A stretch of 64,000 nucleotides of DNA from Clostridia bacterium (GTDB lineage Bacteria > Bacillota > Clostridia > Christensenellales > Aristaeellaceae). Shown here one piece after another: positions 1 through 64,000 of the stretch. Each line of letters opens with the position of its first letter. Position 1 is the stretch's first letter. The stretch lies in NCBI GenBank assembly GCA_017470145.1, contig JAFUFB010000006.1:1-64000 (forward strand). The letters are read 5' to 3'. Position numbers and translations under genes: made by a program. The notes below the pieces were generated by a model. It saw nothing but the letters and a program-made list of their open reading frames with translations, searched no databases and had not been told where the DNA came from.

Positions 1-1455
1 ACTGTACTTTTCTTCAATGTATGCCTGCAATTCAGCATAAGTGGCTTTGCTTTCAGCCACCGTTACATCTTCAGGTTTCAGGTCGATTCCCACATGAATG
101 GTGTCGTCCGGCTTTTGTTGGGACATAAGAAGTACCGTCTCGACATGCGCTGTGTAGGGGAACATATCCACCGGCTGGATTTTTTCAATCTGATAGCCCC
201 GCTGGTGCAGCAACGCCGCATCCCGGGCCTGGGTGGCGGGGTTGCAGGAGACATAGACAAGCCGATCCGGCCCGGCCTGGGCGATGGCTTCGATGACGGA
301 TGGCTCCAGGCCCTTGCGGGGAGGATCCACCACGATCACATCCGGCCGCAGCCCCTCCCGCACCATCTTCGGCAGCAGCTCCTCCGCCCTCCCGACCTGG
401 AAGGAGGCGTTGGAAACACCGTTTCGCACCGCGTTCTCCCGCGCGTTTTCCACCGCAGCGGGCACGATCTCGATCCCCGTCACCTGGGCGCAATGCCGCG
501 CCATCATAAGGGAAATGGTCCCCGCACCGCAATACACATCGCAAAGGGTATCCTCCGGCCCAAGGGACGCGAATTCCAGCGCCGTGGCGTACAGCGTCTC
601 CGTCTGCGCGGGATTCACCTGAAAGAAGGAGGCGGGCGAGAGCTCAAAGAGCAGGCCGCACATCCTGTCCTCCAGGGTTTTCCGGCCGAAAAGCAGCTGG
701 AACTGCTGCCCGAAGATCACATTGGTGCGCTGGCTATTGATGTTCAAATACAGGCTAACCACCCCCAGGGAGGAAAGCACCTGCACCAGCTCCGCCACAT
801 GGGGCAGCTTTTTTCCCGTGGCCACCAGGGTCACCATGGCCTCCCCCTGCCGATTCACCCGCACCACCACATGGCGCAGGAGCCCCCGGTGCCGCGTTTC
901 ATCATAAGGCTCCACCTGGAATTCCTTCATCCAGAACTGCACCGCCTCCGCGATCTTCCCCGTAGGAGCCATGGCGTTGGGGCAATGCAGCACGGGAATC
1001 AGGCGATGGCTTCTCGGTGCGAAAAAGCCCAGCTGAGGCGCGCCCTTTTCGCCCCCCACGGGCCAGGCCGTTTTGTTCCGATAGGCAAAGGGATCCTCCA
1101 TGCCCAGCACCGGGGGCACCTCCACGGTCAGATGCCCAATGCGCTGGAAGCAATCCGCCACCTGCTGGCGCTTCGCCTCCAGCGTGGACGCATAGGTCAT
1201 ATGCCGCCCGCTGCATCCGCCGCACTGGGGATAAACCGGGCAATCGATCTCCGCCCGGCTCGGCGAAGGCGGAGAAGAAAGGGTCATCAGCTTTCCGAAG
1301 GCAAAGCGCTTTTCCACCTTCACCATTCGGACTTCCCCTTCCTCCCCCGGCAACAGCCCGGGCACGAACACCGCCATCCCTTCCTGGCGGCAAACCCCCT
1401 CCAGCTCCGCGCCCAGGCTCTCCGCCCGCAGGGAGAGCAGATCATTCTTCTCCAT
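1..1455 (-). CDS. rlmD: 23S rRNA (uracil-5-)-methyltransferase, RlmD/RumA type, 3' end cut by window
   Basis: A SAM-dependent tRNA/rRNA uracil-5-methyltransferase of the RumA/TrmA family; the E. coli relative RlmD methylates U1939 of 23S rRNA. Translation from the ATG at 1455 (preceded by GGAGGAAGG) stays open for 485 codons to the left edge, so the stop is not in the window. A TRAM domain covers about residues 1-60. C72, C78 and C81 (C-x5-C-x2-C), with a later HCPN cysteine, match the [4Fe-4S] ligands of RlmD. The SAM motif CDVYCGAGTISLMM, a DPPRKG motif and the catalytic cysteine in VSCNPATQ are all present. The last ~35 residues before the edge go beyond the E. coli end and look like the C-terminal extension seen in clostridial members. 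Family assignment is firm; the exact target uridine is inferred. Confidence 0.93.
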   Translation of the reverse strand, partial: MEKNDLLSLRAESLGAELEGVCRQEGMAVFVPGLLPGEEGEVRMVKVEKRFAFGKLMTLSSPPSPSRAEIDCPVYPQCGGCSGRHMTYASTLEAKRQQVADCFQRIGHLTVEVPPVLGMEDPFAYRNKTAWPVGGEKGAPQLGFFAPRSHRLIPVLHCPNAMAPTGKIAEAVQFWMKEFQVEPYDETRHRGLLRHVVVRVNRQGEAMVTLVATGKKLPHVAELVQVLSSLGVVSLYLNINSQRTNVIFGQQFQLLFGRKTLEDRMCGLLFELSPASFFQVNPAQTETLYATALEFASLGPEDTLCDVYCGAGTISLMMARHCAQVTGIEIVPAAVENARENAVRNGVSNASFQVGRAEELLPKMVREGLRPDVIVVDPPRKGLEPSVIEAIAQAGPDRLVYVSCNPATQARDAALLHQRGYQIEKIQPVDMFPYTAHVETVLLMSQQKPDDTIHVGIDLKPEDVTVAESKATYAELQAYIEEKYS

Positions 1456-1491
1456 CCAGCCTTCCTCCAGGGAAACAAATTCACAAGGGAT

Positions 1492-1520
1492 ATTTTATCA
1501 GCAGACGGGGGAATTGTCCA
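1492..1520 (-). promoter_or_regulatory. sigma-A promoter for the rRNA methyltransferase
   Basis: On the minus strand TGGACA (1520-1515) is followed after 17 bases by TAAAAT (1497-1492), about 37 bases before the ATG at 1455. It overlaps the plus-strand promoter for the next gene, so the two genes share a divergent promoter region. Confidence 0.5.
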
Positions 1521-1542
1521 TGCGGTCAAACCGGAGTATAAT
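1514..1542 (+). promoter_or_regulatory. sigma-A promoter for the zinc-ribbon gene
   Basis: TTGTCC (1514-1519), a 17-base spacer, then a perfect TATAAT (1537-1542). The coding start is at 1626, leaving an ~80-base leader. It overlaps the minus-strand promoter. Confidence 0.55.
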
Positions 1543-1625
1543 ATGTCCCAGGCGCTGCCCCATGGGCAGCCTGATTCATCCCCGAAGAAAAGCCCTCAAA
1601 CCCGAAGGCAAGGAAGGAAACATCC

Positions 1626-2516
1626 ATGGCATTGACAGCATATTGCAAAAAATGCAACCGGGAGGTTGCCCCCGGAGACATCTGCCCCCTTTGTGGCACG
1701 AAGCTGGCCAAAACTGCCACCCATGCCGCCTGGGTCACGGAGCGGCGGCCAGTGACGGACTGGATGTGCTGGAACAGGGTGATGCGGTGGCTGCTGCCCG
1801 CGGGACTGGCGGTGCTGATTTTGGTGCTGATCGCCGAAGGGGTCTCCGGCGGCGTTTCCGCGGTGGAAAAGCTTTTTCAGGGGGAATTTCCCTGGACGCT
1901 GCTGCTGATTTTTCTCATCCTGGTGGCCCTGGTTTTCCTGGCTCTGCTGCTGCAGGGGAAGGAGCTGATGGACTATGTCATCGACAGCCGGGGCGTCCAC
2001 GTAACCAGGTATCTCCCCCAGCCCACCGTCCTGAAGCTGCTGGCCCGGCTGAAGTCCCCCCGGTTGATGGATCAAATCGACCCGGAAGCCGAAAACCCGG
2101 TGCTGCGGCTGGAGGAGCAGGATCTGCCCTGGCGGGCGGTGGCCCGGGTGCAGCTGTGGCCAGAAAAATGCTATATTCTCTTCTATGCCCCCGTCTGGTG
2201 GCTTCGGATCCCCGTCCAGGCTACCCCCTTCTCCTGGAACGACGCACTGTACTACGTTCGGGATAAGCTGGGGAAAAAGAAGGCCGTGGACCTGCCAGAG
2301 CATCTTCGGGTGCCATCGGAGAAAAAAGCCCCTGCCCGCCGGGCGGATAAAGCCGCCCCTGCCGCTATGGTTGCACCGAAGAGCGCCTTCGCCACAGTGC
2401 CGGAAACGGCGCTGAACAGCGGAGCTTCCTGGCCGGAAGCGACGGAGATGGAAGAAAAAAACGACGAGCCCCCGCTGTCGGAAGCCCGCCGTGATGATAA
2501 AGAAAGAATGGATTAG
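1626..2516 (+). CDS. zinc-ribbon membrane protein of unknown function
   Basis: A 296-residue protein I cannot assign to a characterised family. It opens with a zinc ribbon (C7-x2-C10 and C20-x2-C23), then has two hydrophobic stretches at about residues 53-70 and 88-112. A soluble region follows that may be a small beta domain, with aromatic patches such as FYAPVWWL, and the tail is charged and alanine-rich. The layout (zinc ribbon, two membrane spans, cytosolic domain) is typical of uncharacterised Bacillota membrane proteins. It stands alone between divergent and convergent neighbours, and its stop overlaps the stop of rhaD by a few bases. Function unknown. Confidence 0.75.
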   Translation: MALTAYCKKCNREVAPGDICPLCGTKLAKTATHAAWVTERRPVTDWMCWNRVMRWLLPAGLAVLILVLIAEGVSGGVSAVEKLFQGEFPWTLLLIFLILVALVFLALLLQGKELMDYVIDSRGVHVTRYLPQPTVLKLLARLKSPRLMDQIDPEAENPVLRLEEQDLPWRAVARVQLWPEKCYILFYAPVWWLRIPVQATPFSWNDALYYVRDKLGKKKAVDLPEHLRVPSEKKAPARRADKAAPAAMVAPKSAFATVPETALNSGASWPEATEMEEKNDEPPLSEARRDDKERMD

Positions 2517-3337
2517 TCCAGGAATTCTTCCCGCAGGGTGACGCCAAATTCCTTGGCGATGGCCCGGAGGCCGTCGTCCGTGATGGTCTGCAGCTCCGGC
2601 AGGCCGGTGCTCTTCTGCAGCACCCAAATCTGGGCGCTCTTCTCGATGGTATGCATGAGGCCGAAGGTGATGTCAAAATCCGGCCCGGAGACGAAAAGCC
2701 CATGCTGGGCCCAGACCGCCGCCTCGAAGTCCTTCATCTTTTCGCAGGTGGCCAGGGCGATATCCGCGCCGCCAGGCACCATCCACGGCACCACGCCCAC
2801 GCCGCCAGGGAAAACCACCGGGCATTCCGTGGCACTCTTCCACAGAGCGCGGCTGAAATCCCGATCCGTCAGCGGCACCACATAGGTCATGGCGATGACG
2901 TTGGGGGTATGGGCGTGATAGATGACCCGGGTGGCGCCGCCGGTGGCGGCCACGCGAACGGAATGATTCATGAAATGGGTCGGGAATTCGCTGGTGGGCC
3001 GCCCGCCGTTTACCAGGCCCCAGCGGATCCGGTAGGAATCGCCCTTGTCGTTGATTTCCACCACGCAGAGGCTATCCGCCGGGTCCAGCACCACGTTGCG
3101 GAAGAATTTGCCGCTGCCGGTGGAAAGGAAGTATTCTCCGGCCAGGTTAGCGCCGGTGACGCCCATGGGGACCCAGGGGCGGGGCTCCGCGTCGAAGAAG
3201 GGCGCCATTTCCGCCACTTCCTCCTTCAGCAGGCGATAGGTCAGGTTGCCGCCGTTGCGCTCATGCCAGCCCTGGAGCCAGCCGTCGTTGCACATGCGGA
3301 TGTACCGCTTCATGATGTCCAAATCCAAAATGCTCAT
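2513..3337 (-). CDS. rhaD: L-rhamnulose-1-phosphate aldolase
   Basis: Class II aldolase that splits L-rhamnulose 1-phosphate into dihydroxyacetone phosphate and L-lactaldehyde, the last step of phosphorylative rhamnose catabolism in the cytosol. It is 274 residues, the normal RhaD length, and its numbering agrees with E. coli RhaD: E117 (catalytic) and zinc ligands H141, H143 (HAHTPN) and H212 (QHGLF). The N-terminal HERNGGNLTYRL is the RhaD phosphate-binding region. It is the third gene of a kinase-isomerase-aldolase operon, 18 bases after the isomerase, with GAAAGGAAG as ribosome binding site. Confidence 0.95.
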   Translation of the reverse strand: MSILDLDIMKRYIRMCNDGWLQGWHERNGGNLTYRLLKEEVAEMAPFFDAEPRPWVPMGVTGANLAGEYFLSTGSGKFFRNVVLDPADSLCVVEINDKGDSYRIRWGLVNGGRPTSEFPTHFMNHSVRVAATGGATRVIYHAHTPNVIAMTYVVPLTDRDFSRALWKSATECPVVFPGGVGVVPWMVPGGADIALATCEKMKDFEAAVWAQHGLFVSGPDFDITFGLMHTIEKSAQIWVLQKSTGLPELQTITDDGLRAIAKEFGVTLREEFLD

Positions 3338-3355
3338 ATGCTCTATCTTCCTTTC

Positions 3356-4780
3356 TTATCTCGTAATTACATCCACCGGCACATTGAAGATCTTCGCCAC
3401 CTTCAGGATGGTGTCGATATGCCGGCCCACAGCCGCGGCCATGTGGTGGGTGGGACCCGCCTCGCTCCAGCGGTTGCAAAATTCCCGGGCGCTGATGGAG
3501 AAGCGCATCCGCATGTTGGTATCGCCGAACATGAAGATGGGTCCTTCCTCATTGACCCCCTCCGCCACCACGAACTTGAAGTGCCCATCCTTGTCCTGGG
3601 TAATGCCCAGGAAGGTGATATCGCTGTTGGTAGGTGGATAGAACTGTGTCAGGTATCCGCCGCCGGTCTTGCCGTGGAACACGGGCACGATCTTCATGGA
3701 GGGCTTCCGGGCCTGGGAGATATCCGCGTCGCCGGAGCCAGAGTGGCCGATGATGCAGATGTCCTCATCAAAGTCGATGGAGTACATCTCGCTGAGCTGG
3801 CCCGTGCCGGCGATGGTTTTCAGGATGCCCATGGCCATGGCCACCTTGATGTCCCCCTCCACGGCGCAGGCGGTTCCCTGCTTGATCAGCATGGAGAAGG
3901 CGGGAATCAGCATGGAATCCAGCTTCCCGGCCACGCCCTGGGCGAAGCCGTCATAGTGGCTGGCCACGAAGCCCAGCTGCTCATCCTTCACCCACTGCTC
4001 GAAGGCAACCACGTACTTCGCCATGTCCCACACGGTTTCCACTGTGGCGTCGCCCTCAATCTCGAAGGTATCCAAAATATCCTCCGCCTTGGCCCGGATG
4101 GCCGCCTCGTCGGTGATGTTGTCCGCGATGGCCCACATCTTTTCCCAGTCGAACTGCTTGGTATACAGCCACATGCGGTGATACAGATTGGTCTCGTCGA
4201 TGTACAGATCCATCATGCCAGGATAGGGCCGACCAATCTGGGCGATGTTGGTATCCCGGAAACGGCGCCGCACCTGGGCCGCCCGGCACCAGTCCTCAAT
4301 CTCCGCCTGCAGAGCCGGATCTCCGCCTTCCTCCACGCCGGTGATCACCGCATGCCGCTTGCCGGCCCGCTCCAGGTCCGCCACCATCTCGCCCACCGCG
4401 CCGCAAGCGTATAGGGTGCCCAGCCAGGTTTCGTTATCCGTGTTGGCATAATCCGGAGCCTTCTTTTTCTGCACATTCACCAGCACCACCGGCACATCCA
4501 GATCCCGCACGGCGGGCAGCATGTTATAGCTGGTGGCATAGGTCAGCAGCTGCAGAATTACCAGATCCACATCCGCGGCCCGAAACTTATCCCCCGCGGC
4601 CATGGATTGCTCCTTGGTGGTGACGATGCCCCCGTCGATCAGCTCCACACTGTCCGGAATCCGCTTTTTGAACACCTCGTATTGGCTCTGGAATTCGGGA
4701 ACCAGGCCGGGAAACTGGGGCAGATAGGCGCCCAGAGCGATGGCAAAAACGCCGATCCGGGCTTTGGTATTGACTAACAT
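3356..4780 (-). CDS. L-arabinose/L-fucose isomerase family protein in the rhamnose operon
   Basis: A 474-residue cytosolic aldose-ketose isomerase of the AraA/FucI superfamily, not of the RhaA (TIM-barrel) family. Probable metal ligands are E308 (AVEGD), an acidic residue in IDFDEDI (337-339), H346 (IGHSG) and H445/H446 (GPTHHMA), which parallel E306, E333, H350 and H450 of E. coli AraA. It lies between rhamnulokinase and rhamnulose-1-phosphate aldolase, 15 bases after the kinase stop, with AAGGAGG before its ATG. Position suggests it makes L-rhamnulose; homology alone would suggest arabinose or fucose as substrate. No RhaA-type gene is in the window. Confidence 0.85.
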   Translation of the reverse strand: MLVNTKARIGVFAIALGAYLPQFPGLVPEFQSQYEVFKKRIPDSVELIDGGIVTTKEQSMAAGDKFRAADVDLVILQLLTYATSYNMLPAVRDLDVPVVLVNVQKKKAPDYANTDNETWLGTLYACGAVGEMVADLERAGKRHAVITGVEEGGDPALQAEIEDWCRAAQVRRRFRDTNIAQIGRPYPGMMDLYIDETNLYHRMWLYTKQFDWEKMWAIADNITDEAAIRAKAEDILDTFEIEGDATVETVWDMAKYVVAFEQWVKDEQLGFVASHYDGFAQGVAGKLDSMLIPAFSMLIKQGTACAVEGDIKVAMAMGILKTIAGTGQLSEMYSIDFDEDICIIGHSGSGDADISQARKPSMKIVPVFHGKTGGGYLTQFYPPTNSDITFLGITQDKDGHFKFVVAEGVNEEGPIFMFGDTNMRMRFSISAREFCNRWSEAGPTHHMAAAVGRHIDTILKVAKIFNVPVDVITR

Positions 4781-4795
4781 GGCAAACTCCTCCTT

Positions 4796-6064
4796 CTATT
4801 TCTTCATTTGGATATGCAAATTACCCAGGGCGGTAGCTTCGATGGGCAGGGCCACAACCCGTTTCCCCGTAGCCTCCTCCGTCAGCTGGTTCAGCCAGCT
4901 GTTTTTCGCCCCGCCGCCCACGATATACAGGGCGTCATAGCTCCGGCCCGTGTTGTGCTCCATCTCCGCGATGGCCTGGCGATAGCTCTGGGCCAGGCTG
5001 CGATAGGCGCAGCGGAAATACCCCGCCACGCATTTGGGCGGATGGGGCAGCCGGGCGTCGAAAGCAGCCTTCATGCTCTCCGGGGCCAGGAAGATGGGAT
5101 CGTTGGCGTCCACCAGGTGATCAAAATGCTTCTCCTGGGCCTCGGCGATGATCTGATCCCAAGGGGTATCGGGGCACAGCTCCGCCCGCAGCCGGTTCAC
5201 CAGCCACATGCCCATGATATTCTTCTGATACCGGTTGTATCCCACGCCCCCCTCGTTGCTCCAGTTGGCGGCCTGGCTGGCGGCGTCGGTCAGGGGCTTT
5301 TCCGTCTTCACCCCCAGGAGGCTCCAGGTACCGGAGGAGATGTAGGGCGCGTCCTCCGCCATGGGGATGCCCTCCACGGCGCTGCCCGTATCATGGGTGG
5401 CGCAGAGGATCACCTGCATGCCCTGATATTCCCCGATGACCTCCCCCGGCTGGCGCAGCTTGGGAAAAAGATGCTTCGGCAGCCCCAGGGCGCTGATCAG
5501 CTCCCCATCGTATTCCCCGGTTTTAGCGCTGACCAGCCCGCCAGTGGTAGCGTTGGTATATTCATGAGCCTTGACCCCGCACAGCTTGTACATCAGCCAG
5601 CAGGGCAGCATCAGGAAATCCGTCACCCCGTCCAGCCGACCCGCCGCCTTATCCGCCATCAGCTGATAAACGGTGTTAAAGGGCTGGAACTGAATGCCGG
5701 TGTGCTCATACAGCCGGGAGAAGGGCACGGCCTCATGCACCCGAGGGATGATCTCCTCCGTGCGGCTGTCCCGATAAGCATAGCCGGGCAGGACCTCCTT
5801 CTCCCCCTGCATCAGCACATAGTCCACCCCCCAGGTGTCCACCGAGAGGCTGACGATGTCCGGATACGCGGCCTGGGCCTTCTCAATCCCTTCCTTTACG
5901 TACCCCAGCAGGGTGAAAAGATCCCAGACCAAGTGCCCCTCCTGCTCCGTCACCCCATTCGGGAAGCGGAAAACCTCCTCCGTCCGCAATTGGCCGCCTT
6001 CCTCCCAGCCGACGATATGCCGCCCGGAGGACGCGCCAATGTCTATGGCAAGATATCGATCCAT
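4796..6064 (-). CDS. rhaB: rhamnulokinase
   Basis: FGGY-family kinase that phosphorylates L-rhamnulose with ATP. The ATG at 6064 is chosen because AAGGAGG lies 8 bases upstream and the protein then begins MDRYLAIDIGASSGRH, the phosphate-1 motif. Further motifs are SVDTWGVDY, the GTWSLLG phosphate-2 region and GGGAKNSWLNQ for adenosine. The open frame extends upstream to 6298, but that part precedes the promoter and looks non-coding. At 422 residues it is short: RhaB proteins usually carry several dozen more residues after the EATALGN segment, whereas this one ends 11 residues after EATA. First gene of the rhamnose operon. Confidence 0.92.
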   Translation of the reverse strand: MDRYLAIDIGASSGRHIVGWEEGGQLRTEEVFRFPNGVTEQEGHLVWDLFTLLGYVKEGIEKAQAAYPDIVSLSVDTWGVDYVLMQGEKEVLPGYAYRDSRTEEIIPRVHEAVPFSRLYEHTGIQFQPFNTVYQLMADKAAGRLDGVTDFLMLPCWLMYKLCGVKAHEYTNATTGGLVSAKTGEYDGELISALGLPKHLFPKLRQPGEVIGEYQGMQVILCATHDTGSAVEGIPMAEDAPYISSGTWSLLGVKTEKPLTDAASQAANWSNEGGVGYNRYQKNIMGMWLVNRLRAELCPDTPWDQIIAEAQEKHFDHLVDANDPIFLAPESMKAAFDARLPHPPKCVAGYFRCAYRSLAQSYRQAIAEMEHNTGRSYDALYIVGGGAKNSWLNQLTEEATGKRVVALPIEATALGNLHIQMKK

Positions 6065-6092
6065 GTCCACAGCCTCCTTCTCTTTGGTCTCC

Positions 6093-6121
6093 ATTTTACC
6101 GGAAAAGCCATCGCTTGGCAA
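6093..6121 (-). promoter_or_regulatory. promoter of the rhamnose operon
   Basis: On the minus strand TTGCCA (6121-6116), a 17-base spacer and TAAAAT (6098-6093), about 30 bases before the rhaB start. I saw no clear operator palindrome next to it. Confidence 0.5.
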
Positions 6122-6236
6122 TGCGTTTTTTGATTTTCGAGAGAATTGCTTTTTCTGGTTGGAACACCGATTTGAAATCCCCCCCTCGGCGATCAGCAGA
6201 TCAGGGCGGGATGCACCCTCCCCCCTGGCCAGGACC

Positions 6237-6998
6237 TCAGAACCCATGGCTGCCTCCGCCGCCGGAGGATCCACCTCCGCCCCCGCCGGAGAAGCCACCC
6301 CCGTGGCCGCCGCCCCCGCCGGAATCTGAGCTGATATTGGTTTTCTTCTGCTTGGTCATGCGGGCGTGGATGTTGGCCGTCTTGGCGGCGTAGGCCGCCG
6401 CGGCCGCCGCGGTAATCGGCAGCGCCGCCCCCCGCTTGCCGGACTGGGGCCGGGTTTCATATCGGCGGCTGATGTACAGATACACCGCCAACAGGGCCAG
6501 CACCAGGGCTAGCAGGGCGTTGCTGGTCCATTTCATGGGCCGGGCGATTTTCTCCCCGTTCAGGAGCTGATAGATCTGGGCGTACACGCTGCTGGCGCAG
6601 GCGTAATACTCCCCCCGCCCCGCCAGACGGAACACATTGTCCGTAATGGTTTCCGCCTCGCCATTGGTAATGGTGCGATAAATGGCCCCATCGGAGAAAA
6701 TGGTCAGCTGGCGGGCCTGCATATTGATCACAAACAGGGTGCCGCTTTCCCCCTGGCCCAGCCGCTGATGAAAAAACCGCTCCGCCAGGGTTTCGTAATT
6801 GCCGGATTCATAGGTCGTCCAGAAAAGGGGCGTGCCATACTCGCACAGGGGCAGCATCTCGTCGTACAGGGCGGCCTCCTCCTCCAGGGTCATCAGCTCC
6901 GCGTCATCCTGAAGATAGGGCATGTTCTCCCCCAGGGCCCCCAGAGCCAGGCACAGCAGCCCCAGCGCCAACAGCAGCCCAACAATTCGTTTCCTCAT
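6237..6998 (-). CDS. TPM-domain (YgcG-like) membrane protein
   Basis: A 253-residue exported protein. An N-terminal signal or anchor segment (residues 1-23) precedes a TPM domain (about 26-150), the fold of YgcG and photosystem II Psb32. One membrane span follows at about 177-197, then an Ala-rich stretch and a Gly/Ser/His-rich tail with runs such as GGGGGHGGGFSGGGG. That tail is a hallmark of bacterial YgcG-type proteins. The function of the family in Bacillota is not settled. Its ATG overlaps the stop of the zinc-ribbon gene (ATGA), so the two are translationally coupled and probably act together at the membrane. Confidence 0.85.
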   Translation of the reverse strand: MRKRIVGLLLALGLLCLALGALGENMPYLQDDAELMTLEEEAALYDEMLPLCEYGTPLFWTTYESGNYETLAERFFHQRLGQGESGTLFVINMQARQLTIFSDGAIYRTITNGEAETITDNVFRLAGRGEYYACASSVYAQIYQLLNGEKIARPMKWTSNALLALVLALLAVYLYISRRYETRPQSGKRGAALPITAAAAAAYAAKTANIHARMTKQKKTNISSDSGGGGGHGGGFSGGGGGGSSGGGGSHGF

Positions 6999-8623
6999 GC
7001 TGCAGCCTCCTTCTCCCCAAAGAAGGGCGTCGGTCGAGAGGCATATTCATTATGCGCGCGATTGATCATCACCAGCTCAATGCCGGCGGAAATCAGCATG
7101 GCCGCCGCGCAACCATAATAGATCAGATCCTCCGCCTGGCCGGAAAGCACGCTCACCAGCCCCGCCAGACAAGCCAGCAGCGACAAGGCCCGGGGCCACA
7201 AGGGGCCTCGGCTCTCCTTTCCGGCCCGGCGGGCCAAATGGACCCCCATGGTCACCAGAACCCCCAGCAGCGCCAGCAGCACGATCATCCTCCGGCCCCC
7301 GGCGGTACCAAAGGCGGAGCCCAGGATGGACAGGGCCTGAATGCCAGCATAGCCCAGAACGGCGAGCAGAATCAGCCCCAGGCCCTTCAGCTTCTCCAGG
7401 GCGGATTCCCCCGTGCCCCGGGTGGAAATCCCTTCCTTCCCCTTCCGCAGCAGGGCCTGAGCCGGCCCCACGAAGGCCCGCTGCCCCAGGGCGAAGTCCG
7501 GCTCATAGGCCCGGGTGCGCCGATTGAACAGCAGCTTCTGGGCCCCGGAGAATTGATACTGAATGATCAGGGAAACCACCGCGCACAGGGCCATCAGCAG
7601 CTCTGGCTTCAGGGTCACAAACTGATGCAGCAGGAAAAACAGCCCGGCAGCCAGCGCCAGGGTCACCCCCGCCACCTTGCCATTGCTGACCGGCACATCA
7701 CAGACCACCTCGCCGCTGCGGCCATTGATGGCGGTATAAACCACCCGATCTCCCTGGCGATGGGCCAGGAGCCACACGGGCATCATCACCAGCTGCTCCT
7801 GATAGCGGGCGTCCGGCAGGCCGAAGTTTTCCTCGATATCACCCTTCATCTCCACGGAATCCATGCCTGTTTCTTCCTTCACCTGGTCCATAAACAGCCG
7901 GACCGCGCTGGCGGCCGCCTCCTGGTGATAGGTCTCCCCCGGCACGTCCGCCCCCTGGGCGTAAAACCCACTGAGATAGGCGGGATGGAAGGGCTCCGCC
8001 TGCTGCATGGTATGCTGCAAAAGGGCGGCGGTTTCATCCTCGAAGGCGGTGGAGGCGTCATACAGAATGCCCTTCTGGCTGATGACGGCATCCATGGTCA
8101 GATCGTAGGTTTCATCATAGCGATAATCCCCCCGGGTATAGCTCTTCTTGCCCTCCAGGCGCGCCACGCCCTGGGCCTCCACCCGATAAGACCAGAAGGG
8201 AATATACACCGGCCGGAAATGGGACACGGTTTCCGCCTTTTTCAGCGCCGAGGGCGCCAGCAGGTATCCCTTCAAATGATCCCGATAGGCCTGTTCGCAT
8301 TTTTCCCGGGTCACCTGGAAGGGCACGATATAGGCGGGCCGCCGGGTCCGCCCCAGCTTCCCCGTCAGCACCACATCGCTGCCGCAGAAGCTGCAAAAGC
8401 TGGTCACCTCCGTGTCCGTGGAATACACCGCGGCGCCGCATTGTGGGCAATGGAACTCATTCACCTCCAGCATGTCCCCCGGCTCCTCCCGGGGCAAATC
8501 CGCCAGGGAGGTCAATGTATCGCATCGGTCACATTTCATCTTCCCCGAGGCGATATCATACTGCAGCCCGCCGCCGCAGGCGGGGCATCCATATCGCCGG
8601 GTGGCGGCGCTGGATTCAGCCAT
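6995..8623 (-). CDS. double zinc-ribbon membrane protein
   Basis: A 542-residue protein with two N-terminal zinc ribbons (C13-C16/C31-C34 and C59-C62/C77-C80). A long soluble region follows (about residues 90-310) with motifs such as PAYIVPFQ and RPVYIPFWSYRV. The C-terminal half has about six hydrophobic segments from residue ~315. Proteins of this layout occur beside TPM-domain genes in many Bacillota, as here; their role is unknown. The start at 8623 follows ATGGAGGAAAAG. It is the first gene of a two-gene operon with the TPM protein, with a promoter ~150 bases upstream. Confidence 0.82.
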   Translation of the reverse strand: MAESSAATRRYGCPACGGGLQYDIASGKMKCDRCDTLTSLADLPREEPGDMLEVNEFHCPQCGAAVYSTDTEVTSFCSFCGSDVVLTGKLGRTRRPAYIVPFQVTREKCEQAYRDHLKGYLLAPSALKKAETVSHFRPVYIPFWSYRVEAQGVARLEGKKSYTRGDYRYDETYDLTMDAVISQKGILYDASTAFEDETAALLQHTMQQAEPFHPAYLSGFYAQGADVPGETYHQEAAASAVRLFMDQVKEETGMDSVEMKGDIEENFGLPDARYQEQLVMMPVWLLAHRQGDRVVYTAINGRSGEVVCDVPVSNGKVAGVTLALAAGLFFLLHQFVTLKPELLMALCAVVSLIIQYQFSGAQKLLFNRRTRAYEPDFALGQRAFVGPAQALLRKGKEGISTRGTGESALEKLKGLGLILLAVLGYAGIQALSILGSAFGTAGGRRMIVLLALLGVLVTMGVHLARRAGKESRGPLWPRALSLLACLAGLVSVLSGQAEDLIYYGCAAAMLISAGIELVMINRAHNEYASRPTPFFGEKEAAA

Positions 8624-8774
8624 GCTACTTTTCCTCCATTTCTTTCCAACAAACGCTGGTTCAAGTGATTTCGCCGGGAAAGCCGCCTGTTTCCATTCCG
8701 CTTGTCAAGGGGTTGCTCGCTTTTCCCCTTCCCGGCCTGCTTCCTTCCACGCTTTCTTCCTTTTCTCCGCCTCC

Positions 8775-8803
8775 AAGATAGCACAAAAGCAGGAAAAGAT
8801 CAA
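8775..8803 (-). promoter_or_regulatory. promoter of the zinc-ribbon/TPM operon
   Basis: On the minus strand TTGATC (8803-8798), a 17-base spacer and TATCTT (8780-8775). Confidence 0.45.
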
Positions 8804-8835
8804 TTTCGCCCTCAGCCAAAAGCGACCTCGCCCAA

Positions 8836-8864
8836 TTGCGGAGAAGCAGGAGTTATGGTAGAAT
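8836..8864 (+). promoter_or_regulatory. promoter of the pectinesterase gene; content of the 8624-9033 gap
   Basis: TTGCGG (8836-8841), a 17-base spacer and TAGAAT (8859-8864), about 170 bases before the pectinesterase start. The 410-base gap holds this promoter and the divergent one at 8775-8803; I see no gene or strong terminator in it. Confidence 0.45.
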
Positions 8865-9033
8865 CAAGGCAATCTTTGAAGCAGCAAAGATTCCGGGAAA
8901 CGAGACCGAAAGCCCCTCCCGCGGCGCGAGCTCGCCTGAGGGCACCCTCTTCCTCCTCGTCAGCGGCAAAATGCTTTTCTGCTGTTTGGCAGGAGGCCCC
9001 GTTTCCCGCTCCATAGAAAGGAAATGAGACAAA

Positions 9034-10470
9034 ATGATCATCGTAGCAAAGGATGGCAGCGGAGCCTTTTCCACCATCCAGGCAGCCATCGACGCGCTGC
9101 CTGCGGACCCGCGTGAGGGAGATCGGAAGGTTTTCGTCCGGAAGGGAATTTATCACGAGCGAGTCATCGTCAACAAGGAGGGCGCCTGCCTGGTCGGGGA
9201 AGACGCGGCGGAAACCATTCTCACCTGGTCCTCCTTCGCCCTGGAGCTTCATCCGGACGGCACAGAGCGGACCACCTTCCGCTCCTGGACCCTGATGGTC
9301 AACGCGGCGGATGTGACCGTGGAAAACCTCACCATCCGCAACGACGCCGGCGATGGCCGCGAGGTGGGCCAGGCAGTGGCAGTCTACGCGGCGGGAGACC
9401 GGGGCCTCTGGCAGGGCTGCCGGATGATTGCCCATCAGGACACCCTGTACTGCGGCCCTCTGCGGATTCCGGACGTGGTGGCGGATTTGGGGGATCGGCA
9501 GGGCACCGCGGAGCAGGTTCCCCTGGTGCAGGATGGGCACCCCTCCCACAGCCGGCAATATTTTGAGCGCTGCTACATCGAGGGGGACGTGGATTTCATC
9601 TTCGGCTCCTACCGCTGCTGGTTCGAGGGCTGCGACCTGTTTATGGGGAAGCGGGGGGGATGGTACACCGCCGCCAACACCCATGCCTCCCAGCCCTATG
9701 GCTTCGTGTTTCATCGCTGCCGCCTCTCCGGCAATTGCCCGGAGGGCCAGGCCTACTTGGGCCGCCCCTGGCGAGCGGGGTCGGCCACCCTGTTCCTGCG
9801 CTGCGATATGGACGCCCATGTGGCGCCGGAAGGCTTCACGGACTGGGACGAAACCCGGGGCGTCACGGACCGCTACGGCGAATGGGAAACCACCGGCGTG
9901 CGCGCCGATCTGTCCCCGCGGAATGCGCATGAAAAGCGTCTAACCCCGGAGGAAGCAGGGGCCATCACCCTTCCCTCGGTTCTCGGGGGCGAGGATGGCT
10001 GGCAGCCCGCCGCCCCCGGCCCGGACTATGCCCTGATGGCGGAGCAGCTGCGGGCCTTCGCCGCGGAGGAGGGCTGGTTTGCCTCCCTGCTGAGCAACGC
10101 CAGCGCACTGATCTATGATCAGTTACCGAATCTGAACTGGGCCGGGTTTTACCTGGTTCGGGGGGAGGATCTGGTGCTGGGGCCCTTCCAGGGCAAGCCC
10201 GCCTGCATCCGCATTCCCCAGGGAAAGGGCGTCTGCGGCGCCGCCTGGGCGGAGGGCAGAACCCTGGTGGTGCCGGATGTCCATCAATTTCCCGGCCACA
10301 TTGCCTGCGACAGCGCCAGCCGGGCGGAGATCGTCCTTCCCCTGCGGCAGGGGGATCGCATCGTCGGCGTGCTGGATATCGACAGCCCTGTGCAGGATCG
10401 CTTCTCCCCGGAGGACGCCGCCGGTCTGGAGCTGCTGGTCGATGCCCTTCAGCAGTCCCTGCAATGGTAA
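9034..10470 (+). CDS. pectin methylesterase (CE8) fused to free-methionine-(R)-sulfoxide reductase
   Basis: One uninterrupted 478-residue frame holds two enzymes. Residues 1-~310 form a CE8 pectinesterase beta-helix that removes methyl groups from homogalacturonan. It carries GQAVAVY (Q113), HQDTLY (D136), GDVDFIFG (nucleophile D187) and LGRPW (R244). Residues ~331-478 form a GAF-fold free-Met-(R)-sulfoxide reductase, with NWAGFYL, GPFQGKPACIRI and HIACDSASRAEIVLP. C391, C401 and C425 keep the 10- and 24-residue spacing of E. coli fRMsr C84, C94 and C118. There is no signal peptide, so both act in the cytosol; the esterase would work on imported oligogalacturonides. GGAAATGAG precedes the ATG. 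Each domain assignment is firm; why they are joined is unknown. Confidence 0.93.
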   Translation: MIIVAKDGSGAFSTIQAAIDALPADPREGDRKVFVRKGIYHERVIVNKEGACLVGEDAAETILTWSSFALELHPDGTERTTFRSWTLMVNAADVTVENLTIRNDAGDGREVGQAVAVYAAGDRGLWQGCRMIAHQDTLYCGPLRIPDVVADLGDRQGTAEQVPLVQDGHPSHSRQYFERCYIEGDVDFIFGSYRCWFEGCDLFMGKRGGWYTAANTHASQPYGFVFHRCRLSGNCPEGQAYLGRPWRAGSATLFLRCDMDAHVAPEGFTDWDETRGVTDRYGEWETTGVRADLSPRNAHEKRLTPEEAGAITLPSVLGGEDGWQPAAPGPDYALMAEQLRAFAAEEGWFASLLSNASALIYDQLPNLNWAGFYLVRGEDLVLGPFQGKPACIRIPQGKGVCGAAWAEGRTLVVPDVHQFPGHIACDSASRAEIVLPLRQGDRIVGVLDIDSPVQDRFSPEDAAGLELLVDALQQSLQW

Positions 10471-10559
10471 GGCCTTTCCCTTCCCGCTATATTGAGTTGT
10501 GTATCCGCCCAGGGCACCCGCAATAGGACGTCCCGGGCATCAGGAGGACAAAACGGTAC

Positions 10560-11525
10560 ATGATTTCCATCATTCTGCCTTCCTACAACGAGGAAGAAAA
10601 CATCGACCGGGCCGTAGAGCGCATTGGTCATACGCTCCAGGCCGAGGAAATGGATTACGAGCTGGTTTTCGTCAATGATGGTTCCCAGGACGCCACCTGG
10701 CAAAGGATTCAGCATCAGGCCCAGGTCAATCCCCATGTGGTGGGCGTCAACTTCTCCCGCAACTTTGGCAAGGAGGCCGCCATCATGGCCGGCCTGGCCC
10801 AGGCGAAGGGGGACTGCTGCGCCGTCATGGATTGCGACCTGCAGCATCCGCCGGAGACCTTGATCCAGATGCTGCATCTTTGGCAGGAGGGATATGAGGT
10901 TATCGAGGGCGTCAAGCGCAGCCGGGGAAACGAATCCGTGCTGCATCGCTTCGCGGCGGGCACCTTCTATCGGCTCATGAGCAACGCTACGAAGATCGAT
11001 ATGTCCCGGGCCTCCGATTTCAAGCTCATGGACCGGAAGGCGGTGAATGCCATCCTGTCCCTGCCCGAGAAGAACGCCTTCTTCCGGGCCCTTTCCTCCT
11101 GGGTCGGGTTCAAAACCACCTCTGTGGAATTCGACGTGCAGGAGCGGGAGGCCGGCACCTCGAAATGGAGCTCCCGGACCCTGACCAGCTACGCCGTGCG
11201 GAACATTACCTCCTTTTCCTCCGCGCCCCTGCAGCTGATTACCATCTGCGGCGGCATCGTGCTGGCGCTGGCCCTGATCATGGGGATTCAAACCCTGGTG
11301 CGCTATTTTTCCGGCACTGCGGTGGAGGGCTTTACCACGGTGATCCTGCTGATTTTGCTCATCGGCAGCGTGCTGATGCTGAGCCTGGGGCTGATTGGAT
11401 ACTACCTGGCGCAAATCTACAACGAATTAAAGGATCGGCCTCGCTATCTGATTTCGGAAATCATCCGCGGCGAAGCGGCGGAGCCAAGGAAAGGGACGAA
11501 TCACAATGGAAGCCACCCAGCCTAA
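10560..11525 (+). CDS. polyprenyl-phosphate glycosyltransferase, GtrB/DPM1-like (GT2)
   Basis: A 321-residue family-2 glycosyltransferase of the GtrB/dolichol-phosphate-mannose-synthase type, which transfers a hexose from a nucleotide sugar to undecaprenyl phosphate on the cytoplasmic face. It has the GT-A motifs SYNEEENI, VNDGSQD and the metal-binding MDCDLQHPPE. Two C-terminal membrane spans lie at about residues 223-245 and 258-283. AGGAGGA lies 11 bases before the ATG. The next gene, a polytopic GT-C-like protein, overlaps its end by 20 bases, so the pair probably works as donor synthase and acceptor transferase. Sugar identity is unknown. Confidence 0.88.
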   Translation: MISIILPSYNEEENIDRAVERIGHTLQAEEMDYELVFVNDGSQDATWQRIQHQAQVNPHVVGVNFSRNFGKEAAIMAGLAQAKGDCCAVMDCDLQHPPETLIQMLHLWQEGYEVIEGVKRSRGNESVLHRFAAGTFYRLMSNATKIDMSRASDFKLMDRKAVNAILSLPEKNAFFRALSSWVGFKTTSVEFDVQEREAGTSKWSSRTLTSYAVRNITSFSSAPLQLITICGGIVLALALIMGIQTLVRYFSGTAVEGFTTVILLILLIGSVLMLSLGLIGYYLAQIYNELKDRPRYLISEIIRGEAAEPRKGTNHNGSHPA

Positions 11526-12828
11526 AAACGAAGAAAAATTCTGGCGTCATGTCGCTCAGTCCCTGCTGCTGATTCTCCTTTCCGCCCTGGTGGGCACGGG
11601 GCTGCTGATCCTGTCCGAATTCCTGCCCGCAGAGCCCATGGATCAGCACCTGGACAGCTCCGCGGATATCTTCCAGGCCACCGGGAAATTTCCCAATCTG
11701 CACACCTGGTGTTCCAGCAGGCTGGATAACTATTCCGACGCCATCATGCTGCTGATGGCCGGCAACGTTTCCTCGGAACACCCCGTCGAATATGCCATGA
11801 TGTCCTATCACGGCGTCATGGGGGAGTTTGACCCCGTCCAGATTTTTGTGAAGCACTATATCGAGGGGGAAGCATATGAAGGTTTCGAGCCCTATTCCCG
11901 CTATTGGCACGGATACAGCGTCATCTACCGATTGCTGCTCCAGGTTCTTGACTATCATCGCATTCGCCAGCTGAACATGGCGCTCCAGGTCGGGCTGGTG
12001 CTGCTGCTTTGCCTCCTGATGTGGCGGAGCGGCTCCCGGCCCCGGGGTATGATTCTGCCCCTCCTGATCTCCTACGCCATGCTGGCGCCGGCGGTGATGG
12101 GCCTGAACCTGGAATATTCCCTGGGGTTCTATATTTCCCTGCTATCCGTGTTAACGCTACTGCTCCTCCATCGAAAGGGACGCATGCAAAGCCGGGAATA
12201 TCTGGTCTTCCTGTTTTCCGGCATCTGCACCGCCTACTGGGATGTACTGACCTATCCCATGGCCGCCTTGGGGCTGCCCCTGGTGGTGGCCTTCTATCTG
12301 GCCCCGGACCGGAAGCTTCGGGACGCCCTGCTGCGCCTGCTCCGGCTGGGATTTTTCTGGGGCATGGGCTATGGACTCCTGTGGGTGATGAAATGGGTCA
12401 TCGGCACTGCCCTCACCGGCTTTAACGTGTTCGAGGAAGGGCTGTCCACCTTCCTGATGCGGACCGGGGATGAGGCCTATGGCGAGGTCGTCACCCTGGG
12501 CGCTACCCTCTGGGGGAACATCCGCTTTTTCTTCAATACCCCCTTCACCCTGCTTTTCCTGGGCTATCTGCTTTTCCTGATCCTCCGTCTCCTGCGGAAG
12601 ACGCCTCGGGAAGGCGCCGCCCGCCAGGCCTGCCTCCGGCAGCTGGTGCCTTTTCTGCTCATCGCCTGCATTCCCTTTGCCTGGTGCGTCCTGACCAAGA
12701 ACCACGCCTATATCCATTACTGGCTGGCCAGCAAGGCCTTCATCGTCTCCACCATGGCGCTGATGTGCGGGCTGTATCATGTAAATCAATCCATCACAAA
12801 GCCCTTCCCGGAGCAGGGAGGGCTTTAA
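11506..12828 (+). CDS. polytopic membrane protein, GT-C glycosyltransferase-like
   Basis: A 440-residue protein with about ten membrane spans and a large first extracytoplasmic loop rich in acidic residues (LDSSADIFQATGKFPN). This layout is that of GT-C enzymes that use polyprenyl-phosphate sugars on the outer face. It belongs to no family I can name with certainty. It is translationally coupled to the upstream GtrB-like gene, so it is the likely acceptor-side transferase. The repeat hairpin at 12844-12868 follows its stop and may end the transcript. Confidence 0.72.
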   Translation: MEATQPKNEEKFWRHVAQSLLLILLSALVGTGLLILSEFLPAEPMDQHLDSSADIFQATGKFPNLHTWCSSRLDNYSDAIMLLMAGNVSSEHPVEYAMMSYHGVMGEFDPVQIFVKHYIEGEAYEGFEPYSRYWHGYSVIYRLLLQVLDYHRIRQLNMALQVGLVLLLCLLMWRSGSRPRGMILPLLISYAMLAPAVMGLNLEYSLGFYISLLSVLTLLLLHRKGRMQSREYLVFLFSGICTAYWDVLTYPMAALGLPLVVAFYLAPDRKLRDALLRLLRLGFFWGMGYGLLWVMKWVIGTALTGFNVFEEGLSTFLMRTGDEAYGEVVTLGATLWGNIRFFFNTPFTLLFLGYLLFLILRLLRKTPREGAARQACLRQLVPFLLIACIPFAWCVLTKNHAYIHYWLASKAFIVSTMALMCGLYHVNQSITKPFPEQGGL

Positions 12829-12834
12829 TCTGTG

Positions 12835-12931
12835 CTGATGCAAACACCCCCGCGGAGCGCGGGGGTGAGAAACGATGATAAATCACCAAAGTAAGCAAGA
12901 GGCTTTTCGCGCTGATGGGAACAAATCAGCG
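12835..12931 (+). repeat. copy 1 of a ~97-bp intergenic repeat with GC-rich hairpin
   Basis: The copy starts CTGATGCAAA and has a GC-rich hairpin (arms CACCCCCGC and GCGGGGGTG, 12845-12867). A ~60-base conserved tail containing AAATCACCAAAGTAAGC, GCTTTTCGCGCTGAT and ACAAATCAGCG completes it. It aligns from end to end with copies at 41680-41776 and 38452-38548 (both minus orientation). It lies between convergent genes, so the hairpin may also terminate transcription. Confidence 0.7.
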
Positions 12932-12937
12932 ATGGCT

Positions 12938-14464
12938 TTAGAAATTAACCACAATGACCTCCCCCAGCTTCTGAATGGATCCATCGTCCGGGTAATGGGG
13001 CATGGCCTGCACCTCCGGGAGGTTTTCATACAGCGCTTCATTGGCATAGACGGGGCTGAAGCCGCACCAACGCTCCATAAACTTTCGCCAGCCGTAGGAA
13101 TTCAAGTAGTCCCCCAGGGTGCCATCATAGGGCGTCAGGAGGATAAAGTCCAGCTCCTGCATATGATACAGGGTTTGGTCCGAAATTTGCTCCTGATTCA
13201 TGAAAGCCACCGGCAGATCATCTCGATATCCCTCCGTGGATTTGATCTGCGTGGCCAAGGTCGTCATCCAGGAGATGGCCTGCTGCTGCTGAAAATTCGT
13301 CTTCAAATAACATTGATTATCATACCGGGCATACATCACGCAGGCCAGGCCCAGCAGCGTCGCGGCGAATCCCCCCACTGACCTTTTGACCCTGGGCCAA
13401 CGGAACTCCTGCCGCTCCGCCAGCAGGAGGAACAGCGCCGCCTGCATCACCTGGCCATAGGTCATCAGCCCATGCACCGTGCCCGCCATGACATAAATCA
13501 AATTGCAAGCCAAGGGCATCAGCCCCAGGAGCACCGCCAGCAGCAATGCGACGGAGAGGCGCTGCTTTCCTTTCTGGAGCAGTAGTCGAAGGGCAAACAC
13601 GCCATCCAGGAGCACCATTCCCCGGCTGAGATAAAACAGATGCATCGGGAACACATCCGCTATTCCATTGCGCTGGGGCCAGAAGAACTCCCGATAGGCC
13701 TGGGCCGCCCGGAGCAAATAGGTGCCCAGGCTGGTGGACCCCATTTGATCAATGCCCATGTAGCTGTTCAGCTCCAGATAAAACTTGGCCAGGAAAAAGC
13801 GGGTCGCCGCAAAATAGCAGACCATCACCCCCAGCATACAGGCCACCTGCATCGCCGCCAGGCGGAAAAAGGATTTGAGATTCCCTTCCCCGTCCAACAG
13901 AATCGAAAGATCATACAGCAGCGGCAGGCTGAGCAGCAGGGGCAAAAAAGCCTGATACACCCCCACGGAGCAGCAACCCAGGGCGATAGCCAGCAGCTTG
14001 CCCCATCCCTTTCCCTTGCAGAGGAGCCAGCCGCACAGTGTCATCATCAGCAGGGCCAGCGCATAATAGGGCAGGGTGTACATATATCCGAACAGGCCCG
14101 CAATGGCCGGAAAGGCCACCATGATCCCCGCCAGCCCTGCACAGCAGCCCAGGTTTTTTAGCCCCAGCAAATCCACCACCAGGCAGGCCGCCAGGGCCAT
14201 GCACAGGAGGGAAAACAGTCCGTGGGTCAGGGGCAGGCTGAAATGCCCCGGTCCAAAGAGGATCGTTTCCAGCCAGTCCATCACATGCAGCATCCATCTG
14301 CCAGAGCTGATGGTGGTCCCCAGCTCGAAGAGGGACACAATATCGTCATGGGAGGAGAACTTGTTCAGCAGCCCCATCCCATGGGCCACCAGGCCGAAGA
14401 GCAAGGCGCTGAGCAGAGTCACCGCCAGCTGCGGCCGCTTCCGAGCCCACTGCGCTACCCTCAC
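12938..14464 (-). CDS. GtrII-family glucosyltransferase-like membrane protein (paralogue A)
   Basis: A 508-residue polytopic protein of the Glucos_trans_II (GtrII) type, which in phage serotype-conversion systems adds glucose from a polyprenyl-phosphate donor to surface polysaccharide. It carries the acidic SSHDDIVSLF motif in the first outer loop after GLVAHGMGLLNKF. About ten membrane spans follow, then a C-terminal outer domain with YARYDNQCYLKT and PEVQAMPHYP. It starts at GTG 14464, overlapping the stop of paralogue B (GTGA). Last gene of a nine-gene minus-strand polysaccharide operon. Acceptor and sugar are unknown. Confidence 0.82.
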   Translation of the reverse strand: MRVAQWARKRPQLAVTLLSALLFGLVAHGMGLLNKFSSHDDIVSLFELGTTISSGRWMLHVMDWLETILFGPGHFSLPLTHGLFSLLCMALAACLVVDLLGLKNLGCCAGLAGIMVAFPAIAGLFGYMYTLPYYALALLMMTLCGWLLCKGKGWGKLLAIALGCCSVGVYQAFLPLLLSLPLLYDLSILLDGEGNLKSFFRLAAMQVACMLGVMVCYFAATRFFLAKFYLELNSYMGIDQMGSTSLGTYLLRAAQAYREFFWPQRNGIADVFPMHLFYLSRGMVLLDGVFALRLLLQKGKQRLSVALLLAVLLGLMPLACNLIYVMAGTVHGLMTYGQVMQAALFLLLAERQEFRWPRVKRSVGGFAATLLGLACVMYARYDNQCYLKTNFQQQQAISWMTTLATQIKSTEGYRDDLPVAFMNQEQISDQTLYHMQELDFILLTPYDGTLGDYLNSYGWRKFMERWCGFSPVYANEALYENLPEVQAMPHYPDDGSIQKLGEVIVVNF

Positions 14465-16035
14465 GTTCCCTCGCTCCCTTCGCCAAATTTCACCACCACT
14501 ACGTCATGAATCACCTGAATGGAATCCGCCGCGGGGTAACTGGGCATGGCCTGCACCTCCGGCCAGGTCTTCACTTCTGCCTCGTCCACCGTCTCCGGGT
14601 CAAATCCGCACCAGCGCTGCAGGAATCTTTCCCAGGCCCAGTTATTGACGTATTCCTCCAGGGTTTCTTCGTACCCCGTCAGGCTCAGGCCCTTCATCTC
14701 CTCCATATTGTACAGGCTCGCGTCCTGCATTTCATAGCGGTTCACCCAGGCCACGGGCAGCTCATCCCGGAAGCCAGGGGCCGACTTGATCCGCGTCACC
14801 AGGGCCGTGTCCCAGGAGATCGCCTCCTGCTGATAAAAGGCGGTCTTGAAATAGCATTCATTATCATACCTGGCATACATGACGCAGAGCAGCCCAAGCG
14901 CCACCGTCACCGCGCTGCCAGCCAGCTGCCTCCACCGGCCCAGCCGGAGCCAGACCTGATCCACCAGGAGGATGCACAGCACAAAATGCATCACCTGGCC
15001 ATAGACCATGAGGCCGTGAATCTCCGCGGAAAGCACGAAAATGAAATTACAGCCCAAGGGATAGAGCCCCAGCAGCAGCGCCAGCAGCAAAGCCTTTCCC
15101 CGGCTTTGCTTCCAAGCCCGAATCACCGCCGCCGCGCCCAGGGCCAGGTTGACTCCCATGGCAAAGTAATACAGGTAATAGGCATGCTGCGGATACATAT
15201 CCCAGGGAGCGTTCCGGGTCGGGCGGAAGAATTCCCCATAGGCCCGGCCTGCCCGCTCCAGATACACCCTCAGGGGCAGGGAATCCGCCTGGTTCAGGCC
15301 CATATAAGGGCTCATCTCCAGGTCATATTTATTCAGGAAGTAATGGCTGCCCGCCAGGTAGATCGCCATGACGCCTGCCACGCAGACGGCCTGCAACAGC
15401 AATCGCTTTCCCAGGGCGAGGGCATCCTCTCCCTTCTCCCCAATGGCCTGAATATCCGCCAGCAGGATCACCGTCAGCAGCAGCGGCAGAAAGGCCTGAT
15501 AAACCCCCACCGCACATCCGCTCAGCAGGCATCCCGCCACCTTAGCGCCCCAGGAATGCTTCCCGCCGATCAGCAGCGCTCCCGCCACCATCATCAGCAG
15601 CGCCAGCATGTAATAGGGCGCCGCGAACATGAAGCCAAACAGGGCAGCCAGCATCGGGAAGGCCGCCATGACGCAGCCCAGCAGCGCCCCCAGCCCCCGG
15701 GAGCGCAACCGCAGCCCCTGGGCCAAGAGCCCGGCGGAGAGGCCGATGCATAGCAGGGAAAACAGCCCATTCATCAGGGGAAGGCTGAAGTGTCCATCGC
15801 CAAAGACCAGAATTTCCAGTCTTCCCAGCACATGCAGCATCCACCGCCCGGAGGTGATGGTTTCCCCCTGCAGAAAGAGCGAAAAAATATCGTCATGCCA
15901 GGAATACTTATTTAGCAGCGCCATGCCATGGGCCACCAGGCCAAAGAGCAGCGCGGCGAAAAACGCAGCCCAGGCCGCGGGCTGAACCATGGCTCCCCAC
16001 TTCCCCCGGGCGGCGCGATTCGTTTCTCGATCCAT
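14461..16035 (-). CDS. GtrII-family glucosyltransferase-like membrane protein (paralogue B)
   Basis: A 524-residue close relative of its downstream neighbour and of the gene at 30663-32237. Shared marks are SWHDDIFSLF, YPLGCNFIFVLS, MYARYDNECYFKT, QQEAISW and WPEVQAMPSYPAADSIQ. It is a GT-C type transferase predicted to use a polyprenyl-phosphate sugar at the outer face. It begins one base after the stop of the preceding gene, so the operon is very tight. The tandem arrangement suggests duplication followed by divergence in acceptor or linkage. Confidence 0.82.
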   Translation of the reverse strand: MDRETNRAARGKWGAMVQPAAWAAFFAALLFGLVAHGMALLNKYSWHDDIFSLFLQGETITSGRWMLHVLGRLEILVFGDGHFSLPLMNGLFSLLCIGLSAGLLAQGLRLRSRGLGALLGCVMAAFPMLAALFGFMFAAPYYMLALLMMVAGALLIGGKHSWGAKVAGCLLSGCAVGVYQAFLPLLLTVILLADIQAIGEKGEDALALGKRLLLQAVCVAGVMAIYLAGSHYFLNKYDLEMSPYMGLNQADSLPLRVYLERAGRAYGEFFRPTRNAPWDMYPQHAYYLYYFAMGVNLALGAAAVIRAWKQSRGKALLLALLLGLYPLGCNFIFVLSAEIHGLMVYGQVMHFVLCILLVDQVWLRLGRWRQLAGSAVTVALGLLCVMYARYDNECYFKTAFYQQEAISWDTALVTRIKSAPGFRDELPVAWVNRYEMQDASLYNMEEMKGLSLTGYEETLEEYVNNWAWERFLQRWCGFDPETVDEAEVKTWPEVQAMPSYPAADSIQVIHDVVVVKFGEGSEGT

Positions 16036-16036
16036 G

Positions 16037-17233
16037 TCAGCCCTCCTTCCCGATCCATCCCACCGGCTCCTTCTGGATCGATCGCCAGGTCAGATACAGC
16101 GTTCCCGCATAGCAGGCCACATTCATCAGCGTCAGCAGTTCCCAGGACAAGGCCTCCTTCTTCATCAGGTAGGATCCATAGGTCTGCAAATCAATGGCCA
16201 CCACCCCTATCAGCACCGGGATCATCCGGGGCGAAAGGGCGCAGGCCGCCGTCAGGAAGATCAGCACGGGATAGGAATAACGCTCATGCATGGCCGGCAG
16301 GAAGAACAGGCAGGTATACATCATCAGGGTCGCCGCCTGCAGCAGCGAATCCTTTCCCAGCTTCCCCTTGCGAATCAGCCACAGCATCATCCCTCCCAGC
16401 GCCACCACCGTCACGCCCAGACAGAATCCCTGCAGCTCTGCGTAGTGATCCACGCCGTCCTCTGCCAGGGTAACCACCATCAGGTTCCAGAAGGAGGGAT
16501 AGTTCAGGCTGATCTGCTGATAGGTGCCGCTCTGTTCCGCATAGATGCGGAAGATATCCAGCGGGCTCCTTCCCTGGATCAACCCGCCCACGCTGGCCAG
16601 CAGCATCGCCGCCGGAATCCATAGAAACTGCCAGGCGGAGAATTTTCGGCTCCACACATAGTAAAAAAGGAGGAAGGGCAGGAAGAAAACCGCCTGCAGC
16701 TTGAAGGCAAAGGCCAGCCCATAGCAGAAAAGCGCCGCGCCGTGCCTTTCCCGCAGCAGCAGCAAAAAGGTCGCCATCAGGAAAAAGGTATAAATGGAAT
16801 CGCACTGGCCCCAGGCTGCGGAATTCAGCACCGTGGTGGGCAGCAGCACCACCACCGCGTAAACCGCCGCCGCCTTCGTTTGGCTGCCTGTGATCTCGTG
16901 AACCATTCGCCCAGCCACTATTCCCAAGGCATAATCGAAGGCCATGGAAAGCATCTTATAGGCATAGACCTTGTGAACCGGCAGGTAGGTCAAAAGCGCC
17001 ACCAGCGTCTGATAGCTGATCTGGTAATTCCCTACCTGCTGCCCCAGGGCCCGCCATGCGCCCCGCTCCTGAATCACATCGTACCATGGAATCAGGAAGA
17101 TATCCACATCCGGGCTGATGAACCCCCGGAAACTGAACCGGGCATACATGGATAAAAGGGTGGCACAGGCTATGAAGATTTTCAGCCGATGCCGGATCAT
17201 CAGATCCCAGAATCTTTCCTCTGTCTTTCTCAT
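16037..17233 (-). CDS. GT-C glycosyltransferase-like membrane protein (paralogue pair 1)
   Basis: A 398-residue polytopic protein with about nine membrane spans, resembling mannosyltransferase-type GT-C proteins (GT87-like). Marks are RHRLKIFIACATLLSMYARF, an acidic first loop SPDVDIFLIPWY, NSAAWGQCDSIYTFFL, AFKLQAVFFLPFLLFYYVWS and LPAMHERYSYP. The gene at 18805-20010 is a clear paralogue with the same motifs in the same order. It is presumed to add a sugar from a lipid-linked donor to the surface polymer; specificity unknown. Confidence 0.75.
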   Translation of the reverse strand: MRKTEERFWDLMIRHRLKIFIACATLLSMYARFSFRGFISPDVDIFLIPWYDVIQERGAWRALGQQVGNYQISYQTLVALLTYLPVHKVYAYKMLSMAFDYALGIVAGRMVHEITGSQTKAAAVYAVVVLLPTTVLNSAAWGQCDSIYTFFLMATFLLLLRERHGAALFCYGLAFAFKLQAVFFLPFLLFYYVWSRKFSAWQFLWIPAAMLLASVGGLIQGRSPLDIFRIYAEQSGTYQQISLNYPSFWNLMVVTLAEDGVDHYAELQGFCLGVTVVALGGMMLWLIRKGKLGKDSLLQAATLMMYTCLFFLPAMHERYSYPVLIFLTAACALSPRMIPVLIGVVAIDLQTYGSYLMKKEALSWELLTLMNVACYAGTLYLTWRSIQKEPVGWIGKEG

Positions 17234-17278
17234 CGCATAGCTCTCTTTCTGCCGTGGGTTCTCTCTATTTTCGTATTT

Positions 17279-18808
17279 TTATCTGCAAACCGCGTAGAGG
17301 CCAAAGGTGTCCAGAATTTCCCGCTGCTGCTCCTGGGCTTCCCCCTCCGTCAGGATCCACAGATCTGCCCGCTCTATCTCCGCAAACTCGAAGCCTTCCA
17401 TCCGCTCCACCGTCTGCATGCCCGTTTCCAGATCAGTCTGAAAGACCGCGCTTTCCGCAAAGCGCTCCGGGGCGGGCGTAGTATAGAACAGGGCAAAAAT
17501 GTACGGCTGCCTCACCTGGGAGGTGATATACACCGTTTCCGGCGAAAGCTCCTCCGCCCGCGAAATCGCCTCTCCCAGACCCGGAAAATACTTATAATGG
17601 CCAGGGGCGGCAAACCGGGTGGAATAATTATAGCCAAAATACAGGAAGGAAAGCACCGCCACCGCCAGGGGCAGCGCCCGCCGAAGCTGCAGCTGATCCA
17701 TCAGCCAGAAGCCCCCCAGGGCGGAATAATAGATCATCGGAATCCAAACCATGTTCAGCCGATTGATGTTGCCATCAATCAGCGCACTGCACAGCGCCGC
17801 GCAGCCCAGCCAGCCCAGCATGGGCCATTCCCCGGGCCGTTTCCCCCGTTCCTGGATCGATCGAATGACGCCCAGCACCGCCAGGGGCAGCCCAAAGAAA
17901 TAAAGAATTCCCCCCTGCCAGAAGGGCAGCGCATTGTACTCCACCTGGTCATCCCCATTATGCAGGATTTCCAGGAAGGTCAGCACATTCTTCCGAACCA
18001 CGCCCAGCCCTCCGCCGCCTAAAATGCTGGTGGCGTTCTGTCTGGCGTCCACCAGCCGGGGCAGCGTCATTCCCAGGAGGCGCTTTTCCTCGCCCCCCAG
18101 GATATTCAGCGCCTGACAATAGGCAATGGGGAAAATCAGCAGCGAAAACAGCAGGAAGGACAGCACCGTCACCCCCGGCCGAAGGGATTTCCGCAGCCGA
18201 ATCACGCTCCACAGCAGGAAGGGCGGCAGGAAAAAGAAGGCCGTGCCATAGGCATAGGGCGCCAGCCCCAGGCAGAGGGCCGCGCCGAAGAGCGCTTTGG
18301 GCTTTTCCTCCGCCCGGGACAGGAAGAAGCAGGCCCCCATCAGCAGCGCCGGCAGCAAATTGCTTTCCAGGCCCCAGCGGCTGGCCATGATATGCCAGGG
18401 ATTGATGGCCAGCAGCCCCAGAGCCCACAGGCCAAATTTCTCCCCTCGAACCTTCCGGGCAAACCGCCACATGCCCCAGAGGGTCACGCAGCCCGCAATG
18501 GCATTGGGCAGCCGAAGGCTGAGGGGCCGCAGCCCCCACAACGCGATGAAGGGTATGGCCAGATAGCTCATCAGCACATTCTGCCCGCTGCCCCAGGAGA
18601 AGAACAGCACCGGCCAGCTTTTTCCATTTCGATCTATTCCCGCCTGCAGCAGCGCCCAGGCGTCATAGCCCGCGGAGGCCTCATCCTGATTCAGCCCATA
18701 GGGCAGCTTTTCCAGGAAAAGCAGGCGCAGCGTAAGCCCCAGGCAGAGCAGTCCCGCCGCCCAGAGCCAGCTTTTCTCCCGCCGGAAAAAGCGCGCATTC
18801 TTTCTCAT
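17279..18808 (-). CDS. ArnT/PMT-like glycosyltransferase (GT39 superfamily)
   Basis: A 509-residue membrane transferase of the GT39/ArnT superfamily. The diagnostic first-loop motif GLNQDEASAGYDAW sits where catalytic acidic residues are found in PMT and ArnT enzymes. Further marks are LPNAIAGCVTLWGMW, INPWHIMASRWGLESN and about ten spans, with a C-terminal soluble part (APGHYKYFPGL) on the outer face. The ATG overlaps the stop of the upstream gene (ATGA). It sits between the two related GT-C paralogues, so all three may build one side chain. Confidence 0.8.
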   Translation of the reverse strand: MRKNARFFRREKSWLWAAGLLCLGLTLRLLFLEKLPYGLNQDEASAGYDAWALLQAGIDRNGKSWPVLFFSWGSGQNVLMSYLAIPFIALWGLRPLSLRLPNAIAGCVTLWGMWRFARKVRGEKFGLWALGLLAINPWHIMASRWGLESNLLPALLMGACFFLSRAEEKPKALFGAALCLGLAPYAYGTAFFFLPPFLLWSVIRLRKSLRPGVTVLSFLLFSLLIFPIAYCQALNILGGEEKRLLGMTLPRLVDARQNATSILGGGGLGVVRKNVLTFLEILHNGDDQVEYNALPFWQGGILYFFGLPLAVLGVIRSIQERGKRPGEWPMLGWLGCAALCSALIDGNINRLNMVWIPMIYYSALGGFWLMDQLQLRRALPLAVAVLSFLYFGYNYSTRFAAPGHYKYFPGLGEAISRAEELSPETVYITSQVRQPYIFALFYTTPAPERFAESAVFQTDLETGMQTVERMEGFEFAEIERADLWILTEGEAQEQQREILDTFGLYAVCR

Positions 18809-20010
18809 CCTCTCTCCGCCTTTCCCGCCGTCATCCTCATTTCGGCGCCACCGATGGCCCGGGCCGCCACATAGGCTACGCCCAGATAGCAGGCGAGGTT
18901 GATCAGCGTCATTCCCTCCCAGGGCAACGGCACCTTAAAGAGGAGGCCACTGCCATACATCTCGGTTTCCAGAACCAGCTGTCCCAGGGCCACCGGCAGC
19001 AGCTTCGGCGCCACGAAACAGGCCATCAGGGTAAAGATCACCACGGGATAGGCATACCGGTCATGCATGGCCGGCAAGAAAAACACACAGCTATACAGCA
19101 TCCAGATGGCCATCAGCAGCAGGGTCTCCCGCTCTAGCTTTTTCCTTTGAATGGCCCATAGCATGATGCCCCCCAGCAGCATCACCGTCACCGCCAGGCA
19201 CAGCACATGCAGCTCCTGATAGCGATCCGAGCCATCGGAGGGGATGTTTTTTACCAGCAGCAGCCAGAAGGAAGGATAATTCCAGGCGATGCGGGGATCC
19301 TCCACCACCACCTGATCCCGATACACGGAGAACAGCGCGCTCAGAGGCCGCCCCTGCAGCAAAGCCCCCAGGCTGAACACCACGATGGGCACCAGCGCCA
19401 GCAGAAAATGCCAGAGGGAAATCTTTCTGCTCCAAACATAGTAGAACAGCAGGAAGGGCAGGAAGAACAGCGCCTGCAGCTTGAAGGCGAAGGAGCAGCC
19501 ATAGGCCAAGAAAGCGGCCACCGATTTTTCCCGCATCAGCAGCACAAAGGCGACTACCATAAAGCAGGTGAAAATGGAATCGCACTGCCCCCAGGCGGCA
19601 GAATTCATCAGCACCGCAGGCAGCATGACCGTCGCTACATAGGCCGCAGCAGCCCTGGCTTTGCTCCCTGTCAGGTCCCGGACCCCCACCGCCACCGCGA
19701 TAGCCATCAGATAGTCAAACAGGATGGACAGGCCCTTGTAAGCATAAATGGGAAGAATCGGCAGATAAGTCATCAGGGCGATCACCGTCTGGTAGGGGAT
19801 ATTGTAATTCCCCACCTGCTGGGATAGTGCTCCCAAACCTTCCCATCGCATCCCCTCGTACCAGGGCAGCAGGCAGTTCTGCATGTCCCCGCTGACAATC
19901 GTTCGCAGCCCAAAGCGAGCGTACATGGACAGCAGCGTAGATACGGCCACAAACAGCTTCCACCGGTGCCGAAGGATGAAGTCCCAAAACCTTTTCTCCG
20001 CCTGGGTCAC
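18805..20010 (-). CDS. GT-C glycosyltransferase-like membrane protein (paralogue pair 2)
   Basis: A 401-residue paralogue of the protein at 16037-17233: RHRWKLFVAVSTLLSMYARF, an acidic loop SGDMQNCLLPWYEG, NSAAWGQCDSIFTCFM, AFKLQALFFLPFLLFYYVWS and LPAMHDRYAYP. About nine membrane spans. It begins at a GTG that overlaps the acyltransferase stop. Likely a polyprenyl-phosphate-sugar-dependent transferase; sugar and acceptor unknown. Confidence 0.75.
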   Translation of the reverse strand: MTQAEKRFWDFILRHRWKLFVAVSTLLSMYARFGLRTIVSGDMQNCLLPWYEGMRWEGLGALSQQVGNYNIPYQTVIALMTYLPILPIYAYKGLSILFDYLMAIAVAVGVRDLTGSKARAAAAYVATVMLPAVLMNSAAWGQCDSIFTCFMVVAFVLLMREKSVAAFLAYGCSFAFKLQALFFLPFLLFYYVWSRKISLWHFLLALVPIVVFSLGALLQGRPLSALFSVYRDQVVVEDPRIAWNYPSFWLLLVKNIPSDGSDRYQELHVLCLAVTVMLLGGIMLWAIQRKKLERETLLLMAIWMLYSCVFFLPAMHDRYAYPVVIFTLMACFVAPKLLPVALGQLVLETEMYGSGLLFKVPLPWEGMTLINLACYLGVAYVAARAIGGAEMRMTAGKAERG

Positions 20011-21140
20011 GCGCCTCGCCTCCCCTCTTCCGTTTCTTCCTCAAACAGCCGGTTCCACTTTCGGTCAATGGCGCCAGCCACCCGCCCCACCCAGGGCATA
20101 TACCGTTTCTCCAGCAAATGCTGTCGCGCCAGCTCAATCAGGGTACACACCACCAGCACCGCGCTTACCTCTCCCAGGAACCGCAGGAAGAGGGTGGGAT
20201 CCGCCCCATGATCCATGTTATGGAACAGATCCAGCCAGAGGAAATAGCGAACATAGGAATGGTCATGAATCAGATAGACGCCAAACATGGCGGAAGCAAT
20301 GGTATTGATCACGGGGCTGGGTTTGACCCGCAGGCGACTGAATCCCACGAACAGCAGCACCGAAATCATCAGCAGCGGCACCCTTTGAATTTCATAGAAA
20401 TAGAACCGGTTCTTCTCCAGATAGGCCGACCGGGCGCCCAGCCCCGTCAAGACCAGCACCGAAAGATAGGTCAGCGCCACGCAAGCCCCCGACAGAGCAA
20501 TCCATTTCCCCGCGGAGAGGCGGATCTGCAGGCCATAGCGCCTGAGATACCCGCCCAGGGCATAGAGGCACATAAACCATAACAGATGGTTACCCTCGAA
20601 GGCTTGGCCCGTCAGCGTCGGCATCACGCTCCAGCAAAGCAAGACCAGCGCCAACAGCCCCTGGTACTGCTTTCGGGAGAGGGGCCTGAGCAGCCTGTTG
20701 AGATAGGGGGAAAGCAGTGCCAACACAAAATAGGTGCTGGCGAACCACCACTGCATGAAGGAAACGGGCAGCACCCGCCGGATGATCTCCCCGAGGGCCA
20801 GCGGCGCCCGCCCCATGGCCACGAAGGAAAAATAAATCGCCATGGAATAAAAGATTAGCTGCAGCCATAGCTGAATCAGCTTTCCCGTCTTGCGCCCCTT
20901 CGATTCTATCCGGAAGTATCCGGACAGGAGGACGAACACATTTACGCTGATGTTTCCGCCAATTTCAAACAGCTCCACCCAAAGCCTGTTTCCGCTGAGC
21001 TGCCCCTGAGGGAATTCATATCCGCTGTGGGAGCCAAAATGGCCCGCCACGATCAGGATCATGGCCAAAATCCGCAGCAGCTCGAAATTGGACTCCCGTA
21101 CCGCTGGCTTTTTCGCCCCATCGGTTTGCCTCTGCGCCAT
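20007..21140 (-). CDS. acyltransferase-3 family membrane protein (OafA/YrhL-like)
   Basis: A 377-residue integral-membrane acyltransferase of the acyltransferase-3 family, members of which O-acetylate surface polysaccharides. The family signature is at the start: SNFELLRILAMILIVAGHFG with the conserved His, then FVLLSGYF about 75 residues in. Ten or so membrane spans follow, with QWWFASTYFVLAL and GVYLIHDHSYVR near the end. It overlaps YfhO upstream by one base and the GT-C gene downstream by four. Probable role: O-acetylation of the surface polymer made by this locus. Confidence 0.85.
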   Translation of the reverse strand: MAQRQTDGAKKPAVRESNFELLRILAMILIVAGHFGSHSGYEFPQGQLSGNRLWVELFEIGGNISVNVFVLLSGYFRIESKGRKTGKLIQLWLQLIFYSMAIYFSFVAMGRAPLALGEIIRRVLPVSFMQWWFASTYFVLALLSPYLNRLLRPLSRKQYQGLLALVLLCWSVMPTLTGQAFEGNHLLWFMCLYALGGYLRRYGLQIRLSAGKWIALSGACVALTYLSVLVLTGLGARSAYLEKNRFYFYEIQRVPLLMISVLLFVGFSRLRVKPSPVINTIASAMFGVYLIHDHSYVRYFLWLDLFHNMDHGADPTLFLRFLGEVSAVLVVCTLIELARQHLLEKRYMPWVGRVAGAIDRKWNRLFEEETEEGRRGA

Positions 21141-23386
21141 TATCCTTCACCTCCCTGGGCTTGGCCCCGCAGGCCATTTCTCCTCCGCCGCTCCTGCAGT
21201 AAAAAGAGCACAAAGAGCAGCGAGCACACCGCGGACAACGTCATCCCGGCCCTGAAGCCTGGGGTTTGATAAGTAAAGGTAACGCTGTGCTCCCCCGCCG
21301 GCACGAAAAGAACCATCATCCCGCCGGAATCCAGAATCTGCTGCCTTTCGCCATCCACCTGTGCCATCCAGCCCTGATCATAGGGCACGGTGAAATAAAC
21401 ATACCGCGCCTGATCCCAGGCCGTGCGGCAGCGAAACCCGTCCCCAGTCCGTACAAAATCTCCTACGGCGTTCTTCACCGTCCGGCGAATGCTCTCCTCT
21501 GGATCGAGGTCCGTAAACTCCGCGGCCTGCATCCTGGGTGTATTCTTCTCCCGCAAGGATGCTTCCATTGCTTCCTCAGCCACAAAGGCATTCATCAGCA
21601 CCACTGGCCGCTCCTCCCGGGGAAGAGCCCGCAAATCCTGCTCCCGAATCCACCAGTCCACCGCAAAGCCGATGGGGCAGGCCTCCCGCTCCGAAAGAAA
21701 ATATTCTCTTCCCTCCTGCCCCCATCGCCAGGCAGCATCCTCCGGAGGGGCTCCCTCCTGCACTTCGTACTTCGCCCCCAGCAGCTCCGGTAGCCAGGGC
21801 AGAATTCGCCCGCTGGTGTTGCTGACAAAATAGCAATCCATCAGCTGATTGAAGCGATAGCTGCCGTTCTCCGCCGTGGAGGAGAAGGCACCGTATCCTC
21901 CGGCGTTTCCCGTCATCATCAGCAGGTTCTCCGCCGAGGCGAAGCGGTACTGCGGGTCCGGCGTCTCCAACTGCAGGCCCACCTCATAATCCTGCCGCAC
22001 CTTTTCCGCCGACCACTCCTGGGCCCGATAGGCATACAGGGTCATCCCGGTCGTACCCGCACAAAAGACGCATGTCAGCCCCAGCAACAGCCATTTAGAG
22101 GGATGTCGTCTCAGCAGAAGCAGTAGCAGGAGCGCTCCCAGGGCGCCTATGCCCAGCTGCAGCCGGAGGCGAAGGCCATCATAGATATGAATTCCGCTCT
22201 CCTCCCGATGCGCCAGCAGCCACAGGGCTGCTGAAAAAAGGGCGATCATTCCCAGCTGGATCCAGATCCCCCGCCGGACGGGGTAATCCTCCAGCCGCTC
22301 CAATACCTTCCCCGTCGCCAGGGCCATCATCAGCGTCCACATGAACCACCAGCGCTGATAAACTCCCGTCAGCAAAAGAAAGATGCCATTTCCCAGCGGG
22401 AAAAAGGACAGCACCGCCAGCAAAAGCAGCAGCCTCCCCAGGCCATCCCTTTTGCGCAGCACATACGCCAAAGCCAGCGCGACGCCAAAAAGCGGCAGAT
22501 AAGCGGAGGTGGAATCGAAATTATACTGCTGCACCGCCGACAGGCTCTCCATCGTGTCCCCCGGCAGTAAAATCCCCTTCAGAATGTGCAGCAGATCTGC
22601 CGGTGAATAAAAGATTTTAGAAAGGGATAGGCTGACACCGCTTCTTTCGCTGCCTGCGACATAAATCATGCTGGGCAAAAACAGGATGCCTGCCATACAG
22701 ACACCCCACGCCCCGCAGAACAGGCACCCCATCGCTTTTCTGCCTGCCTTGCGCAGATCCGTCCTGCCCCACAGGCGAAAAACGAAGTATAGAATCAAAA
22801 AAACCGTTTCCTGCAGGAAGAAGAAATAATTGACCAGGCAATTCAAAAACGCCGCGAAAATAAAGCCCGACTTTCGATCCTCTGTCAAATATTCCTCCAA
22901 GCCCACTAGCAGCAAGGGAAAGAAGGCCACCACATCATGGAAGTGATAAAACATCAGATTTGTCGCCTGGAATCCGGAGAAAGTGTACAGCAGCGCACCG
23001 ATCACCGCTGTATCATTCCGTGTCAGCCGCCGCAGATATGCATAGCTCGTCGCGGCGGCCGTCATATACTTCAGAATGAATATGCCCCCCACCAGCGCGG
23101 GAAAGCTCTCCTTAGGGAAAAGCAGCGTGATCCAAAAAAAGGGGCTGCCCAGGTTATAGAAGCTAAATGTCGTCACCAGGGACGCGCCTAAATCCACGCC
23201 CCATAGCCAGGAGGCACCGGAATGAATGCCTTCCCAGGCCGCCGCCGCGAAGGGAAGCTGCTGCTCGTTAAAGTCCGCCACCAGCGTAAAGAATCCCTCG
23301 CTCTGCCAGATCGCCCATCCAAAGGTGAGCAGACCGATGAGCGCAGCGCAGGCCACCGTCACTGTCAATCCTTTTCGTCTGCTCAT
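21140..23386 (-). CDS. YfhO-family membrane protein
   Basis: A 748-residue polytopic protein of the YfhO family. Marks are GWAIWQSEGFFTLVADFNEQ, the DLGASLVTTFSFYNLGSPFF segment of the first outer loop, 12 or more spans, and a C-terminal outer domain ending RYVYFTVPYDQGWMAQVDG. YfhO of Bacillus subtilis and YfhO-like proteins in Listeria act in glycosylation of lipoteichoic or wall teichoic acid, so a role in adding sugars to a surface polymer fits this locus. Second span region contains a GIFILKYMTAAATSYAYLRR segment. Confidence 0.85.
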   Translation of the reverse strand: MSRRKGLTVTVACAALIGLLTFGWAIWQSEGFFTLVADFNEQQLPFAAAAWEGIHSGASWLWGVDLGASLVTTFSFYNLGSPFFWITLLFPKESFPALVGGIFILKYMTAAATSYAYLRRLTRNDTAVIGALLYTFSGFQATNLMFYHFHDVVAFFPLLLVGLEEYLTEDRKSGFIFAAFLNCLVNYFFFLQETVFLILYFVFRLWGRTDLRKAGRKAMGCLFCGAWGVCMAGILFLPSMIYVAGSERSGVSLSLSKIFYSPADLLHILKGILLPGDTMESLSAVQQYNFDSTSAYLPLFGVALALAYVLRKRDGLGRLLLLLAVLSFFPLGNGIFLLLTGVYQRWWFMWTLMMALATGKVLERLEDYPVRRGIWIQLGMIALFSAALWLLAHREESGIHIYDGLRLRLQLGIGALGALLLLLLLRRHPSKWLLLGLTCVFCAGTTGMTLYAYRAQEWSAEKVRQDYEVGLQLETPDPQYRFASAENLLMMTGNAGGYGAFSSTAENGSYRFNQLMDCYFVSNTSGRILPWLPELLGAKYEVQEGAPPEDAAWRWGQEGREYFLSEREACPIGFAVDWWIREQDLRALPREERPVVLMNAFVAEEAMEASLREKNTPRMQAAEFTDLDPEESIRRTVKNAVGDFVRTGDGFRCRTAWDQARYVYFTVPYDQGWMAQVDGERQQILDSGGMMVLFVPAGEHSVTFTYQTPGFRAGMTLSAVCSLLFVLFLLQERRRRNGLRGQAQGGEG

Positions 23387-23437
23387 GACTCCCTTTCTCC
23401 TATGGGATGATTCCTTCCCTTCGGCGCCATTTCAAAT

Positions 23438-23872
23438 TCATTTCTTTTTCCGAAACACCAGCAGCTTGCTGAACACATAATTTGCAATGATGATGATAAC
23501 CTGGGCCACCAGCTTCACAATTCGATCATTGATCCCCAGGGCGGTCACCCCCAGCCACATGATTCCCATCTCCATCAGCAGCGTGGTGACCCGGGAAAGC
23601 ACAAACTTCCCCGCCTCCTTCAGCCTGTTCTGCTCCTGGCTGAAGAAGACATACCGCCGATTGGTGAAATAAGCAAAGGTCACCGCGCAAATCCAGGAAA
23701 TCACGTTGGCCGCCTGCAGCTGCAGGGAGTTTTCCGGGTTCAGAAAGGTCGCCGTGCAAAGCCAGTATACCGCCAGGCTGACCACCGTGGTCAGCCCGCC
23801 CACGATCAGATAATTGATCTGTTCCCGATATGCGCTGTAAATCGCCTGGCACTTCTTCCATAAAGCTTTCAA
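23438..23872 (-). CDS. GtrA-family membrane protein (first copy)
   Basis: A 144-residue protein with four membrane spans, of the GtrA family, whose members are thought to flip polyprenyl-phosphate sugars to the outer face. Marks are INYLIVGGLTTVVSLAVYWL and the conserved FAYFTNRRYVF. Starts at TTG 23872. It would serve the GT-C enzymes encoded downstream in the same operon. A second GtrA lies at 29100-29555. Confidence 0.85.
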   Translation of the reverse strand: MKALWKKCQAIYSAYREQINYLIVGGLTTVVSLAVYWLCTATFLNPENSLQLQAANVISWICAVTFAYFTNRRYVFFSQEQNRLKEAGKFVLSRVTTLLMEMGIMWLGVTALGINDRIVKLVAQVIIIIANYVFSKLLVFRKKK

Positions 23873-23884
23873 TCCAACAACCCC

Positions 23885-25324
23885 TTACTCGCCCATCAGC
23901 ACTTCAAAGATTCCCAGCTCTGTCATGTCATCCATCAGCGTCTGGCAGGCGGAGGTCGGAATCCCGATCAAAAATTGCATCACTCCCCGGGTTAAGGGCC
24001 GAACCAGATCGGGCAGAAATGCATTTATTTTTACATCATTGGAAACGAACAGGTCCAGCGCCTTCTCCACCCAAGCCAGGGAGGTGTCTTCCAGCTGCAC
24101 GTTTCCCTCCAAGGGCAGAAGCTCCCCTTCCAGGGTCAGCATCACCGCCCCGATCTCCATCTCCACCGTGGGCTTTCGCAGCTCGATTTTTACATGACCA
24201 TTCCGCTCTCCCGACAGAATGCAGGCCACCCCCACGTTGGGCAGCAGCCCCCCCGTCAGGTTTACGCTCAACAGGGAGTAACAATCCGTGGGCCAGGTTT
24301 CGGGCAAGGAAACCAGGGAGGCTTCCAGGTTCACAATATTCTGCAGCTGCCCTTCCCCCAGCAGCTGGGCCCGCAAATGCCCGGACACGCTATCGTTCTC
24401 GCGGAATGTTTCCAGGGAATACACCGGCAGATAGCCAATCTTCATCCAGGGCAGGCTCACCTTCTCCGTCACGCCCTGGTCCGTAATGGTTTCCGTATAG
24501 ATATCCCCACTGGCGGTGCGCCAGGTGGTGGTGCCATTTTCCCGAACAATTTGGAATTCCTGCTCCTGGAAAACCTGTTCCAGGACATATTCCGGAACCG
24601 CCTGCACAATCGCCCGGAAGGACTCCTCCACCTCCTTGTTTTTACAAAGGGCATCCACCAGCGTCAAGAACAGCTCATCCTCGTTGAGTCGGAATTGCAG
24701 GCAATCGTAAAGATACCTCACCCACATTTCCGGAATCACGCCGTTTTCATCCTCCGTGGCCAGGACAAATTGCAGATTTTCGATGATCAGATGCATCGCG
24801 TATTTCCAGCTGTAGGGATAAGCCAGGGCCACATACTGCAGGGGGATCCCTAAATGCTCGGACATCTTTGAACAGAAGGCCAGCATAGAGTAGCAGTTGA
24901 GCAAGATCATCTGGTCTCCAAACAGGCTGGACTTCAGAAATATCTGTTCCTCCGTGCCCAAGAGGCGCACCTCGACCGTGCCTGCAGTATAGTTCACCGG
25001 AATCACCGAAAGCTTTAACTCAAAGATTTCTTCCTCCAGCGCCCGGACAAACGTGCCCTGAAACCGCAAAGCCTGTAACAGGTCCACATAGCCCGTCATC
25101 CGCGCCTGAAGCTTCGCGGAAAAGGCCTCCGGATGCAGCCGCAGGGTGAAATCAAAGGAATACCCCTCCCCGGGAATCATCCTGATTTCTTCCTCCGCCG
25201 CCTCCGCAGCCCCCAGACTGGCTTTCACCCGGGAGGAAGCCTCCTTGTCCACTTTCTCCGCCCCCGCGGGGCAGAAGCCCACGAGCATACACAGCACCAT
25301 CATCAGGGAAATCAGCCTCTTCAC
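23885..25324 (-). CDS. exported protein of unknown function, first gene of the polysaccharide operon
   Basis: A 479-residue protein without a family I recognise. I chose the GTG at 25324 because AAGGAGG lies 10 bases before it and the product then begins with a clean type I signal peptide (VKRLISLMMVLCMLVGFC, cleavage likely after PAGA). Earlier in-frame ATGs have no such support. The mature part is soluble, acidic and mixed alpha/beta, with few cysteines and no membrane span or lipobox. It heads the nine-gene operon, 12 bases before gtrA, so it may bind, modify or sense the polymer outside the cell, but that is only context. Confidence 0.72.
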   Translation of the reverse strand: MKRLISLMMVLCMLVGFCPAGAEKVDKEASSRVKASLGAAEAAEEEIRMIPGEGYSFDFTLRLHPEAFSAKLQARMTGYVDLLQALRFQGTFVRALEEEIFELKLSVIPVNYTAGTVEVRLLGTEEQIFLKSSLFGDQMILLNCYSMLAFCSKMSEHLGIPLQYVALAYPYSWKYAMHLIIENLQFVLATEDENGVIPEMWVRYLYDCLQFRLNEDELFLTLVDALCKNKEVEESFRAIVQAVPEYVLEQVFQEQEFQIVRENGTTTWRTASGDIYTETITDQGVTEKVSLPWMKIGYLPVYSLETFRENDSVSGHLRAQLLGEGQLQNIVNLEASLVSLPETWPTDCYSLLSVNLTGGLLPNVGVACILSGERNGHVKIELRKPTVEMEIGAVMLTLEGELLPLEGNVQLEDTSLAWVEKALDLFVSNDVKINAFLPDLVRPLTRGVMQFLIGIPTSACQTLMDDMTELGIFEVLMGE

Positions 25325-25409
25325 CCGTCCGACGCCTCCTTCTTCTTCTACAAATTCATGATACTCCTCTTTCCTGCTTTCCGCAAGCATCGCCGGAGGA
25401 AGAGTTTGG

Positions 25410-25438
25410 TTGAAAGGCACCGGGAAACAAGGTATAAT
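25410..25438 (+). promoter_or_regulatory. strong sigma-A promoter for the amino-sugar/GT2 operon
   Basis: TTGAAA (25410-25415), a 17-base spacer and a perfect TATAAT (25433-25438), about 105 bases before the TTG start at 25543. Confidence 0.7.
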
Positions 25439-25479
25439 ACCCCTGTAGCCCGGGCAGGGCGTTTTTCCGGAGAAAGAAA

Positions 25480-25508
25480 TTGCGGAATGCCTGAAAAAGG
25501 GGTATCAT
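25480..25508 (+). promoter_or_regulatory. second, weaker promoter candidate for the same operon
   Basis: TTGCGG (25480-25485), a 17-base spacer and TATCAT (25503-25508), 35 bases before the start at 25543. It would make a tandem promoter with the one at 25410-25438. Confidence 0.4.
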
Positions 25509-25542
25509 AGGGAAACTTGGACGATGCGGGGAGGGATAGCTG

Positions 25543-25953
25543 TTGAAGATCACGACCTTTGATTTCGAGGAGCATGGCGATGATCGGGGGATTCTGATCT
25601 CTCTGGAGGAGAACAAAAATATCCCCTTCGACATTCATCGTTGCTACTTTATGTATAACACTCAGCCGGGGGTTCGCCGGGGGTTCCATGCCCATAAGAC
25701 ACTGCGGCAGGTGCTGGTCTGTGTCCGGGGCAGCTGCAAAATCCTCCTGGACGACGGGACGGAAAAACAGGTGGTTCCCCTGGACCAGCCCAACAAGGGG
25801 CTGTATATCACCGCCAATACCTGGCGGGAGATGTTCGACTTTTCGGAGGACGCGGTGCTAATGGTGCTGGCAGATCAACTGTACGACGAGGCGGACTACA
25901 TTCGGAATTATGACGCCTTTCTGGCGCATGTGAGCAAGAAATCGGAGGAGTGA
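25543..25953 (+). CDS. dTDP-4-oxo-6-deoxyhexose 3,4-ketoisomerase (FdtA/QdtA, WxcM-like cupin)
   Basis: A 136-residue single-domain cupin of the FdtA/QdtA/WxcM family, which moves the keto group of dTDP-4-keto-6-deoxyglucose from C4 to C3 so that an aminotransferase can act. The key histidines H49 and H51 (RGFHAHK) have the same numbering as in FdtA. The start is TTG at 25543 with GGGGAGGG 7 bases before. It is followed three bases later by a DegT aminotransferase, so together they make dTDP-3-amino-3,6-dideoxyhexose. Whether the product has gluco (Qui3N) or galacto (Fuc3N) configuration cannot be read from the sequence. Confidence 0.88.
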   Translation: MKITTFDFEEHGDDRGILISLEENKNIPFDIHRCYFMYNTQPGVRRGFHAHKTLRQVLVCVRGSCKILLDDGTEKQVVPLDQPNKGLYITANTWREMFDFSEDAVLMVLADQLYDEADYIRNYDAFLAHVSKKSEE

Positions 25954-25956
25954 AGG

Positions 25957-27054
25957 GTGAACGGAGTGCAGGTTCCCTATACAGATTTCGCGAAAATGCA
26001 TGATCCCCTTCGGGGGGAGCTGGACGCCGCCTGGAAACGGGTGATGGACCAGGAATGGTTCATCGGCGGCGCGGAAGATCAGGCCTTTGAAGAGGAATTT
26101 GCCGCCCTTTGCGGCGCTAAATTTTGCGTGGGCGTGGGCAACGGGCTGGACGCGCTGCGGCTGATTCTGCTGGCAGCTGGCGTCCAAGAGGGAGACGAGG
26201 TGCTGGTGCCCGCCAACACCTTTATCGCCAGCGCCCTGGCTATTTCCTATGTAGGGGCCAGGCCGGTGCTGGTGGATCCGGACCAGGAGACGGCCCTGAT
26301 TACCCCCCAGGAGGCGGAGAAGCATATTACGGAGAAGACGAAGGCCATCATGCCGGTGCATCTCTACGGGCGTATGGCGGAGATGGAGGGCTTTGCGGAT
26401 TTGGCGGCCCGGCATCACCTGCTGCTGGTGGAAGACGCGGCCCAGGCCCATGGGGCCCTGCGACAGGGAAAGGGTCCGGCGGCCTGGGGGCTGGCGGCGG
26501 GATATTCCTTCTATCCTGGGAAAAACCTGGGAGCCCTGGGGGACGCCGGCGCGGTGATCACCAACGATCCGGAGCTTGCCCGGCGGGTTCGCGCTCTGAG
26601 CAATTACGGCTCCGAAGTCAAGTATCATCACGAGTGGGCCGGGGTCAATTCCCGGCTGGACGAGGTGCAGGCCGCCCTGCTGCGGGTCAAGCTGCCCCAT
26701 CTACCAGCGTGGACGGCGGAGAGGCGGCGGATCGCCGCGGCCTACGAAGCCGGGATTCAGAATCCGAAGATTCGCCTGCTGCGGCAAGCGGAGGGAAACG
26801 TATACCATGTTTTCCCGGTATTTACGCAGGAGCGGGATGCACTGCAAAAGCATTTGGAGCAGGCGGGGATTCACTGCCTGATTCATTATCCCATCCCTGT
26901 GCATCTGCAGCAGGCCTACGCAGACTTGGGGTACCGCCGGGGGGATTTCCCGGTGGCGGAAGAACTGGCGGAGACGGAGCTGAGCCTGCCGCTGTATCCG
27001 GGGATGACGGAGGAGCAAATTCAGCACGTCATCCAGCAGGTCAACAGCTTTTGA
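25957..27054 (+). CDS. DegT/DnrJ/EryC1 sugar aminotransferase (FdtB/QdtB-like)
   Basis: A 365-residue PLP-dependent aminotransferase of nucleotide sugars. The PLP lysine is K189 in [17 protein letters not shown], and [10 protein letters not shown] holds the conserved aspartate that contacts the cofactor. Starting at GTG 25957, it lies directly after the ketoisomerase, so it most likely aminates the 3-keto sugar to give a 3-amino-3,6-dideoxyhexose on dTDP. No N-acetyltransferase of the FdtC type is adjacent. The sugar probably enters the surface polymer of this locus. Confidence 0.92.
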
Positions 27055-27141
27055 GCAGAACAGGGGAACAGCTGAGCCTTCGGGAGAGAAATTTCCGAGG
27101 GTTTGGGGGACAACAGTTACAAAACGGGGAGGAAACAGGAC

Positions 27142-27837
27142 TTGCGATTGTTGGTCATCATTCCGGCCTACAATGAGGAAGCCAGCCTGCCAGCCACGGT
27201 TCGGGAGCTTCGGCAGAAGGCGCCGGAGGTGGATTTCGTCGTCGTCAACGATGGCTCTGGGGACGGGACGGAGAGCGTATGCCGAAAAAACGGATATCCG
27301 CTGCTGAACCTGCCCACCAATCTGGGGCTGACGGGCGCCTTTCAGACGGGAATGAGATTCGCCTTCGAACAGGGATACGACGGGGCGTTGCAGCTGGACG
27401 CAGACGGACAGCATGATCCCGCGTTTATCCAGCCCATGGCGGACAGGATGGAGCGGGAGGAGCTGGATCTGGTGCTGGGGTCCCGATTCCTGACGGAGAA
27501 GCGGCCCCGCAGCCTGCGCATGGTGGGTAATGCGCTGATCGAATGGGCCGTCCGGCTTACGACAGGAAAGATGGTCACGGATCCTACCTGCGGCATGCGG
27601 CTGTACGGCCGGCGGGTCATGGCCCATATGGCCTATTCCCCGGTAGCCCGGCCGGAGCCGGATACGCTGGCCTTCCTGATTCGCAGCGGAGCAAAAATTG
27701 GAGAGGCGCCGGTGTCCATCCGGGAGCGTCAGGCGGGGGAGAGCTATCTGAGCCTGGGACGCTCCTTCCGGTATATGGCACAGATGGGGATGAACATCTT
27801 CGTGCTGCAATGGGTGATGAAGAAGGAGAAGCTGTAG
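27142..27837 (+). CDS. soluble GT2 glycosyltransferase
   Basis: About 231 residues from the TTG at 27142, chosen because GGGGAGGA sits 9-10 bases upstream; the frame is open back to a TTG at 27103 with a weaker site. GT-A motifs are IIPAYNEEASL, VNDGSGDGT and LDADGQHDP. No membrane span is visible. GT2 proteins of this type are commonly encoded next to DUF2304 proteins, as here, and make polyprenyl-phosphate sugars or add sugars to lipid-linked intermediates. Ends two bases before the DUF2304 gene. Confidence 0.85.
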   Translation: MRLLVIIPAYNEEASLPATVRELRQKAPEVDFVVVNDGSGDGTESVCRKNGYPLLNLPTNLGLTGAFQTGMRFAFEQGYDGALQLDADGQHDPAFIQPMADRMEREELDLVLGSRFLTEKRPRSLRMVGNALIEWAVRLTTGKMVTDPTCGMRLYGRRVMAHMAYSPVARPEPDTLAFLIRSGAKIGEAPVSIRERQAGESYLSLGRSFRYMAQMGMNIFVLQWVMKKEKL

Positions 27838-27839
27838 CC

Positions 27840-28178
27840 ATGTCGTTAATGATGCGTATATTGTTGATCGCCGGGTCCCTGCTGACCGCCTTCTATGTTT
27901 TGCAGCGTGTGCGAAAAAGCAAAATGCGGACAGAGGATTCCCTGTTCTGGCTATGCTTTAGCCTGATCCTGGTGCTCATGGGGCTGTTGCCAAACCTGGT
28001 AACCGCGCTGGCCACCTGGATGGGGGTTTTGAGCGCGGCGAATCTGGTGTTTTTGATCGTCATTTTTTTCCTGATCATCAAGCTATTCCTGATGGATCAG
28101 CGGATTTCCGCCCTGCAGCGACAGGTGACAGAAACGGCGCAGAAGGTGGCGATTCAGGAGAAGGAGGAGGGAAAATAG
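27840..28178 (+). CDS. DUF2304 small membrane protein
   Basis: 112 residues with three hydrophobic spans and a short coiled-coil-like tail (MDQRISALQRQVTETAQ). The motifs KMRTEDSLFWLCFSLIL and the overall size match the DUF2304 family, which regularly accompanies GT2 glycosyltransferase genes. Start at ATG 27840, two bases after the GT2 stop; AAGAAGGAGAAG within the GT2 end serves as ribosome binding site. Probably a membrane partner of the preceding glycosyltransferase. Confidence 0.82.
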   Translation: MSLMMRILLIAGSLLTAFYVLQRVRKSKMRTEDSLFWLCFSLILVLMGLLPNLVTALATWMGVLSAANLVFLIVIFFLIIKLFLMDQRISALQRQVTETAQKVAIQEKEEGK

Positions 28179-28179
28179 G

Positions 28180-29133
28180 ATGGACCGAATTGCGGTGCTG
28201 ATTCCCTGCTACAACGAGGCGGCCACCATCGGGAAAGTGGCGACGGAATTTCGACAGGTATTGCCGGAAGCGGTGATCTATGTCTACGACAACAATTCCT
28301 CCGACGGCACCGGGGAGATTGCCCGGGGGCTGGGGTGCGTGGTCCGCAGGGAATACCAGCAGGGGAAGGGAAATGTGATCCGCCGAATGTTCTCCGAAAT
28401 CGACGCGGAATGCTATATCATGGTGGATGGGGACGATACCTATCCAGCGGAAAACGCCCGGGAGATGTGTGATCTGGTTTTGAGAGAGCGGGCAGATATG
28501 GTGATTGGCGACCGTCTTTCCTCCACCTATTTTCAGGAAAACAAACGGCCCTTTCATAACCTGGGCAACAGCCTGGTCCGGGGGAGCATCAATCGCCTGT
28601 TCCACACGGATATCAAGGATATCATGACCGGATATCGGGCCTTTAGCTATCGATTTGTAAAGACCTTCCCGGTGCTGTCCAAGGGCTTTGAAATTGAAAC
28701 AGAAATGACCATCCACGCCGTGGATAAGAATATGGATTTACGCAATGTGGTGGTGGAATACCGGAATCGACCGGAGGACAGCCAGTCCAAGCTCAACACC
28801 TATTCCGACGGCTTCAAGGTGCTGCTGATGATTCAGCGGCTATTCCGCACCTATCGCCCCCTGGGCTATTTCGGGCTGATCGCCGCCGTGCTGGCGGTGA
28901 TCGCCATCGCGTTCTTGATTCCGGTGCTGGTAACGTATGGAAAAACCGGCCTGGTGCCCCGCTTTCCGACGCTGATCGCCTGCGGCTTTGTGGGCATCGC
29001 GGCGCTGCAGGCCTTCTTTACCGGGCTGACGCTGAAAACCAGCTATCAGAAAAATCGGCAGGATTTCGAAATGGAGCTATACCGGGCCACGAATGATTTT
29101 CAGCGGAAAAAGCGGGAAAGCAGCTTGGACTGA
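28180..29133 (+). CDS. membrane-anchored GT2 glycosyltransferase (DPM1/GtrB-like)
   Basis: A 317-residue family-2 transferase with GT-A motifs IPCYNEAATI, YDNNSSDGT and VDGDDTYPAE. An acceptor region contains MTGYRAFSYRF, and two C-terminal membrane spans lie at about residues 229-250 and 262-285. It would make a polyprenyl-phosphate sugar on the cytoplasmic face. One base follows the DUF2304 stop, so it is the last gene of the operon. Its last 34 bases overlap the end of the convergent gtrA gene. Sugar unknown. Confidence 0.87.
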   Translation: MDRIAVLIPCYNEAATIGKVATEFRQVLPEAVIYVYDNNSSDGTGEIARGLGCVVRREYQQGKGNVIRRMFSEIDAECYIMVDGDDTYPAENAREMCDLVLRERADMVIGDRLSSTYFQENKRPFHNLGNSLVRGSINRLFHTDIKDIMTGYRAFSYRFVKTFPVLSKGFEIETEMTIHAVDKNMDLRNVVVEYRNRPEDSQSKLNTYSDGFKVLLMIQRLFRTYRPLGYFGLIAAVLAVIAIAFLIPVLVTYGKTGLVPRFPTLIACGFVGIAALQAFFTGLTLKTSYQKNRQDFEMELYRATNDFQRKKRESSLD

Positions 29134-29555
29134 AGCACGGCCCGCTTGGTAAAGAAATTCCAGAACATGACCAGCACCGTGGTAATGCAGGCATTGACCA
29201 TGTACATGGAGATATCCTTGCCCAGGATGGTGAAGAGCACCTGCTCCTCGCCAAAGATCAGGCGGAAAATCCACATCAGCAGCTCATTCCAGGCCAGGCC
29301 CAGGAGGCTGGTGACCAGGAAACCGGCCTTCGCTGCGGTGTTACTGCCCTTGGCAGAGGGCCAGATCCACAGCACGCTGAGAATGTAGTTGGCAAGTACG
29401 GCCACCAGGAAGGCGATGGGCAGGGCAATCAGGGTATCCAGCCCGGCGCCATCCCGCAGCAACACCAGCAGCGCAAACTGAATCAGGAAGCAAATACCGC
29501 CGGAAACCAGAAATTTGAAGACCTCGCTCCAGCGGGAAGAAGACTTAGCATTCAT
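29100..29555 (-). CDS. GtrA-family membrane protein (second copy)
   Basis: A 151-residue four-span protein of the GtrA family, flippase-like for polyprenyl-phosphate sugars (EVFKFLVSGGICFLIQFALL, ALPIAFLVAVLANYILSVLW). The end overlaps the GT2 gene on the other strand by 34 bases, so the two 3' ends are coding on both strands. It is co-directional with the deacetylase gene 17 bases upstream and is probably transcribed with it. Confidence 0.85.
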   Translation of the reverse strand: MNAKSSSRWSEVFKFLVSGGICFLIQFALLVLLRDGAGLDTLIALPIAFLVAVLANYILSVLWIWPSAKGSNTAAKAGFLVTSLLGLAWNELLMWIFRLIFGEEQVLFTILGKDISMYMVNACITTVLVMFWNFFTKRAVLQSKLLSRFFR

Positions 29556-29572
29556 AGCGAAAACTCCTTTGA

Positions 29573-30466
29573 TTATTCATATCGGGGAAGATTCATGAGC
29601 ATATCGAATTCCACGTCCCGCTGCGGGGCAAGAAAGGCTTTTCGGTCATCCGGGCCGTATTCAGCCGTGATCTCAGAGGAAAGACAATGCCCAGGATGGG
29701 ACAGGACCTCCAGATAGGCCGCCTTCCCCTGGGCATATTTTTGCATGCGGGGCAGCAGCAGGGAGACGCGCCGCAAATCCATCTCGCCGGTCATGGCCAC
29801 GCCGAACACCTCCCCCGTCGGAATCCCCGCCCGCTGCAGCTTTCTCCGAACGGAATGGCTGAGGGCATGCAGCACCCGGTTTTTCAGCAGATTGACGGGA
29901 GAAAGGGATCGAGGAATCCCCGGGGTTGAAAGGAACATGGAGAGGGGCTCAGCGGAGCAGCGAATAAACCGCACTCTGCCTCCCAGATTCATCCGGTCCA
30001 GGGTAAGCATCAAGGCCTCAAAAACCAAGGGGATCATATGGGTGTGCACATGGCTGTCGATCCGCAGCGCCAAGGGGTTTCCGTCGGCGTCTTTGATCTC
30101 ATCCGTTTCCCGAAGAAAAGCCAGAATTTGCGCCTCCATCTCCCGTGAATAGTCGGCAATGATTTTTTTTCGGCCGGGCAAAAAGTTGTGAAGAAAAATC
30201 TTACCCCAGGAATTGTGAATGATCTGTTTTTGCGGGAGAGAGGAGAGCCAAAAACCGTCGATCAAATTGATATGCACAGAAAGCAGGGGCTTGCGGGGAA
30301 ACTGATCCCATTCCTGACGCAGCACACCCATGCACTCCGCGTAACAGCCCATATTGGTCATTACGCTGAGACTGTCGATCCGCCCGGCGCGCAGCAGCAC
30401 CAGGATGCGCTTGGAATTTTCAAGGGACGCGGCATAATCATCCGCGTGGAAATCAATTTCGTACAC
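29573..30466 (-). CDS. ChbG/HpnK (YdjC-like) carbohydrate deacetylase
   Basis: About 297 residues of the YdjC/ChbG/HpnK family, metal-dependent deacetylases of N-acetylated sugars. The N-terminal metal motif is IDFHADDYA and the second histidine site is IDSHVHTHMIP. The GTG at 30466 is preferred because the open frame upstream (to 30514) runs through the promoter at 30505-30533. The ribosome binding site GGAGGAG is unusually close to it. It probably deacetylates a sugar of the surface polymer or a precursor before flipping, since GtrA is the next gene; substrate unproven. Confidence 0.82.
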   Translation of the reverse strand: MYEIDFHADDYAASLENSKRILVLLRAGRIDSLSVMTNMGCYAECMGVLRQEWDQFPRKPLLSVHINLIDGFWLSSLPQKQIIHNSWGKIFLHNFLPGRKKIIADYSREMEAQILAFLRETDEIKDADGNPLALRIDSHVHTHMIPLVFEALMLTLDRMNLGGRVRFIRCSAEPLSMFLSTPGIPRSLSPVNLLKNRVLHALSHSVRRKLQRAGIPTGEVFGVAMTGEMDLRRVSLLLPRMQKYAQGKAAYLEVLSHPGHCLSSEITAEYGPDDRKAFLAPQRDVEFDMLMNLPRYE

Positions 30467-30504
30467 GGCTCCTCCAGCGGTAAAATCCTTCTGACACCGG
30501 GAAG

Positions 30505-30533
30505 ATGATAGCAAAAAAAGGGGAGAAGGTCAA
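30505..30533 (-). promoter_or_regulatory. promoter for the deacetylase/gtrA pair
   Basis: On the minus strand TTGACC (30533-30528), a 17-base spacer and TATCAT (30510-30505). Transcription would begin near 30498, which supports the GTG start at 30466. Confidence 0.6.
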
Positions 30534-30662
30534 GGCTGGCAGGGATTGAAGGGAGACTTGTCGAATTTTTTCGAAATGTGGGATTTTACGGGCGTAAGAT
30601 ACCATATGGATTTTTGCCGTCGAGAGGAGAGACCTGGCCCGGGGCCGGTCAATGATATTTGC

Positions 30663-32237
30663 ATGAACAAGGGATCAAAGCGCTGGACAAGATGGCCGCT
30701 GGGGGAAAAACAGCTGTGGAGCCGGATGCCAGAGGTTTTTGGGTATGCCCTGGCGGGGGCCTTCTGTTGCGGTCTCTTGACCCATGGCATGGCGCTGTTT
30801 AACAAGCTGTCCTGGCACGATGATATTTTTTCACTTTTCATGACGGGGACGACGGTGAAGCTGGGCCGCTGGATGCTGCACGTGATTGTGGAATTCGAAA
30901 AATGGTTCTATGGCAACGGCCAATTCAGCATCCCCGCGGTCAACGGCATGTATTCCCTGGTGTGCATCGGGCTTTCCGCGGGGCTGCTGGTCAGTCACTG
31001 GCGGATTCGCTCCCGATCCCTCAGCGCGCTGACGGGGATAATGATGGCGGTTTTTCCCGTAATCACGGGACTGTTCAGCTTCATGTTCACCGTCCATTAT
31101 TATATGCTGTCCCTCCTGATGATCGTGGGTGGCAGCCTACTGATCTGTGCCAAGGGCAAAGCCGCCTGGGGGAAAAAGCTGGCGGGCGTCCTGCTGTGCG
31201 GATGCGCGGTGGGGATCTATCAGGCCTTTATCCCCATCATGCTGATGATCATCCTGATCGACGTAATCATGGATTTGATCCAGGGGGAAGAAAAGGTGAG
31301 TACCCTTCTGGGGAGAGTGTTGATTCTGGCGTTGTGCGTAGCGGGGGCCATGGGGGTCTATTTTGCGGGGAGCCAATACTTCCTGTGGAAGGAAAACCTG
31401 CAGCTGGACAGCTATATGGGCATCAGCGAGATGGGCACGGCCACCCTGGGGGATTACCTGAACCGGGTCATCGTGGCCTACCGGGAGTTTTTCCACCCGA
31501 CCCATTTTTCCCTCTGGGATATGTATCCCCAGGCCATGTTCAATGTGTATCGGCTGATGCTTTGCCTGGACATCCTGCTGGGGCTCCTTTGCGCGATGCA
31601 AACCTGGAAAAAGAGCCCGGTGAAGGCGTTGCTGCTTTTGGCAGCCCTGGCCCTGGTGCCCCTGGGGTGCAATTTTATCTTCGTCATGTCGGAGGAGATT
31701 CACAGCCTGATGGTCTATGGCCAGGTGATGCAGATGGTGCTGCTGGTTTGCCTCGTTGACAAGGCAGAATGGCCTGTGGCAAAGGTCAAACCCCTCCTCC
31801 GCCGGGGGACTGCGCTGCTGATGGCGCTGGGAGGCATCATGTATTTCCGGTATGACAACCAATGCTATCTGAAGGCGGTGTTTCAGCAACAGGAGGCCAT
31901 TTCCTGGAACACCACCCTGGTGACCCGCATCGAATCCATCGAGGGCTTCCGGGATGAGCTGCCGGTAGCCTTTGTAAACCGGGAAAACATGCAGGATCGG
32001 AACCTGTATAACCTGACGGAATTTGATTTCCTGTCCATCGGCACCTATGATAATAATATTCAGGGGTTCATGAATGACTGGGCCTGGAAATCCTTTATGG
32101 AGCGTTGGTGCGGCTTTGGACCCCAAATGGTGGACGCCCAACTGGTGGAAAACTGGCCGGAGGTACAGGCCATGCCCAGCTATCCGGACGCGGGCTCCAT
32201 TCAGATTTTGCAGGATGTCATCGTGGTGAAGTTCTGA
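30663..32237 (+). CDS. GtrII-family glucosyltransferase-like membrane protein (paralogue C)
   Basis: About 524 residues from the ATG at 30663. The frame is open to 30546, but the alignable paralogues begin about 40 residues before the SWHDDIFSLF motif, which fits 30663; no good ribosome binding site is visible at either. It shares THGMALFNKLSWHDD, VPLGCNFIFVMS, YFRYDNQCYLKAVFQQ and WPEVQAMPSYPDAGS with the two genes at 12938-16035. A polyprenyl-phosphate-sugar-dependent GT-C transferase is likely. It lies on the other strand, about 15 kb from the tandem pair. Confidence 0.8.
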   Translation: MNKGSKRWTRWPLGEKQLWSRMPEVFGYALAGAFCCGLLTHGMALFNKLSWHDDIFSLFMTGTTVKLGRWMLHVIVEFEKWFYGNGQFSIPAVNGMYSLVCIGLSAGLLVSHWRIRSRSLSALTGIMMAVFPVITGLFSFMFTVHYYMLSLLMIVGGSLLICAKGKAAWGKKLAGVLLCGCAVGIYQAFIPIMLMIILIDVIMDLIQGEEKVSTLLGRVLILALCVAGAMGVYFAGSQYFLWKENLQLDSYMGISEMGTATLGDYLNRVIVAYREFFHPTHFSLWDMYPQAMFNVYRLMLCLDILLGLLCAMQTWKKSPVKALLLLAALALVPLGCNFIFVMSEEIHSLMVYGQVMQMVLLVCLVDKAEWPVAKVKPLLRRGTALLMALGGIMYFRYDNQCYLKAVFQQQEAISWNTTLVTRIESIEGFRDELPVAFVNRENMQDRNLYNLTEFDFLSIGTYDNNIQGFMNDWAWKSFMERWCGFGPQMVDAQLVENWPEVQAMPSYPDAGSIQILQDVIVVKF

Positions 32238-32318
32238 TGGGGAGCGAGCTCTCCCCTACAGTGGAAGCGAGGACAAGCATAAGACGAATTTGAGCGGGAA
32301 AGGAGCAGTGGTCTACGG

Positions 32319-34358
32319 ATGAGAGGCGACGAGGAAGCGAGAGCGGATCGCAACCAAATTCGGAGTTCGATCAATCTTCGAATTCTTTTTCAGGCCCTGG
32401 TGACCTATGTGGGCGTTTCCTACCAATTGGAATTGAATTCCATGATTGATTATTGGGGCCTGCAGGGGTTCACAGCTGTGCGCTGGAACCTGGGCATGTC
32501 CTTTGATCCCTTCTCGCTGGCGCACTTTCTGCTTCTCCCGGGGCTGTATCTGTTGTACACGGCTATTTCTAACGCTTGGGAAAAGGCGGGAGAGAAAACC
32601 TGGAATGTCCAGCGGGCCGGAAGGCTGGGGCGCCGAGCGGGGCTGACCGTGCAGCTGCCGTCGGCTTTATTCGCGGCCATGATGGTGCTGGGGTGGTCCT
32701 TCGCCAGGTATAATTCCTGGATTCAGGTGCTGACCCTTCGGCATGGACAGCTAATCAAAAGTTTAATTGTTTTCTGGGGGTATGAGCTGCTGTTTCGCCA
32801 TCTGATTCAGTATTTGTATTTGAGATTCTCCCTGGGTTTCCCGGGCCTGGCCGCCTTTTCCTTTCGAAAATGCAGGTTCTGGGGATGGTATGAAAACAAG
32901 CTGCGCCGGGTCCCTTTTCGAACGGTGGCACTGACGCTGCTGATCCTGTATCTTCCGATGATGCTAATCTCCTATCCCGGGCTCATCGTTTCCGACACCG
33001 TGGGCCAAACCCTCATTGGCTTTCCCGCCCTGGCGGAGACCGAGGCCGGACCGATGAGCAAGCCTGGCTGGTATCTGAATAACCATCATCCCGTGGCCCA
33101 TACCATGCTGATTCACCTGTGCCTGGTGGTGGGACAGCGGGTGCTGCATTCCTGGAACGCGGGGTACTATCTTTACACATGGCTGCAGGCTCTGACTTTT
33201 ATTGGCACGGTGGCATTTCTGGTTCGGGAATATATCCGGAAATATGGCATTCCTCCCTGGTATGCGGTAGGAATGGTAGCTTATATCTTCGTTAGCCCCC
33301 TGATTCATAATTACTTCATTATGAACACGAAGGATGTGTTTTATAGCCTGTTTCTGCTGCTGACCATGTATTTCTGGTATCAGCTATTGACCACCGGTGG
33401 AACAAAGAATCTGTTGCTTTTGCTCCTGTTCGGGGCGGGAACGATTATCTTCCGAAACGAAGGACAATATGTGCTCCTGCTTTCCGCCATAGGCAGCATC
33501 CTCCTGAATCGGGAAAGAAGGAAACAGTTTGCCGCGGTGCTGCTGGCGGTGGTGCTGTTTTCGGTGGGTTATTTTCATCTGCTGTTTCCAGCCCTGGGAA
33601 TCGTTCCGGGCAGCCAGCGGGAGATGCTGTCCATCCCTTTCCAACAAACGGCCCGCTATCTGACGGACCATGACGATCAGGTAACGGCGGAAGAACGGGA
33701 GGCCATCGACGCAGTGCTAATTTATGAGCAGATTTCGGAAAACTACGATCCGAACCTTTCCGATCCCGTAAAGGATCTCTATCGAGAAGAAGCGACCTCG
33801 GGAGATCTGATCCGATATATGATCACCTGGGCGAAAATGGGAGTCAAACATCCGAGTACTTACCTCTCCGCCTTTTTAAACAATAAATATGAATACTTTT
33901 ATCCGGATCAGGAGCTGCTTTCTTTCGAATCCTATAAGCGAACCAGCTTCCTGTTTTCCTGGATTACGGAGCTGGCAGAAAAGGTGGGGGTCGCCCCGGC
34001 TCAGCCGGTACGGCTGAAGCGGCTTCGGGATCTTTCGGACGATTTTTGGGGCTGGCTGAGAGAATCCACTCCCTTGTCTGTGCTGGTAAGCACCTCGCTA
34101 TACCCATGGATGGTGATTCTGTTATTCTGCTACAGCCTTCGGAAACGGGACCGCCAGATGATCTCCCTCTGCCTGATTCCCATGATTGTGCTGCTGGTTT
34201 GCATGACGGGACCCACAAACGGAAACTACAGCCGATACACCTTCCCCCTGGCGCTGGCCTTGCCCTTCTTTGGCCCCGTGGTTCATCCCCGGGCCTCCCG
34301 CCCTTTATTTGACAGGCCCAGTTCCACCGACTATACTTCTTTTCATTCCCAGAGGTAA
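32319..34358 (+). CDS. large polytopic membrane protein (DUF6020-like, GT-C-type layout)
   Basis: A 679-residue protein with about 14 membrane spans. Marks include SYPGLIVSDTVGQTL in the first outer loop after the N-terminal cluster of spans, NNHHPVAHTMLIH, and NTKDVFYSLFLLLTM. I place it near DUF6020-type proteins, which are probable GT-C glycosyltransferases; it shares the YPG-x-SD loop motif with the protein at 36970-38496. The N-terminus, MRGDEEARADRNQ, is unlike a membrane-protein start and resembles a reading of the dispersed repeat. The last codons overlap the promoter of the next gene. Confidence 0.7.
   Translation: MRGDEEARADRNQIRSSINLRILFQALVTYVGVSYQLELNSMIDYWGLQGFTAVRWNLGMSFDPFSLAHFLLLPGLYLLYTAISNAWEKAGEKTWNVQRAGRLGRRAGLTVQLPSALFAAMMVLGWSFARYNSWIQVLTLRHGQLIKSLIVFWGYELLFRHLIQYLYLRFSLGFPGLAAFSFRKCRFWGWYENKLRRVPFRTVALTLLILYLPMMLISYPGLIVSDTVGQTLIGFPALAETEAGPMSKPGWYLNNHHPVAHTMLIHLCLVVGQRVLHSWNAGYYLYTWLQALTFIGTVAFLVREYIRKYGIPPWYAVGMVAYIFVSPLIHNYFIMNTKDVFYSLFLLLTMYFWYQLLTTGGTKNLLLLLLFGAGTIIFRNEGQYVLLLSAIGSILLNRERRKQFAAVLLAVVLFSVGYFHLLFPALGIVPGSQREMLSIPFQQTARYLTDHDDQVTAEEREAIDAVLIYEQISENYDPNLSDPVKDLYREEATSGDLIRYMITWAKMGVKHPSTYLSAFLNNKYEYFYPDQELLSFESYKRTSFLFSWITELAEKVGVAPAQPVRLKRLRDLSDDFWGWLRESTPLSVLVSTSLYPWMVILLFCYSLRKRDRQMISLCLIPMIVLLVCMTGPTNGNYSRYTFPLALALPFFGPVVHPRASRPLFDRPSSTDYTSFHSQR
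34309..34337 (+). promoter_or_regulatory. promoter for the TrmH-family gene
   Basis: A perfect TTGACA (34309-34314), a 17-base spacer and TATACT (34332-34337), inside the 3' end of the preceding gene; AAGGAGGAA and the ATG at 34382 follow. Confidence 0.65.
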
Positions 34359-34381
34359 ACCTCGCGGGAAAAGGAGGAATC

Positions 34382-35119
34382 ATGCCTTCATTAAGCGCTT
34401 ATAAATCAGACCTGGAGTATAGCTATGCTCCAGGTATTTTCCCCAGCATGGAATGTCTGCTATACCGCCCGGACCAGGTTCGTCGACTCCTGGTACACTC
34501 CGGCGCGCTAGGCCGGGAAGGCGCTGAAAAGCTCATCGCTCTGGCCCATGAAATTGGCGTTCGAGTGGAGGAGGCGGATCGCGCCCTGGCCCGAATCAGC
34601 GGAAAAGAGAACTGCTATGCCGCCGCTGTTTTTGAAAAATTTACAGACACGCTGGATCCATCCCAGCCCCATGTCCTGCTCCATCAGCCCGGCGACAGCG
34701 GCAATGTGGGCACCATTCTTCGCACGGCCCTGGGGTTGGGAATAGAGGATATCGCCCTGGTGCGCCCCTGCGTGGATCTCTTCGATCCCCGGACGGTGCG
34801 CGCCAGCATGGGCGGCCTGTTCCGCCTGCGGGTCAGAATGTACGATACCTTCGAGGCCTATCGGGATGAAATGGCCTCCCGGGATTATTACCCCTTTATG
34901 CTGGATGCCTCCGTTCCACTTTCTGAGGCCCTGCATGCTCCTGTTTCTCCTCGCCGAACCCTGATTTTCGGCAACGAAGGCCGCGGTCTGCCTCCCGAAT
35001 TCGCCCAGATTGGGCAGCCCGTCCGGATTCCCAGCAATGATAAGGTGGATTCCTTGAATCTCGCCATCGCTGCTGGCATCGGCATCTACGCCTTCCAGGA
35101 GCGGTACCGAGAAAAGTGA
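34382..35119 (+). CDS. TrmH/SpoU-family RNA 2'-O-methyltransferase
   Basis: A 245-residue SPOUT methyltransferase that uses SAM to 2'-O-methylate a ribose of tRNA or rRNA. The three knot motifs are GDSGNVGTILRTA, FGNEGRGLP and KVDSLNLAIAAGIGIYAF. An N-terminal substrate-binding region covers about 1-95. It has its own promoter and terminator and is a housekeeping gene inside the polysaccharide locus. The target nucleotide cannot be told from the sequence. Confidence 0.92.
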   Translation: MPSLSAYKSDLEYSYAPGIFPSMECLLYRPDQVRRLLVHSGALGREGAEKLIALAHEIGVRVEEADRALARISGKENCYAAAVFEKFTDTLDPSQPHVLLHQPGDSGNVGTILRTALGLGIEDIALVRPCVDLFDPRTVRASMGGLFRLRVRMYDTFEAYRDEMASRDYYPFMLDASVPLSEALHAPVSPRRTLIFGNEGRGLPPEFAQIGQPVRIPSNDKVDSLNLAIAAGIGIYAFQERYREK

Positions 35120-35169
35120 ATGGATATGTCTCTTTGTTGAATTAAATCGTGAAAGCACCATCGGACAAA

Positions 35170-35206
35170 ACAGGGGAGCGACCATCGTCGCTCCCCTGTT
35201 TATTTT
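35170..35206 (+). terminator. intrinsic terminator after the TrmH-family gene
   Basis: Perfect 12-bp arms ACAGGGGAGCGA (35170-35181) and TCGCTCCCCTGT (35188-35199), followed by TTTATTTT. Confidence 0.85.
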
Positions 35207-35243
35207 CCCCTTTGAAAAAGGACTGCATATGTCCCGCTGTCAC

Positions 35244-36893
35244 TCATTCCGCCCGGTCGGCGATGAAACTGGCATAATCGGCATACCCTCTGGCGATATA
35301 TTGTTCAGACTCGTACAGCACCATGCCACCATCCAGCCGCTGCGCCCAGGGCAGCTCTGCAATCTCGCTCTTTTGAAGAAGGACGAACATCCTTCCCGCT
35401 GGCGGCGCCTCATCGTGGGATTTTCTTTGCAGAACGCGATAGACCTCTCTCGGGTCCTCCTGCGCGGCCAGCTGGGTCATGGTTGGATGCCAGCTCCAAA
35501 CCTCCACCTGGCCATTCGAAAGCTCTGTCAGGATGCTTCCGTTCCAGAAGGTAGCAAAGCCTTCGCTGTAGTCCTCCGCCCTCAGGGTCTCCGCGATGGC
35601 CCAATATTCCGCGTTTGGATCCTCTTCCCGCCAGTTCCTGCAATAATTCAGGCCTCCCAGGGCGACCATTCCGCAGGTGCAGAATAACACCAGCCCCTTG
35701 AAAAAGCGATTCCAACGGACCATTTTGATGAAGAAGCAGATCATGGGAACAGACATGATCAACAGTTGCAGAGAATACCGCGGCGAGGATTGTATGTTCG
35801 TGAATGTATAAAACAGGATATACACCACCGCGGCGGCCACATAATAAACTGCCAGCAGAAAATACTTCAGGGCCATCGTGCGATCCGCTGTTTCGTCCTT
35901 CTGAATGCGAATAAAGTGAACAATGCCATATCCCGCGGAGATAAAGGTCATCACGATCCACAGGACCGCCGCCAGATTTCTGATAATGATGGAGGAAAAA
36001 ACAAACCCATCCTGATAGCCATGATTTCCCACCCAGCCGTTGATCAGCTCCGGCAACCACTCATAGTTAAAATAGATAAACCGAACATCTGAGAAGCTGT
36101 AATAGGTGTAGATATTGTGCAGCACCTTGTTTCCTACAAAATAGCTAAACGCTTCCACCATGCAGAACGCGGCGAGCCATCCCATGTACGGAAAATAAGA
36201 GTGACCCAGCTGGTTTTCCTCCTGCGCGGAGAGCAATGAAAGCACAACCGCCACCATGGCCAGAGGCAAACACAGAATTTGGAACTGCCGCGCCCCTTCC
36301 AGCCCTGCAAACAAAGCGATCAAGGCCGTCAAAAACAGCAGCACCGCCGTTCTCCATCTGGGAGAAGCAGCTCCCGCCACGGCTTTCCTTTGCCGGGCCC
36401 GTTCCCTGCCGTCGATATAGCGAAAGAGCACTGCCCAGGTTCCAAAGGAGAATAAAAAGTGCGGAATATAGGATCCAATCAGCGCGTAACGAAGATAGTT
36501 TTCACCAAAGGGGACGGCGAAAACCAGCGCCGAGCAAGAATACATCTCCGTAATCCCTGCCGCCTTGCAGAGGAGGAAATACACGGCCATCAACAGCAGA
36601 ATATGAATTGCGCAGGAGGCAAAGCGCACAATATGCCAGTTATCCGTGAGCCGGAATAGCAGCGAATTCACAATTTGCACATCCAGGATTCGAAGCTCAT
36701 TGCCATAAAACCAGTTCTTTGACAAAAGGCTGCGCTCCTCCGAAAGCAGCTTGCCCAGAACCAGCTCGCAGGCCTCGTCGGCGTCTATAAGCGTGTTAAT
36801 CTTGGCATACAAAAAGGTGAGGGTAGCTCCGAGGCATAAACACAACAGAACTCCCATCAGGGCCTGTATGATCACCTTGCTTCTTCTGCTCAT
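35244..36893 (-). CDS. polytopic membrane protein of unknown function (DUF6056-like)
   Basis: About 549 residues from the ATG at 36893, chosen for the upstream GGGAGCGGAACGGG and the immediate membrane anchor (SKVIIQALMGVLLCLCL). The frame is open to 37040, but that part overlaps the upstream gene. About 12 membrane spans; the first outer loop has acidic DADEACELVLGKLL and the C-terminus is a soluble outer domain of ~120 residues. The layout is GT-C-like and the context is surface polysaccharide. Specific function unknown. Confidence 0.7.
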   Translation of the reverse strand: MSRRSKVIIQALMGVLLCLCLGATLTFLYAKINTLIDADEACELVLGKLLSEERSLLSKNWFYGNELRILDVQIVNSLLFRLTDNWHIVRFASCAIHILLLMAVYFLLCKAAGITEMYSCSALVFAVPFGENYLRYALIGSYIPHFLFSFGTWAVLFRYIDGRERARQRKAVAGAASPRWRTAVLLFLTALIALFAGLEGARQFQILCLPLAMVAVVLSLLSAQEENQLGHSYFPYMGWLAAFCMVEAFSYFVGNKVLHNIYTYYSFSDVRFIYFNYEWLPELINGWVGNHGYQDGFVFSSIIIRNLAAVLWIVMTFISAGYGIVHFIRIQKDETADRTMALKYFLLAVYYVAAAVVYILFYTFTNIQSSPRYSLQLLIMSVPMICFFIKMVRWNRFFKGLVLFCTCGMVALGGLNYCRNWREEDPNAEYWAIAETLRAEDYSEGFATFWNGSILTELSNGQVEVWSWHPTMTQLAAQEDPREVYRVLQRKSHDEAPPAGRMFVLLQKSEIAELPWAQRLDGGMVLYESEQYIARGYADYASFIADRAE

Positions 36894-36969
36894 TCCCGTT
36901 CCGCTCCCAGTTTTTTTCTCTTCCCCAGCTATTTCTCCCCGCGCGCGGGCCCCAGATGGTACTCTGTCT

Positions 36970-38496
36970 TCATTCTTTCCGCCATTTTCTTCCCAACCAC
37001 AGCGTCCCTGCCCGAAGCCACTCCAGCAGGATTGCCCCATCCATAGCCAGCATCAGGAGAAGGGCGGGATAGAAGAAGCGTACCTCGAAGCCCACGATGA
37101 CGACCAGATAAGCGCCATAGCTGAACACAGCGGTCCAGAACAGCACCACGTACAGATGACGTTTTTCATTCTTTCGAACCCATTCGATCATCATCAGCAG
37201 CAGAGAGAGCAGGAACATCACCCAGGGCCGGCCCACCAGGAAGCTCATTTTTTCATTCATCCACAGGTAGGAGGCATAGAAAGCCCACCGCTGTCTGGAA
37301 TCGTTAAAGCCGTATTCCCCCATGCCCTCCCAGCGGTTATAATTATATTCCGAGTAATCCAGCGCCTTCGGCACGCCCAGGGCCCGCAGCACGAAATCCT
37401 TCTTCACCTGGAACCATGCTCCCGGTTTTTCCCGAATCAGCTGGAAATATTTCCGAATGGCTTTCCCGCTGGCGCCGGGGGCGGAAAGCTTGGCCGTATT
37501 GATGGCTTCTCCCCACATAAAATCGTTGGCGGAAACCTCGGTGCTGCTCTCCAGCAGCGCCTGCGTCGCGCCTTCTCCCCCGATTTCATCCAGATAATCC
37601 GCGTATTCCGCCTGGCTGTCCGCGTCCATGCGCTGAATGGTAGTGATCATCTCCCAGACAAACCCGGTGGTGCCATTGGATTGGCTCTGGACCCCAAAAG
37701 CCCATGGCACCAGCCAGACCAAGGCCAGCCCTGCCGCCATGGCGCAAAGGGGCAGCCATCGCTTTGCTTTTCCCTTTGTTTCTCGCCACAGCCAGACCAC
37801 CAGCACCGGCACCACCGTCAGAGCATTGGTCCGATATCCGAAGGCAACGAAGGCGCTAAGGGCGACCAGCAAGAATTCCACCGCCTGCTCCTTGCCCGTT
37901 TTCTCCTCCCCCGCGTCCCGAAAAAGCAGCAGGAGCCCAATGATCCCCACCAGGCTGCCGATATTCGCCTCATAATACACCGACACGCCATAGACCAGGG
38001 GGCACAGGGCAAACAGCAGTGTCTGGGCCCTCCGCCAGGCAGGATTCAAGGCCCGAATGAGCAGAAACACTGCCGCGAAAAAGGAAAAGGCCTGCACGAA
38101 GGTATAGACGCCCACATGGCCCGTCATCCCCAGGCTGGCTGCCAGGAAGAAGGAGGGAATCACGGTGAAGGCATTGCCTGTTTCCAGCACAAAGCGATGG
38201 CCCGTCAGGGTTTTCACCACGGCGTTTAGGACCGCGCTACCCGTCGCCACCCGGACGTAGGAATCCGAATACCAGATACCTGGATAGGAAATAAAGGTAC
38301 ACAAAAGCGCCAGCAAGCCGCTCCAGCACCAGACGCTCCGGTTCTCCCTCGCTTTTCTTCCATAATAGGTATCCTTCCAGGGATGCTTCCCCCTGCCGGC
38401 TTGCCTCATCCCCGCCTTCGCATCCTTTCTTTTCCCATCTTCTTCGGAAAAGGTTGATTCATTCAAATCGGCCAGCAAACGAATTGCTTGCTCCAT
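36970..38496 (-). CDS. polytopic GT-C-like membrane protein
   Basis: Up to 508 residues with about ten membrane spans. FISYPGIWYSDSYVRV resembles the loop motif of the 679-residue protein at 32319, and ANIGSLVGIIGLLLLFRD and GYRTNALTVVPVLVVWL follow. The first ~15 codons (MEQAIRLLADLNES) lie inside a copy of the dispersed repeat and lack a clear ribosome binding site. The true start may be the ATG at 38409, just before the charged segment that leads to the first span. It probably works as a glycosyltransferase on a surface polymer; not recognised further. Confidence 0.68.
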   Translation of the reverse strand: MEQAIRLLADLNESTFSEEDGKRKDAKAGMRQAGRGKHPWKDTYYGRKARENRSVWCWSGLLALLCTFISYPGIWYSDSYVRVATGSAVLNAVVKTLTGHRFVLETGNAFTVIPSFFLAASLGMTGHVGVYTFVQAFSFFAAVFLLIRALNPAWRRAQTLLFALCPLVYGVSVYYEANIGSLVGIIGLLLLFRDAGEEKTGKEQAVEFLLVALSAFVAFGYRTNALTVVPVLVVWLWRETKGKAKRWLPLCAMAAGLALVWLVPWAFGVQSQSNGTTGFVWEMITTIQRMDADSQAEYADYLDEIGGEGATQALLESSTEVSANDFMWGEAINTAKLSAPGASGKAIRKYFQLIREKPGAWFQVKKDFVLRALGVPKALDYSEYNYNRWEGMGEYGFNDSRQRWAFYASYLWMNEKMSFLVGRPWVMFLLSLLLMMIEWVRKNEKRHLYVVLFWTAVFSYGAYLVVIVGFEVRFFYPALLLMLAMDGAILLEWLRAGTLWLGRKWRKE

Positions 38497-38548
38497 TGAT
38501 TTGCCCGGATTTTATTGCTCCCCCGCGGCGCGGGGGAGCTTTCGTCCT
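38452..38548 (-). repeat. copy 2 of the ~97-bp intergenic repeat
   Basis: Minus orientation. The hairpin has perfect 11-bp arms GCTCCCCCGCG and CGCGGGGGAGC (38517-38539). The conserved tail contains CAAATCAATGGAGCAAGC and GAATGAATCAACC, matching copies at 12835-12931 and 41680-41776 without large gaps. The tail runs into the start of the open frame at 38496. Confidence 0.65.
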
Positions 38549-38553
38549 TTTCC

Positions 38554-40017
38554 TTAACCCTTCAGCTCATGATACAACTCCAGATACTGCCGGGCGGAAT
38601 GGGTCCAGGAAACATCCTTGTCCATATCCCGCTGCACCACGGCGTTCCACCGATCCCGATGCTGGAAATAGACCTCCCGGGCCCGGCGCACCGCGTCCAG
38701 CAGCAGATCCGCCTCATAGCGATCGAAGGTAAAGCCATTGCCTTCCCCGGTATATTCGTTATAGGGCTCCACCGTGTCCTTCAAGCCGCCGGTTTCCCGC
38801 ACGATGGGCACCGTGCCATATCGCATGGCGATCAGCTGGGTCAGGCCGCAGGGCTCGAACAGGCTGGGCACCAGCAGCGCGTCCACGCCGCCATAAATCT
38901 GATGGGACAGGCTCTCGTCGTACATGATGCAGGCGCTGACCTGGCCCTTGTGCACGCTTTCGAAATACCGGAAGGCATTTTCGTACCGGGGATCTCCCGT
39001 GCCCAGGACGATGATCTGCGTGTTTTCATCCAGCATCTGCTCAAACACCGCGTCCACCAGGTCCAGGCCCTTCTGATCCGTCAGCCGGGACACCAGGCCT
39101 AGCAGCAGCTTGCCCTCATCCTCCTGCAGGCCCAGCCGCCGCTGCAGCGCCCGCTTGTTTTCCCCTTTCCGGGAAAGGATCTCCTCCCGGCCATAGGAAA
39201 CTGGCAGCAGCTGATCCGCCTGGGGATCCCACTGCTCCACGTCGATGCCGTTGACGATGCCCCGCAGCTTCGCCCGGTGATACCACAGATGCCCATTCAG
39301 CCCCTCGCCGTAGAAATCCGTCTGAATCTCCTGAGCGTAGGTTTCGCTGACAGTGGTCACCCGATCTGCGTAGGCCAGGCCCCCCTTGAACATATTGGCC
39401 TCGTTATCGTTGACCAGGAACACATCATAGGTAAACAGATCATCCTGCAGCCCGGTCCAATATTTCAGATGCTCAATGCTGCAGATGCCCTGGAAGCGCA
39501 GGTTGTGAATGGTCAGCACGCTGCGGGCTGCTCCCACCGGCGTCAGGGCAAAGCGGGTCCGCAGATACACGGGCACCAGCGCGGCCTGCCAGTCATGGCA
39601 ATGGACCACATCCGGCGTCCATTCCAGGAAATTCAGCGCCGCCAGGGACGCCTTGGCGAAATAGCAGTATTTCGGAATATCCTCCCACAGCCCAGTATAA
39701 GGATTTCCCCAATCAAAGAACTCCTTGTTCTCGATAAAGTCGTAAACCACCCCGTCCTTCTCCAGCTCCATGACGCCCACGAAGAAGCTACGGCCATCCT
39801 GGGTCAGGTCCATCATGAAGGAGCCTTTCCAGACCATTTGCTCCTTATACTTGGCAGGGATGCAGCTATACAGGGGCAGAATCACCCGCACCTCCTGCCC
39901 CTCCCGCACCAGGGCCCGGGGCAACGCGTACATCACATCTCCCAAACCGCCGGTTTTCACAAAGGGATAACATTCTGATCCAATAAAAGCCACCCGGGTT
40001 TCTGTTCTCTCCGCCAT
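38554..40017 (-). CDS. glgA: glycogen synthase (ADP-glucose)
   Basis: GT5 glycogen synthase of 487 residues, which extends alpha-1,4-glucan from ADP-glucose. The ATG at 40017 is chosen for GAGGGAG 7 bases upstream and because the protein then opens VAFIGSECYPFVKTGGLGDV, the GlgA KTGGL signature. Also present are VHCHDWQAALVPVYLRT and the C-terminal SLFEPCGLTQLIAMRYGTVP with nucleotide-binding glutamate. It stands alone; no glgC, glgB or glgP is adjacent. Length is normal. Confidence 0.95.
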   Translation of the reverse strand: MAERTETRVAFIGSECYPFVKTGGLGDVMYALPRALVREGQEVRVILPLYSCIPAKYKEQMVWKGSFMMDLTQDGRSFFVGVMELEKDGVVYDFIENKEFFDWGNPYTGLWEDIPKYCYFAKASLAALNFLEWTPDVVHCHDWQAALVPVYLRTRFALTPVGAARSVLTIHNLRFQGICSIEHLKYWTGLQDDLFTYDVFLVNDNEANMFKGGLAYADRVTTVSETYAQEIQTDFYGEGLNGHLWYHRAKLRGIVNGIDVEQWDPQADQLLPVSYGREEILSRKGENKRALQRRLGLQEDEGKLLLGLVSRLTDQKGLDLVDAVFEQMLDENTQIIVLGTGDPRYENAFRYFESVHKGQVSACIMYDESLSHQIYGGVDALLVPSLFEPCGLTQLIAMRYGTVPIVRETGGLKDTVEPYNEYTGEGNGFTFDRYEADLLLDAVRRAREVYFQHRDRWNAVVQRDMDKDVSWTHSARQYLELYHELKG

Positions 40018-40069
40018 TTTGCTTCTCCCTCTTTTTCTCAGTCTGTTTTCACTGCCTATCGGCCCCTTC

Positions 40070-40099
40070 AATATACCATATCTTTCCCCGCTTTCACAA
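40070..40099 (-). promoter_or_regulatory. promoter of glgA
   Basis: On the minus strand TTGTGA (40099-40094), an 18-base spacer and TATATT (40075-40070), about 53 bases before the start. Confidence 0.45.
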
Positions 40100-40142
40100 G
40101 GCATATTTTTCGGCCTGGGCAGCCTCAAGCCCTTGGAAAATG

Positions 40143-40182
40143 AAAAAAGAGGACGCCAGCGGGGATGGTGACGCTGGCGTCC
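40143..40182 (-). terminator. intrinsic terminator after metY
   Basis: Perfect 11-bp arms GGACGCCAGCG (40151-40161) and CGCTGGCGTCC (40172-40182). Read on the minus strand it is followed by TCTTTTTTCATTTT. Confidence 0.9.
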
Positions 40183-40270
40183 AGGGATCAGGAAGGAGGT
40201 TCCGAAATCCTTTATCGCTGTTTTATTTGCCCAGGGGAGAGGAGTTCACTCCTTTCCCCGGGCGTCTCGA

Positions 40271-41575
40271 TCATTTCACCGCCGCAAAGGCAGCCTCCAG
40301 GGCGGCGATCAGGTCGTTCACATTCTCCGTGCCGATGGAGAGGCGAATGGTGTTGGGCTTGATGCCCTGATCCAGCAGCTCCTCCTCCGTCAGCTGGCTA
40401 TGGGTGGTGGTGAAGGGATGAATCACCAGGGACTTCACATCCGCTACGTTGGCCAGCAGGGAGAAGATGGCCAGATTGTCGATAAACTTCTTGGCGGTAT
40501 CGCTGTCACCCTTGATTTCGAAGGTAAAGATGCTGCCGCCGCCATTGGGGAAATACTTCTGATACAGGGCGTGGCTGGGCTCGGAGGGCAGGGCGGGATG
40601 ATGCACCGCCTCCACCTGGGGATGCTTACTGAGATAATCTACAATCTTCAGGGCGTTTTCCACATGCCGCTCCACCCGGAGGGACAGGGTCTCCAGCCCC
40701 TGCAGGAAGATGAAGGCATGGAAGGGAGACAGGGTCGCGCCCGTATCCCGCAGCAGGATGGCGCGGATATAGGTAGCAAAGGCCGCCGGACCCACCGCGT
40801 CATAGAAGGAGATGCCGTGATAGCTGGGGTTCGGCTCACTGATCCAGGGATACTTTCCGCTGGCATTCCAATCGAACTTGCCGCCCTCTACGATGACGCC
40901 ACCAATGGCCGTGCCATGGCCGCCGATGAATTTCGTGGCGGAATGAACCACGATGTCCGCGCCGTAATCAATGGGCCGCACCAGGTAAGGCGTGGCAAAG
41001 GTGGAATCCACCACCAGCGGGATGCCGTAGCGATGGGCGATCTCCGCCACCTTCTCGATGTCGATGATGTTGGAGTTGGGGTTGCCCAGGGTCTCAATAA
41101 AGATGGCCTTGGTGTTGGGCTGAATCGCTTCCTCGAAGCTGCCCTCCACATCCGGATCCACAAAGGTAGTCGTGATATTGTTGGTCAGGGGCAGGGTGTG
41201 CTCCAGCAGGTTGAAGGTACCACCATAGATGGTCTTGGAGGCAACGATATGCTCCCCCGCCTTGGCCAGGGCCTGGAAGGTATAGCTGATGGCCGCCGCG
41301 CCGGAGGCCACCGCCAGGGCGGCGCTGCCGTTTTCCAGGGCGGCGATGCGGGCCTCAAAGATCCCCTGGGTGGGGTTGGTCAGCCGGCCGTAGATGTTCC
41401 CCGCGTCCCGAAGACCGAAGCGATCCGCCGCGTGATCGCTGTTGTGGAAAACATAAGAGGTAGTCGCATAAATCGGCACAGCCCGGGCGTCGGTCACGGG
41501 ATCGGCCTGCTCCTGGCCGATGTGCAGCTGCTTGGTTTCGAAGGACCAGTTGGCGGAATTCTTAATATCTGACAT
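40271..41575 (-). CDS. metY: O-acetylhomoserine sulfhydrylase
   Basis: A 434-residue PLP enzyme of the Cys/Met-metabolism family that forms homocysteine from O-acetylhomoserine and sulfide. The PLP lysine is K215 in VVHSATKFIGGHG; the long form (about 430 residues) with ETLGNPNSNI and FNLLEHTLPL is typical of MetY rather than MetB/MetC. The ATG at 41575 follows AGGAGAT. The next gene upstream on this strand is an acetyl-type metA, so the two form an O-acetylhomoserine route to methionine. It has its own promoter and terminator. Confidence 0.94.
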   Translation of the reverse strand: MSDIKNSANWSFETKQLHIGQEQADPVTDARAVPIYATTSYVFHNSDHAADRFGLRDAGNIYGRLTNPTQGIFEARIAALENGSAALAVASGAAAISYTFQALAKAGEHIVASKTIYGGTFNLLEHTLPLTNNITTTFVDPDVEGSFEEAIQPNTKAIFIETLGNPNSNIIDIEKVAEIAHRYGIPLVVDSTFATPYLVRPIDYGADIVVHSATKFIGGHGTAIGGVIVEGGKFDWNASGKYPWISEPNPSYHGISFYDAVGPAAFATYIRAILLRDTGATLSPFHAFIFLQGLETLSLRVERHVENALKIVDYLSKHPQVEAVHHPALPSEPSHALYQKYFPNGGGSIFTFEIKGDSDTAKKFIDNLAIFSLLANVADVKSLVIHPFTTTHSQLTEEELLDQGIKPNTIRLSIGTENVNDLIAALEAAFAAVK

Positions 41576-41608
41576 GGTTGAAATCTCCTCTCGTTTTGGA
41601 ATGACCGC

Positions 41609-41638
41609 ATTGTATCGAAGAATGATAATTCTGTCCAA
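41609..41638 (-). promoter_or_regulatory. promoter of metY
   Basis: On the minus strand TTGGAC (41638-41633), an 18-base spacer and TACAAT (41614-41609), about 34 bases before the ATG. I found no SAM-riboswitch-like structure in the short leader. Confidence 0.6.
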
Positions 41639-41648
41639 TACATAAAAC

Positions 41649-41687
41649 AAATCAGGACCCATAGGATTTATCTATGAGTCCTGATTT
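41649..41687 (-). terminator. inverted repeat, probable terminator after metA
   Basis: Arms of 16 bases matching at 15 positions (AAATCAGGACCCATAG at 41649-41664; CTATGAGTCCTGATTT at 41672-41687), followed on the minus strand by TTTGTTTTAT. The second arm's first 13 bases recur exactly at 41784-41796. Confidence 0.6.
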
Positions 41688-41776
41688 ATTCAAAATCAGC
41701 GTAAAAGCATTTCACTTACTTCGTTGATTTACAAGAGTTTTCTCGCTCCCCCGCAACCCGGGGGAGCTTTCATCAG
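41680..41776 (-). repeat. copy 3 of the ~97-bp intergenic repeat
   Basis: Minus orientation, between metA and metY. It starts CTGATGAAAG; the hairpin arms GCTCCCCCG and CGGGGGAGC lie at 41745-41767. The tail contains TAAATCAACGAAGTAAG, GCTTTTACGCTGAT and AATAAATCAGG. It is most similar to copy 1. It sits between two direct copies of CTATGAGTCCTGA (41672-41684 and 41784-41796). Confidence 0.7.
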
Positions 41777-41800
41777 TGTTTCCCTATGAGTCCTGAAGCA

Positions 41801-42736
41801 TCAATCTGCAGTCACCACGCTGCCCACCTCATGCAGCAGGAAGGGGGTCTGCTGATACACCTCGTAATTCAGCCAATTGGAAAACAGCAGGTTGGCGTGG
41901 GCCTTCCACTGAAATTGGGGAATGCCGGCGGGCAGATCCCCCGGGAAGTAATGGACCGGCACGGCGGGGTGAATCCCCTTCGCCAGATCCCGGGTATATT
42001 CATTGGCCAGGGTGGCCCGGCTGTACTCCGGATGCCCCGTCACAAAGAGTCGGCGCTTCTCCCGGTCGTGCACCAGGTAAATGCCCGCCACGTCAGATTC
42101 CGCCAGAATATCCAGCTCCCGATGTCGCTGTACCTCCTCCTTCAGCAGCCCTGTGTAACGGGAATGAGGCGCGTGGAAAATGTCGTTAAAGCCCCGGGTC
42201 AGCGGCTCCTCCCGGAACAGGGTGCGATGGGAATAAACCCCGGACAGCTTGACAGGCAGAGGGTGCTTTTCAATGCCATAATGGTAATACAGCCCTGCCT
42301 GGGCGGACCAGCACAGATGCAGCGTAGCCGTCACATGGCTGTCCGCCCAATCCATCAGCTCCGTCAGCTCCTGCCAATAGTCCACCTCGGTAAAGGGCAA
42401 GGTCTCCACCGGCGCGCCGGTAATAATGAGGCCATCGAACCGCCGATCCTTCACGGAGGAGAAGGATCGATAGTATTTCTGCAGATAGTCCTCCGAGGTG
42501 TGCTTGTAAATATGGGAATCCAGCCGCAAAAAGGTGGGGCGCACCTGCAGCGGCGTGTTGGACAAGAGCCGCAGCAATTGCAGCTCCGTGTCCTCCTTAT
42601 TGGGCATAATATTTAATATCGCGACCTCTAATTCCCGGATATCCTGGGAGGCAGCCCGGGATTCATGCATCACAAAGATCTGCTCCGCTTCCAGCCGCTG
42701 CGATACAGGCATTTCATCGCTGATTCGAATCGGCAT
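41801..42736 (-). CDS. metA: homoserine O-acetyltransferase (MetA family)
   Basis: A 311-residue member of the MetA/HTS family that activates homoserine for methionine synthesis. Numbering matches E. coli MetA: acyl-cysteine C142 (HLCWSAQAG), H235 and E237 (TGHPEYS). Position 111 is Glu (TGAPVE), the residue associated with acetyl-CoA rather than succinyl-CoA use in this family. The neighbouring metY, which uses O-acetylhomoserine, agrees. AAGAGGTG precedes the ATG. A short ORF and a perfect promoter lie upstream. Confidence 0.94.
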   Translation of the reverse strand: MPIRISDEMPVSQRLEAEQIFVMHESRAASQDIRELEVAILNIMPNKEDTELQLLRLLSNTPLQVRPTFLRLDSHIYKHTSEDYLQKYYRSFSSVKDRRFDGLIITGAPVETLPFTEVDYWQELTELMDWADSHVTATLHLCWSAQAGLYYHYGIEKHPLPVKLSGVYSHRTLFREEPLTRGFNDIFHAPHSRYTGLLKEEVQRHRELDILAESDVAGIYLVHDREKRRLFVTGHPEYSRATLANEYTRDLAKGIHPAVPVHYFPGDLPAGIPQFQWKAHANLLFSNWLNYEVYQQTPFLLHEVGSVVTAD

Positions 42737-42815
42737 CTCTCTGCACCTCTTTCTTATTTTTTTATTCGATCAAAAGGCGCCGCGCCCTCTTGGATAAGAC
42801 AGGATCAACACGAGG

Positions 42816-42890
42816 TTACGCCCAGGCGCGGGCCACAGGATTCCGCTCCCCGGCCCACATCCGGCACCGCAACAAGGCGTTGCGAATCAT
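42816..42890 (-). CDS. candidate 24-residue leader peptide upstream of metA
   Basis: ATG at 42890 with AAGGGGGTGA directly upstream, and TAA at 42818-42816. The peptide begins MIRNALLRCRMW and ends RNPVARAWA; it is rich in Arg and has two Met. It lies ~30 bases downstream of a consensus promoter and ~80 bases before metA, the place of a leader peptide. It shows no run of Met codons. It may be a regulatory upstream ORF or a chance frame. Confidence 0.4.
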   Translation of the reverse strand: MIRNALLRCRMWAGERNPVARAWA

Positions 42891-42923
42891 GCGGCTCACC
42901 CCCTTCAAAATCAATGATTCAGC

Positions 42924-42952
42924 ATTGTAACCAGAATTTCCTACGGTGTCAA
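42924..42952 (-). promoter_or_regulatory. consensus promoter of metA
   Basis: On the minus strand a perfect TTGACA (42952-42947), a 17-base spacer and TACAAT (42929-42924). The metA ATG is ~185 bases downstream, so the mRNA has a long leader containing the short ORF at 42816-42890. Confidence 0.8.
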
Positions 42953-42978
42953 TAGGGAATTCCGACCGCCTGCCCTTC

Positions 42979-43773
42979 TTATTGCAGCAGCATCCGGTCA
43001 TTATCCAAGGCACGATTCTTTTTCGCGGAATAGCACTGCAGCAGAGCCTCCACCGTGGTGGCCGCCCGCTCCTCCCCAGCGATATCCAGCAGAATGCTCC
43101 CTTCGTCCATCATGATGGTCCGGGTTCCGACGCTCAGAGCAGAGCCCATGTTGTGGGTAATCATCATGGTGGTCAGATGATACTCCCGCACCGTTTGCTC
43201 CGTAATCTCCATCACCTTCTCCGCCGTGGCTGGATCCAGGGCAGCGGTGTGCTCGTCCAGCAGTAACAGCCGCGGGGGCACGATGGTGCACATCAGCAGG
43301 GTCACCGCCTGTCGCTGCCCACCGGAAAGCAACCCCACCTTGGTCCTCATCCGATTTTCCAGCCCCATGCCAAAGGCGGCCAACCGCTCCCGAAACAGCT
43401 CCACCTGCCTGCGGGAGGGCGCGAAGCTCAGGGGCTTCGCGGTGGCCCGGGAATGGGCCAGGGAGAGGTTTTCCTCAATGGTCATGTTCGGCGCGGTTCC
43501 CTTCATCGGGTCCTGAAACACCCGGCCTATGACCCGGGCCCGACGATGCTCCGGCAGATAGGTGATCTCCTCCCCGTCCAGCAGGATGCGGCCCTCCGTC
43601 AACAGGAAGGTGCCGCAAATCGCATTAAACAGGGTGGACTTTCCCGCGCCGTTGGAGCCCAGAATGGTGAGGAATTCCCCCTCCTCTACCCGCAGATCCA
43701 GATGATTCAGCGCAATATTTTCAATGGGCGTTCCCTTTTCAAAAACCTGATGGGCCTGAATCAATTCAAGCAT
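42979..43773 (-). CDS. ABC transporter ATP-binding protein, TrpX-type system
   Basis: A 264-residue ABC ATPase: Walker A GSNGAGKST (39-47), Q-loop VFQDPMKG, signature LLSGGQRQA, Walker B RLLLLDEHTA and the switch histidine in MMITHN. The sequence type matches ATPases encoded with ABC_sub_bind (PF04392) binding proteins. It overlaps the permease end by 8 bases and is the last gene of the operon Dabb-dehydrogenase-binding protein-permease-ATPase. Substrate unknown; the related TrpXYZ systems import aromatic amino acids. Confidence 0.9.
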   Translation of the reverse strand: MLELIQAHQVFEKGTPIENIALNHLDLRVEEGEFLTILGSNGAGKSTLFNAICGTFLLTEGRILLDGEEITYLPEHRRARVIGRVFQDPMKGTAPNMTIEENLSLAHSRATAKPLSFAPSRRQVELFRERLAAFGMGLENRMRTKVGLLSGGQRQAVTLLMCTIVPPRLLLLDEHTAALDPATAEKVMEITEQTVREYHLTTMMITHNMGSALSVGTRTIMMDEGSILLDIAGEERAATTVEALLQCYSAKKNRALDNDRMLLQ

Positions 43774-44659
43774 GACGCTTGCCTCCCCTCTTCTGCCTGC
43801 TCAGGGCCGCATTCCGCTTGATGGCGGGCATGGCCAGGGTAAAGCCCACGATCACGGCGGACACCAGCTTCAGCATGTAAGCATCCAGCGGGCTGTAACG
43901 GGTGGCCAGGGCGATGATGTACCGATAAATGATGGAGCCCGTCAGGGCGGAGATGAACCCCAGGGTCACGCCCCGCCGGCCAAAGATCGCTTCCCCAATG
44001 ATGACAGAGGCCAGCCCTACCACCAGGATGCCCGTGCTGGAGGAGATATCCGCATAGCCCTGATACTGGGCGATCAGGGCGCCGGAAAGAGCAATCAAGG
44101 CATTGGAGAGGCAGAAGGCGATGATCTTGCAGACATCCACGTTGATGGAGGAGGCGCGAACCATCTCCTCGTTGTCTCCCACCGCCCGGATGCACATCCC
44201 GATATGCGTATGAAACAGCAGGGTGATGAGTCCGCCGCAGAGCACCGCCATCACAATGGGCAGCACCGTCATGGCGTCGTTCTTGGAAAGGAAAGGAATC
44301 AGCTTGAAGATGGTCTGCGCCCGCACCAGGGACAGGTTGGGGGAGCCTCCCAGCACCATCAGATTGACGGAATAAAGCCCGCTCATGGTAATGATGCCGG
44401 AGAGAATCGGATGGATACGATAGCGGGTTTGCAATATGCCCGTCACCGCCCCCGCACAAGCCCCCGCCAGCAGGGCCGCAAACAGCGCCAGCACGGGATG
44501 GCCGGTGGCGGTCACCGCGGCGGAAACCGACAGGCCGAAGGCAAAGCTTCCCTCCGTCGTCAAATCCGGCGTGGAGAGAATTCGAAAGCTGATGTAGATG
44601 CCCAGGGCCAGTACGCCATAGAGCAATCCCAGCTGGAGAGAACCAATCAGGAGTTTCAT
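43766..44659 (-). CDS. ABC transporter permease, TrpX-type system
   Basis: A 297-residue permease with about nine membrane spans, of the branched-chain-amino-acid-type permease superfamily (GSFAFGLSVSAAVTATGHPV, GMCIRAVGDNEEMVRASSIN). The EAIFGRRGVTLG loop probably contacts the ATPase. GGGAGGAAG precedes the ATG at 44659. It is separated from the binding-protein gene by a strong hairpin, which should lower its expression relative to the binding protein. Confidence 0.9.
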   Translation of the reverse strand: MKLLIGSLQLGLLYGVLALGIYISFRILSTPDLTTEGSFAFGLSVSAAVTATGHPVLALFAALLAGACAGAVTGILQTRYRIHPILSGIITMSGLYSVNLMVLGGSPNLSLVRAQTIFKLIPFLSKNDAMTVLPIVMAVLCGGLITLLFHTHIGMCIRAVGDNEEMVRASSINVDVCKIIAFCLSNALIALSGALIAQYQGYADISSSTGILVVGLASVIIGEAIFGRRGVTLGFISALTGSIIYRYIIALATRYSPLDAYMLKLVSAVIVGFTLAMPAIKRNAALSRQKRGGKRHA

Positions 44660-44737
44660 GGAGAACTTCCTCCCTCGTTTTTATGCCTCGGGAAGGCGCG
44701 AGCGCTTTTTCCTTTCCTTTGGCGGAAGCATTGGTAA

Positions 44738-44769
44738 GAATAAGCCTCCGGCTTGCCGGAGGCTTATTC
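44738..44769 (-). terminator. intercistronic hairpin between binding protein and permease
   Basis: Perfect 15-bp arms (GAATAAGCCTCCGGC at 44738-44752, GCCGGAGGCTTATTC at 44755-44769) with a two-base loop. There is only a weak T-run on the minus strand, so partial termination or mRNA stabilisation of the binding-protein part is likely. Confidence 0.75.
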
Positions 44770-44785
44770 CTGATCCACCCAAAAC

Positions 44786-45778
44786 TCAGTTCGCAGTCAG
44801 ATATTGCACTTCACCCAACTCGCTCAGGGAAGCCGGCACTTCCAGCCCCAGGGCAGCCAGCGTATCCTGATTGATGGAGACGATATTGGCGGGCACAACC
44901 TCCGCGGGGATCTCCGCCACGGGCGTACCGTTCAGCACCAGGTCAGCGATCTTCGCGGTTTCTTCCCCAATGTAGATATCGCTCATGGCCAGCGTCGCCA
45001 GGCAGCCGGACTGCACAGTAGTGGCGGAGCAGCAGTAGGTGGGCACACCCTCCTCCGTCGCCAGCTCAGCCAGGATATCCACCGCCGCCTGCACCACGGA
45101 GTCGTTGGCGATGAACAGTACGTCCGCTCCCTGGTCCAGCACCGCCTGCGTCGCGGTCTGCACCTCGCCGGAATTGGCGACGGTCTTTTCCACATAGGCG
45201 TATCCATTGGCGTCCAACCAGCTCTTGGCGGTGTTCATGGCGTTCACCGCGTTCACTTCGCTGGTGGCGTAGATCAGCCCAAAGGTCTTTACATCCGGCG
45301 TAATCTGCAGGCCCATGGAAATGATATCCCCGGAGGGAATCGCGTTGGAGGTTCCGGTGGCGTTCATGTCCGGCGTGTCCAGATCGCTCATGACCCCCGC
45401 CACCACCGGCGCGGCCACGGAGCAGAACACATTGGGAATCGCGGATTCCAGCCCGACGAAGGCCTGGGTCGGCGGGGTGGCGATGGTAAAGACCACGTCA
45501 TAATCGCTGTCCGCCATGTTCTGGCAGATGGTCTGGAGATTGGTGGCGTCCCCCTGGGCGCACTGATAATCAATGGTCAGGTTTTCGCCCTCCACATAGC
45601 CCAGGCCGGCCAGCCCCTGGATGATACCCGTTTTCATATCCAGAAACGCGCCGTTTTCAATCAGCATGATGATGCCCGCCTTGTAGGCCTTCCCAGCCTC
45701 CGCGTCCGCAAAAGCGGCGGAAAGGGACAGCAGGCACAGGGTCAGCGCCAGGAGCAGAGAAATCAGTTTCTTCATCAT
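44786..45778 (-). CDS. ABC transporter substrate-binding protein (TrpX family)
   Basis: A 330-residue binding protein of the ABC_sub_bind family: YKAGIIMLIENGAFLDMKTG, GYVEGENLTIDYQ and IFCSVAAPVVAG-like segments (here VFCSVAAPVVAG). It starts with a type I signal peptide (KKLISLLLALTLCLLSLS, cleavage likely after AFA). The only early cysteine is not in a lipobox, so it is not an evident lipoprotein. Its ATG overlaps the dehydrogenase stop (ATGATG; either ATG could start). Ligand unknown. Confidence 0.9.
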   Translation of the reverse strand: MMKKLISLLLALTLCLLSLSAAFADAEAGKAYKAGIIMLIENGAFLDMKTGIIQGLAGLGYVEGENLTIDYQCAQGDATNLQTICQNMADSDYDVVFTIATPPTQAFVGLESAIPNVFCSVAAPVVAGVMSDLDTPDMNATGTSNAIPSGDIISMGLQITPDVKTFGLIYATSEVNAVNAMNTAKSWLDANGYAYVEKTVANSGEVQTATQAVLDQGADVLFIANDSVVQAAVDILAELATEEGVPTYCCSATTVQSGCLATLAMSDIYIGEETAKIADLVLNGTPVAEIPAEVVPANIVSINQDTLAALGLEVPASLSELGEVQYLTAN

Positions 45779-46896
45779 CTTGTTCCTTCTTTCTTTTCTT
45801 TTTCATGATATTCTTGCAGCCTCCGGAAAGCCTCCTTCAGCAGATCAAGCGTAATGGGATAGGGGTTATGATCGATATCGTGCATCTTCAGCACCGCCGG
45901 CAACACCTCCGCCATCTGCGACGAGGTAATGCCAATCTCCTCTACGGAGACTGGCAGCCCTACCGATCGGTTGAAGGCATACATGGCCCGGAAATCCTCC
46001 TCCCGGCCATCCGCCAGCAACAGAGGCAGCACCCCGAAGCCCACCACCTCGCCATGCAGATGCTCCGCCTCGATCTTCAGCTCCGGGAAGGCGGTCAGAG
46101 CGTAGAAAATCGCGTGGGCCAGCCCCGTGTTGTAATCGATGATGCGATCCGCCGTCAGCAGGATGGAAGCCACCGCCGTGGTGACAATGATGGTCAGAAT
46201 CACCTGGGTAAGCTCCTCCGTCACCTCGCCGCGCTGATGATCCTGATAGGCCTTGGCCCCATATTTCAGCAGAGGATCCAGGCAGGACCGGCTGACAGAC
46301 ACGCCCATGGCGTGATACCAGGCTAAATCCTCCCCCCGGCTGGACATGGTGGACTCAAAATATTTCGCATAGGTGTCGCCCATCCCTGCCCACAGATATC
46401 GGGGCGGCGCCTGGGCAATGACACTGGAATCAATAAAGGTGTGCACCGGAGGGCCCGGCAAGAAACAGGGTGCCGCAAAGCTGCCATCCGGGTGATACAG
46501 AATGGAGACCGCTGTGCAGGCAGCGCAGGTGGACGCAATGGTCGGAAAGGCGTAGACCGGCTTTCCCATCCGGAACCCCAGGGCCTTGCAGGTATCCAGG
46601 GCTTTTCCCCCTCCCACGGCAAATATCATCTCCGCAGCCTGCACCGCCTCCTGGCTCGACAAGGCCTGAATGTTCTCCTCCGAGGCTTCTCCACCATACC
46701 AAAGGCGCGCCAGGATGCGAATTTCCGGCGCCGCTGCGGCGGCAATTTGATCCGCCAGGGCGGCCATGGCCTTCTGCCCACCGATGATGACCGCCTGCTT
46801 TCCCGTCGGGCCACAGATGGCTGGCACCTGCCTCAGCGCCTCCGGGCCAATGGTCCACGCAGGCAGGCGCAGGGAATAATTTTCCATCGATCTCAT
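45775..46896 (-). CDS. iron-containing alcohol dehydrogenase family protein (glycerol-dehydrogenase-like)
   Basis: A 373-residue NAD-dependent dehydrogenase of the GldA-like group. The dinucleotide-binding AVGGGKALDTCKALG and the metal-site segments GMGDTYAKYFES (Asp), GLAHAIFYAL (His) and HLHGEVVGFGV (His) are present. The ATG overlaps the Dabb gene (ATGA), and the stop overlaps the binding-protein start. Coupling of a polyol or hydroxy-ketone dehydrogenase to an ABC importer suggests that the imported compound, or a product of it, is oxidised or reduced by this enzyme. Substrate unknown. Confidence 0.85.
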   Translation of the reverse strand: MRSMENYSLRLPAWTIGPEALRQVPAICGPTGKQAVIIGGQKAMAALADQIAAAAAPEIRILARLWYGGEASEENIQALSSQEAVQAAEMIFAVGGGKALDTCKALGFRMGKPVYAFPTIASTCAACTAVSILYHPDGSFAAPCFLPGPPVHTFIDSSVIAQAPPRYLWAGMGDTYAKYFESTMSSRGEDLAWYHAMGVSVSRSCLDPLLKYGAKAYQDHQRGEVTEELTQVILTIIVTTAVASILLTADRIIDYNTGLAHAIFYALTAFPELKIEAEHLHGEVVGFGVLPLLLADGREEDFRAMYAFNRSVGLPVSVEEIGITSSQMAEVLPAVLKMHDIDHNPYPITLDLLKEAFRRLQEYHEKEKKEGTR

Positions 46897-47213
46897 GCCT
46901 GCTCTCCTGCCTCCTCCGTCCAGCTGTCAAAGGAAGCAATGGCTTCCACCGCCGGGTTATATTTCGCGCCGATGGCCTGATGCAGCGGGTGGCGCAAATA
47001 CAGCGGCAAGGATGCTTCGTCCTTGAGCAGCATCTCCACCAGCACCGTCATGTTCTGGGGCCGCTCCACCACGTTACGCTCCACCCGAACGGAGAGAATA
47101 TCCTCCGGCAGCGCGGCCTGCAAAGCGGCGAAGGTCTCCCGATACTCCTGCTCCGCCTCCTCTGTAAAAACCCCGGGCTGCAGGCGCATCATCACCAGAT
47201 GCTTCAGCGCCAT
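46893..47213 (-). CDS. Dabb (stress-responsive alpha/beta barrel) protein
   Basis: A 106-residue single-domain ferredoxin-like alpha/beta protein of the Dabb family (ALKHLVMMRLQPG with the conserved His; LVEMLLKDEASLPLYLRHPLH). ATG at 47213 is chosen for GGGGAGGAGG directly upstream; the frame is open to 47249. Dabb domains bind or cyclise small molecules or dimerise as helpers; the role here is unknown. It is the first gene of the dehydrogenase/ABC operon. Confidence 0.82.
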   Translation of the reverse strand: MALKHLVMMRLQPGVFTEEAEQEYRETFAALQAALPEDILSVRVERNVVERPQNMTVLVEMLLKDEASLPLYLRHPLHQAIGAKYNPAVEAIASFDSWTEEAGEQA

Positions 47214-47277
47214 ATTGCCTCCTCCCCTTTCTTCCACCAGATCATCCATCTGCTTTCATCTGCGTTTCCTTATGGAT

Positions 47278-47306
47278 GTAATACAGAGAATTGTGACGCT
47301 TGTCAA
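47278..47306 (-). promoter_or_regulatory. promoter of the Dabb/dehydrogenase/ABC operon
   Basis: On the minus strand a perfect TTGACA (47306-47301), a 17-base spacer and TATTAC (47283-47278), about 65 bases before the start at 47213. Confidence 0.65.
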
Positions 47307-47350
47307 TTGAAACAGTGTTTTTCTGCTGGTTTTTTTGCGCTGGAAGGCCA

Positions 47351-47388
47351 TATAAAAGCCTCCCCAGCAGCCTTCGCTGCCGGGGAGG
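47351..47388 (-). terminator. intrinsic terminator after fumC
   Basis: Arms of 13 bases matching at 12 positions (CCTCCCCAGCAGC at 47359-47371; GCTGCCGGGGAGG at 47376-47388), followed on the minus strand by CTTTTATA. Confidence 0.85.
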
Positions 47389-47397
47389 AATCATTAT

Positions 47398-48792
47398 TTA
47401 TACCATCTGTTCCGGATGGAAAACTTCGTCGAAACGTTCCGCTGTCAGGAAGCCCAGTTGAACGCAGGCCTCCTTCAGGGAGATATTCTCCCGATAGGCT
47501 TTCTTTGCCGTTCTCGCCGCGTTTTCGTATCCGATGTAGGGGTTCAGCGCCGTAACCAGCATCAGGGATCGATCCAGATTCTCCCGCATCTTTTCCCGAT
47601 TCGCCGAAATCCCCGCCGCACAGCGCTCCGTAAAGGCCTGGATGGACTCACTCAGCAGCCGGACGGACTGCAGGAAGTTATAAGCGATGACCGGCAGGAA
47701 CACATTCAGCTCGAAGTTTCCCTGGCTGGCGGCCAGGGAAATGGCCGTGTCGTTGCCTATGACCTGCACCGCCACCATGGTCACCTGTTCGCACTGGGTG
47801 GGGTTCACCTTACCGGGCATAATGGAACTGCCAGGCTCGTTTTCCGGGATGGAAATCTCCCCCAGGCCGCACCGGGGCCCGGAAGCCAGCCAACGCACAT
47901 CGTTGGCAATCTTCATCATGTCGCAGGCCAGGGCCTTCACCGCCCCATGGGCAAAGACGATCTCGTCCCGGGAGGTCAGAGCATGGAACTTGTTCTCCGC
48001 GGAGGTGAAGGGCTTCCCCGTAAGCAAGGCGATCTCCTCTGCCGTCCGGACGGCGAAGCCCTCCGGCGCATTAAGCCCCGTGCCCACGGCGGTGCCCCCC
48101 AGGGCCAATTCGTACAGCGGGGGCAGCGCCCGAGAAATCAGCTCCGCGTCCCGCTGCAGGGAGGCCCGCCATCCGCTGATCTCCTGGGCGAAGGTGATGG
48201 GCACCGCGTCCATCAGGTGGGTGCGGCCGCTCTTTACTGCATCCCGGTTCTCCTCCTCCAGCCTAAGAAAGGTCTGAATCAGCCCCTCCACCGCGGGCAG
48301 CAGCCGATCCTGCAGGGCCACGGCCGCGGCGATATGCAGCGCAGTGGGAAAGGTGTCGTTAGAGGATTGGCTCATGTTGACGTCGTCGTTGGGATGGAGC
48401 AGGAGCTTCCCCGCGATTTCGTTGCCCCGGGCGGCGATGACCTCGTTGGCGTTCATGTTGCTCTGGGTGCCGCTGCCCGTTTGCCAAACCACCAGGGGAA
48501 AATGGTCCTGCAGATTCCCCGCGATCACCTCCTCCGCCGCCGCGCAAAGGGCAGCCCGCTTCTCTTCCGTCATCTTCGCCGGAAGCAGCGCCCCGTTGGC
48601 CTGAGCCGCCGCCTTTTTTAAGATGCCAAAGGCGTGGATGATCTCCGTGGGCATGGTTTCCACCCCCACCCCGATGGGAAAATTCTCATGGCTGCGTTGG
48701 GTCTGGGCGCCCCAGTATTTCTCCGCCGGCACCTGCACCTCCCCCATGGAATCGTGCTCGATTCGATATTTTTCTGCCTGTGATTCCTGCAT
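47398..48792 (-). CDS. fumC: class II fumarate hydratase
   Basis: A 464-residue oxygen-stable fumarase that interconverts fumarate and malate. The superfamily signature [10 protein letters not shown] is at 321-330; [10 protein letters not shown] (106-115), SSNDTFPTA and [11 protein letters not shown] are the other active-site segments. ATG at 48792 with AGGAGGGG 8 bases upstream. Aspartase was considered; the FumC-type spacing and start ([20 protein letters not shown]) favour fumarase. Followed by a good terminator; the MATE gene lies upstream on the same strand. Confidence 0.93.
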
Positions 48793-48883
48793 GCTGTGTT
48801 CCCCTCCTGATATGGTTTTCTGTCCACTTGGAATTGCCCGATGGGATTTTTGCCCTTCCCTTCCGGGTAAACTCATTGATACT

Positions 48884-50260
48884 TCACGCGTGAGCACTCT
48901 TCACATGGAGCCACCGATCTCCTCGCATCCGCAGATGCTGGGCCACGGCCCGCAGAATCCATTCCACCACCAGGGCGATCCAGATGCCCGGCACCCCCAG
49001 TCCAAAGGGAATGGTCAGAACATACCCCAAGGCACATCGGCCCGCCGCCAGGGCGATGACCGCGCAAGCCCCGGTGAAGGCCCCATCCCCCGCCACCCGC
49101 AGGATCATGGCGGTCATATTGCTGTCGCAGGCAAACAGGGGCAGCCCCACCGCGCCAATGGCCAGACAAAGATAAATCATGGAAACGCTTTCCGGGGGCA
49201 CGCTGTACATCTGCAGCAGCAGGGGCGTCAAGGGATAGAGAATCAGGGAGGTCAAGGCCATGGCGATTCGCCCTACCCGAATCAGATTTCGCCCATAGCT
49301 CCGCAGCAGATCATACTTCCCCGCCCCGAAGCATTGGCCACACACGGTGCACACCAGGGAGGTCAAGGCCCCGGAGGTGGCCTGATACAGGTTCAGAATG
49401 GAGTTCGCTCGGGCGTGGGCCGCCATGTCCATGGTGGAGAGGCGAGCCAGATACACATTCACCAGCAGCATGCCCCCCTGCAGCAGCAGGGATTCCACCG
49501 CCAGGGGCATGCCCAGGGAGAAGATATCCCGGGTCACCTCCGGGCGGAAACGGAAGAAATAGGAAATCCGGACCCCATAATCATTCCGCACCCACAGAAT
49601 CCACACCAGGGCCATCACCATGCCGATGGTCCGGGCCACGATGTAGGAAAGCCCCGCCCCGGCGACCCCCATCTGGAAGCCGTTGATAAACAGCAGGGAC
49701 AGGAAGAGATGGGCCAGATTGATGACGATGGTCAACAGCAGGCTGGAACGGGTATCGCCTAAATTGCGGTAGATATTGAAAATCGCGTTAAAGATGGAGA
49801 AGGGCAGGAAGGAGATGCACATCATCCGCATGTACCGCACGGCATATTCCTGCACCAGGGGCTCCACGTCCGGATACAGGGCCCGCACCACCGTCTCCGC
49901 CCCGGCGTAAAGCCCTGCGGAGAGGGCCAGGGCCACCAGGAAGCAGACACCTGTCACCTCGCCCACCGCCCGCTTGATCTCCTGATTGTCCCCCCGACCC
50001 TTGGCCCGGGCCACGGCGATGGCGCCGCCGGAGGCCAGGGAGGTAAAAATGATGGAAATCATACCATTCACCGTGCCCACCAGGGAGGTAGCGGCCATGG
50101 CGGCCTCCCCGACCCGGGACACCAGCATGTTGGACAGCACACCGATGAAGAAGATAAAGAAGGAATCCAGCAGCAGCGTCAGGAACATCTTCCGCAGCTC
50201 CGGATAGGTAAACAGCTCCGTGGTCAACAGCTTTTCCAGCCGGTTTCGAACAGCGCGCAC
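48884..50260 (-). CDS. MATE family efflux transporter
   Basis: A 458-residue MATE antiporter with 12 predicted spans ([24 protein letters not shown] start, here [50 protein letters not shown]). The GTG at 50260 is preferred: GGGGGAGGG lies 7 bases upstream, and the remaining upstream frame to 50587 is opposite the LysR gene. It is divergent from that regulator, a layout in which the LysR protein often controls its neighbour. The exported compound cannot be read from sequence. Confidence 0.88.
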
Positions 50261-50357
50261 AGGCAATCCCTCCCCCTCAGTCACGCGAGGCACATTATAT
50301 GCCAGTTTCTCCCCGCCTTCAAGCGGAAATCCTTTCTCTTCCTTTGAAAAAATATAA

Positions 50358-50386
50358 TTGACAAAAACGGCAGTTTCGCATACAAT
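50358..50386 (+). promoter_or_regulatory. consensus promoter of the lysR gene
   Basis: Perfect TTGACA (50358-50363), 17-base spacer, TACAAT (50381-50386), ~50 bases before the start. It lies in the region shared with the divergent MATE gene. Confidence 0.75.
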
Positions 50387-50440
50387 CCATTTACCCACTC
50401 GATTAGTAGGAATTGAGCAGGGGAAAGGAGCCGATACTTG

Positions 50441-51355
50441 ATGACGCTGCAGCAACTGCGATATGTAATCACCATTGCGGAGACAGGGTCTCTGGGCAAG
50501 GCCGCGGAGCGGCTGTTTGTTTCCCAGCCCTCCCTGACCAGCGCGGTCAAGGAGTTGGAGAAGGAGCTGGGGATGCCCCTTTTTCACCGGACCAGCAAGG
50601 GCGTGACCCTAACGACGGAGGGCATTCGCTTTCTGCCCTACGCCCGCCAAGTGGATACGCAATACCTGAACCTGATGGAGGAATTCGGGAAGATCGAGAA
50701 GCGGAAGACCAGCTTTGCCGTTTCCACCCAGCATTACTCCTTCGCGGTCAAGGCCTTTGTGGCCATGGCGCAACAGGCGGATGTGGCGGAATACGAGCTG
50801 GCCATCCGGGAAACCCGAACCCAGGAGGTCATTACCGACGTCAGCAGCCTGCGCAGCGAAATCGGCGTCATCTACCTGAACGAAAGCAACCGGAAGCCAC
50901 TGTTGAAGCTGCTGGATCAGGAGGGGCTGAACTTTCATCACCTGATCGAATGCGACGCCTATGTCTACCTCTGGAAGGGGCACCCGCTGGCGGGGCGGAA
51001 GTCCATTACCCTGGAGGATCTTCGTCCCTATCCCTGCCTTTCCTTCGAGCAGGGGGACGCCCCCTTCTATTTCTCGGAGGAGCTGATGTCCACGGAGAAA
51101 TATTCCCGCCTGATTCGCTGCTGCGACCGGGCTACAGTGCTGAACCTGATGGTTGGCCTGCAGGGGTATACCCTTTGCTCCGGCATCATCTGCGAGGAGC
51201 TCAGCGGGGTGGATTACATCACCGTGCCCTTCGCTGCCGACAACGCCCCGGAGGACGCCACCATGGAAATTGGCTATATTGACCGGAAAAACAATGTCCA
51301 TACCACCCTGGGGCTGCAATACATCGAAGAGATGAAGAAATACCTGAACGTATAG
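50441..51355 (+). CDS. LysR family transcriptional regulator
   Basis: A 304-residue LysR regulator. The N-terminal winged helix-turn-helix is LQQLRYVITIAETGSLGKAA...ERLFVSQPSLTSAVKELE, followed by the linker helix and a co-inducer-binding domain (about 90-295). The ATG at 50441 follows GGGAAAGGAG; a TTG three bases earlier is possible. Divergent from the MATE exporter, which it may regulate; effector unknown. A terminator follows. Confidence 0.92.
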   Translation: MTLQQLRYVITIAETGSLGKAAERLFVSQPSLTSAVKELEKELGMPLFHRTSKGVTLTTEGIRFLPYARQVDTQYLNLMEEFGKIEKRKTSFAVSTQHYSFAVKAFVAMAQQADVAEYELAIRETRTQEVITDVSSLRSEIGVIYLNESNRKPLLKLLDQEGLNFHHLIECDAYVYLWKGHPLAGRKSITLEDLRPYPCLSFEQGDAPFYFSEELMSTEKYSRLIRCCDRATVLNLMVGLQGYTLCSGIICEELSGVDYITVPFAADNAPEDATMEIGYIDRKNNVHTTLGLQYIEEMKKYLNV

Positions 51356-51377
51356 TAATCAGCTCAAAATATTCTTC

Positions 51378-51401
51378 CGCGCGCCTTTAAGCGCGCGTTT
51401 T
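51378..51401 (+). terminator. intrinsic terminator after lysR
   Basis: Perfect arms CGCGCGC (51378-51384) and GCGCGCG (51391-51397), then TTTTCTG. Confidence 0.75.
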
Positions 51402-51419
51402 CTGTTCACTTTATTTTCC

Positions 51420-51456
51420 ATTCCATCTTGACGAACAAGATGGAATTATGTTTAAT
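51420..51456 (+). promoter_or_regulatory. GH51-operon promoter overlapped by a palindromic operator candidate
   Basis: A perfect 11-bp inverted repeat (ATTCCATCTTG at 51420-51430, CAAGATGGAAT at 51436-51446, 5-base centre) overlaps a promoter made of TTGACG (51428-51433), 17 bases and TTTAAT (51451-51456). A repressor bound there would block RNA polymerase. Confidence 0.6.
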
Positions 51457-51523
51457 AGGAGGTGACAGGCGCCCTGGGAAACGGGGCGGAAGGAAAGGAA
51501 ATATAAAGGGGGACATATCCATC

Positions 51524-52987
51524 ATGGCGGTCATTACGCTGAATCCAAAGCGCAGCAAGGGTACCATTCATAAGCATATCTACGGCCATTTTTCCGAGCA
51601 TCTGGGCCGGTGTATCTATCAGGGCATTTATGTAGGAGAGAACAGCCCCATCCCCAATATCCGGGGCATCCGGACGGATGTGGTAGAGGCCATGAAGAAA
51701 ATCGGCGTGCCGGTGCTCCGCTGGCCCGGCGGCTGCTTCGCGGATGAATATCACTGGAAGGACGGCATCGGCCCGAAGGAAAACCGGAAGCGCATGGTGA
51801 ACACCAACTGGGGCGGCGTGGTGGAGGATAACTCCTTCGGCACCCATGAATTCCTGGACCTGTGCGGCCAGGTGGGCTGTGATCCCTACATCAACGCCAA
51901 CGTAGGCAGCGGTACGGTGCAGGAGATGGCGGAATGGGTGGAATACGCCAATTCCGACGGGGATTCCTCCGTGGTGCAGGAAAGATGGAAGAACGGCCGG
52001 AAGGAGGCCTGGGGCGTTCGCTTCTGGGGCGTGGGCAACGAGAGCTGGGGCTGCGGCGGCAACATGCGGCCAGAATATTACGCGGACGTATATCGCCGGT
52101 ATCAGACCTATTGCCGTACCTATGGGGAAAATCGCCCCTTCCGCATCGCCTGCGGCGCCAGCGAATTTGATTATCGGTGGACGGAGGTGCTGATGCGGGA
52201 GGCTGGCCGCTATATGGACGGGCTGTCCCTGCATTACTATACCCTTTGCGGCGACAGCTGGCAGGAAAAGGGCAGCTCCACGGAATTCACGGTTCCGGAT
52301 TACTATAAGACGCTAAAGAAAGCGTCCCGGATGGAGGAGCTCATCAGTGGACACGACGCCATCATGACCCGATATGACCCGGAAAAGCGGGTGGGACTTA
52401 TCGTGGATGAATGGGGCACCTGGTACGATGTGGAGCCGGGCACCAATCCGGGCTTCCTCTATCAGCAGAACACCATGCGGGACGCCCTGGTGGCAGCCAT
52501 CACCCTGAACATCTTCAACCATCATTGCGATCGGGTCATCATGGCCAACATTGCCCAGACGGTGAACGTGCTGCAGTCCATCATCCTGACGGAGGGGGAA
52601 AAGATGATCCTGACCCCCACCTATCACGTGTTCGACCTGTTCCAGCCCCATCAAGATGCAAAGGAAGTGGATTGCTTCGTTCAGGCGGAGCAGACCGGGT
52701 TGGAGGGCTGGCTGCTGGAGCAGGTGTCCGCTTCCGCCTCGGAGAAGGAGGGCATCTACACGGTTACCGTGGCGAACCTGGACGCGGAGCAGCCGGAAGC
52801 TCTTCGCATCACGGGTCTGCAGGCAAAACAAGCCCAGGCCCTGGTCCTGACCGGGGAAATTCACGAAAAGAACGATTTCGAGTGCTCTCCCCTGGCGGTG
52901 CAGCCCCTGGCGGCAAAGGTGGAGGAAAATGGTGATGTGGCTTTGACCCTGCCGCCCTGCGCCGTGGCCCGCGTTACCCTGTCATGA
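51524..52987 (+). CDS. alpha-L-arabinofuranosidase (GH51)
   Basis: A 487-residue intracellular GH51 enzyme that releases L-arabinose from arabino-oligosaccharides, such as pectin side chains. Acid/base E173 is in [12 protein letters not shown] and nucleophile E296 in [25 protein letters not shown] and [15 protein letters not shown] are other GH51 marks. The ATG at 51524 begins the alignable domain; the open frame upstream to 51428 runs through the promoter. No signal peptide. Its stop overlaps the next gene by four bases (ATGA). Confidence 0.94.
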
Positions 52988-53253
52988 CGGGAACTAAGCC
53001 CTGTCTGAAATGCCTGCTGCGGGATCTGCCGGAGGAGGCGACCTTGGCGGCGAATCTACAGGAGTTGATCTCCCAGATTCCGGAGGAAGATCGGGCCCTC
53101 CAGCCCCTGGCACAGGAGCGGCTGGCAGCCTGCCGGAGCTGTCCCTGGCTGCGCCGGGGAACCTGCGGGCTCTGCGGATGTTTTGTGGAGCATCGGGCGG
53201 AGAAAAAGAAGGCTACTTGCCCAGATAGTCCGCCCCGGTGGAAAAATGACTGA
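52984..53253 (+). CDS. DUF6171 small cysteine-rich protein
   Basis: 89 residues with six cysteines arranged as CLKC near the start, then CRSC, CGLCGC and a final C; probably a small zinc-binding protein of the DUF6171 type found in clostridia. It is translationally coupled to the GH51 gene (ATGA overlap). Function unknown; no reason in the sequence ties it to arabinan use apart from position. Confidence 0.78.
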
Positions 53254-53259
53254 CGTAAG

Positions 53260-53281
53260 CGCTCCCTCGGAGCGGGGAGCG
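53260..53281 (+). terminator. intercistronic hairpin before the GH105 gene
   Basis: Arms CGCTCCC (53260-53266) and GGGAGCG (53275-53281), followed by AAAAGAAAGG and the ATG at 53292. There is no T-run, so it more likely protects or modulates the message than terminates it. Confidence 0.4.
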
Positions 53282-53291
53282 AAAAGAAAGG

Positions 53292-54329
53292 ATGGAAAAA
53301 CCCATGCGAATCGAATGTGACGAAAATGAAATCAAAAAGGTCATTGACGCGGTGGTCCGCCATACCATGACCATGGACATGACCTGGGACTGGCCCTGCG
53401 GCGTGGCCTATTACGGGGTCTGCGAAGCGGCGAAGGCCACCGGGAAGGAAGAATACCTGGCCCTGGTGAAGGAGCGGGTGGATACCTATCAGGGCTTCGG
53501 CCTGCCGGTGTACACGGTAAATACCTGCGCCATGGGCCACAGCCTGCTCTCCCTGCATGAATGGACGGGGGACGAGACCTACAAGCGCCTTGCGGAAACC
53601 TATATTGACTATCTGCGCAATCGGGCGGAGCGATTTGGCGACCGGGTGCTGCAGCACACCGTCAGCGCCAACAACGATTTTCCCGAGCAGGCCTGGGCGG
53701 ACACGCTGTTCATGGCAGCCTATTTCATGCTGCGGGCCGGCGTCGCCTGGAAGGACGAGGAGCTGCTGCTGGATGCGCTGAATCAGTTCGCCTGGCATAT
53801 TACCTATCTGCAGAACAAGCAGAACGGCCTGTGGTACCACGGATATAACAATGTGAATAAGGATCATATGTCCGGCATGCACTGGGGCCGGGCCAATGCC
53901 TGGGCGGCCCTTACCATGGCGGAAGCTCTGAAGCGCACCCCCCAGTGGTATCTGTATCCTGCCTGCATGGAGATTCAGGGGTCCCTGGCGGAACAGCTGA
54001 CCGCCCTGAAGGGGCTGCAAACGGAGAAGGGCCTCTGGCGCACCGTGCTGGACGATCCGGAGAGCTATGAAGAAATCTCCGCCAGCGCGGGCATCGCCGC
54101 TTCCATGGTCCGGTCCGAAAATCCCTACTACCTCCAGTGCGCCCAGAAAGCGCTGCCGGGCCTCCTGGAGAATATCTCCCCCGAGGGCCGGGTGCTGAAT
54201 GTATCCGGCGGCACCGCTGTGATGAAGGACCTGGAGGGATATCGGAACATCACGAAAAACTGGCCTCAGGGATGGGGGCAGGGCCTGGCGCTGGCCTTCC
54301 TGTCCAAGTTGGTGGGCCAGGAGGCGTAA
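53292..54329 (+). CDS. unsaturated rhamnogalacturonyl hydrolase (GH105)
   Basis: A 345-residue intracellular GH105 enzyme, related to Bacillus YteR and YesR, which removes the 4,5-unsaturated galacturonic acid left at the end of rhamnogalacturonan oligosaccharides by lyases. The catalytic Asp is D137 in EQAWADTLFMAAYF (YteR D143). YHGYNNVNKDHMSGMHWGRA and NITKNWPQGWGQG are other family segments. ATG at 53292; a second ATG at 53304 is possible. It fits with the GH88, transporter and rhamnose genes of the window. Confidence 0.9.
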   Translation: MEKPMRIECDENEIKKVIDAVVRHTMTMDMTWDWPCGVAYYGVCEAAKATGKEEYLALVKERVDTYQGFGLPVYTVNTCAMGHSLLSLHEWTGDETYKRLAETYIDYLRNRAERFGDRVLQHTVSANNDFPEQAWADTLFMAAYFMLRAGVAWKDEELLLDALNQFAWHITYLQNKQNGLWYHGYNNVNKDHMSGMHWGRANAWAALTMAEALKRTPQWYLYPACMEIQGSLAEQLTALKGLQTEKGLWRTVLDDPESYEEISASAGIAASMVRSENPYYLQCAQKALPGLLENISPEGRVLNVSGGTAVMKDLEGYRNITKNWPQGWGQGLALAFLSKLVGQEA

Positions 54330-54334
54330 GGACT

Positions 54335-55276
54335 GTGCAGGAACGAAACACAGAACAAACAGCATCCCCCGTTGTAGTGGTAGGCGGGGCCAATGTGGAT
54401 ATCGGCGGTCAGTCCGCCGGGCCCCTGCGGTCAGAGGATTCGAATCCGGGGAGGGTTCGCATTTCTGTCGGCGGCGTGGGGCGGAACATCGCCCACAACC
54501 TGCGCCTGCTGGGGCTGCCAGTGCTCTTTCTGACCGCCCTGGGCAAGGATGCCCAAGGGGATCGGGTAGCGGCGGAATGCGCGATGGCGGGGATCGATTG
54601 CGAACGAATTCTGCGAACCCATGAGGCGCCTACCTCCACCTATCTCTTTATCGCTGACGAGGCAGGGGATATGCATCTGGCCATCTCGGATATGGAGATT
54701 TGCCGGCAGATCAGCCCCGATTATCTCTCTGCCCAGGCGGATGTATTCTCCAGTGCGGCAGCGGTGGTGGCAGACGCGAACCTGCCGGAGGAAAGCCTGC
54801 GATACCTGGCAGAGCGGGTAGAAGCACCCCTGTTTGTGGATCCGGTCTCCGCTGCCAAGGCTGGTCGAATTCGGGACATTCTGGGGTGCATCCACACGCT
54901 GAAGCCCAACCGCCTGGAGGCGGAGCTGCTCAGTGGGATCACGATTCAAACAGAGGCAGATCTGCTTCTTGCGGCGGACAGGCTGTTATCCACCGGGATG
55001 AAGCGGGTGTTCATTTCCCTGGGAACGGAAGGCGTCTTCGCGGCGGAAGAGGATCAGCGACTGCGTATCCCCTGCTGCCCGGCAGCGCCGGTGAACATGA
55101 CTGGCGCCGGGGACGCCATGATGGCGGGGCTGGTCTGGAGCTTCCTGCAAGGCTTGTCCCTGGCGAATTCCGCCCGGGCCGCCGCTGCAGCCGCGGCCAT
55201 CGCGGTGGAAGGGCGGCACACGGTCAACTCCGATCTGAATCCCGCTGCCCTGCGGCAAAGAGCGTTGCAGGGATAA
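54335..55276 (+). CDS. PfkB-family carbohydrate kinase, pseudouridine-kinase-like
   Basis: A 313-residue ribokinase-fold kinase. The GTG at 54335 follows AGGAGG by 10 bases and sits five bases after the GH105 stop. Motifs are VVGGANVDIGGQSAGPL, SVGGVGRNIAHNLRLLG and the catalytic NMTGAGDAMMAGL (N254, D260). The GGVGRNIA and AGDAMMAGL pattern is closest to pseudouridine kinase (PsuK/YeiC). No pseudouridine glycosidase (psuG) lies nearby, and the pectin context would also allow a sugar-acid kinase. Confidence 0.85.
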   Translation: MQERNTEQTASPVVVVGGANVDIGGQSAGPLRSEDSNPGRVRISVGGVGRNIAHNLRLLGLPVLFLTALGKDAQGDRVAAECAMAGIDCERILRTHEAPTSTYLFIADEAGDMHLAISDMEICRQISPDYLSAQADVFSSAAAVVADANLPEESLRYLAERVEAPLFVDPVSAAKAGRIRDILGCIHTLKPNRLEAELLSGITIQTEADLLLAADRLLSTGMKRVFISLGTEGVFAAEEDQRLRIPCCPAAPVNMTGAGDAMMAGLVWSFLQGLSLANSARAAAAAAAIAVEGRHTVNSDLNPAALRQRALQG

Positions 55277-55305
55277 AGTGAATGAAAGCGCAATTCAAAT
55301 CATGT

Positions 55306-55344
55306 CAAAAAAAGGCGCTGGTCCAGAAATGGATCAGCGCCTTT
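55306..55344 (-). terminator. bidirectional terminator between the kinase and aldolase genes
   Basis: Arms of 14 bases matching at 13 (AAAGGCGCTGGTCC at 55311-55324; GGATCAGCGCCTTT at 55331-55344), preceded by an A-run that becomes a T-run on the minus strand, right after the aldolase stop. On the plus strand it follows the kinase gene. Confidence 0.85.
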
Positions 55345-55346
55345 CG

Positions 55347-56123
55347 TTACTCTGAAATATTTCGCACGGCCTCCGCCAGGTAAGCACTGATGATCCGCGC
55401 ATCCTGGGCAATGGTCATCCATTGCACTCCTCTATCCACCAGCTCCTGGCAGGATTCCTTCGTTGGCCCCGCGCAGGACCCGCAGTATTTCCCGTTCTCC
55501 GCCGCCAGTTGGGCCGCCCGGGTTTGTACCTCCGCGATCCGAGCTGACTTGTCTTTGGGATCCACCTCCGTCATGGACATGCCCAGATCCGCCGGCCCCA
55601 CAAACAGGGACTGATATCCCGGCACCTTAGCGATCTCCTCCAGATGCTCCACTGCTTCCACGCTTTCGATCTGGAAAATTTTCCACACCTCATCCTTCGC
55701 CTGCCGCAGATATTCCGACTCATTGTCAATCCCGTACTTGATGGCCCGCAGCGGCCCGATGCCCCGCTTTCCGCCATCCGCGGGATAGGTACAGGCTTCC
55801 ACAGCCTGCCGGGCGATCTCGGGCGTGTTCACGAAGGGGAAGATGATCCCGTCCGGCCCCATGTCCAAGGTGTTCTTGATCTGATAATACTCCACCCCCG
55901 GCACCCGAACGAACGCACAGGCGCCCGTCGCCTGGGCCGCCAGCACATGGTGATAGATTTCCCGCCGATCCATCATCCCATGTTCCGAGTCGATCCAGAC
56001 AAAATCGCACCCGGAATATCCCACAATCTCGCTGACCGATGAATCCGCGAACAGGACAAACACACCAACCACTGGCTTTCCCTGCTCCATCTTTTCCTTG
56101 ATTTTCTTTAGCCGCTCATTCAT
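55347..56123 (-). CDS. HpcH/HpaI family aldolase
   Basis: A 258-residue metal-dependent class II pyruvate aldolase of the HpcH/HpaI family, which cleaves 2-keto-3-deoxy sugar acids or hydroxy-keto acids. Family marks are VWIDSEHGMMDRREI (with metal and base residues), FVRVPGVEYYQIKNTLDMG, IIFPFVNTPEIA and SLFVGPADLGMSM. ATG at 56123 with GAGGAGG 9 bases upstream. It is a single gene behind a near-consensus promoter with an operator-like palindrome. In a pectin locus it may cleave a 2-keto-3-deoxy acid; exact substrate unknown. Confidence 0.88.
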   Translation of the reverse strand: MNERLKKIKEKMEQGKPVVGVFVLFADSSVSEIVGYSGCDFVWIDSEHGMMDRREIYHHVLAAQATGACAFVRVPGVEYYQIKNTLDMGPDGIIFPFVNTPEIARQAVEACTYPADGGKRGIGPLRAIKYGIDNESEYLRQAKDEVWKIFQIESVEAVEHLEEIAKVPGYQSLFVGPADLGMSMTEVDPKDKSARIAEVQTRAAQLAAENGKYCGSCAGPTKESCQELVDRGVQWMTIAQDARIISAYLAEAVRNISE

Positions 56124-56227
56124 TTTATCCAACCTCCTCGCGTTTCCTGCCCCTATTTGGGTTTCTCGCTCCATCGCCCCACCATCGGCAGTACGCCATG
56201 ATTCGAGCACATCTGCCCATTGCGACA

Positions 56228-56285
56228 TTTGATTTGATCAAACCAAATTCAAGATGATTATACAGGAAGCGATCCTCGAGGTCAA
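56228..56285 (-). promoter_or_regulatory. aldolase promoter with palindromic operator candidate
   Basis: On the minus strand TTGACC (56285-56280), a 17-base spacer and TATAAT (56262-56257). Just downstream, at 56228-56247, a 20-base palindrome with halves TTTGGTTTGA and TCAAATCAAA (9 of 10 pairs; flanking A/T extends it) covers the expected transcription start. This is the usual place for a repressor site. The rest of the 278-base gap holds the GH2 terminator. Confidence 0.7.
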
Positions 56286-56352
56286 TCTGCTTTCTCGTTT
56301 TAGCGGGTCATGCCACACAGCCCGGAGAAAAACGCAGCCATCATGCGAGACG

Positions 56353-56385
56353 AAAAGCCCCGATCCGGCAAGGGATCGGGGCTTT
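56353..56385 (-). terminator. intrinsic terminator after the GH2 gene
   Basis: Perfect 13-bp arms AAAGCCCCGATCC (56354-56366) and GGATCGGGGCTTT (56373-56385), followed on the minus strand by TTCG. It ends the binding-protein/permease/GH88/GH2 operon. Confidence 0.88.
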
Positions 56386-56401
56386 GTGGGTGGAAATAAT
56401 T

Positions 56402-58723
56402 TTATTCCTTGGGAATTCGCTGCAGGTGAATGTTGAGCGCTTTGCTTAGCTCCTGATCCGCCTTCAGCGGCCCCAGCTCCTGCAGAGGCCCATCCGGGAA
56501 TCTTTTCAGCATGCCGTCCACATCTATCTTGGCGTACTCGCCCAGCTTGAAGGCCAGGAAGATGGCCTGCTCCAGCAGGGGCCGGGTTTCCGCCTTCGCT
56601 GCCAGCTCGCTCACCAAGTCCGCCGCGGAATAGTAGCCTTCCTTGCTGCTGGAGACCGGGGCTGCCAGCTCCTCCGGGGAGACCCCGGCCAACAGCTTCG
56701 CCCGCATCTCCTTCCGCAGCTTCACCGAGGGCAGGGCATAGATGTCCGGCTCCTCCGCCACCTTCTCCAGCACCGTGGCGTCGGAAGCGGGCCCGGCCAC
56801 CGCCTGCAGGGAATTCATCCCCGACTGCAGCGCCACCTGGAACACAAACACCTTGTCCGCAGTTTTCGCCTCCACCAGCTCGCCGTTCAGGTATAGGCTC
56901 ACCAGGGGCTGATTGGAATAAACCCGAATCTCCGTACTGTCCCCCGCCCGCTGGGCATAGCGCTTGCCGCAGATATGCACCATGGGCTCCTCCGTCCAGT
57001 AGGCATGGTAGATATAGTAGCTATCCTTCTTGATCTTCCGGTCCATGGTCACCAGGCCCTTGTTGTTCCTTCCAGCCACGCCTCCCTCGTTCCGGGCGGC
57101 GGCGCCGAAGTCGAACATGTTCCACAGGAAGCTGCCCCACACCCAGGGCCGATCGTGGAACACCTTGGCCAGATGCTCATGATACAGGGTCTGATAATCC
57201 TCGGAATAATCCTTCGCCTCCGGGTTCGCGCTGTGATAGGTCAGAATGCCCTCCGCCCCGTATTCCGAAACGCCGATGCAGCGGTTGGGATACTTGGCGT
57301 GGTAGGCGTCCAGCCAGGGGCCGTTGTCCGCCATGGTGCCCACATACCAGCCCATGTAATGGTTATAGGCCTCCACGTCCGTAATTTCGTGCAGGTCACA
57401 ATCCTCCGGCGTCCCCGCCACATGGGCCAGGGTGGTCAGTCGGGTGGGATCCAGCTGCTTCACCAGCTTCTCCAGCGCCCGGTGGTTCTCCACCAGCTGG
57501 TCGCTGAGCTTGCCCCCCAGCAACACCTCGTTGCTCAGGCCCCAGAAGCAGATGCAGGGATGATGAGCGCTCTGAATAATCAGCTCCGTCATCTGGGATA
57601 CACAGTTCTCGTGGGCCGCCGGATCCTCGTTCATAATGGTGATAAAGGGGATCTCAGCCCAAACCACGAAGCCCAGCTCATCGCAAGCGTCGTAGAAGTC
57701 CTGGGAGTGCTGATAATGGGCCAGGCGAATGGCGTTAGCCCCCAGCTCCTTGATGATCCGGGCGTCCTGATAATGCTCCTCCCGAGTCAAGGCGTTGCCC
57801 TTGTACAGCTGATCCTGATGGCGGCAGACGCCCCGCAGGGGCAGGGGCGCGCCGTTGAGGAAGAAGCCCTTCGCCGGGTCGCAGGAGAAGGAGCGGACGC
57901 CAGTGCGCAGCGTTACCTCGTCCACCACCTCGTTGCGGCGGACCAGCTGGGCCTGCACCGTGTACAGGTTCGGCTCCGCCGGGCTCCATTTTTTCGCCCC
58001 CGGCACCGGCAGGGTCACCCCCGGGGCCGCCACGGGGCGCAGGGCGCTGGCCGCCTCCCGGCCCGAGGCATCCAGCAGAGTCCAGAGCACAGTATAATTC
58101 TCGTCCGCGCCCTTCACCCAGGCATCCAGATGGAAATCTGCGCCGCAGGCGGTGGGCTCCGCATGCACCGTTACGCCGGGGCCCCCGTGATAATCCAGAT
58201 CGAAATGGGCCGCCGCCACGCTGATCAGCTTCACGCCACGGTACAGCCCGCCATAGAAAGTGAAATCCGCATACTGGGGATAGACATTGCTGCGATACTC
58301 ATTGCTGACATTGATGGCCAGCAGGTTCTCCCCCCCGTGGCACAGCTCCGTCACGTCCGCCCGGAAGGCGGAATAGCCACCCTCGTGATCCGTCGCCTTC
58401 TGACCGTTTACATAGAGAACGGCCTGAAGCCCCGCCGCGGGGATCTCCACATACAGCCGGCCCCCGGGCAGAGGCTGGGCCGGGATCTCGAAAGCATGGA
58501 AATACCAATAGCTGCCCCGGGCGTAATGCTCCACCGGCGCGCCCTGCAAATCCCCCTGGGACCAGTCTTTGGCCGGCACCTCAATATCATGGCCGTCGTG
58601 GCCGTCCACCGCGTTCCAGCTATGGGGCAGATTCACCCGCTGGCCCTCCACCGGCCAAACCGCCGGCTCCGCTTCCCGCTGGACAAACAGCCAATCCTCA
58701 TTCAGTGGAATGATTTTCCGCAT
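56402..58723 (-). CDS. GH2 glycoside hydrolase, beta-galactosidase-like
   Basis: A 773-residue cytosolic GH2 enzyme: sugar-binding jelly roll (about 40-180), immunoglobulin-like domain (180-285) and TIM barrel (285-590) with acid/base E399 (GLSNEVLLGG) and nucleophile E487 (GVSEYGAE). WGSFLWNMFDFGA is typical of GH2 beta-galactosidases with DUF4982-like domains. After an Ig-like domain, about residues 660-773 form a helical tail I do not recognise (KLRKEMRAKLLAGVSPEEL onward). ATG at 58723 with GGAAG upstream. Likely removes galactose from pectic galactan; beta-glucuronidase is an alternative. Confidence 0.9.
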   Translation of the reverse strand: MRKIIPLNEDWLFVQREAEPAVWPVEGQRVNLPHSWNAVDGHDGHDIEVPAKDWSQGDLQGAPVEHYARGSYWYFHAFEIPAQPLPGGRLYVEIPAAGLQAVLYVNGQKATDHEGGYSAFRADVTELCHGGENLLAINVSNEYRSNVYPQYADFTFYGGLYRGVKLISVAAAHFDLDYHGGPGVTVHAEPTACGADFHLDAWVKGADENYTVLWTLLDASGREAASALRPVAAPGVTLPVPGAKKWSPAEPNLYTVQAQLVRRNEVVDEVTLRTGVRSFSCDPAKGFFLNGAPLPLRGVCRHQDQLYKGNALTREEHYQDARIIKELGANAIRLAHYQHSQDFYDACDELGFVVWAEIPFITIMNEDPAAHENCVSQMTELIIQSAHHPCICFWGLSNEVLLGGKLSDQLVENHRALEKLVKQLDPTRLTTLAHVAGTPEDCDLHEITDVEAYNHYMGWYVGTMADNGPWLDAYHAKYPNRCIGVSEYGAEGILTYHSANPEAKDYSEDYQTLYHEHLAKVFHDRPWVWGSFLWNMFDFGAAARNEGGVAGRNNKGLVTMDRKIKKDSYYIYHAYWTEEPMVHICGKRYAQRAGDSTEIRVYSNQPLVSLYLNGELVEAKTADKVFVFQVALQSGMNSLQAVAGPASDATVLEKVAEEPDIYALPSVKLRKEMRAKLLAGVSPEELAAPVSSSKEGYYSAADLVSELAAKAETRPLLEQAIFLAFKLGEYAKIDVDGMLKRFPDGPLQELGPLKADQELSKALNIHLQRIPKE

Positions 58724-58751
58724 CTTTTTCTTCCTTTCTTGGATAGCGCAT

Positions 58752-58782
58752 CGCGCGAAGGAATGCTTCACTCCCTCGCGCG
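58752..58782 (-). terminator. intercistronic hairpin between GH88 and GH2 genes
   Basis: Arms CGCGCGAAGG (58752-58761) and CCCTCGCGCG (58773-58782), 9 of 10 paired, in the 65-base gap. There is no T-run; it may modulate or stabilise the transcript. Confidence 0.4.
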
Positions 58783-58788
58783 GTTGGC

Positions 58789-59937
58789 TTATTTGTTGGG
58801 ATACCAGAACAGCAGGGGATCCCCGCTGAGCTTATTGATGGCCTCGATGAAATAGTAATCCCCGTAGGTCATGGTGATGTGCCGCCCCGGCTCATCATGC
58901 CAGGCGGAAGTGCATTTCTGGAAGATGGCGGGATCCTCCAGCTTCCAGTCCGCCGCGTCCGCCTCCTGGGCCTTTAGAATCCGGATCGCCGCGTCGAAAT
59001 AGAACTTCCCCTCCAGCTCCGGCAGGGCCCGGGCCAGCTCCAGCAGCCCGCAGGCCGCCACGTTTCCCGCCACGTTGTCCTTCAGATTCGGCTCCGCCGG
59101 CTGGCGGAAATCGCACCGGGGCATCCAGTCGTCCGCAATCTGGCTGATGAAATAATTCGCCACCCGTTTCGCCGTGTCCAGATACCGCTGGGCCCCGGTG
59201 TGCAGATAGGACAGCACAAAGCCGTACAGCGCCCAGCTCTGGCCCCGGCTCCAGCTGCTGCCGGATTCGTAGCCCTGGCCGCCGGGGTTATCCAGGAATT
59301 CTCCCGTCTCGGCGTCAAAGATCACGATATGGTTGCAGCTACCGTCCGGCCGGACAAAATGGGCGATGGTGGTATCCGCGTGCTTCATGGCGATCTGGCG
59401 GAACCGGGGATCCCCCGTCTCCTCCGTAGCCCAGTATAGCAGCGGCAGGTTCATCATGCAGTCCACGATGGCCCAGCCCTCCCGGCCCTGGCCGTTCCAG
59501 GCCCGGATGAATCCGTTGGAGTTGTAGCGCCCCGCCAGAGTCTCCGCCGCGAAAAGGGTCCGATCGTAGCTCTCCTGATTCTTCTCCAGGGCATAGCGCA
59601 CGCCGCTCTGAATCAGCCACATGAAGCCCACGTCATGGCTCAGGTTCTTGAAATCCCGCAGGGCCTCGTCCAGCATGGTCTCCGCCCGCAGGGCTTCCTC
59701 CCGATAGATCTCCGCCCCGGTCATGCGGTACATCTGCCACATGTTGGCCGGCCAGAAGCCGTTGGTCCACCAGCCGATGCGGTTCTCTTTCCAGTTTTTG
59801 CCGTCCGTGGTGTAGGGAATCCAGGGGGTCTGGCGGGCCTTTTCCACCGCGTAACGCATCTTGCGGTCCAGCTTTTCCTTCTTGTCCGCCAGCCAGGCTT
59901 GGTCTTGGAAGGAACTTACGATATCAAAGTTTGGCAT
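58789..59937 (-). CDS. unsaturated glucuronyl/galacturonyl hydrolase (GH88)
   Basis: A 382-residue cytosolic GH88 enzyme that hydrolyses 4,5-unsaturated uronic acid from oligosaccharides. Asp pair D102 (NLSHDVGFMW) and D159 (GWAIVDCMMNLPLL) corresponds to D88 and D149 of Bacillus UGL; GYESGSSWSRGQSWALYGF is the other family signature. It lies directly after the sugar ABC permeases, which suggests action on imported lyase products. Differs from the GH105 at 53292 by family and length. Confidence 0.93.
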   Translation of the reverse strand: MPNFDIVSSFQDQAWLADKKEKLDRKMRYAVEKARQTPWIPYTTDGKNWKENRIGWWTNGFWPANMWQMYRMTGAEIYREEALRAETMLDEALRDFKNLSHDVGFMWLIQSGVRYALEKNQESYDRTLFAAETLAGRYNSNGFIRAWNGQGREGWAIVDCMMNLPLLYWATEETGDPRFRQIAMKHADTTIAHFVRPDGSCNHIVIFDAETGEFLDNPGGQGYESGSSWSRGQSWALYGFVLSYLHTGAQRYLDTAKRVANYFISQIADDWMPRCDFRQPAEPNLKDNVAGNVAACGLLELARALPELEGKFYFDAAIRILKAQEADAADWKLEDPAIFQKCTSAWHDEPGRHITMTYGDYYFIEAINKLSGDPLLFWYPNK

Positions 59938-60027
59938 ATTGCACCTCTGTTAGGTTCGCTTTGCGAGGATTTTGCGGCTTCGCCGCGAAGTTAGTTTTTC
60001 TGCGTATATCCCAGCGGGGTACCGGTC

Positions 60028-60074
60028 GCCAACATAGTCGCGACTCCACACTGTGGAGATCGCTCCTTGTTGGC
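60028..60074. repeat. intergenic palindromic element
   Basis: Nested inverted repeats: outer arms GCCAACA (60028-60034) and TGTTGGC (60068-60074), inner arms CTCCACA (60044-60050) and TGTGGAG (60052-60058). It lies in the 59938-60120 gap, which has no gene. It could form a cruciform or an RNA structure between the permease and GH88 genes. Confidence 0.5.
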
Positions 60075-60077
60075 TCA

Positions 60078-60125
60078 GATAAAATTTTCCGCAATTTCCC
60101 CCGCAGGGGGGCGGAAAATTTTATC
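60078..60125 (-). terminator. hairpin overlapping the permease stop codon
   Basis: Perfect 15-bp arms GATAAAATTTTCCGC (60078-60092) and GCGGAAAATTTTATC (60111-60125), with a GC-rich inner stem. The TAA stop of the permease (60123-60121) lies inside one arm. Probably an mRNA-processing or attenuation structure. Confidence 0.65.
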
Positions 60126-61032
60126 CCTTCACCGCCCCCACCATCACGCCCTTCACGAAATACTTCTGCAGGAAGGGATAGATGCACAGGACGGGCACGG
60201 TGGTCAGGATAATGGTGGAATATTTAATGGTCTCCGCGAAATCATCCACCCGGTCTGTCTCGCTGCCGGAGGAATTCAGCAGATTGGAGTTGGCAATCAG
60301 GATGGACCGCATGATGTTCTGAATGGGCAGCTTGTTGTTATCCTGCAGATAAATGCTGGCCGGGAACCAGGCGTTCCAGTGCCCTACGCCGTAATACAGC
60401 AGCAGCACCGCGATGGTGGGCATGATCAGGGGCAGGGTAATCCGGAACACGATCACCAGATCGTTGGCACCGTCCAAATAAGCGGATTCCGTCAGGCTCT
60501 CCGGCACCGCCTGGATGGCCGTGCGGCAGATGATGCAGTTATACACACTAATGGCGCCGGACAGGATCAGAGCCCACAGGGTATTATACAGCCCCAGGTC
60601 CCGAATGTTCAAGTAGATCGGGATCATGCCGCCGCTGAAGAACATGGTGAACATGATCAGGAACTGAATCACGGGCTTCAGCAGCACATTTTTCGACGCC
60701 AGGAAATATCCCGTAAACAGCGTCAGCAGGATATTCAGGGGCAGGCTCACCAGCAGGATCAGCAGGATGTTCTTGTATCCGCTGAGCAGCAGTGGATGGG
60801 TAAAGGCCAGGCTGTAGGCGCTGGTGGTAACCATATGGGGCAGCAGCATGATGCCCTGATGGGCGGACAGATAGCTGGTGGAGGTGAAGGAGGCCACCAG
60901 GCAATACCACATGGGATAGAGTGTAATCACGCACAGGAAGATCAGCAGGAACGCGTTGATCGCAGTAAAGACCTTGCTGCCTGTGGATTCCTTGATGTGG
61001 TTGTTATGCTTCACTCTCGCAACGGTAGACAT
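60121..61032 (-). CDS. carbohydrate ABC transporter permease, LplC/YtcP-like
   Basis: A 303-residue permease with six spans, of the MalG-like CUT1 group (LplC/YtcP). The EAA-type loop contains AVPESLTESAYLDGANDLVI. An N-terminal cytosolic stretch precedes TAINAFLLIFLCVITLYPMW. It is the second permease of a binding protein-LplB-LplC set; related B. subtilis YtcQ/YteP/YtcP import rhamnogalacturonan oligosaccharides. No ATPase gene is present, as usual for systems that share an MsmX-type ATPase. Confidence 0.92.
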   Translation of the reverse strand: MSTVARVKHNNHIKESTGSKVFTAINAFLLIFLCVITLYPMWYCLVASFTSTSYLSAHQGIMLLPHMVTTSAYSLAFTHPLLLSGYKNILLILLVSLPLNILLTLFTGYFLASKNVLLKPVIQFLIMFTMFFSGGMIPIYLNIRDLGLYNTLWALILSGAISVYNCIICRTAIQAVPESLTESAYLDGANDLVIVFRITLPLIMPTIAVLLLYYGVGHWNAWFPASIYLQDNNKLPIQNIMRSILIANSNLLNSSGSETDRVDDFAETIKYSTIILTTVPVLCIYPFLQKYFVKGVMVGAVKG

Positions 61033-61053
61033 TTTGTATCCTTCCCTCCTTTC

Positions 61054-62019
61054 TCAGAACAGGCTGGAATCGGTGGTCTTGCTGCTGAGATAATTGGTAA
61101 ACAGCAGGAAGGCCAGATTCACAATGGTATTGAACAGGCTCACCGCCGTGGACAGGGAATACTGTGGCTGGCCGGAGGTGGCGCCCAGGGAAATTCGATA
61201 GGTATAGGTGGAGAAGATATCCGCCACCTCGTAGGTCGTGGGCTGATACAGGAGCAGCGTCTTTTCGTAGCCCACGTTCAGGATGGAGCCCATCCGCAGG
61301 ATGAACAGGATCATAATGGTGGGCAGCAGGCCGGGCAGGGTAATATGGATCAGCTGCTGGAAGCGGTTGGCGCCGTCGATGCGGGCCGCTTCATACTGCT
61401 CCATGTCAATGCCGCTGAGGGCCGCCAGGTAGATGATGGAGTTCCAGCCAATGCCCTGCCAGATGTCGGAGATCACATAGATCAGCCGATAATATTTGGG
61501 ATCCTGCAGCCAGTTTTGCTTCGTGCCCCCGAAGAAGGCCACGATGTCGGACACCAGGCCGTTCTGCTGGGTGTAAATCTTCACCAGGGAGCACAGCACC
61601 ACCAGGGAGATGAAGTAGGGCATGTAGGTAATGGTCTGAACGGTGCGCTTGAATTTGTTGTGCCGAACCTCGTTCAGCATCAGCGCCAGCGCGATGGGCG
61701 CCGGAAAGCCGAAGAGGATGGTCAGCCCGGAAATCAGGAAGGTGTTGCGCAACAGCCGCCAGAAATAGGGATCGTTGAAGAAGGTTTCGAACCAGTAAAA
61801 GCCAACCCATGGGCTGTTTTCGATGCCCCGGGTGATGCGATAATTCTTAAAGGCGATCTGGATGCCGTACATGGGCTTGTAGCAGAACAGCGCCAGATAG
61901 ACCAGCACGGGCAGAATCATCAGATACTTGTATTTGTTATGGCTGAAATCCCGGGTGATCTTCTTTCCCAGGGAGAGGCGCTTGTAGTGCGCGTTGATCG
62001 CCGCCTTCTCTTTGGCCAT
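61054..62019 (-). CDS. carbohydrate ABC transporter permease, LplB/YteP-like
   Basis: A 321-residue six-span permease of the LplB/YteP group (FSHNKYKYLMILPVLVYLAL, CYKPMYGIQIAFKNY). The ATPase-contact loop is IDMEQYEAARIDGANRFQQL. The ATG at 62019 follows a GGGGGG stretch; a GTG at 62049 lacks a ribosome binding site. It is 21 bases before the second permease gene and is separated from the binding-protein gene by a 312-base structured gap. Confidence 0.92.
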   Translation of the reverse strand: MAKEKAAINAHYKRLSLGKKITRDFSHNKYKYLMILPVLVYLALFCYKPMYGIQIAFKNYRITRGIENSPWVGFYWFETFFNDPYFWRLLRNTFLISGLTILFGFPAPIALALMLNEVRHNKFKRTVQTITYMPYFISLVVLCSLVKIYTQQNGLVSDIVAFFGGTKQNWLQDPKYYRLIYVISDIWQGIGWNSIIYLAALSGIDMEQYEAARIDGANRFQQLIHITLPGLLPTIMILFILRMGSILNVGYEKTLLLYQPTTYEVADIFSTYTYRISLGATSGQPQYSLSTAVSLFNTIVNLAFLLFTNYLSSKTTDSSLF

Positions 62020-62216
62020 GTCGTAAGCCCCCCTTTTCCTTTTTTCCACTCAAATGCGAAGGGATGTTTCGATCCGGGGCCCTTGGAAGACGTCGGCACT
62101 TAGCGGGTGGCAAGCGCGCTGTCGCGCGAAGACAGCCGCTTTGTGCCGCTACGTCTGGAACGGAGGCGCGAGCCGTGCCCCGGAGTGGAACTCCCGCGCG
62201 CATGTTGCAAATAGAG

Positions 62217-62262
62217 AGGGAGCAGCGGCGGCCCGTTTCTCGCGGGCCCTCCGCTGCTCCCT
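62217..62262 (-). terminator. large hairpin in the 62020-62331 gap after the binding-protein gene
   Basis: Outer perfect 12-bp arms AGGGAGCAGCGG (62217-62228) and CCGCTGCTCCCT (62251-62262), inner arms GGCCCG and CGGGCC. It probably causes partial termination, so the binding protein is made in excess of the permeases. The rest of the gap has a second, imperfect palindrome near 62103-62152 (AGCGG...CCGCT ends, GCTGTC/GACAGC inside) and no gene. Confidence 0.65.
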
Positions 62263-62331
62263 GACCGGTCAGGTCAGAGTCCTCTTTTCAGGAGGCATTC
62301 CGCCGACCCTTTTGTTTTTATTCCCTGCCTC

Positions 62332-63960
62332 TTAGCGGGACAGATAACGATCGTAGCAGTTCTGGCGCAGCTCCAGCACGCGATCCACGTGATACTGGCT
62401 CAGGCCGCTGATGAAATCATTCCAGGCAGCGTCGTCATTGACGTCCTTGTTGCCCACCAGGAAGGAGGTGCACTGTTCCACCACGTAGGTGCCCAGGTTG
62501 GCGTCGTACAGATCCAGCTCGTCGGATTCGGCGGTGGTGAAGGTCACGCCTGTGGGCCACTTGTGGCCGGAGGTCACTTCCAGCACCTTGTCCATCTGAT
62601 CGGTATCCCGGCCCATGCCCAGATAGAACCAGGCGTCATCCGCGTCGATGGAGGCCTGACTGTTCTTCAGATACAGCAGGTTGGTGGCCTGGATGCAGCT
62701 GCCGCTCCAGGTGGTGCCGTTGTACTTCACCATGGGGTCGTTGGAGGTGTCGTTAGCCACCAGGTCGGTCCAGGCGGGCAGGCCCGTCTCTTCGCTCATG
62801 TACCAGGAATCGCCTTCGATGCCGTAGTTCCAGAACAGGAAGCCTTCCGCGGAATAGGCATAGTCCAGGGCCCGCAGGCAGGTCTTCATGGTCTCTTCGT
62901 CCGCGGACTTGGTGATGACGCCGGTGATGGAACCGATGCCGCTGCCGCCGAAGATGGAGTAGATGTTGCCTTCGTCATCCGTCGGATAGGGGATGCCGAT
63001 CCAGGGGCGGCCGTTGCCGGCGGCTTCCATGTGGTTGTTCCACAGGTTCATCTGGCCCATGGAGGTCAGGGCGATGCCGCTCAGACCGGTTTCCACCTTC
63101 TGCTGCACGTTGGTGTCGTCCACGGTCAGCAGGTCGGTGTCCACCAGGCCTTCCTTATAGATACCGGAGAACCAGCGCAGCCAGTCGCGATACTCATCCG
63201 TGCTCTGGGCCAGGATGACCTTGTTGTCGCGAATCTCGTACAGATAGCTGGCGTTCACGTTGCCATAAGCGCCGAAGGCGCCGGACAGACCCATCTGATA
63301 GAACCGGGGGCTGAAGGCGGAGGTGAAGGTGGCGCCGTTGTACTTCTCGTTGAACACGCGAATCACGTTTTCAAATTCTCTGATGGTCTTCGGAATTTCC
63401 AGGCCGCATTCCTCCAGCCAGTCCTGCCGAACCACGGGGCCCTGGTAGGAATCGTTCCAGCCGCCGTCTTCCCGGAAGAAGCCAAAGGCGTAATACTGGC
63501 CTTCGTCGGTCTTCATCGCCTTGTCATAGGCGGGGTTGGACTGCAGCCAGGCCCAGTAGGCAGGGGCATACTCTTCCAGATAGGGGGTCAGATCCCAGAT
63601 CAGCCCATCGTCCAGATACTGCTGGGCGTTGTTCATGAAATAGGCTTCCATGATGTTGGGCAGGTTATTGGGGTCGGCCAGCAGCGTGTTGGTGAACACT
63701 CCGCCGTCAGAACCGGTGGTGGGCAGAATCCATTCGATGTTGATGCCCAGCTGCTTGCTCAGGTTCAGATGGAAGGGAGATTCATGCCAATCGGAGTAGT
63801 CGGTGTGCACATTGTGGGAGTCCTGGGAATACCAGGTGATGGTCTTCGTGCCATCCAGGGGATAGATATCCGCCGTGGAAAGCAGGTTCGCCGCCGCGAA
63901 GGCGGAGGCTGCTGTCAGCACCATGCACAGGGCCAACACCAGGGAAAGCAGTTTCTTCAT
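62332..63960 (-). CDS. extracellular oligosaccharide-binding protein, LipO/YtcQ-like
   Basis: A 542-residue CUT1-type solute-binding protein of the large LipO/YtcQ group that partners LplB/LplC permeases. Segments include WESPF-like (here WHESPFHLNLSKQLGI), GIWDLTPYLEEYAP-like (LIWDLTPYLEEYAP) and WYMSEETGLPAW. Residues 1-23 form a type I signal peptide (KKLLSLVLALCMVLTAASAFA). Cys12 is not in a lipobox, so no lipid anchor is evident. AAAGGAGGA lies just upstream of the ATG; the promoter is outside the window. Ligand inferred to be a pectic oligosaccharide from its neighbours. Confidence 0.92.
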   Translation of the reverse strand: MKKLLSLVLALCMVLTAASAFAAANLLSTADIYPLDGTKTITWYSQDSHNVHTDYSDWHESPFHLNLSKQLGINIEWILPTTGSDGGVFTNTLLADPNNLPNIMEAYFMNNAQQYLDDGLIWDLTPYLEEYAPAYWAWLQSNPAYDKAMKTDEGQYYAFGFFREDGGWNDSYQGPVVRQDWLEECGLEIPKTIREFENVIRVFNEKYNGATFTSAFSPRFYQMGLSGAFGAYGNVNASYLYEIRDNKVILAQSTDEYRDWLRWFSGIYKEGLVDTDLLTVDDTNVQQKVETGLSGIALTSMGQMNLWNNHMEAAGNGRPWIGIPYPTDDEGNIYSIFGGSGIGSITGVITKSADEETMKTCLRALDYAYSAEGFLFWNYGIEGDSWYMSEETGLPAWTDLVANDTSNDPMVKYNGTTWSGSCIQATNLLYLKNSQASIDADDAWFYLGMGRDTDQMDKVLEVTSGHKWPTGVTFTTAESDELDLYDANLGTYVVEQCTSFLVGNKDVNDDAAWNDFISGLSQYHVDRVLELRQNCYDRYLSR

Positions 63961-64000
63961 GAGAATCCTCCTTTGTCCTAAATTGGTTATTTTTTTCTCA

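Follow-up and report, generated by a model that had tools for sequence, protein, structure and literature searches.

A fusion of predicted pectin methylesterase and free-methionine-(R)-sulfoxide reductase domains in a Clostridia bacterium

The window analysed here, the first 64,000 nucleotides of contig JAFUFB010000006.1 from the Clostridia bacterium assembly GCA_017470145.1 (genome G000), contains a gene that appears to join, in one frame, a pectin methylesterase of carbohydrate esterase family 8 (CE8) to a free-methionine-(R)-sulfoxide reductase (fRMsr). The locus raises two questions: whether the joined frame is genuine, and whether the pairing ties pectin demethylation to redox repair, as an initial annotation of the sequence had proposed. 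Both enzyme families, as well as intracellular pectin methylesterases of the rumen, are already known, and it is their combination that was not found in print. The gene is a lineage-restricted fusion of two known enzymes, most likely with no special pathway behind it.

The two halves of the fused gene

The frame at 9034-10470 on the plus strand has no internal stop, and its stop codon ends at 10470 (Table 1). Its N-terminal half is matched by the Pfam Pectinesterase profile (PF01095, E 1.3e-46, 159.1 bits against a cut-off of 27), and its C-terminal half by the GAF profile (E 7.5e-12, 46.4 bits against a cut-off of 22.4), with the best stretch at residues 366-474. In the PDB sequence search, the fRMsr half matches the Staphylococcus aureus fRMsr 3ksf (E 4.8e-47) as well as Escherichia coli YebR (1vhm), Neisseria meningitidis fRMsr (3mmh) and 8dgd. 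C391, C401 and C425 keep the spacing of 10 and 24 that the initial annotation had recognized as that of the E. coli enzyme, and the alignments with 1vhm and 3ksf are free of gaps from the first to the third cysteine. We take these three to correspond in numbering and role to the cysteines of the E. coli enzyme. W369, Y373, E432, D448 and D450 are likewise kept and presumably line the fRMsr pocket. The proteins of 3ksf and 1vhm share with the fRMsr half the GAF fold, the cysteine spacing and about 50% identity, but they are standalone proteins of about 160 residues, unlike the fusion.

Table 1. Features of the fused gene and its surroundings (positions in the window)
Feature	Position	Strand	Remarks
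Sugar catabolic block	2516-6094	-	Class II aldolase, isomerase with fucose-isomerase C-terminal domain, FGGY kinase
Left neighbour, zinc-ribbon-like membrane protein, divergent	6998..8623	-	Weak PF22747 match, below cut-off
AGGA, Shine-Dalgarno-like	9019..9022	+	11 bases upstream of the ATG; putative role, from sequence
Fused gene, CE8 pectin methylesterase and fRMsr (predicted)	9034..10470	+	478 aa, stop included; ATG start
CE8 half, aa 1-325	9034..10008	+	Pfam Pectinesterase, PDB 8tne match, residues, fold
Codons of CE8 catalytic residues D136, D187, R244	9439-9441; 9592-9594; 9763-9765	+	
Connector AAPGP, aa 326-330	10009..10023	+	Located against the C-termini of standalone CE8 and the N-termini of standalone fRMsr proteins
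fRMsr half, aa 331-478	10024..10467	+	GAF; PDB 3ksf, 8dgd, 1vhm, 3mmh; fold match
Codons of fRMsr cysteines C391, C401, C425	10204-10206; 10234-10236; 10306-10308	+	
Right neighbour, family 2 glycosyltransferase	10560..11522	+	PF00535

The best pectin methylesterase match of the CE8 half, by sequence and by fold, is the rumen enzyme Pme8A of Butyrivibrio proteoclasticus (8tne, E 8e-45 in the PDB sequence search), whose active-site residues are named in the available portion of its description (PMC10530356). In the alignment with 8tne all of the CE8 active-site residues are present (Q113, Q135, D136, D187, R244 and W246), the catalytic Asp, Asp and Arg standing exactly where they had been placed earlier, and the CE8 half is complete. 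Pme8A is described there as small and intracellular. It shares the CE8 fold and the catalytic Asp, Asp and Arg, but it has no fRMsr domain.

A structure model (md1299667e016) was built from alignment A3; alignments A1 and A2 misplaced fRMsr rows into wrong columns and were left out of the modelling. The mean pLDDT of the model is 76.5. Most blocks of the fRMsr half are near or above 90, while the CE8 half is of moderate confidence with stretches below 50, because its alignment could draw on just three rows of standalone CE8 proteins. Foldseek places the fRMsr half on 3ksf with a TM-score of 0.94 on the target, an rmsd of 1.3 and 50% identity. The CE8 half is placed on 8tne with TM-scores of 0.73-0.76 on the target and about 31% identity in the fold alignment, and it also matches 1gq8 and 1qjv, in keeping with a right-handed β-helix. 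By its profile, catalytic residues and modelled β-helix fold, the N-terminal half is assigned to CE8; by its predicted GAF fold and three-cysteine spacing, the C-terminal half is assigned to fRMsr.

GAF folds act as sensors in many proteins, and the connector between the halves is short. The C-terminal half might then be a sensor of methionine sulfoxide or redox state that switches the esterase, rather than an enzyme. However, none of the three cysteines has been lost, nor any of the other conserved residues of the pocket, and the close fold fit to the S. aureus fRMsr is what would be expected of a working reductase, so that a sensor is quite improbable. Judged from its sequence, the most likely role of this half is the reduction of free methionine-(R)-sulfoxide, which would take place at the cysteine site.

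The protein was also described at the outset as lacking a signal peptide, and this agrees with the positions of the CE8 core motif, which begins at residue 4 of the fusion. The motif pattern is matched in 104 of the 120 closest relatives listed, at residues 4-7 in 88 of them; for the 16 without a match, the inspection was confined to the first 30 residues. In the 11 listed relatives with more than 15 residues before the motif, no 12-residue stretch rises above a mean hydropathy of 0.22. The fusion protein, which shows no sign of a signal peptide, is predicted to be cytosolic. This location is nothing special, because pectin methylesterases of rumen Butyrivibrio have already been termed small intracellular enzymes (PMC10530356). 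By analogy, the most likely substrates of the CE8 half are methyl-esterified pectin oligomers inside the cell; it would take the methyl groups off imported oligomers, as is proposed there for the intracellular rumen enzymes.

A second genome, selection and the junction

The whole fusion protein was searched in 45 same-genus genomes (37 and 8 more) and was found in two of them, G000 itself and G061 (RGIG4401, a metagenome-assembled genome from roe-deer omasum, record JAFUDS010000024.1). The G061 copy has 477 residues, lies in the same frame at the same place and is 99% identical in amino acids to the G000 fusion. Both of its neighbours are 99% identical to those in G000 with equal spacing, and the two loci share 96.9% DNA identity over 14,178 bases. 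Given the local DNA identity of about 97%, G061, which is labelled as the same genus, may belong to the same or a sister species, and it counts as a second genome, not as a distant lineage. A third distinct CE8-fRMsr protein, P0001 (477 residues, 3 member sequences), is one residue away from the G061 protein.

These copies bear directly on the reality of the frame. The G000 assembly is a draft (84% complete), and two of its other contigs are identical to each other over at least 6 kb, which might point to an assembly or sequencing artefact. However, G061 has the same frame between the same neighbours and P0001 is a third distinct protein, and an artefact is hardly credible. A frameshift or misassembly at the junction, which had been named at the outset as one way to refute the fusion, is rejected on the same evidence, and the uninterrupted frame of 478 residues, from CE8 into fRMsr, stands.

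Between G000 and G061, dN/dS is 0.029 over codons 1-310 of the CE8 half, where 21 changes are synonymous and 2 nonsynonymous, and 0.064 over codons 331-477 of the fRMsr half, where 10 are synonymous and 2 nonsynonymous. The binomial p-values against neutrality are 2e-11 and 4e-5, respectively. Codons 311-335 show no change, over too few sites to carry weight. These ratios indicate purifying selection on both halves. The catalytic residues kept uphold the earlier view that both halves look catalytically intact. Since the fusion occurs in just two of the 45 genomes, it could be young and about to lose one half. This outcome is very improbable, however, as dN/dS is well below 1 in both halves at a dS near 0.1 and there is neither a stop nor a lost catalytic residue. 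Decay of one half is rejected by the dN/dS of both.

The point of joining can be located by comparison with standalone proteins. Among the 91 standalone CE8 proteins listed (at most 400 residues), 74 carry a W.P or Y.P motif close to the C-terminus, and 65 of these 74 stop less than 10 residues past it. The 22 standalone fRMsr proteins P0240-P0261 start at, or within a few residues of, a (D/N)Y or DW motif, except that more residues precede it in P0256. The junction reads GGEDGWQP at the CE8 end, AAPGP, and DYALMAEQL at the fRMsr start. By this comparison it is near-scarless, two whole proteins standing head to tail with about 5 residues between them.

An in-frame ATG at codon 335 (10036) adjoins the natural start position of standalone fRMsr. 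Translation from this second start would yield a free fRMsr beside the fusion, and the joining would then change little. On inspection of the sequence, no Shine-Dalgarno-like stretch was seen upstream of this ATG; therefore a single fused product from the gene is likely, and a second product is improbable. Promoter and terminator scans gave no promoter-like site and two terminator-like sites, against 2.3 expected by chance. The locus is thus a clear example from nature in which two unrelated enzymes, each complete and each constrained, are joined by almost no linker in genomes about 3% apart in DNA.

Partners of fRMsr and CE8

Whether the pairing is meaningful depends on how the two enzymes occur elsewhere. 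In the 45 same-genus genomes, fRMsr is found in 37, CE8 in 34 and both in 28. They are separate genes in 26 genomes and side by side in none of these, a count limited by draft contigs: 24 genomes have them on different contigs, and the distance between them is 33 kb in G021 and about 1.4 Mb in G064.

When the fRMsr half was searched against proteins restricted by length to the size of a fusion, 1871 matches were obtained, the best 120 of which were examined. Their partner parts fall into 46 single-linkage clusters, which are not a count of events, and some singletons may be gene-calling errors. The largest cluster has 33 members, with no partner Pfam in the four inspected; it is followed by MsrA (20), NUDIX (6) and GNAT acetyltransferases (clusters of 6 and 5), and the remainder are nine pairs and 32 singletons, P0001 included. 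The partner is N-terminal in 81 of the 120 and C-terminal in 39, so that fRMsr appears as a small enzyme accepting partners at either end. P0001 is the sole CE8 partner among them, and the best 120 of 7480 whole-protein matches hold no CE8-fRMsr fusion beyond P0001, G000 and G061. The search for further such fusions that had been suggested at the outset yielded P0001 and G061 and nothing else among the matches listed; CE8-fRMsr fusions more distant than these lists may exist.

Two recurrent arrangements among these matches are instructive by comparison. In the MsrA-fRMsr fusions (e.g., P0122, P0123, P0127 and P0181), fRMsr is also joined to a second whole enzyme, but the partner is C-terminal and is itself a methionine-sulfoxide reductase; MsrA and fRMsr plausibly form a functional pair, as reductases of the two free methionine-sulfoxide stereoisomers. 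In the CE8-GDSL esterase fusions (e.g., P0022, P0023 and P0066), the same CE8 family has a C-terminal extension, but the added domain (PF13472) is another esterase family and not fRMsr. This CE8 family is often extended at the C-terminus, since 28 of the best 120 of 7480 relatives carry PF13472.

By frame and codon use, the genus has three types of fRMsr fusion: with CE8 (G000, G061), with a GH2-like protein (G026) and with a GNAT acetyltransferase (G010). In the last two, fRMsr is also C-terminal on an unrelated protein, and by partner and place they are separate events. The G026 fusion is a 1080-residue frame (L032:2503-5742, plus strand) with coding codon use throughout, which directly precedes an SMC-like gene; its GH2-like part matches Glyco_hydro_2_C at 28 bits against a cut-off of 21. 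The G010 fusion lies at L149:2715-3626 on the minus strand, and P0201 (26 member sequences) is its neighbour in the tree. Long upstream frames in G016 and G019 were considered as further fRMsr fusions, but their codon use is non-coding and they were left uncounted.

Counted by fusion type, fRMsr (3/37) does not differ from full-length MsrA (1/36, G009; p 0.61, with the six longest MsrA frames inspected), and a greater fusion-proneness of fRMsr in the genus was not shown. In 147 genomes of the class, the fRMsr half has 37 matches in 36 genomes, the window's included. Counted by length without a coding check, 31 of the 37 lie in frames of at most 232 residues, and six lie in frames of at least 335, a group that includes the window's own frame and two matches that are weak and partial. 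On these sequence counts, fRMsr fusions look rare per genome and diverse in partner.

Fusions of MsrA and MsrB have been described in archaea (PMC6211008), and no fRMsr fusion is named in the sections of that paper that are accessible. The open-licence literature yielded neither a description of a CE8-fRMsr fusion, in line with the initial annotation, nor one of fRMsr taking partners at either end. Promiscuous domains are a source of weak links in fusion inference (PMC4921024). Measured against the Rosetta-stone criteria, the pair was not found fused again in independent lineages among the matches listed, the separate genes are neighbours in 0/26 genus genomes, and one partner, fRMsr, joins at least 46 partner clusters. 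Where one of the partners is found on many different proteins, a fusion by itself should not be taken as a sign of shared function, and a link between pectin demethylation and redox repair is not supported.

The proposal that motivated the search can be weighed on this basis. Pectin use would bring methanol release and oxidative stress, and a protein with both activities would have been selected. Both halves are constrained; the fused gene is the sole copy found of either enzyme, no second one having been detected in G000 (84% complete) or in G061 (68% complete); and there are three GH28 pectin hydrolase matches in G000 and five in G061. On the other side, the genes are apart in all 26 genomes with both separate, and CE8 is one of 46 partner clusters in the best 120 of 1871. 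We know of no substrate or cofactor shared by CE8 and fRMsr. This comparison leaves the proposed coupling without support, and it is unlikely; if the halves did influence each other, it would be the first link of pectin breakdown to methionine redox repair. A broader version, in which fRMsr of gut Clostridia is a recurrent C-terminal redox module on carbohydrate-active enzymes that ties polymer breakdown to oxidant exposure, would draw on the CE8, GH2-like (G026) and sialidase-type (P0157, P0182) partners of C-terminal fRMsr. It would define a new class of redox-coupled carbohydrate enzymes, but we regard it as highly doubtful.

Surroundings and origin of the fusion

The neighbourhood bears on how the two genes came together. 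To the left of the fusion, on the minus strand, are the zinc-ribbon-like protein, a TPM-domain protein and the sugar block, which we read as L-rhamnose genes. The zinc-ribbon-like gene adjoins the TPM gene without the fusion in G026, G007, G032, G033, G027 and G067. The left block is kept without the fusion in G026, which has close relatives of all three sugar-block genes (81-94% identity). To the right, the glycosyltransferase is closely matched at other loci of the genus that lack the fusion and, with the gene that follows it, is kept without the fusion in G007 and G018. In all five relatives that closely match both flanks (G007, G032, G033, G027 and G067), the flanks are on different contigs. 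In G026 and G007, CE8 is one gene away from clpB; no CE8 is present in the clpB stretch of either G000 or G061. The fusion thus stands at a synteny breakpoint, the two sides of which are marked by its left and right neighbours.

This position, with the near-scarless junction and the many partners of fRMsr, speaks for the explanation that we consider probable, though by no means secure: the two active sites are likely independent, and the two genes were likely joined by an accident that has been tolerated. A rearrangement would have brought the genes into head-to-tail order, and the intervening stop would then have been lost; this is the order of events that we infer. The fusion would have persisted because fRMsr tolerates extensions and the joining does little harm, the fused gene supplying both activities. 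Several observations weigh against accidental joining. Both halves are kept under constraint, so that the fusion may bring an unseen advantage; fRMsr is not shown to be more fusion-prone than MsrA in the genus; and the short frames that prevail in the class sample make fusions look rare. The intermediate in which CE8 and fRMsr are adjacent but separate is absent from the loci searched, 198 records in all (the window and 197 loci, many overlapping and most with short flanks); both domains occur in six of these records, all of them copies of the G000 or G061 fusion. Finally, CE8 is not by clpB in G018 and G019, so that an ancestral position of CE8 on the clpB side is unproved.

A possible foreign origin of the fRMsr half was examined in two trees. 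In a tree of 169 rows, the fused fRMsr falls outside a clade (support 100/99) of 32 of the 37 genus sequences, and three unfused fRMsr of the genus (G062, G022 and G029) also fall outside it. In a tree of 58 rows, from which these three and G023 and G036 were left out and 30 native rows kept, the native clade has support of 100/99 and a placement of the fused rows inside it, as a native origin would have it, is not rejected (AU p 0.119). The nearest standalone fRMsr is P0240, at 71% identity.

Of the other methionine-sulfoxide reductases, MsrB has no match in G000 at 84% completeness, and the only MsrA matches there are one truncated stretch on two contigs. These contigs, C2 (L200) and C9 (L201), share at least 6,001 bases at 100%, either by assembly overlap or as a large repeat, and on both msrA breaks off some 30 codons in. 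Further along the window, 10560-30000 holds a run of glycosyltransferase and membrane-protein genes whose order is reshuffled among G007, G018, G019, G027, G032 and G033. Several homologues of the glycosyltransferase at 10560-11522 in related genomes (e.g., G032:C7, G027:C18 and G067:C345) have one TGA inside the match.
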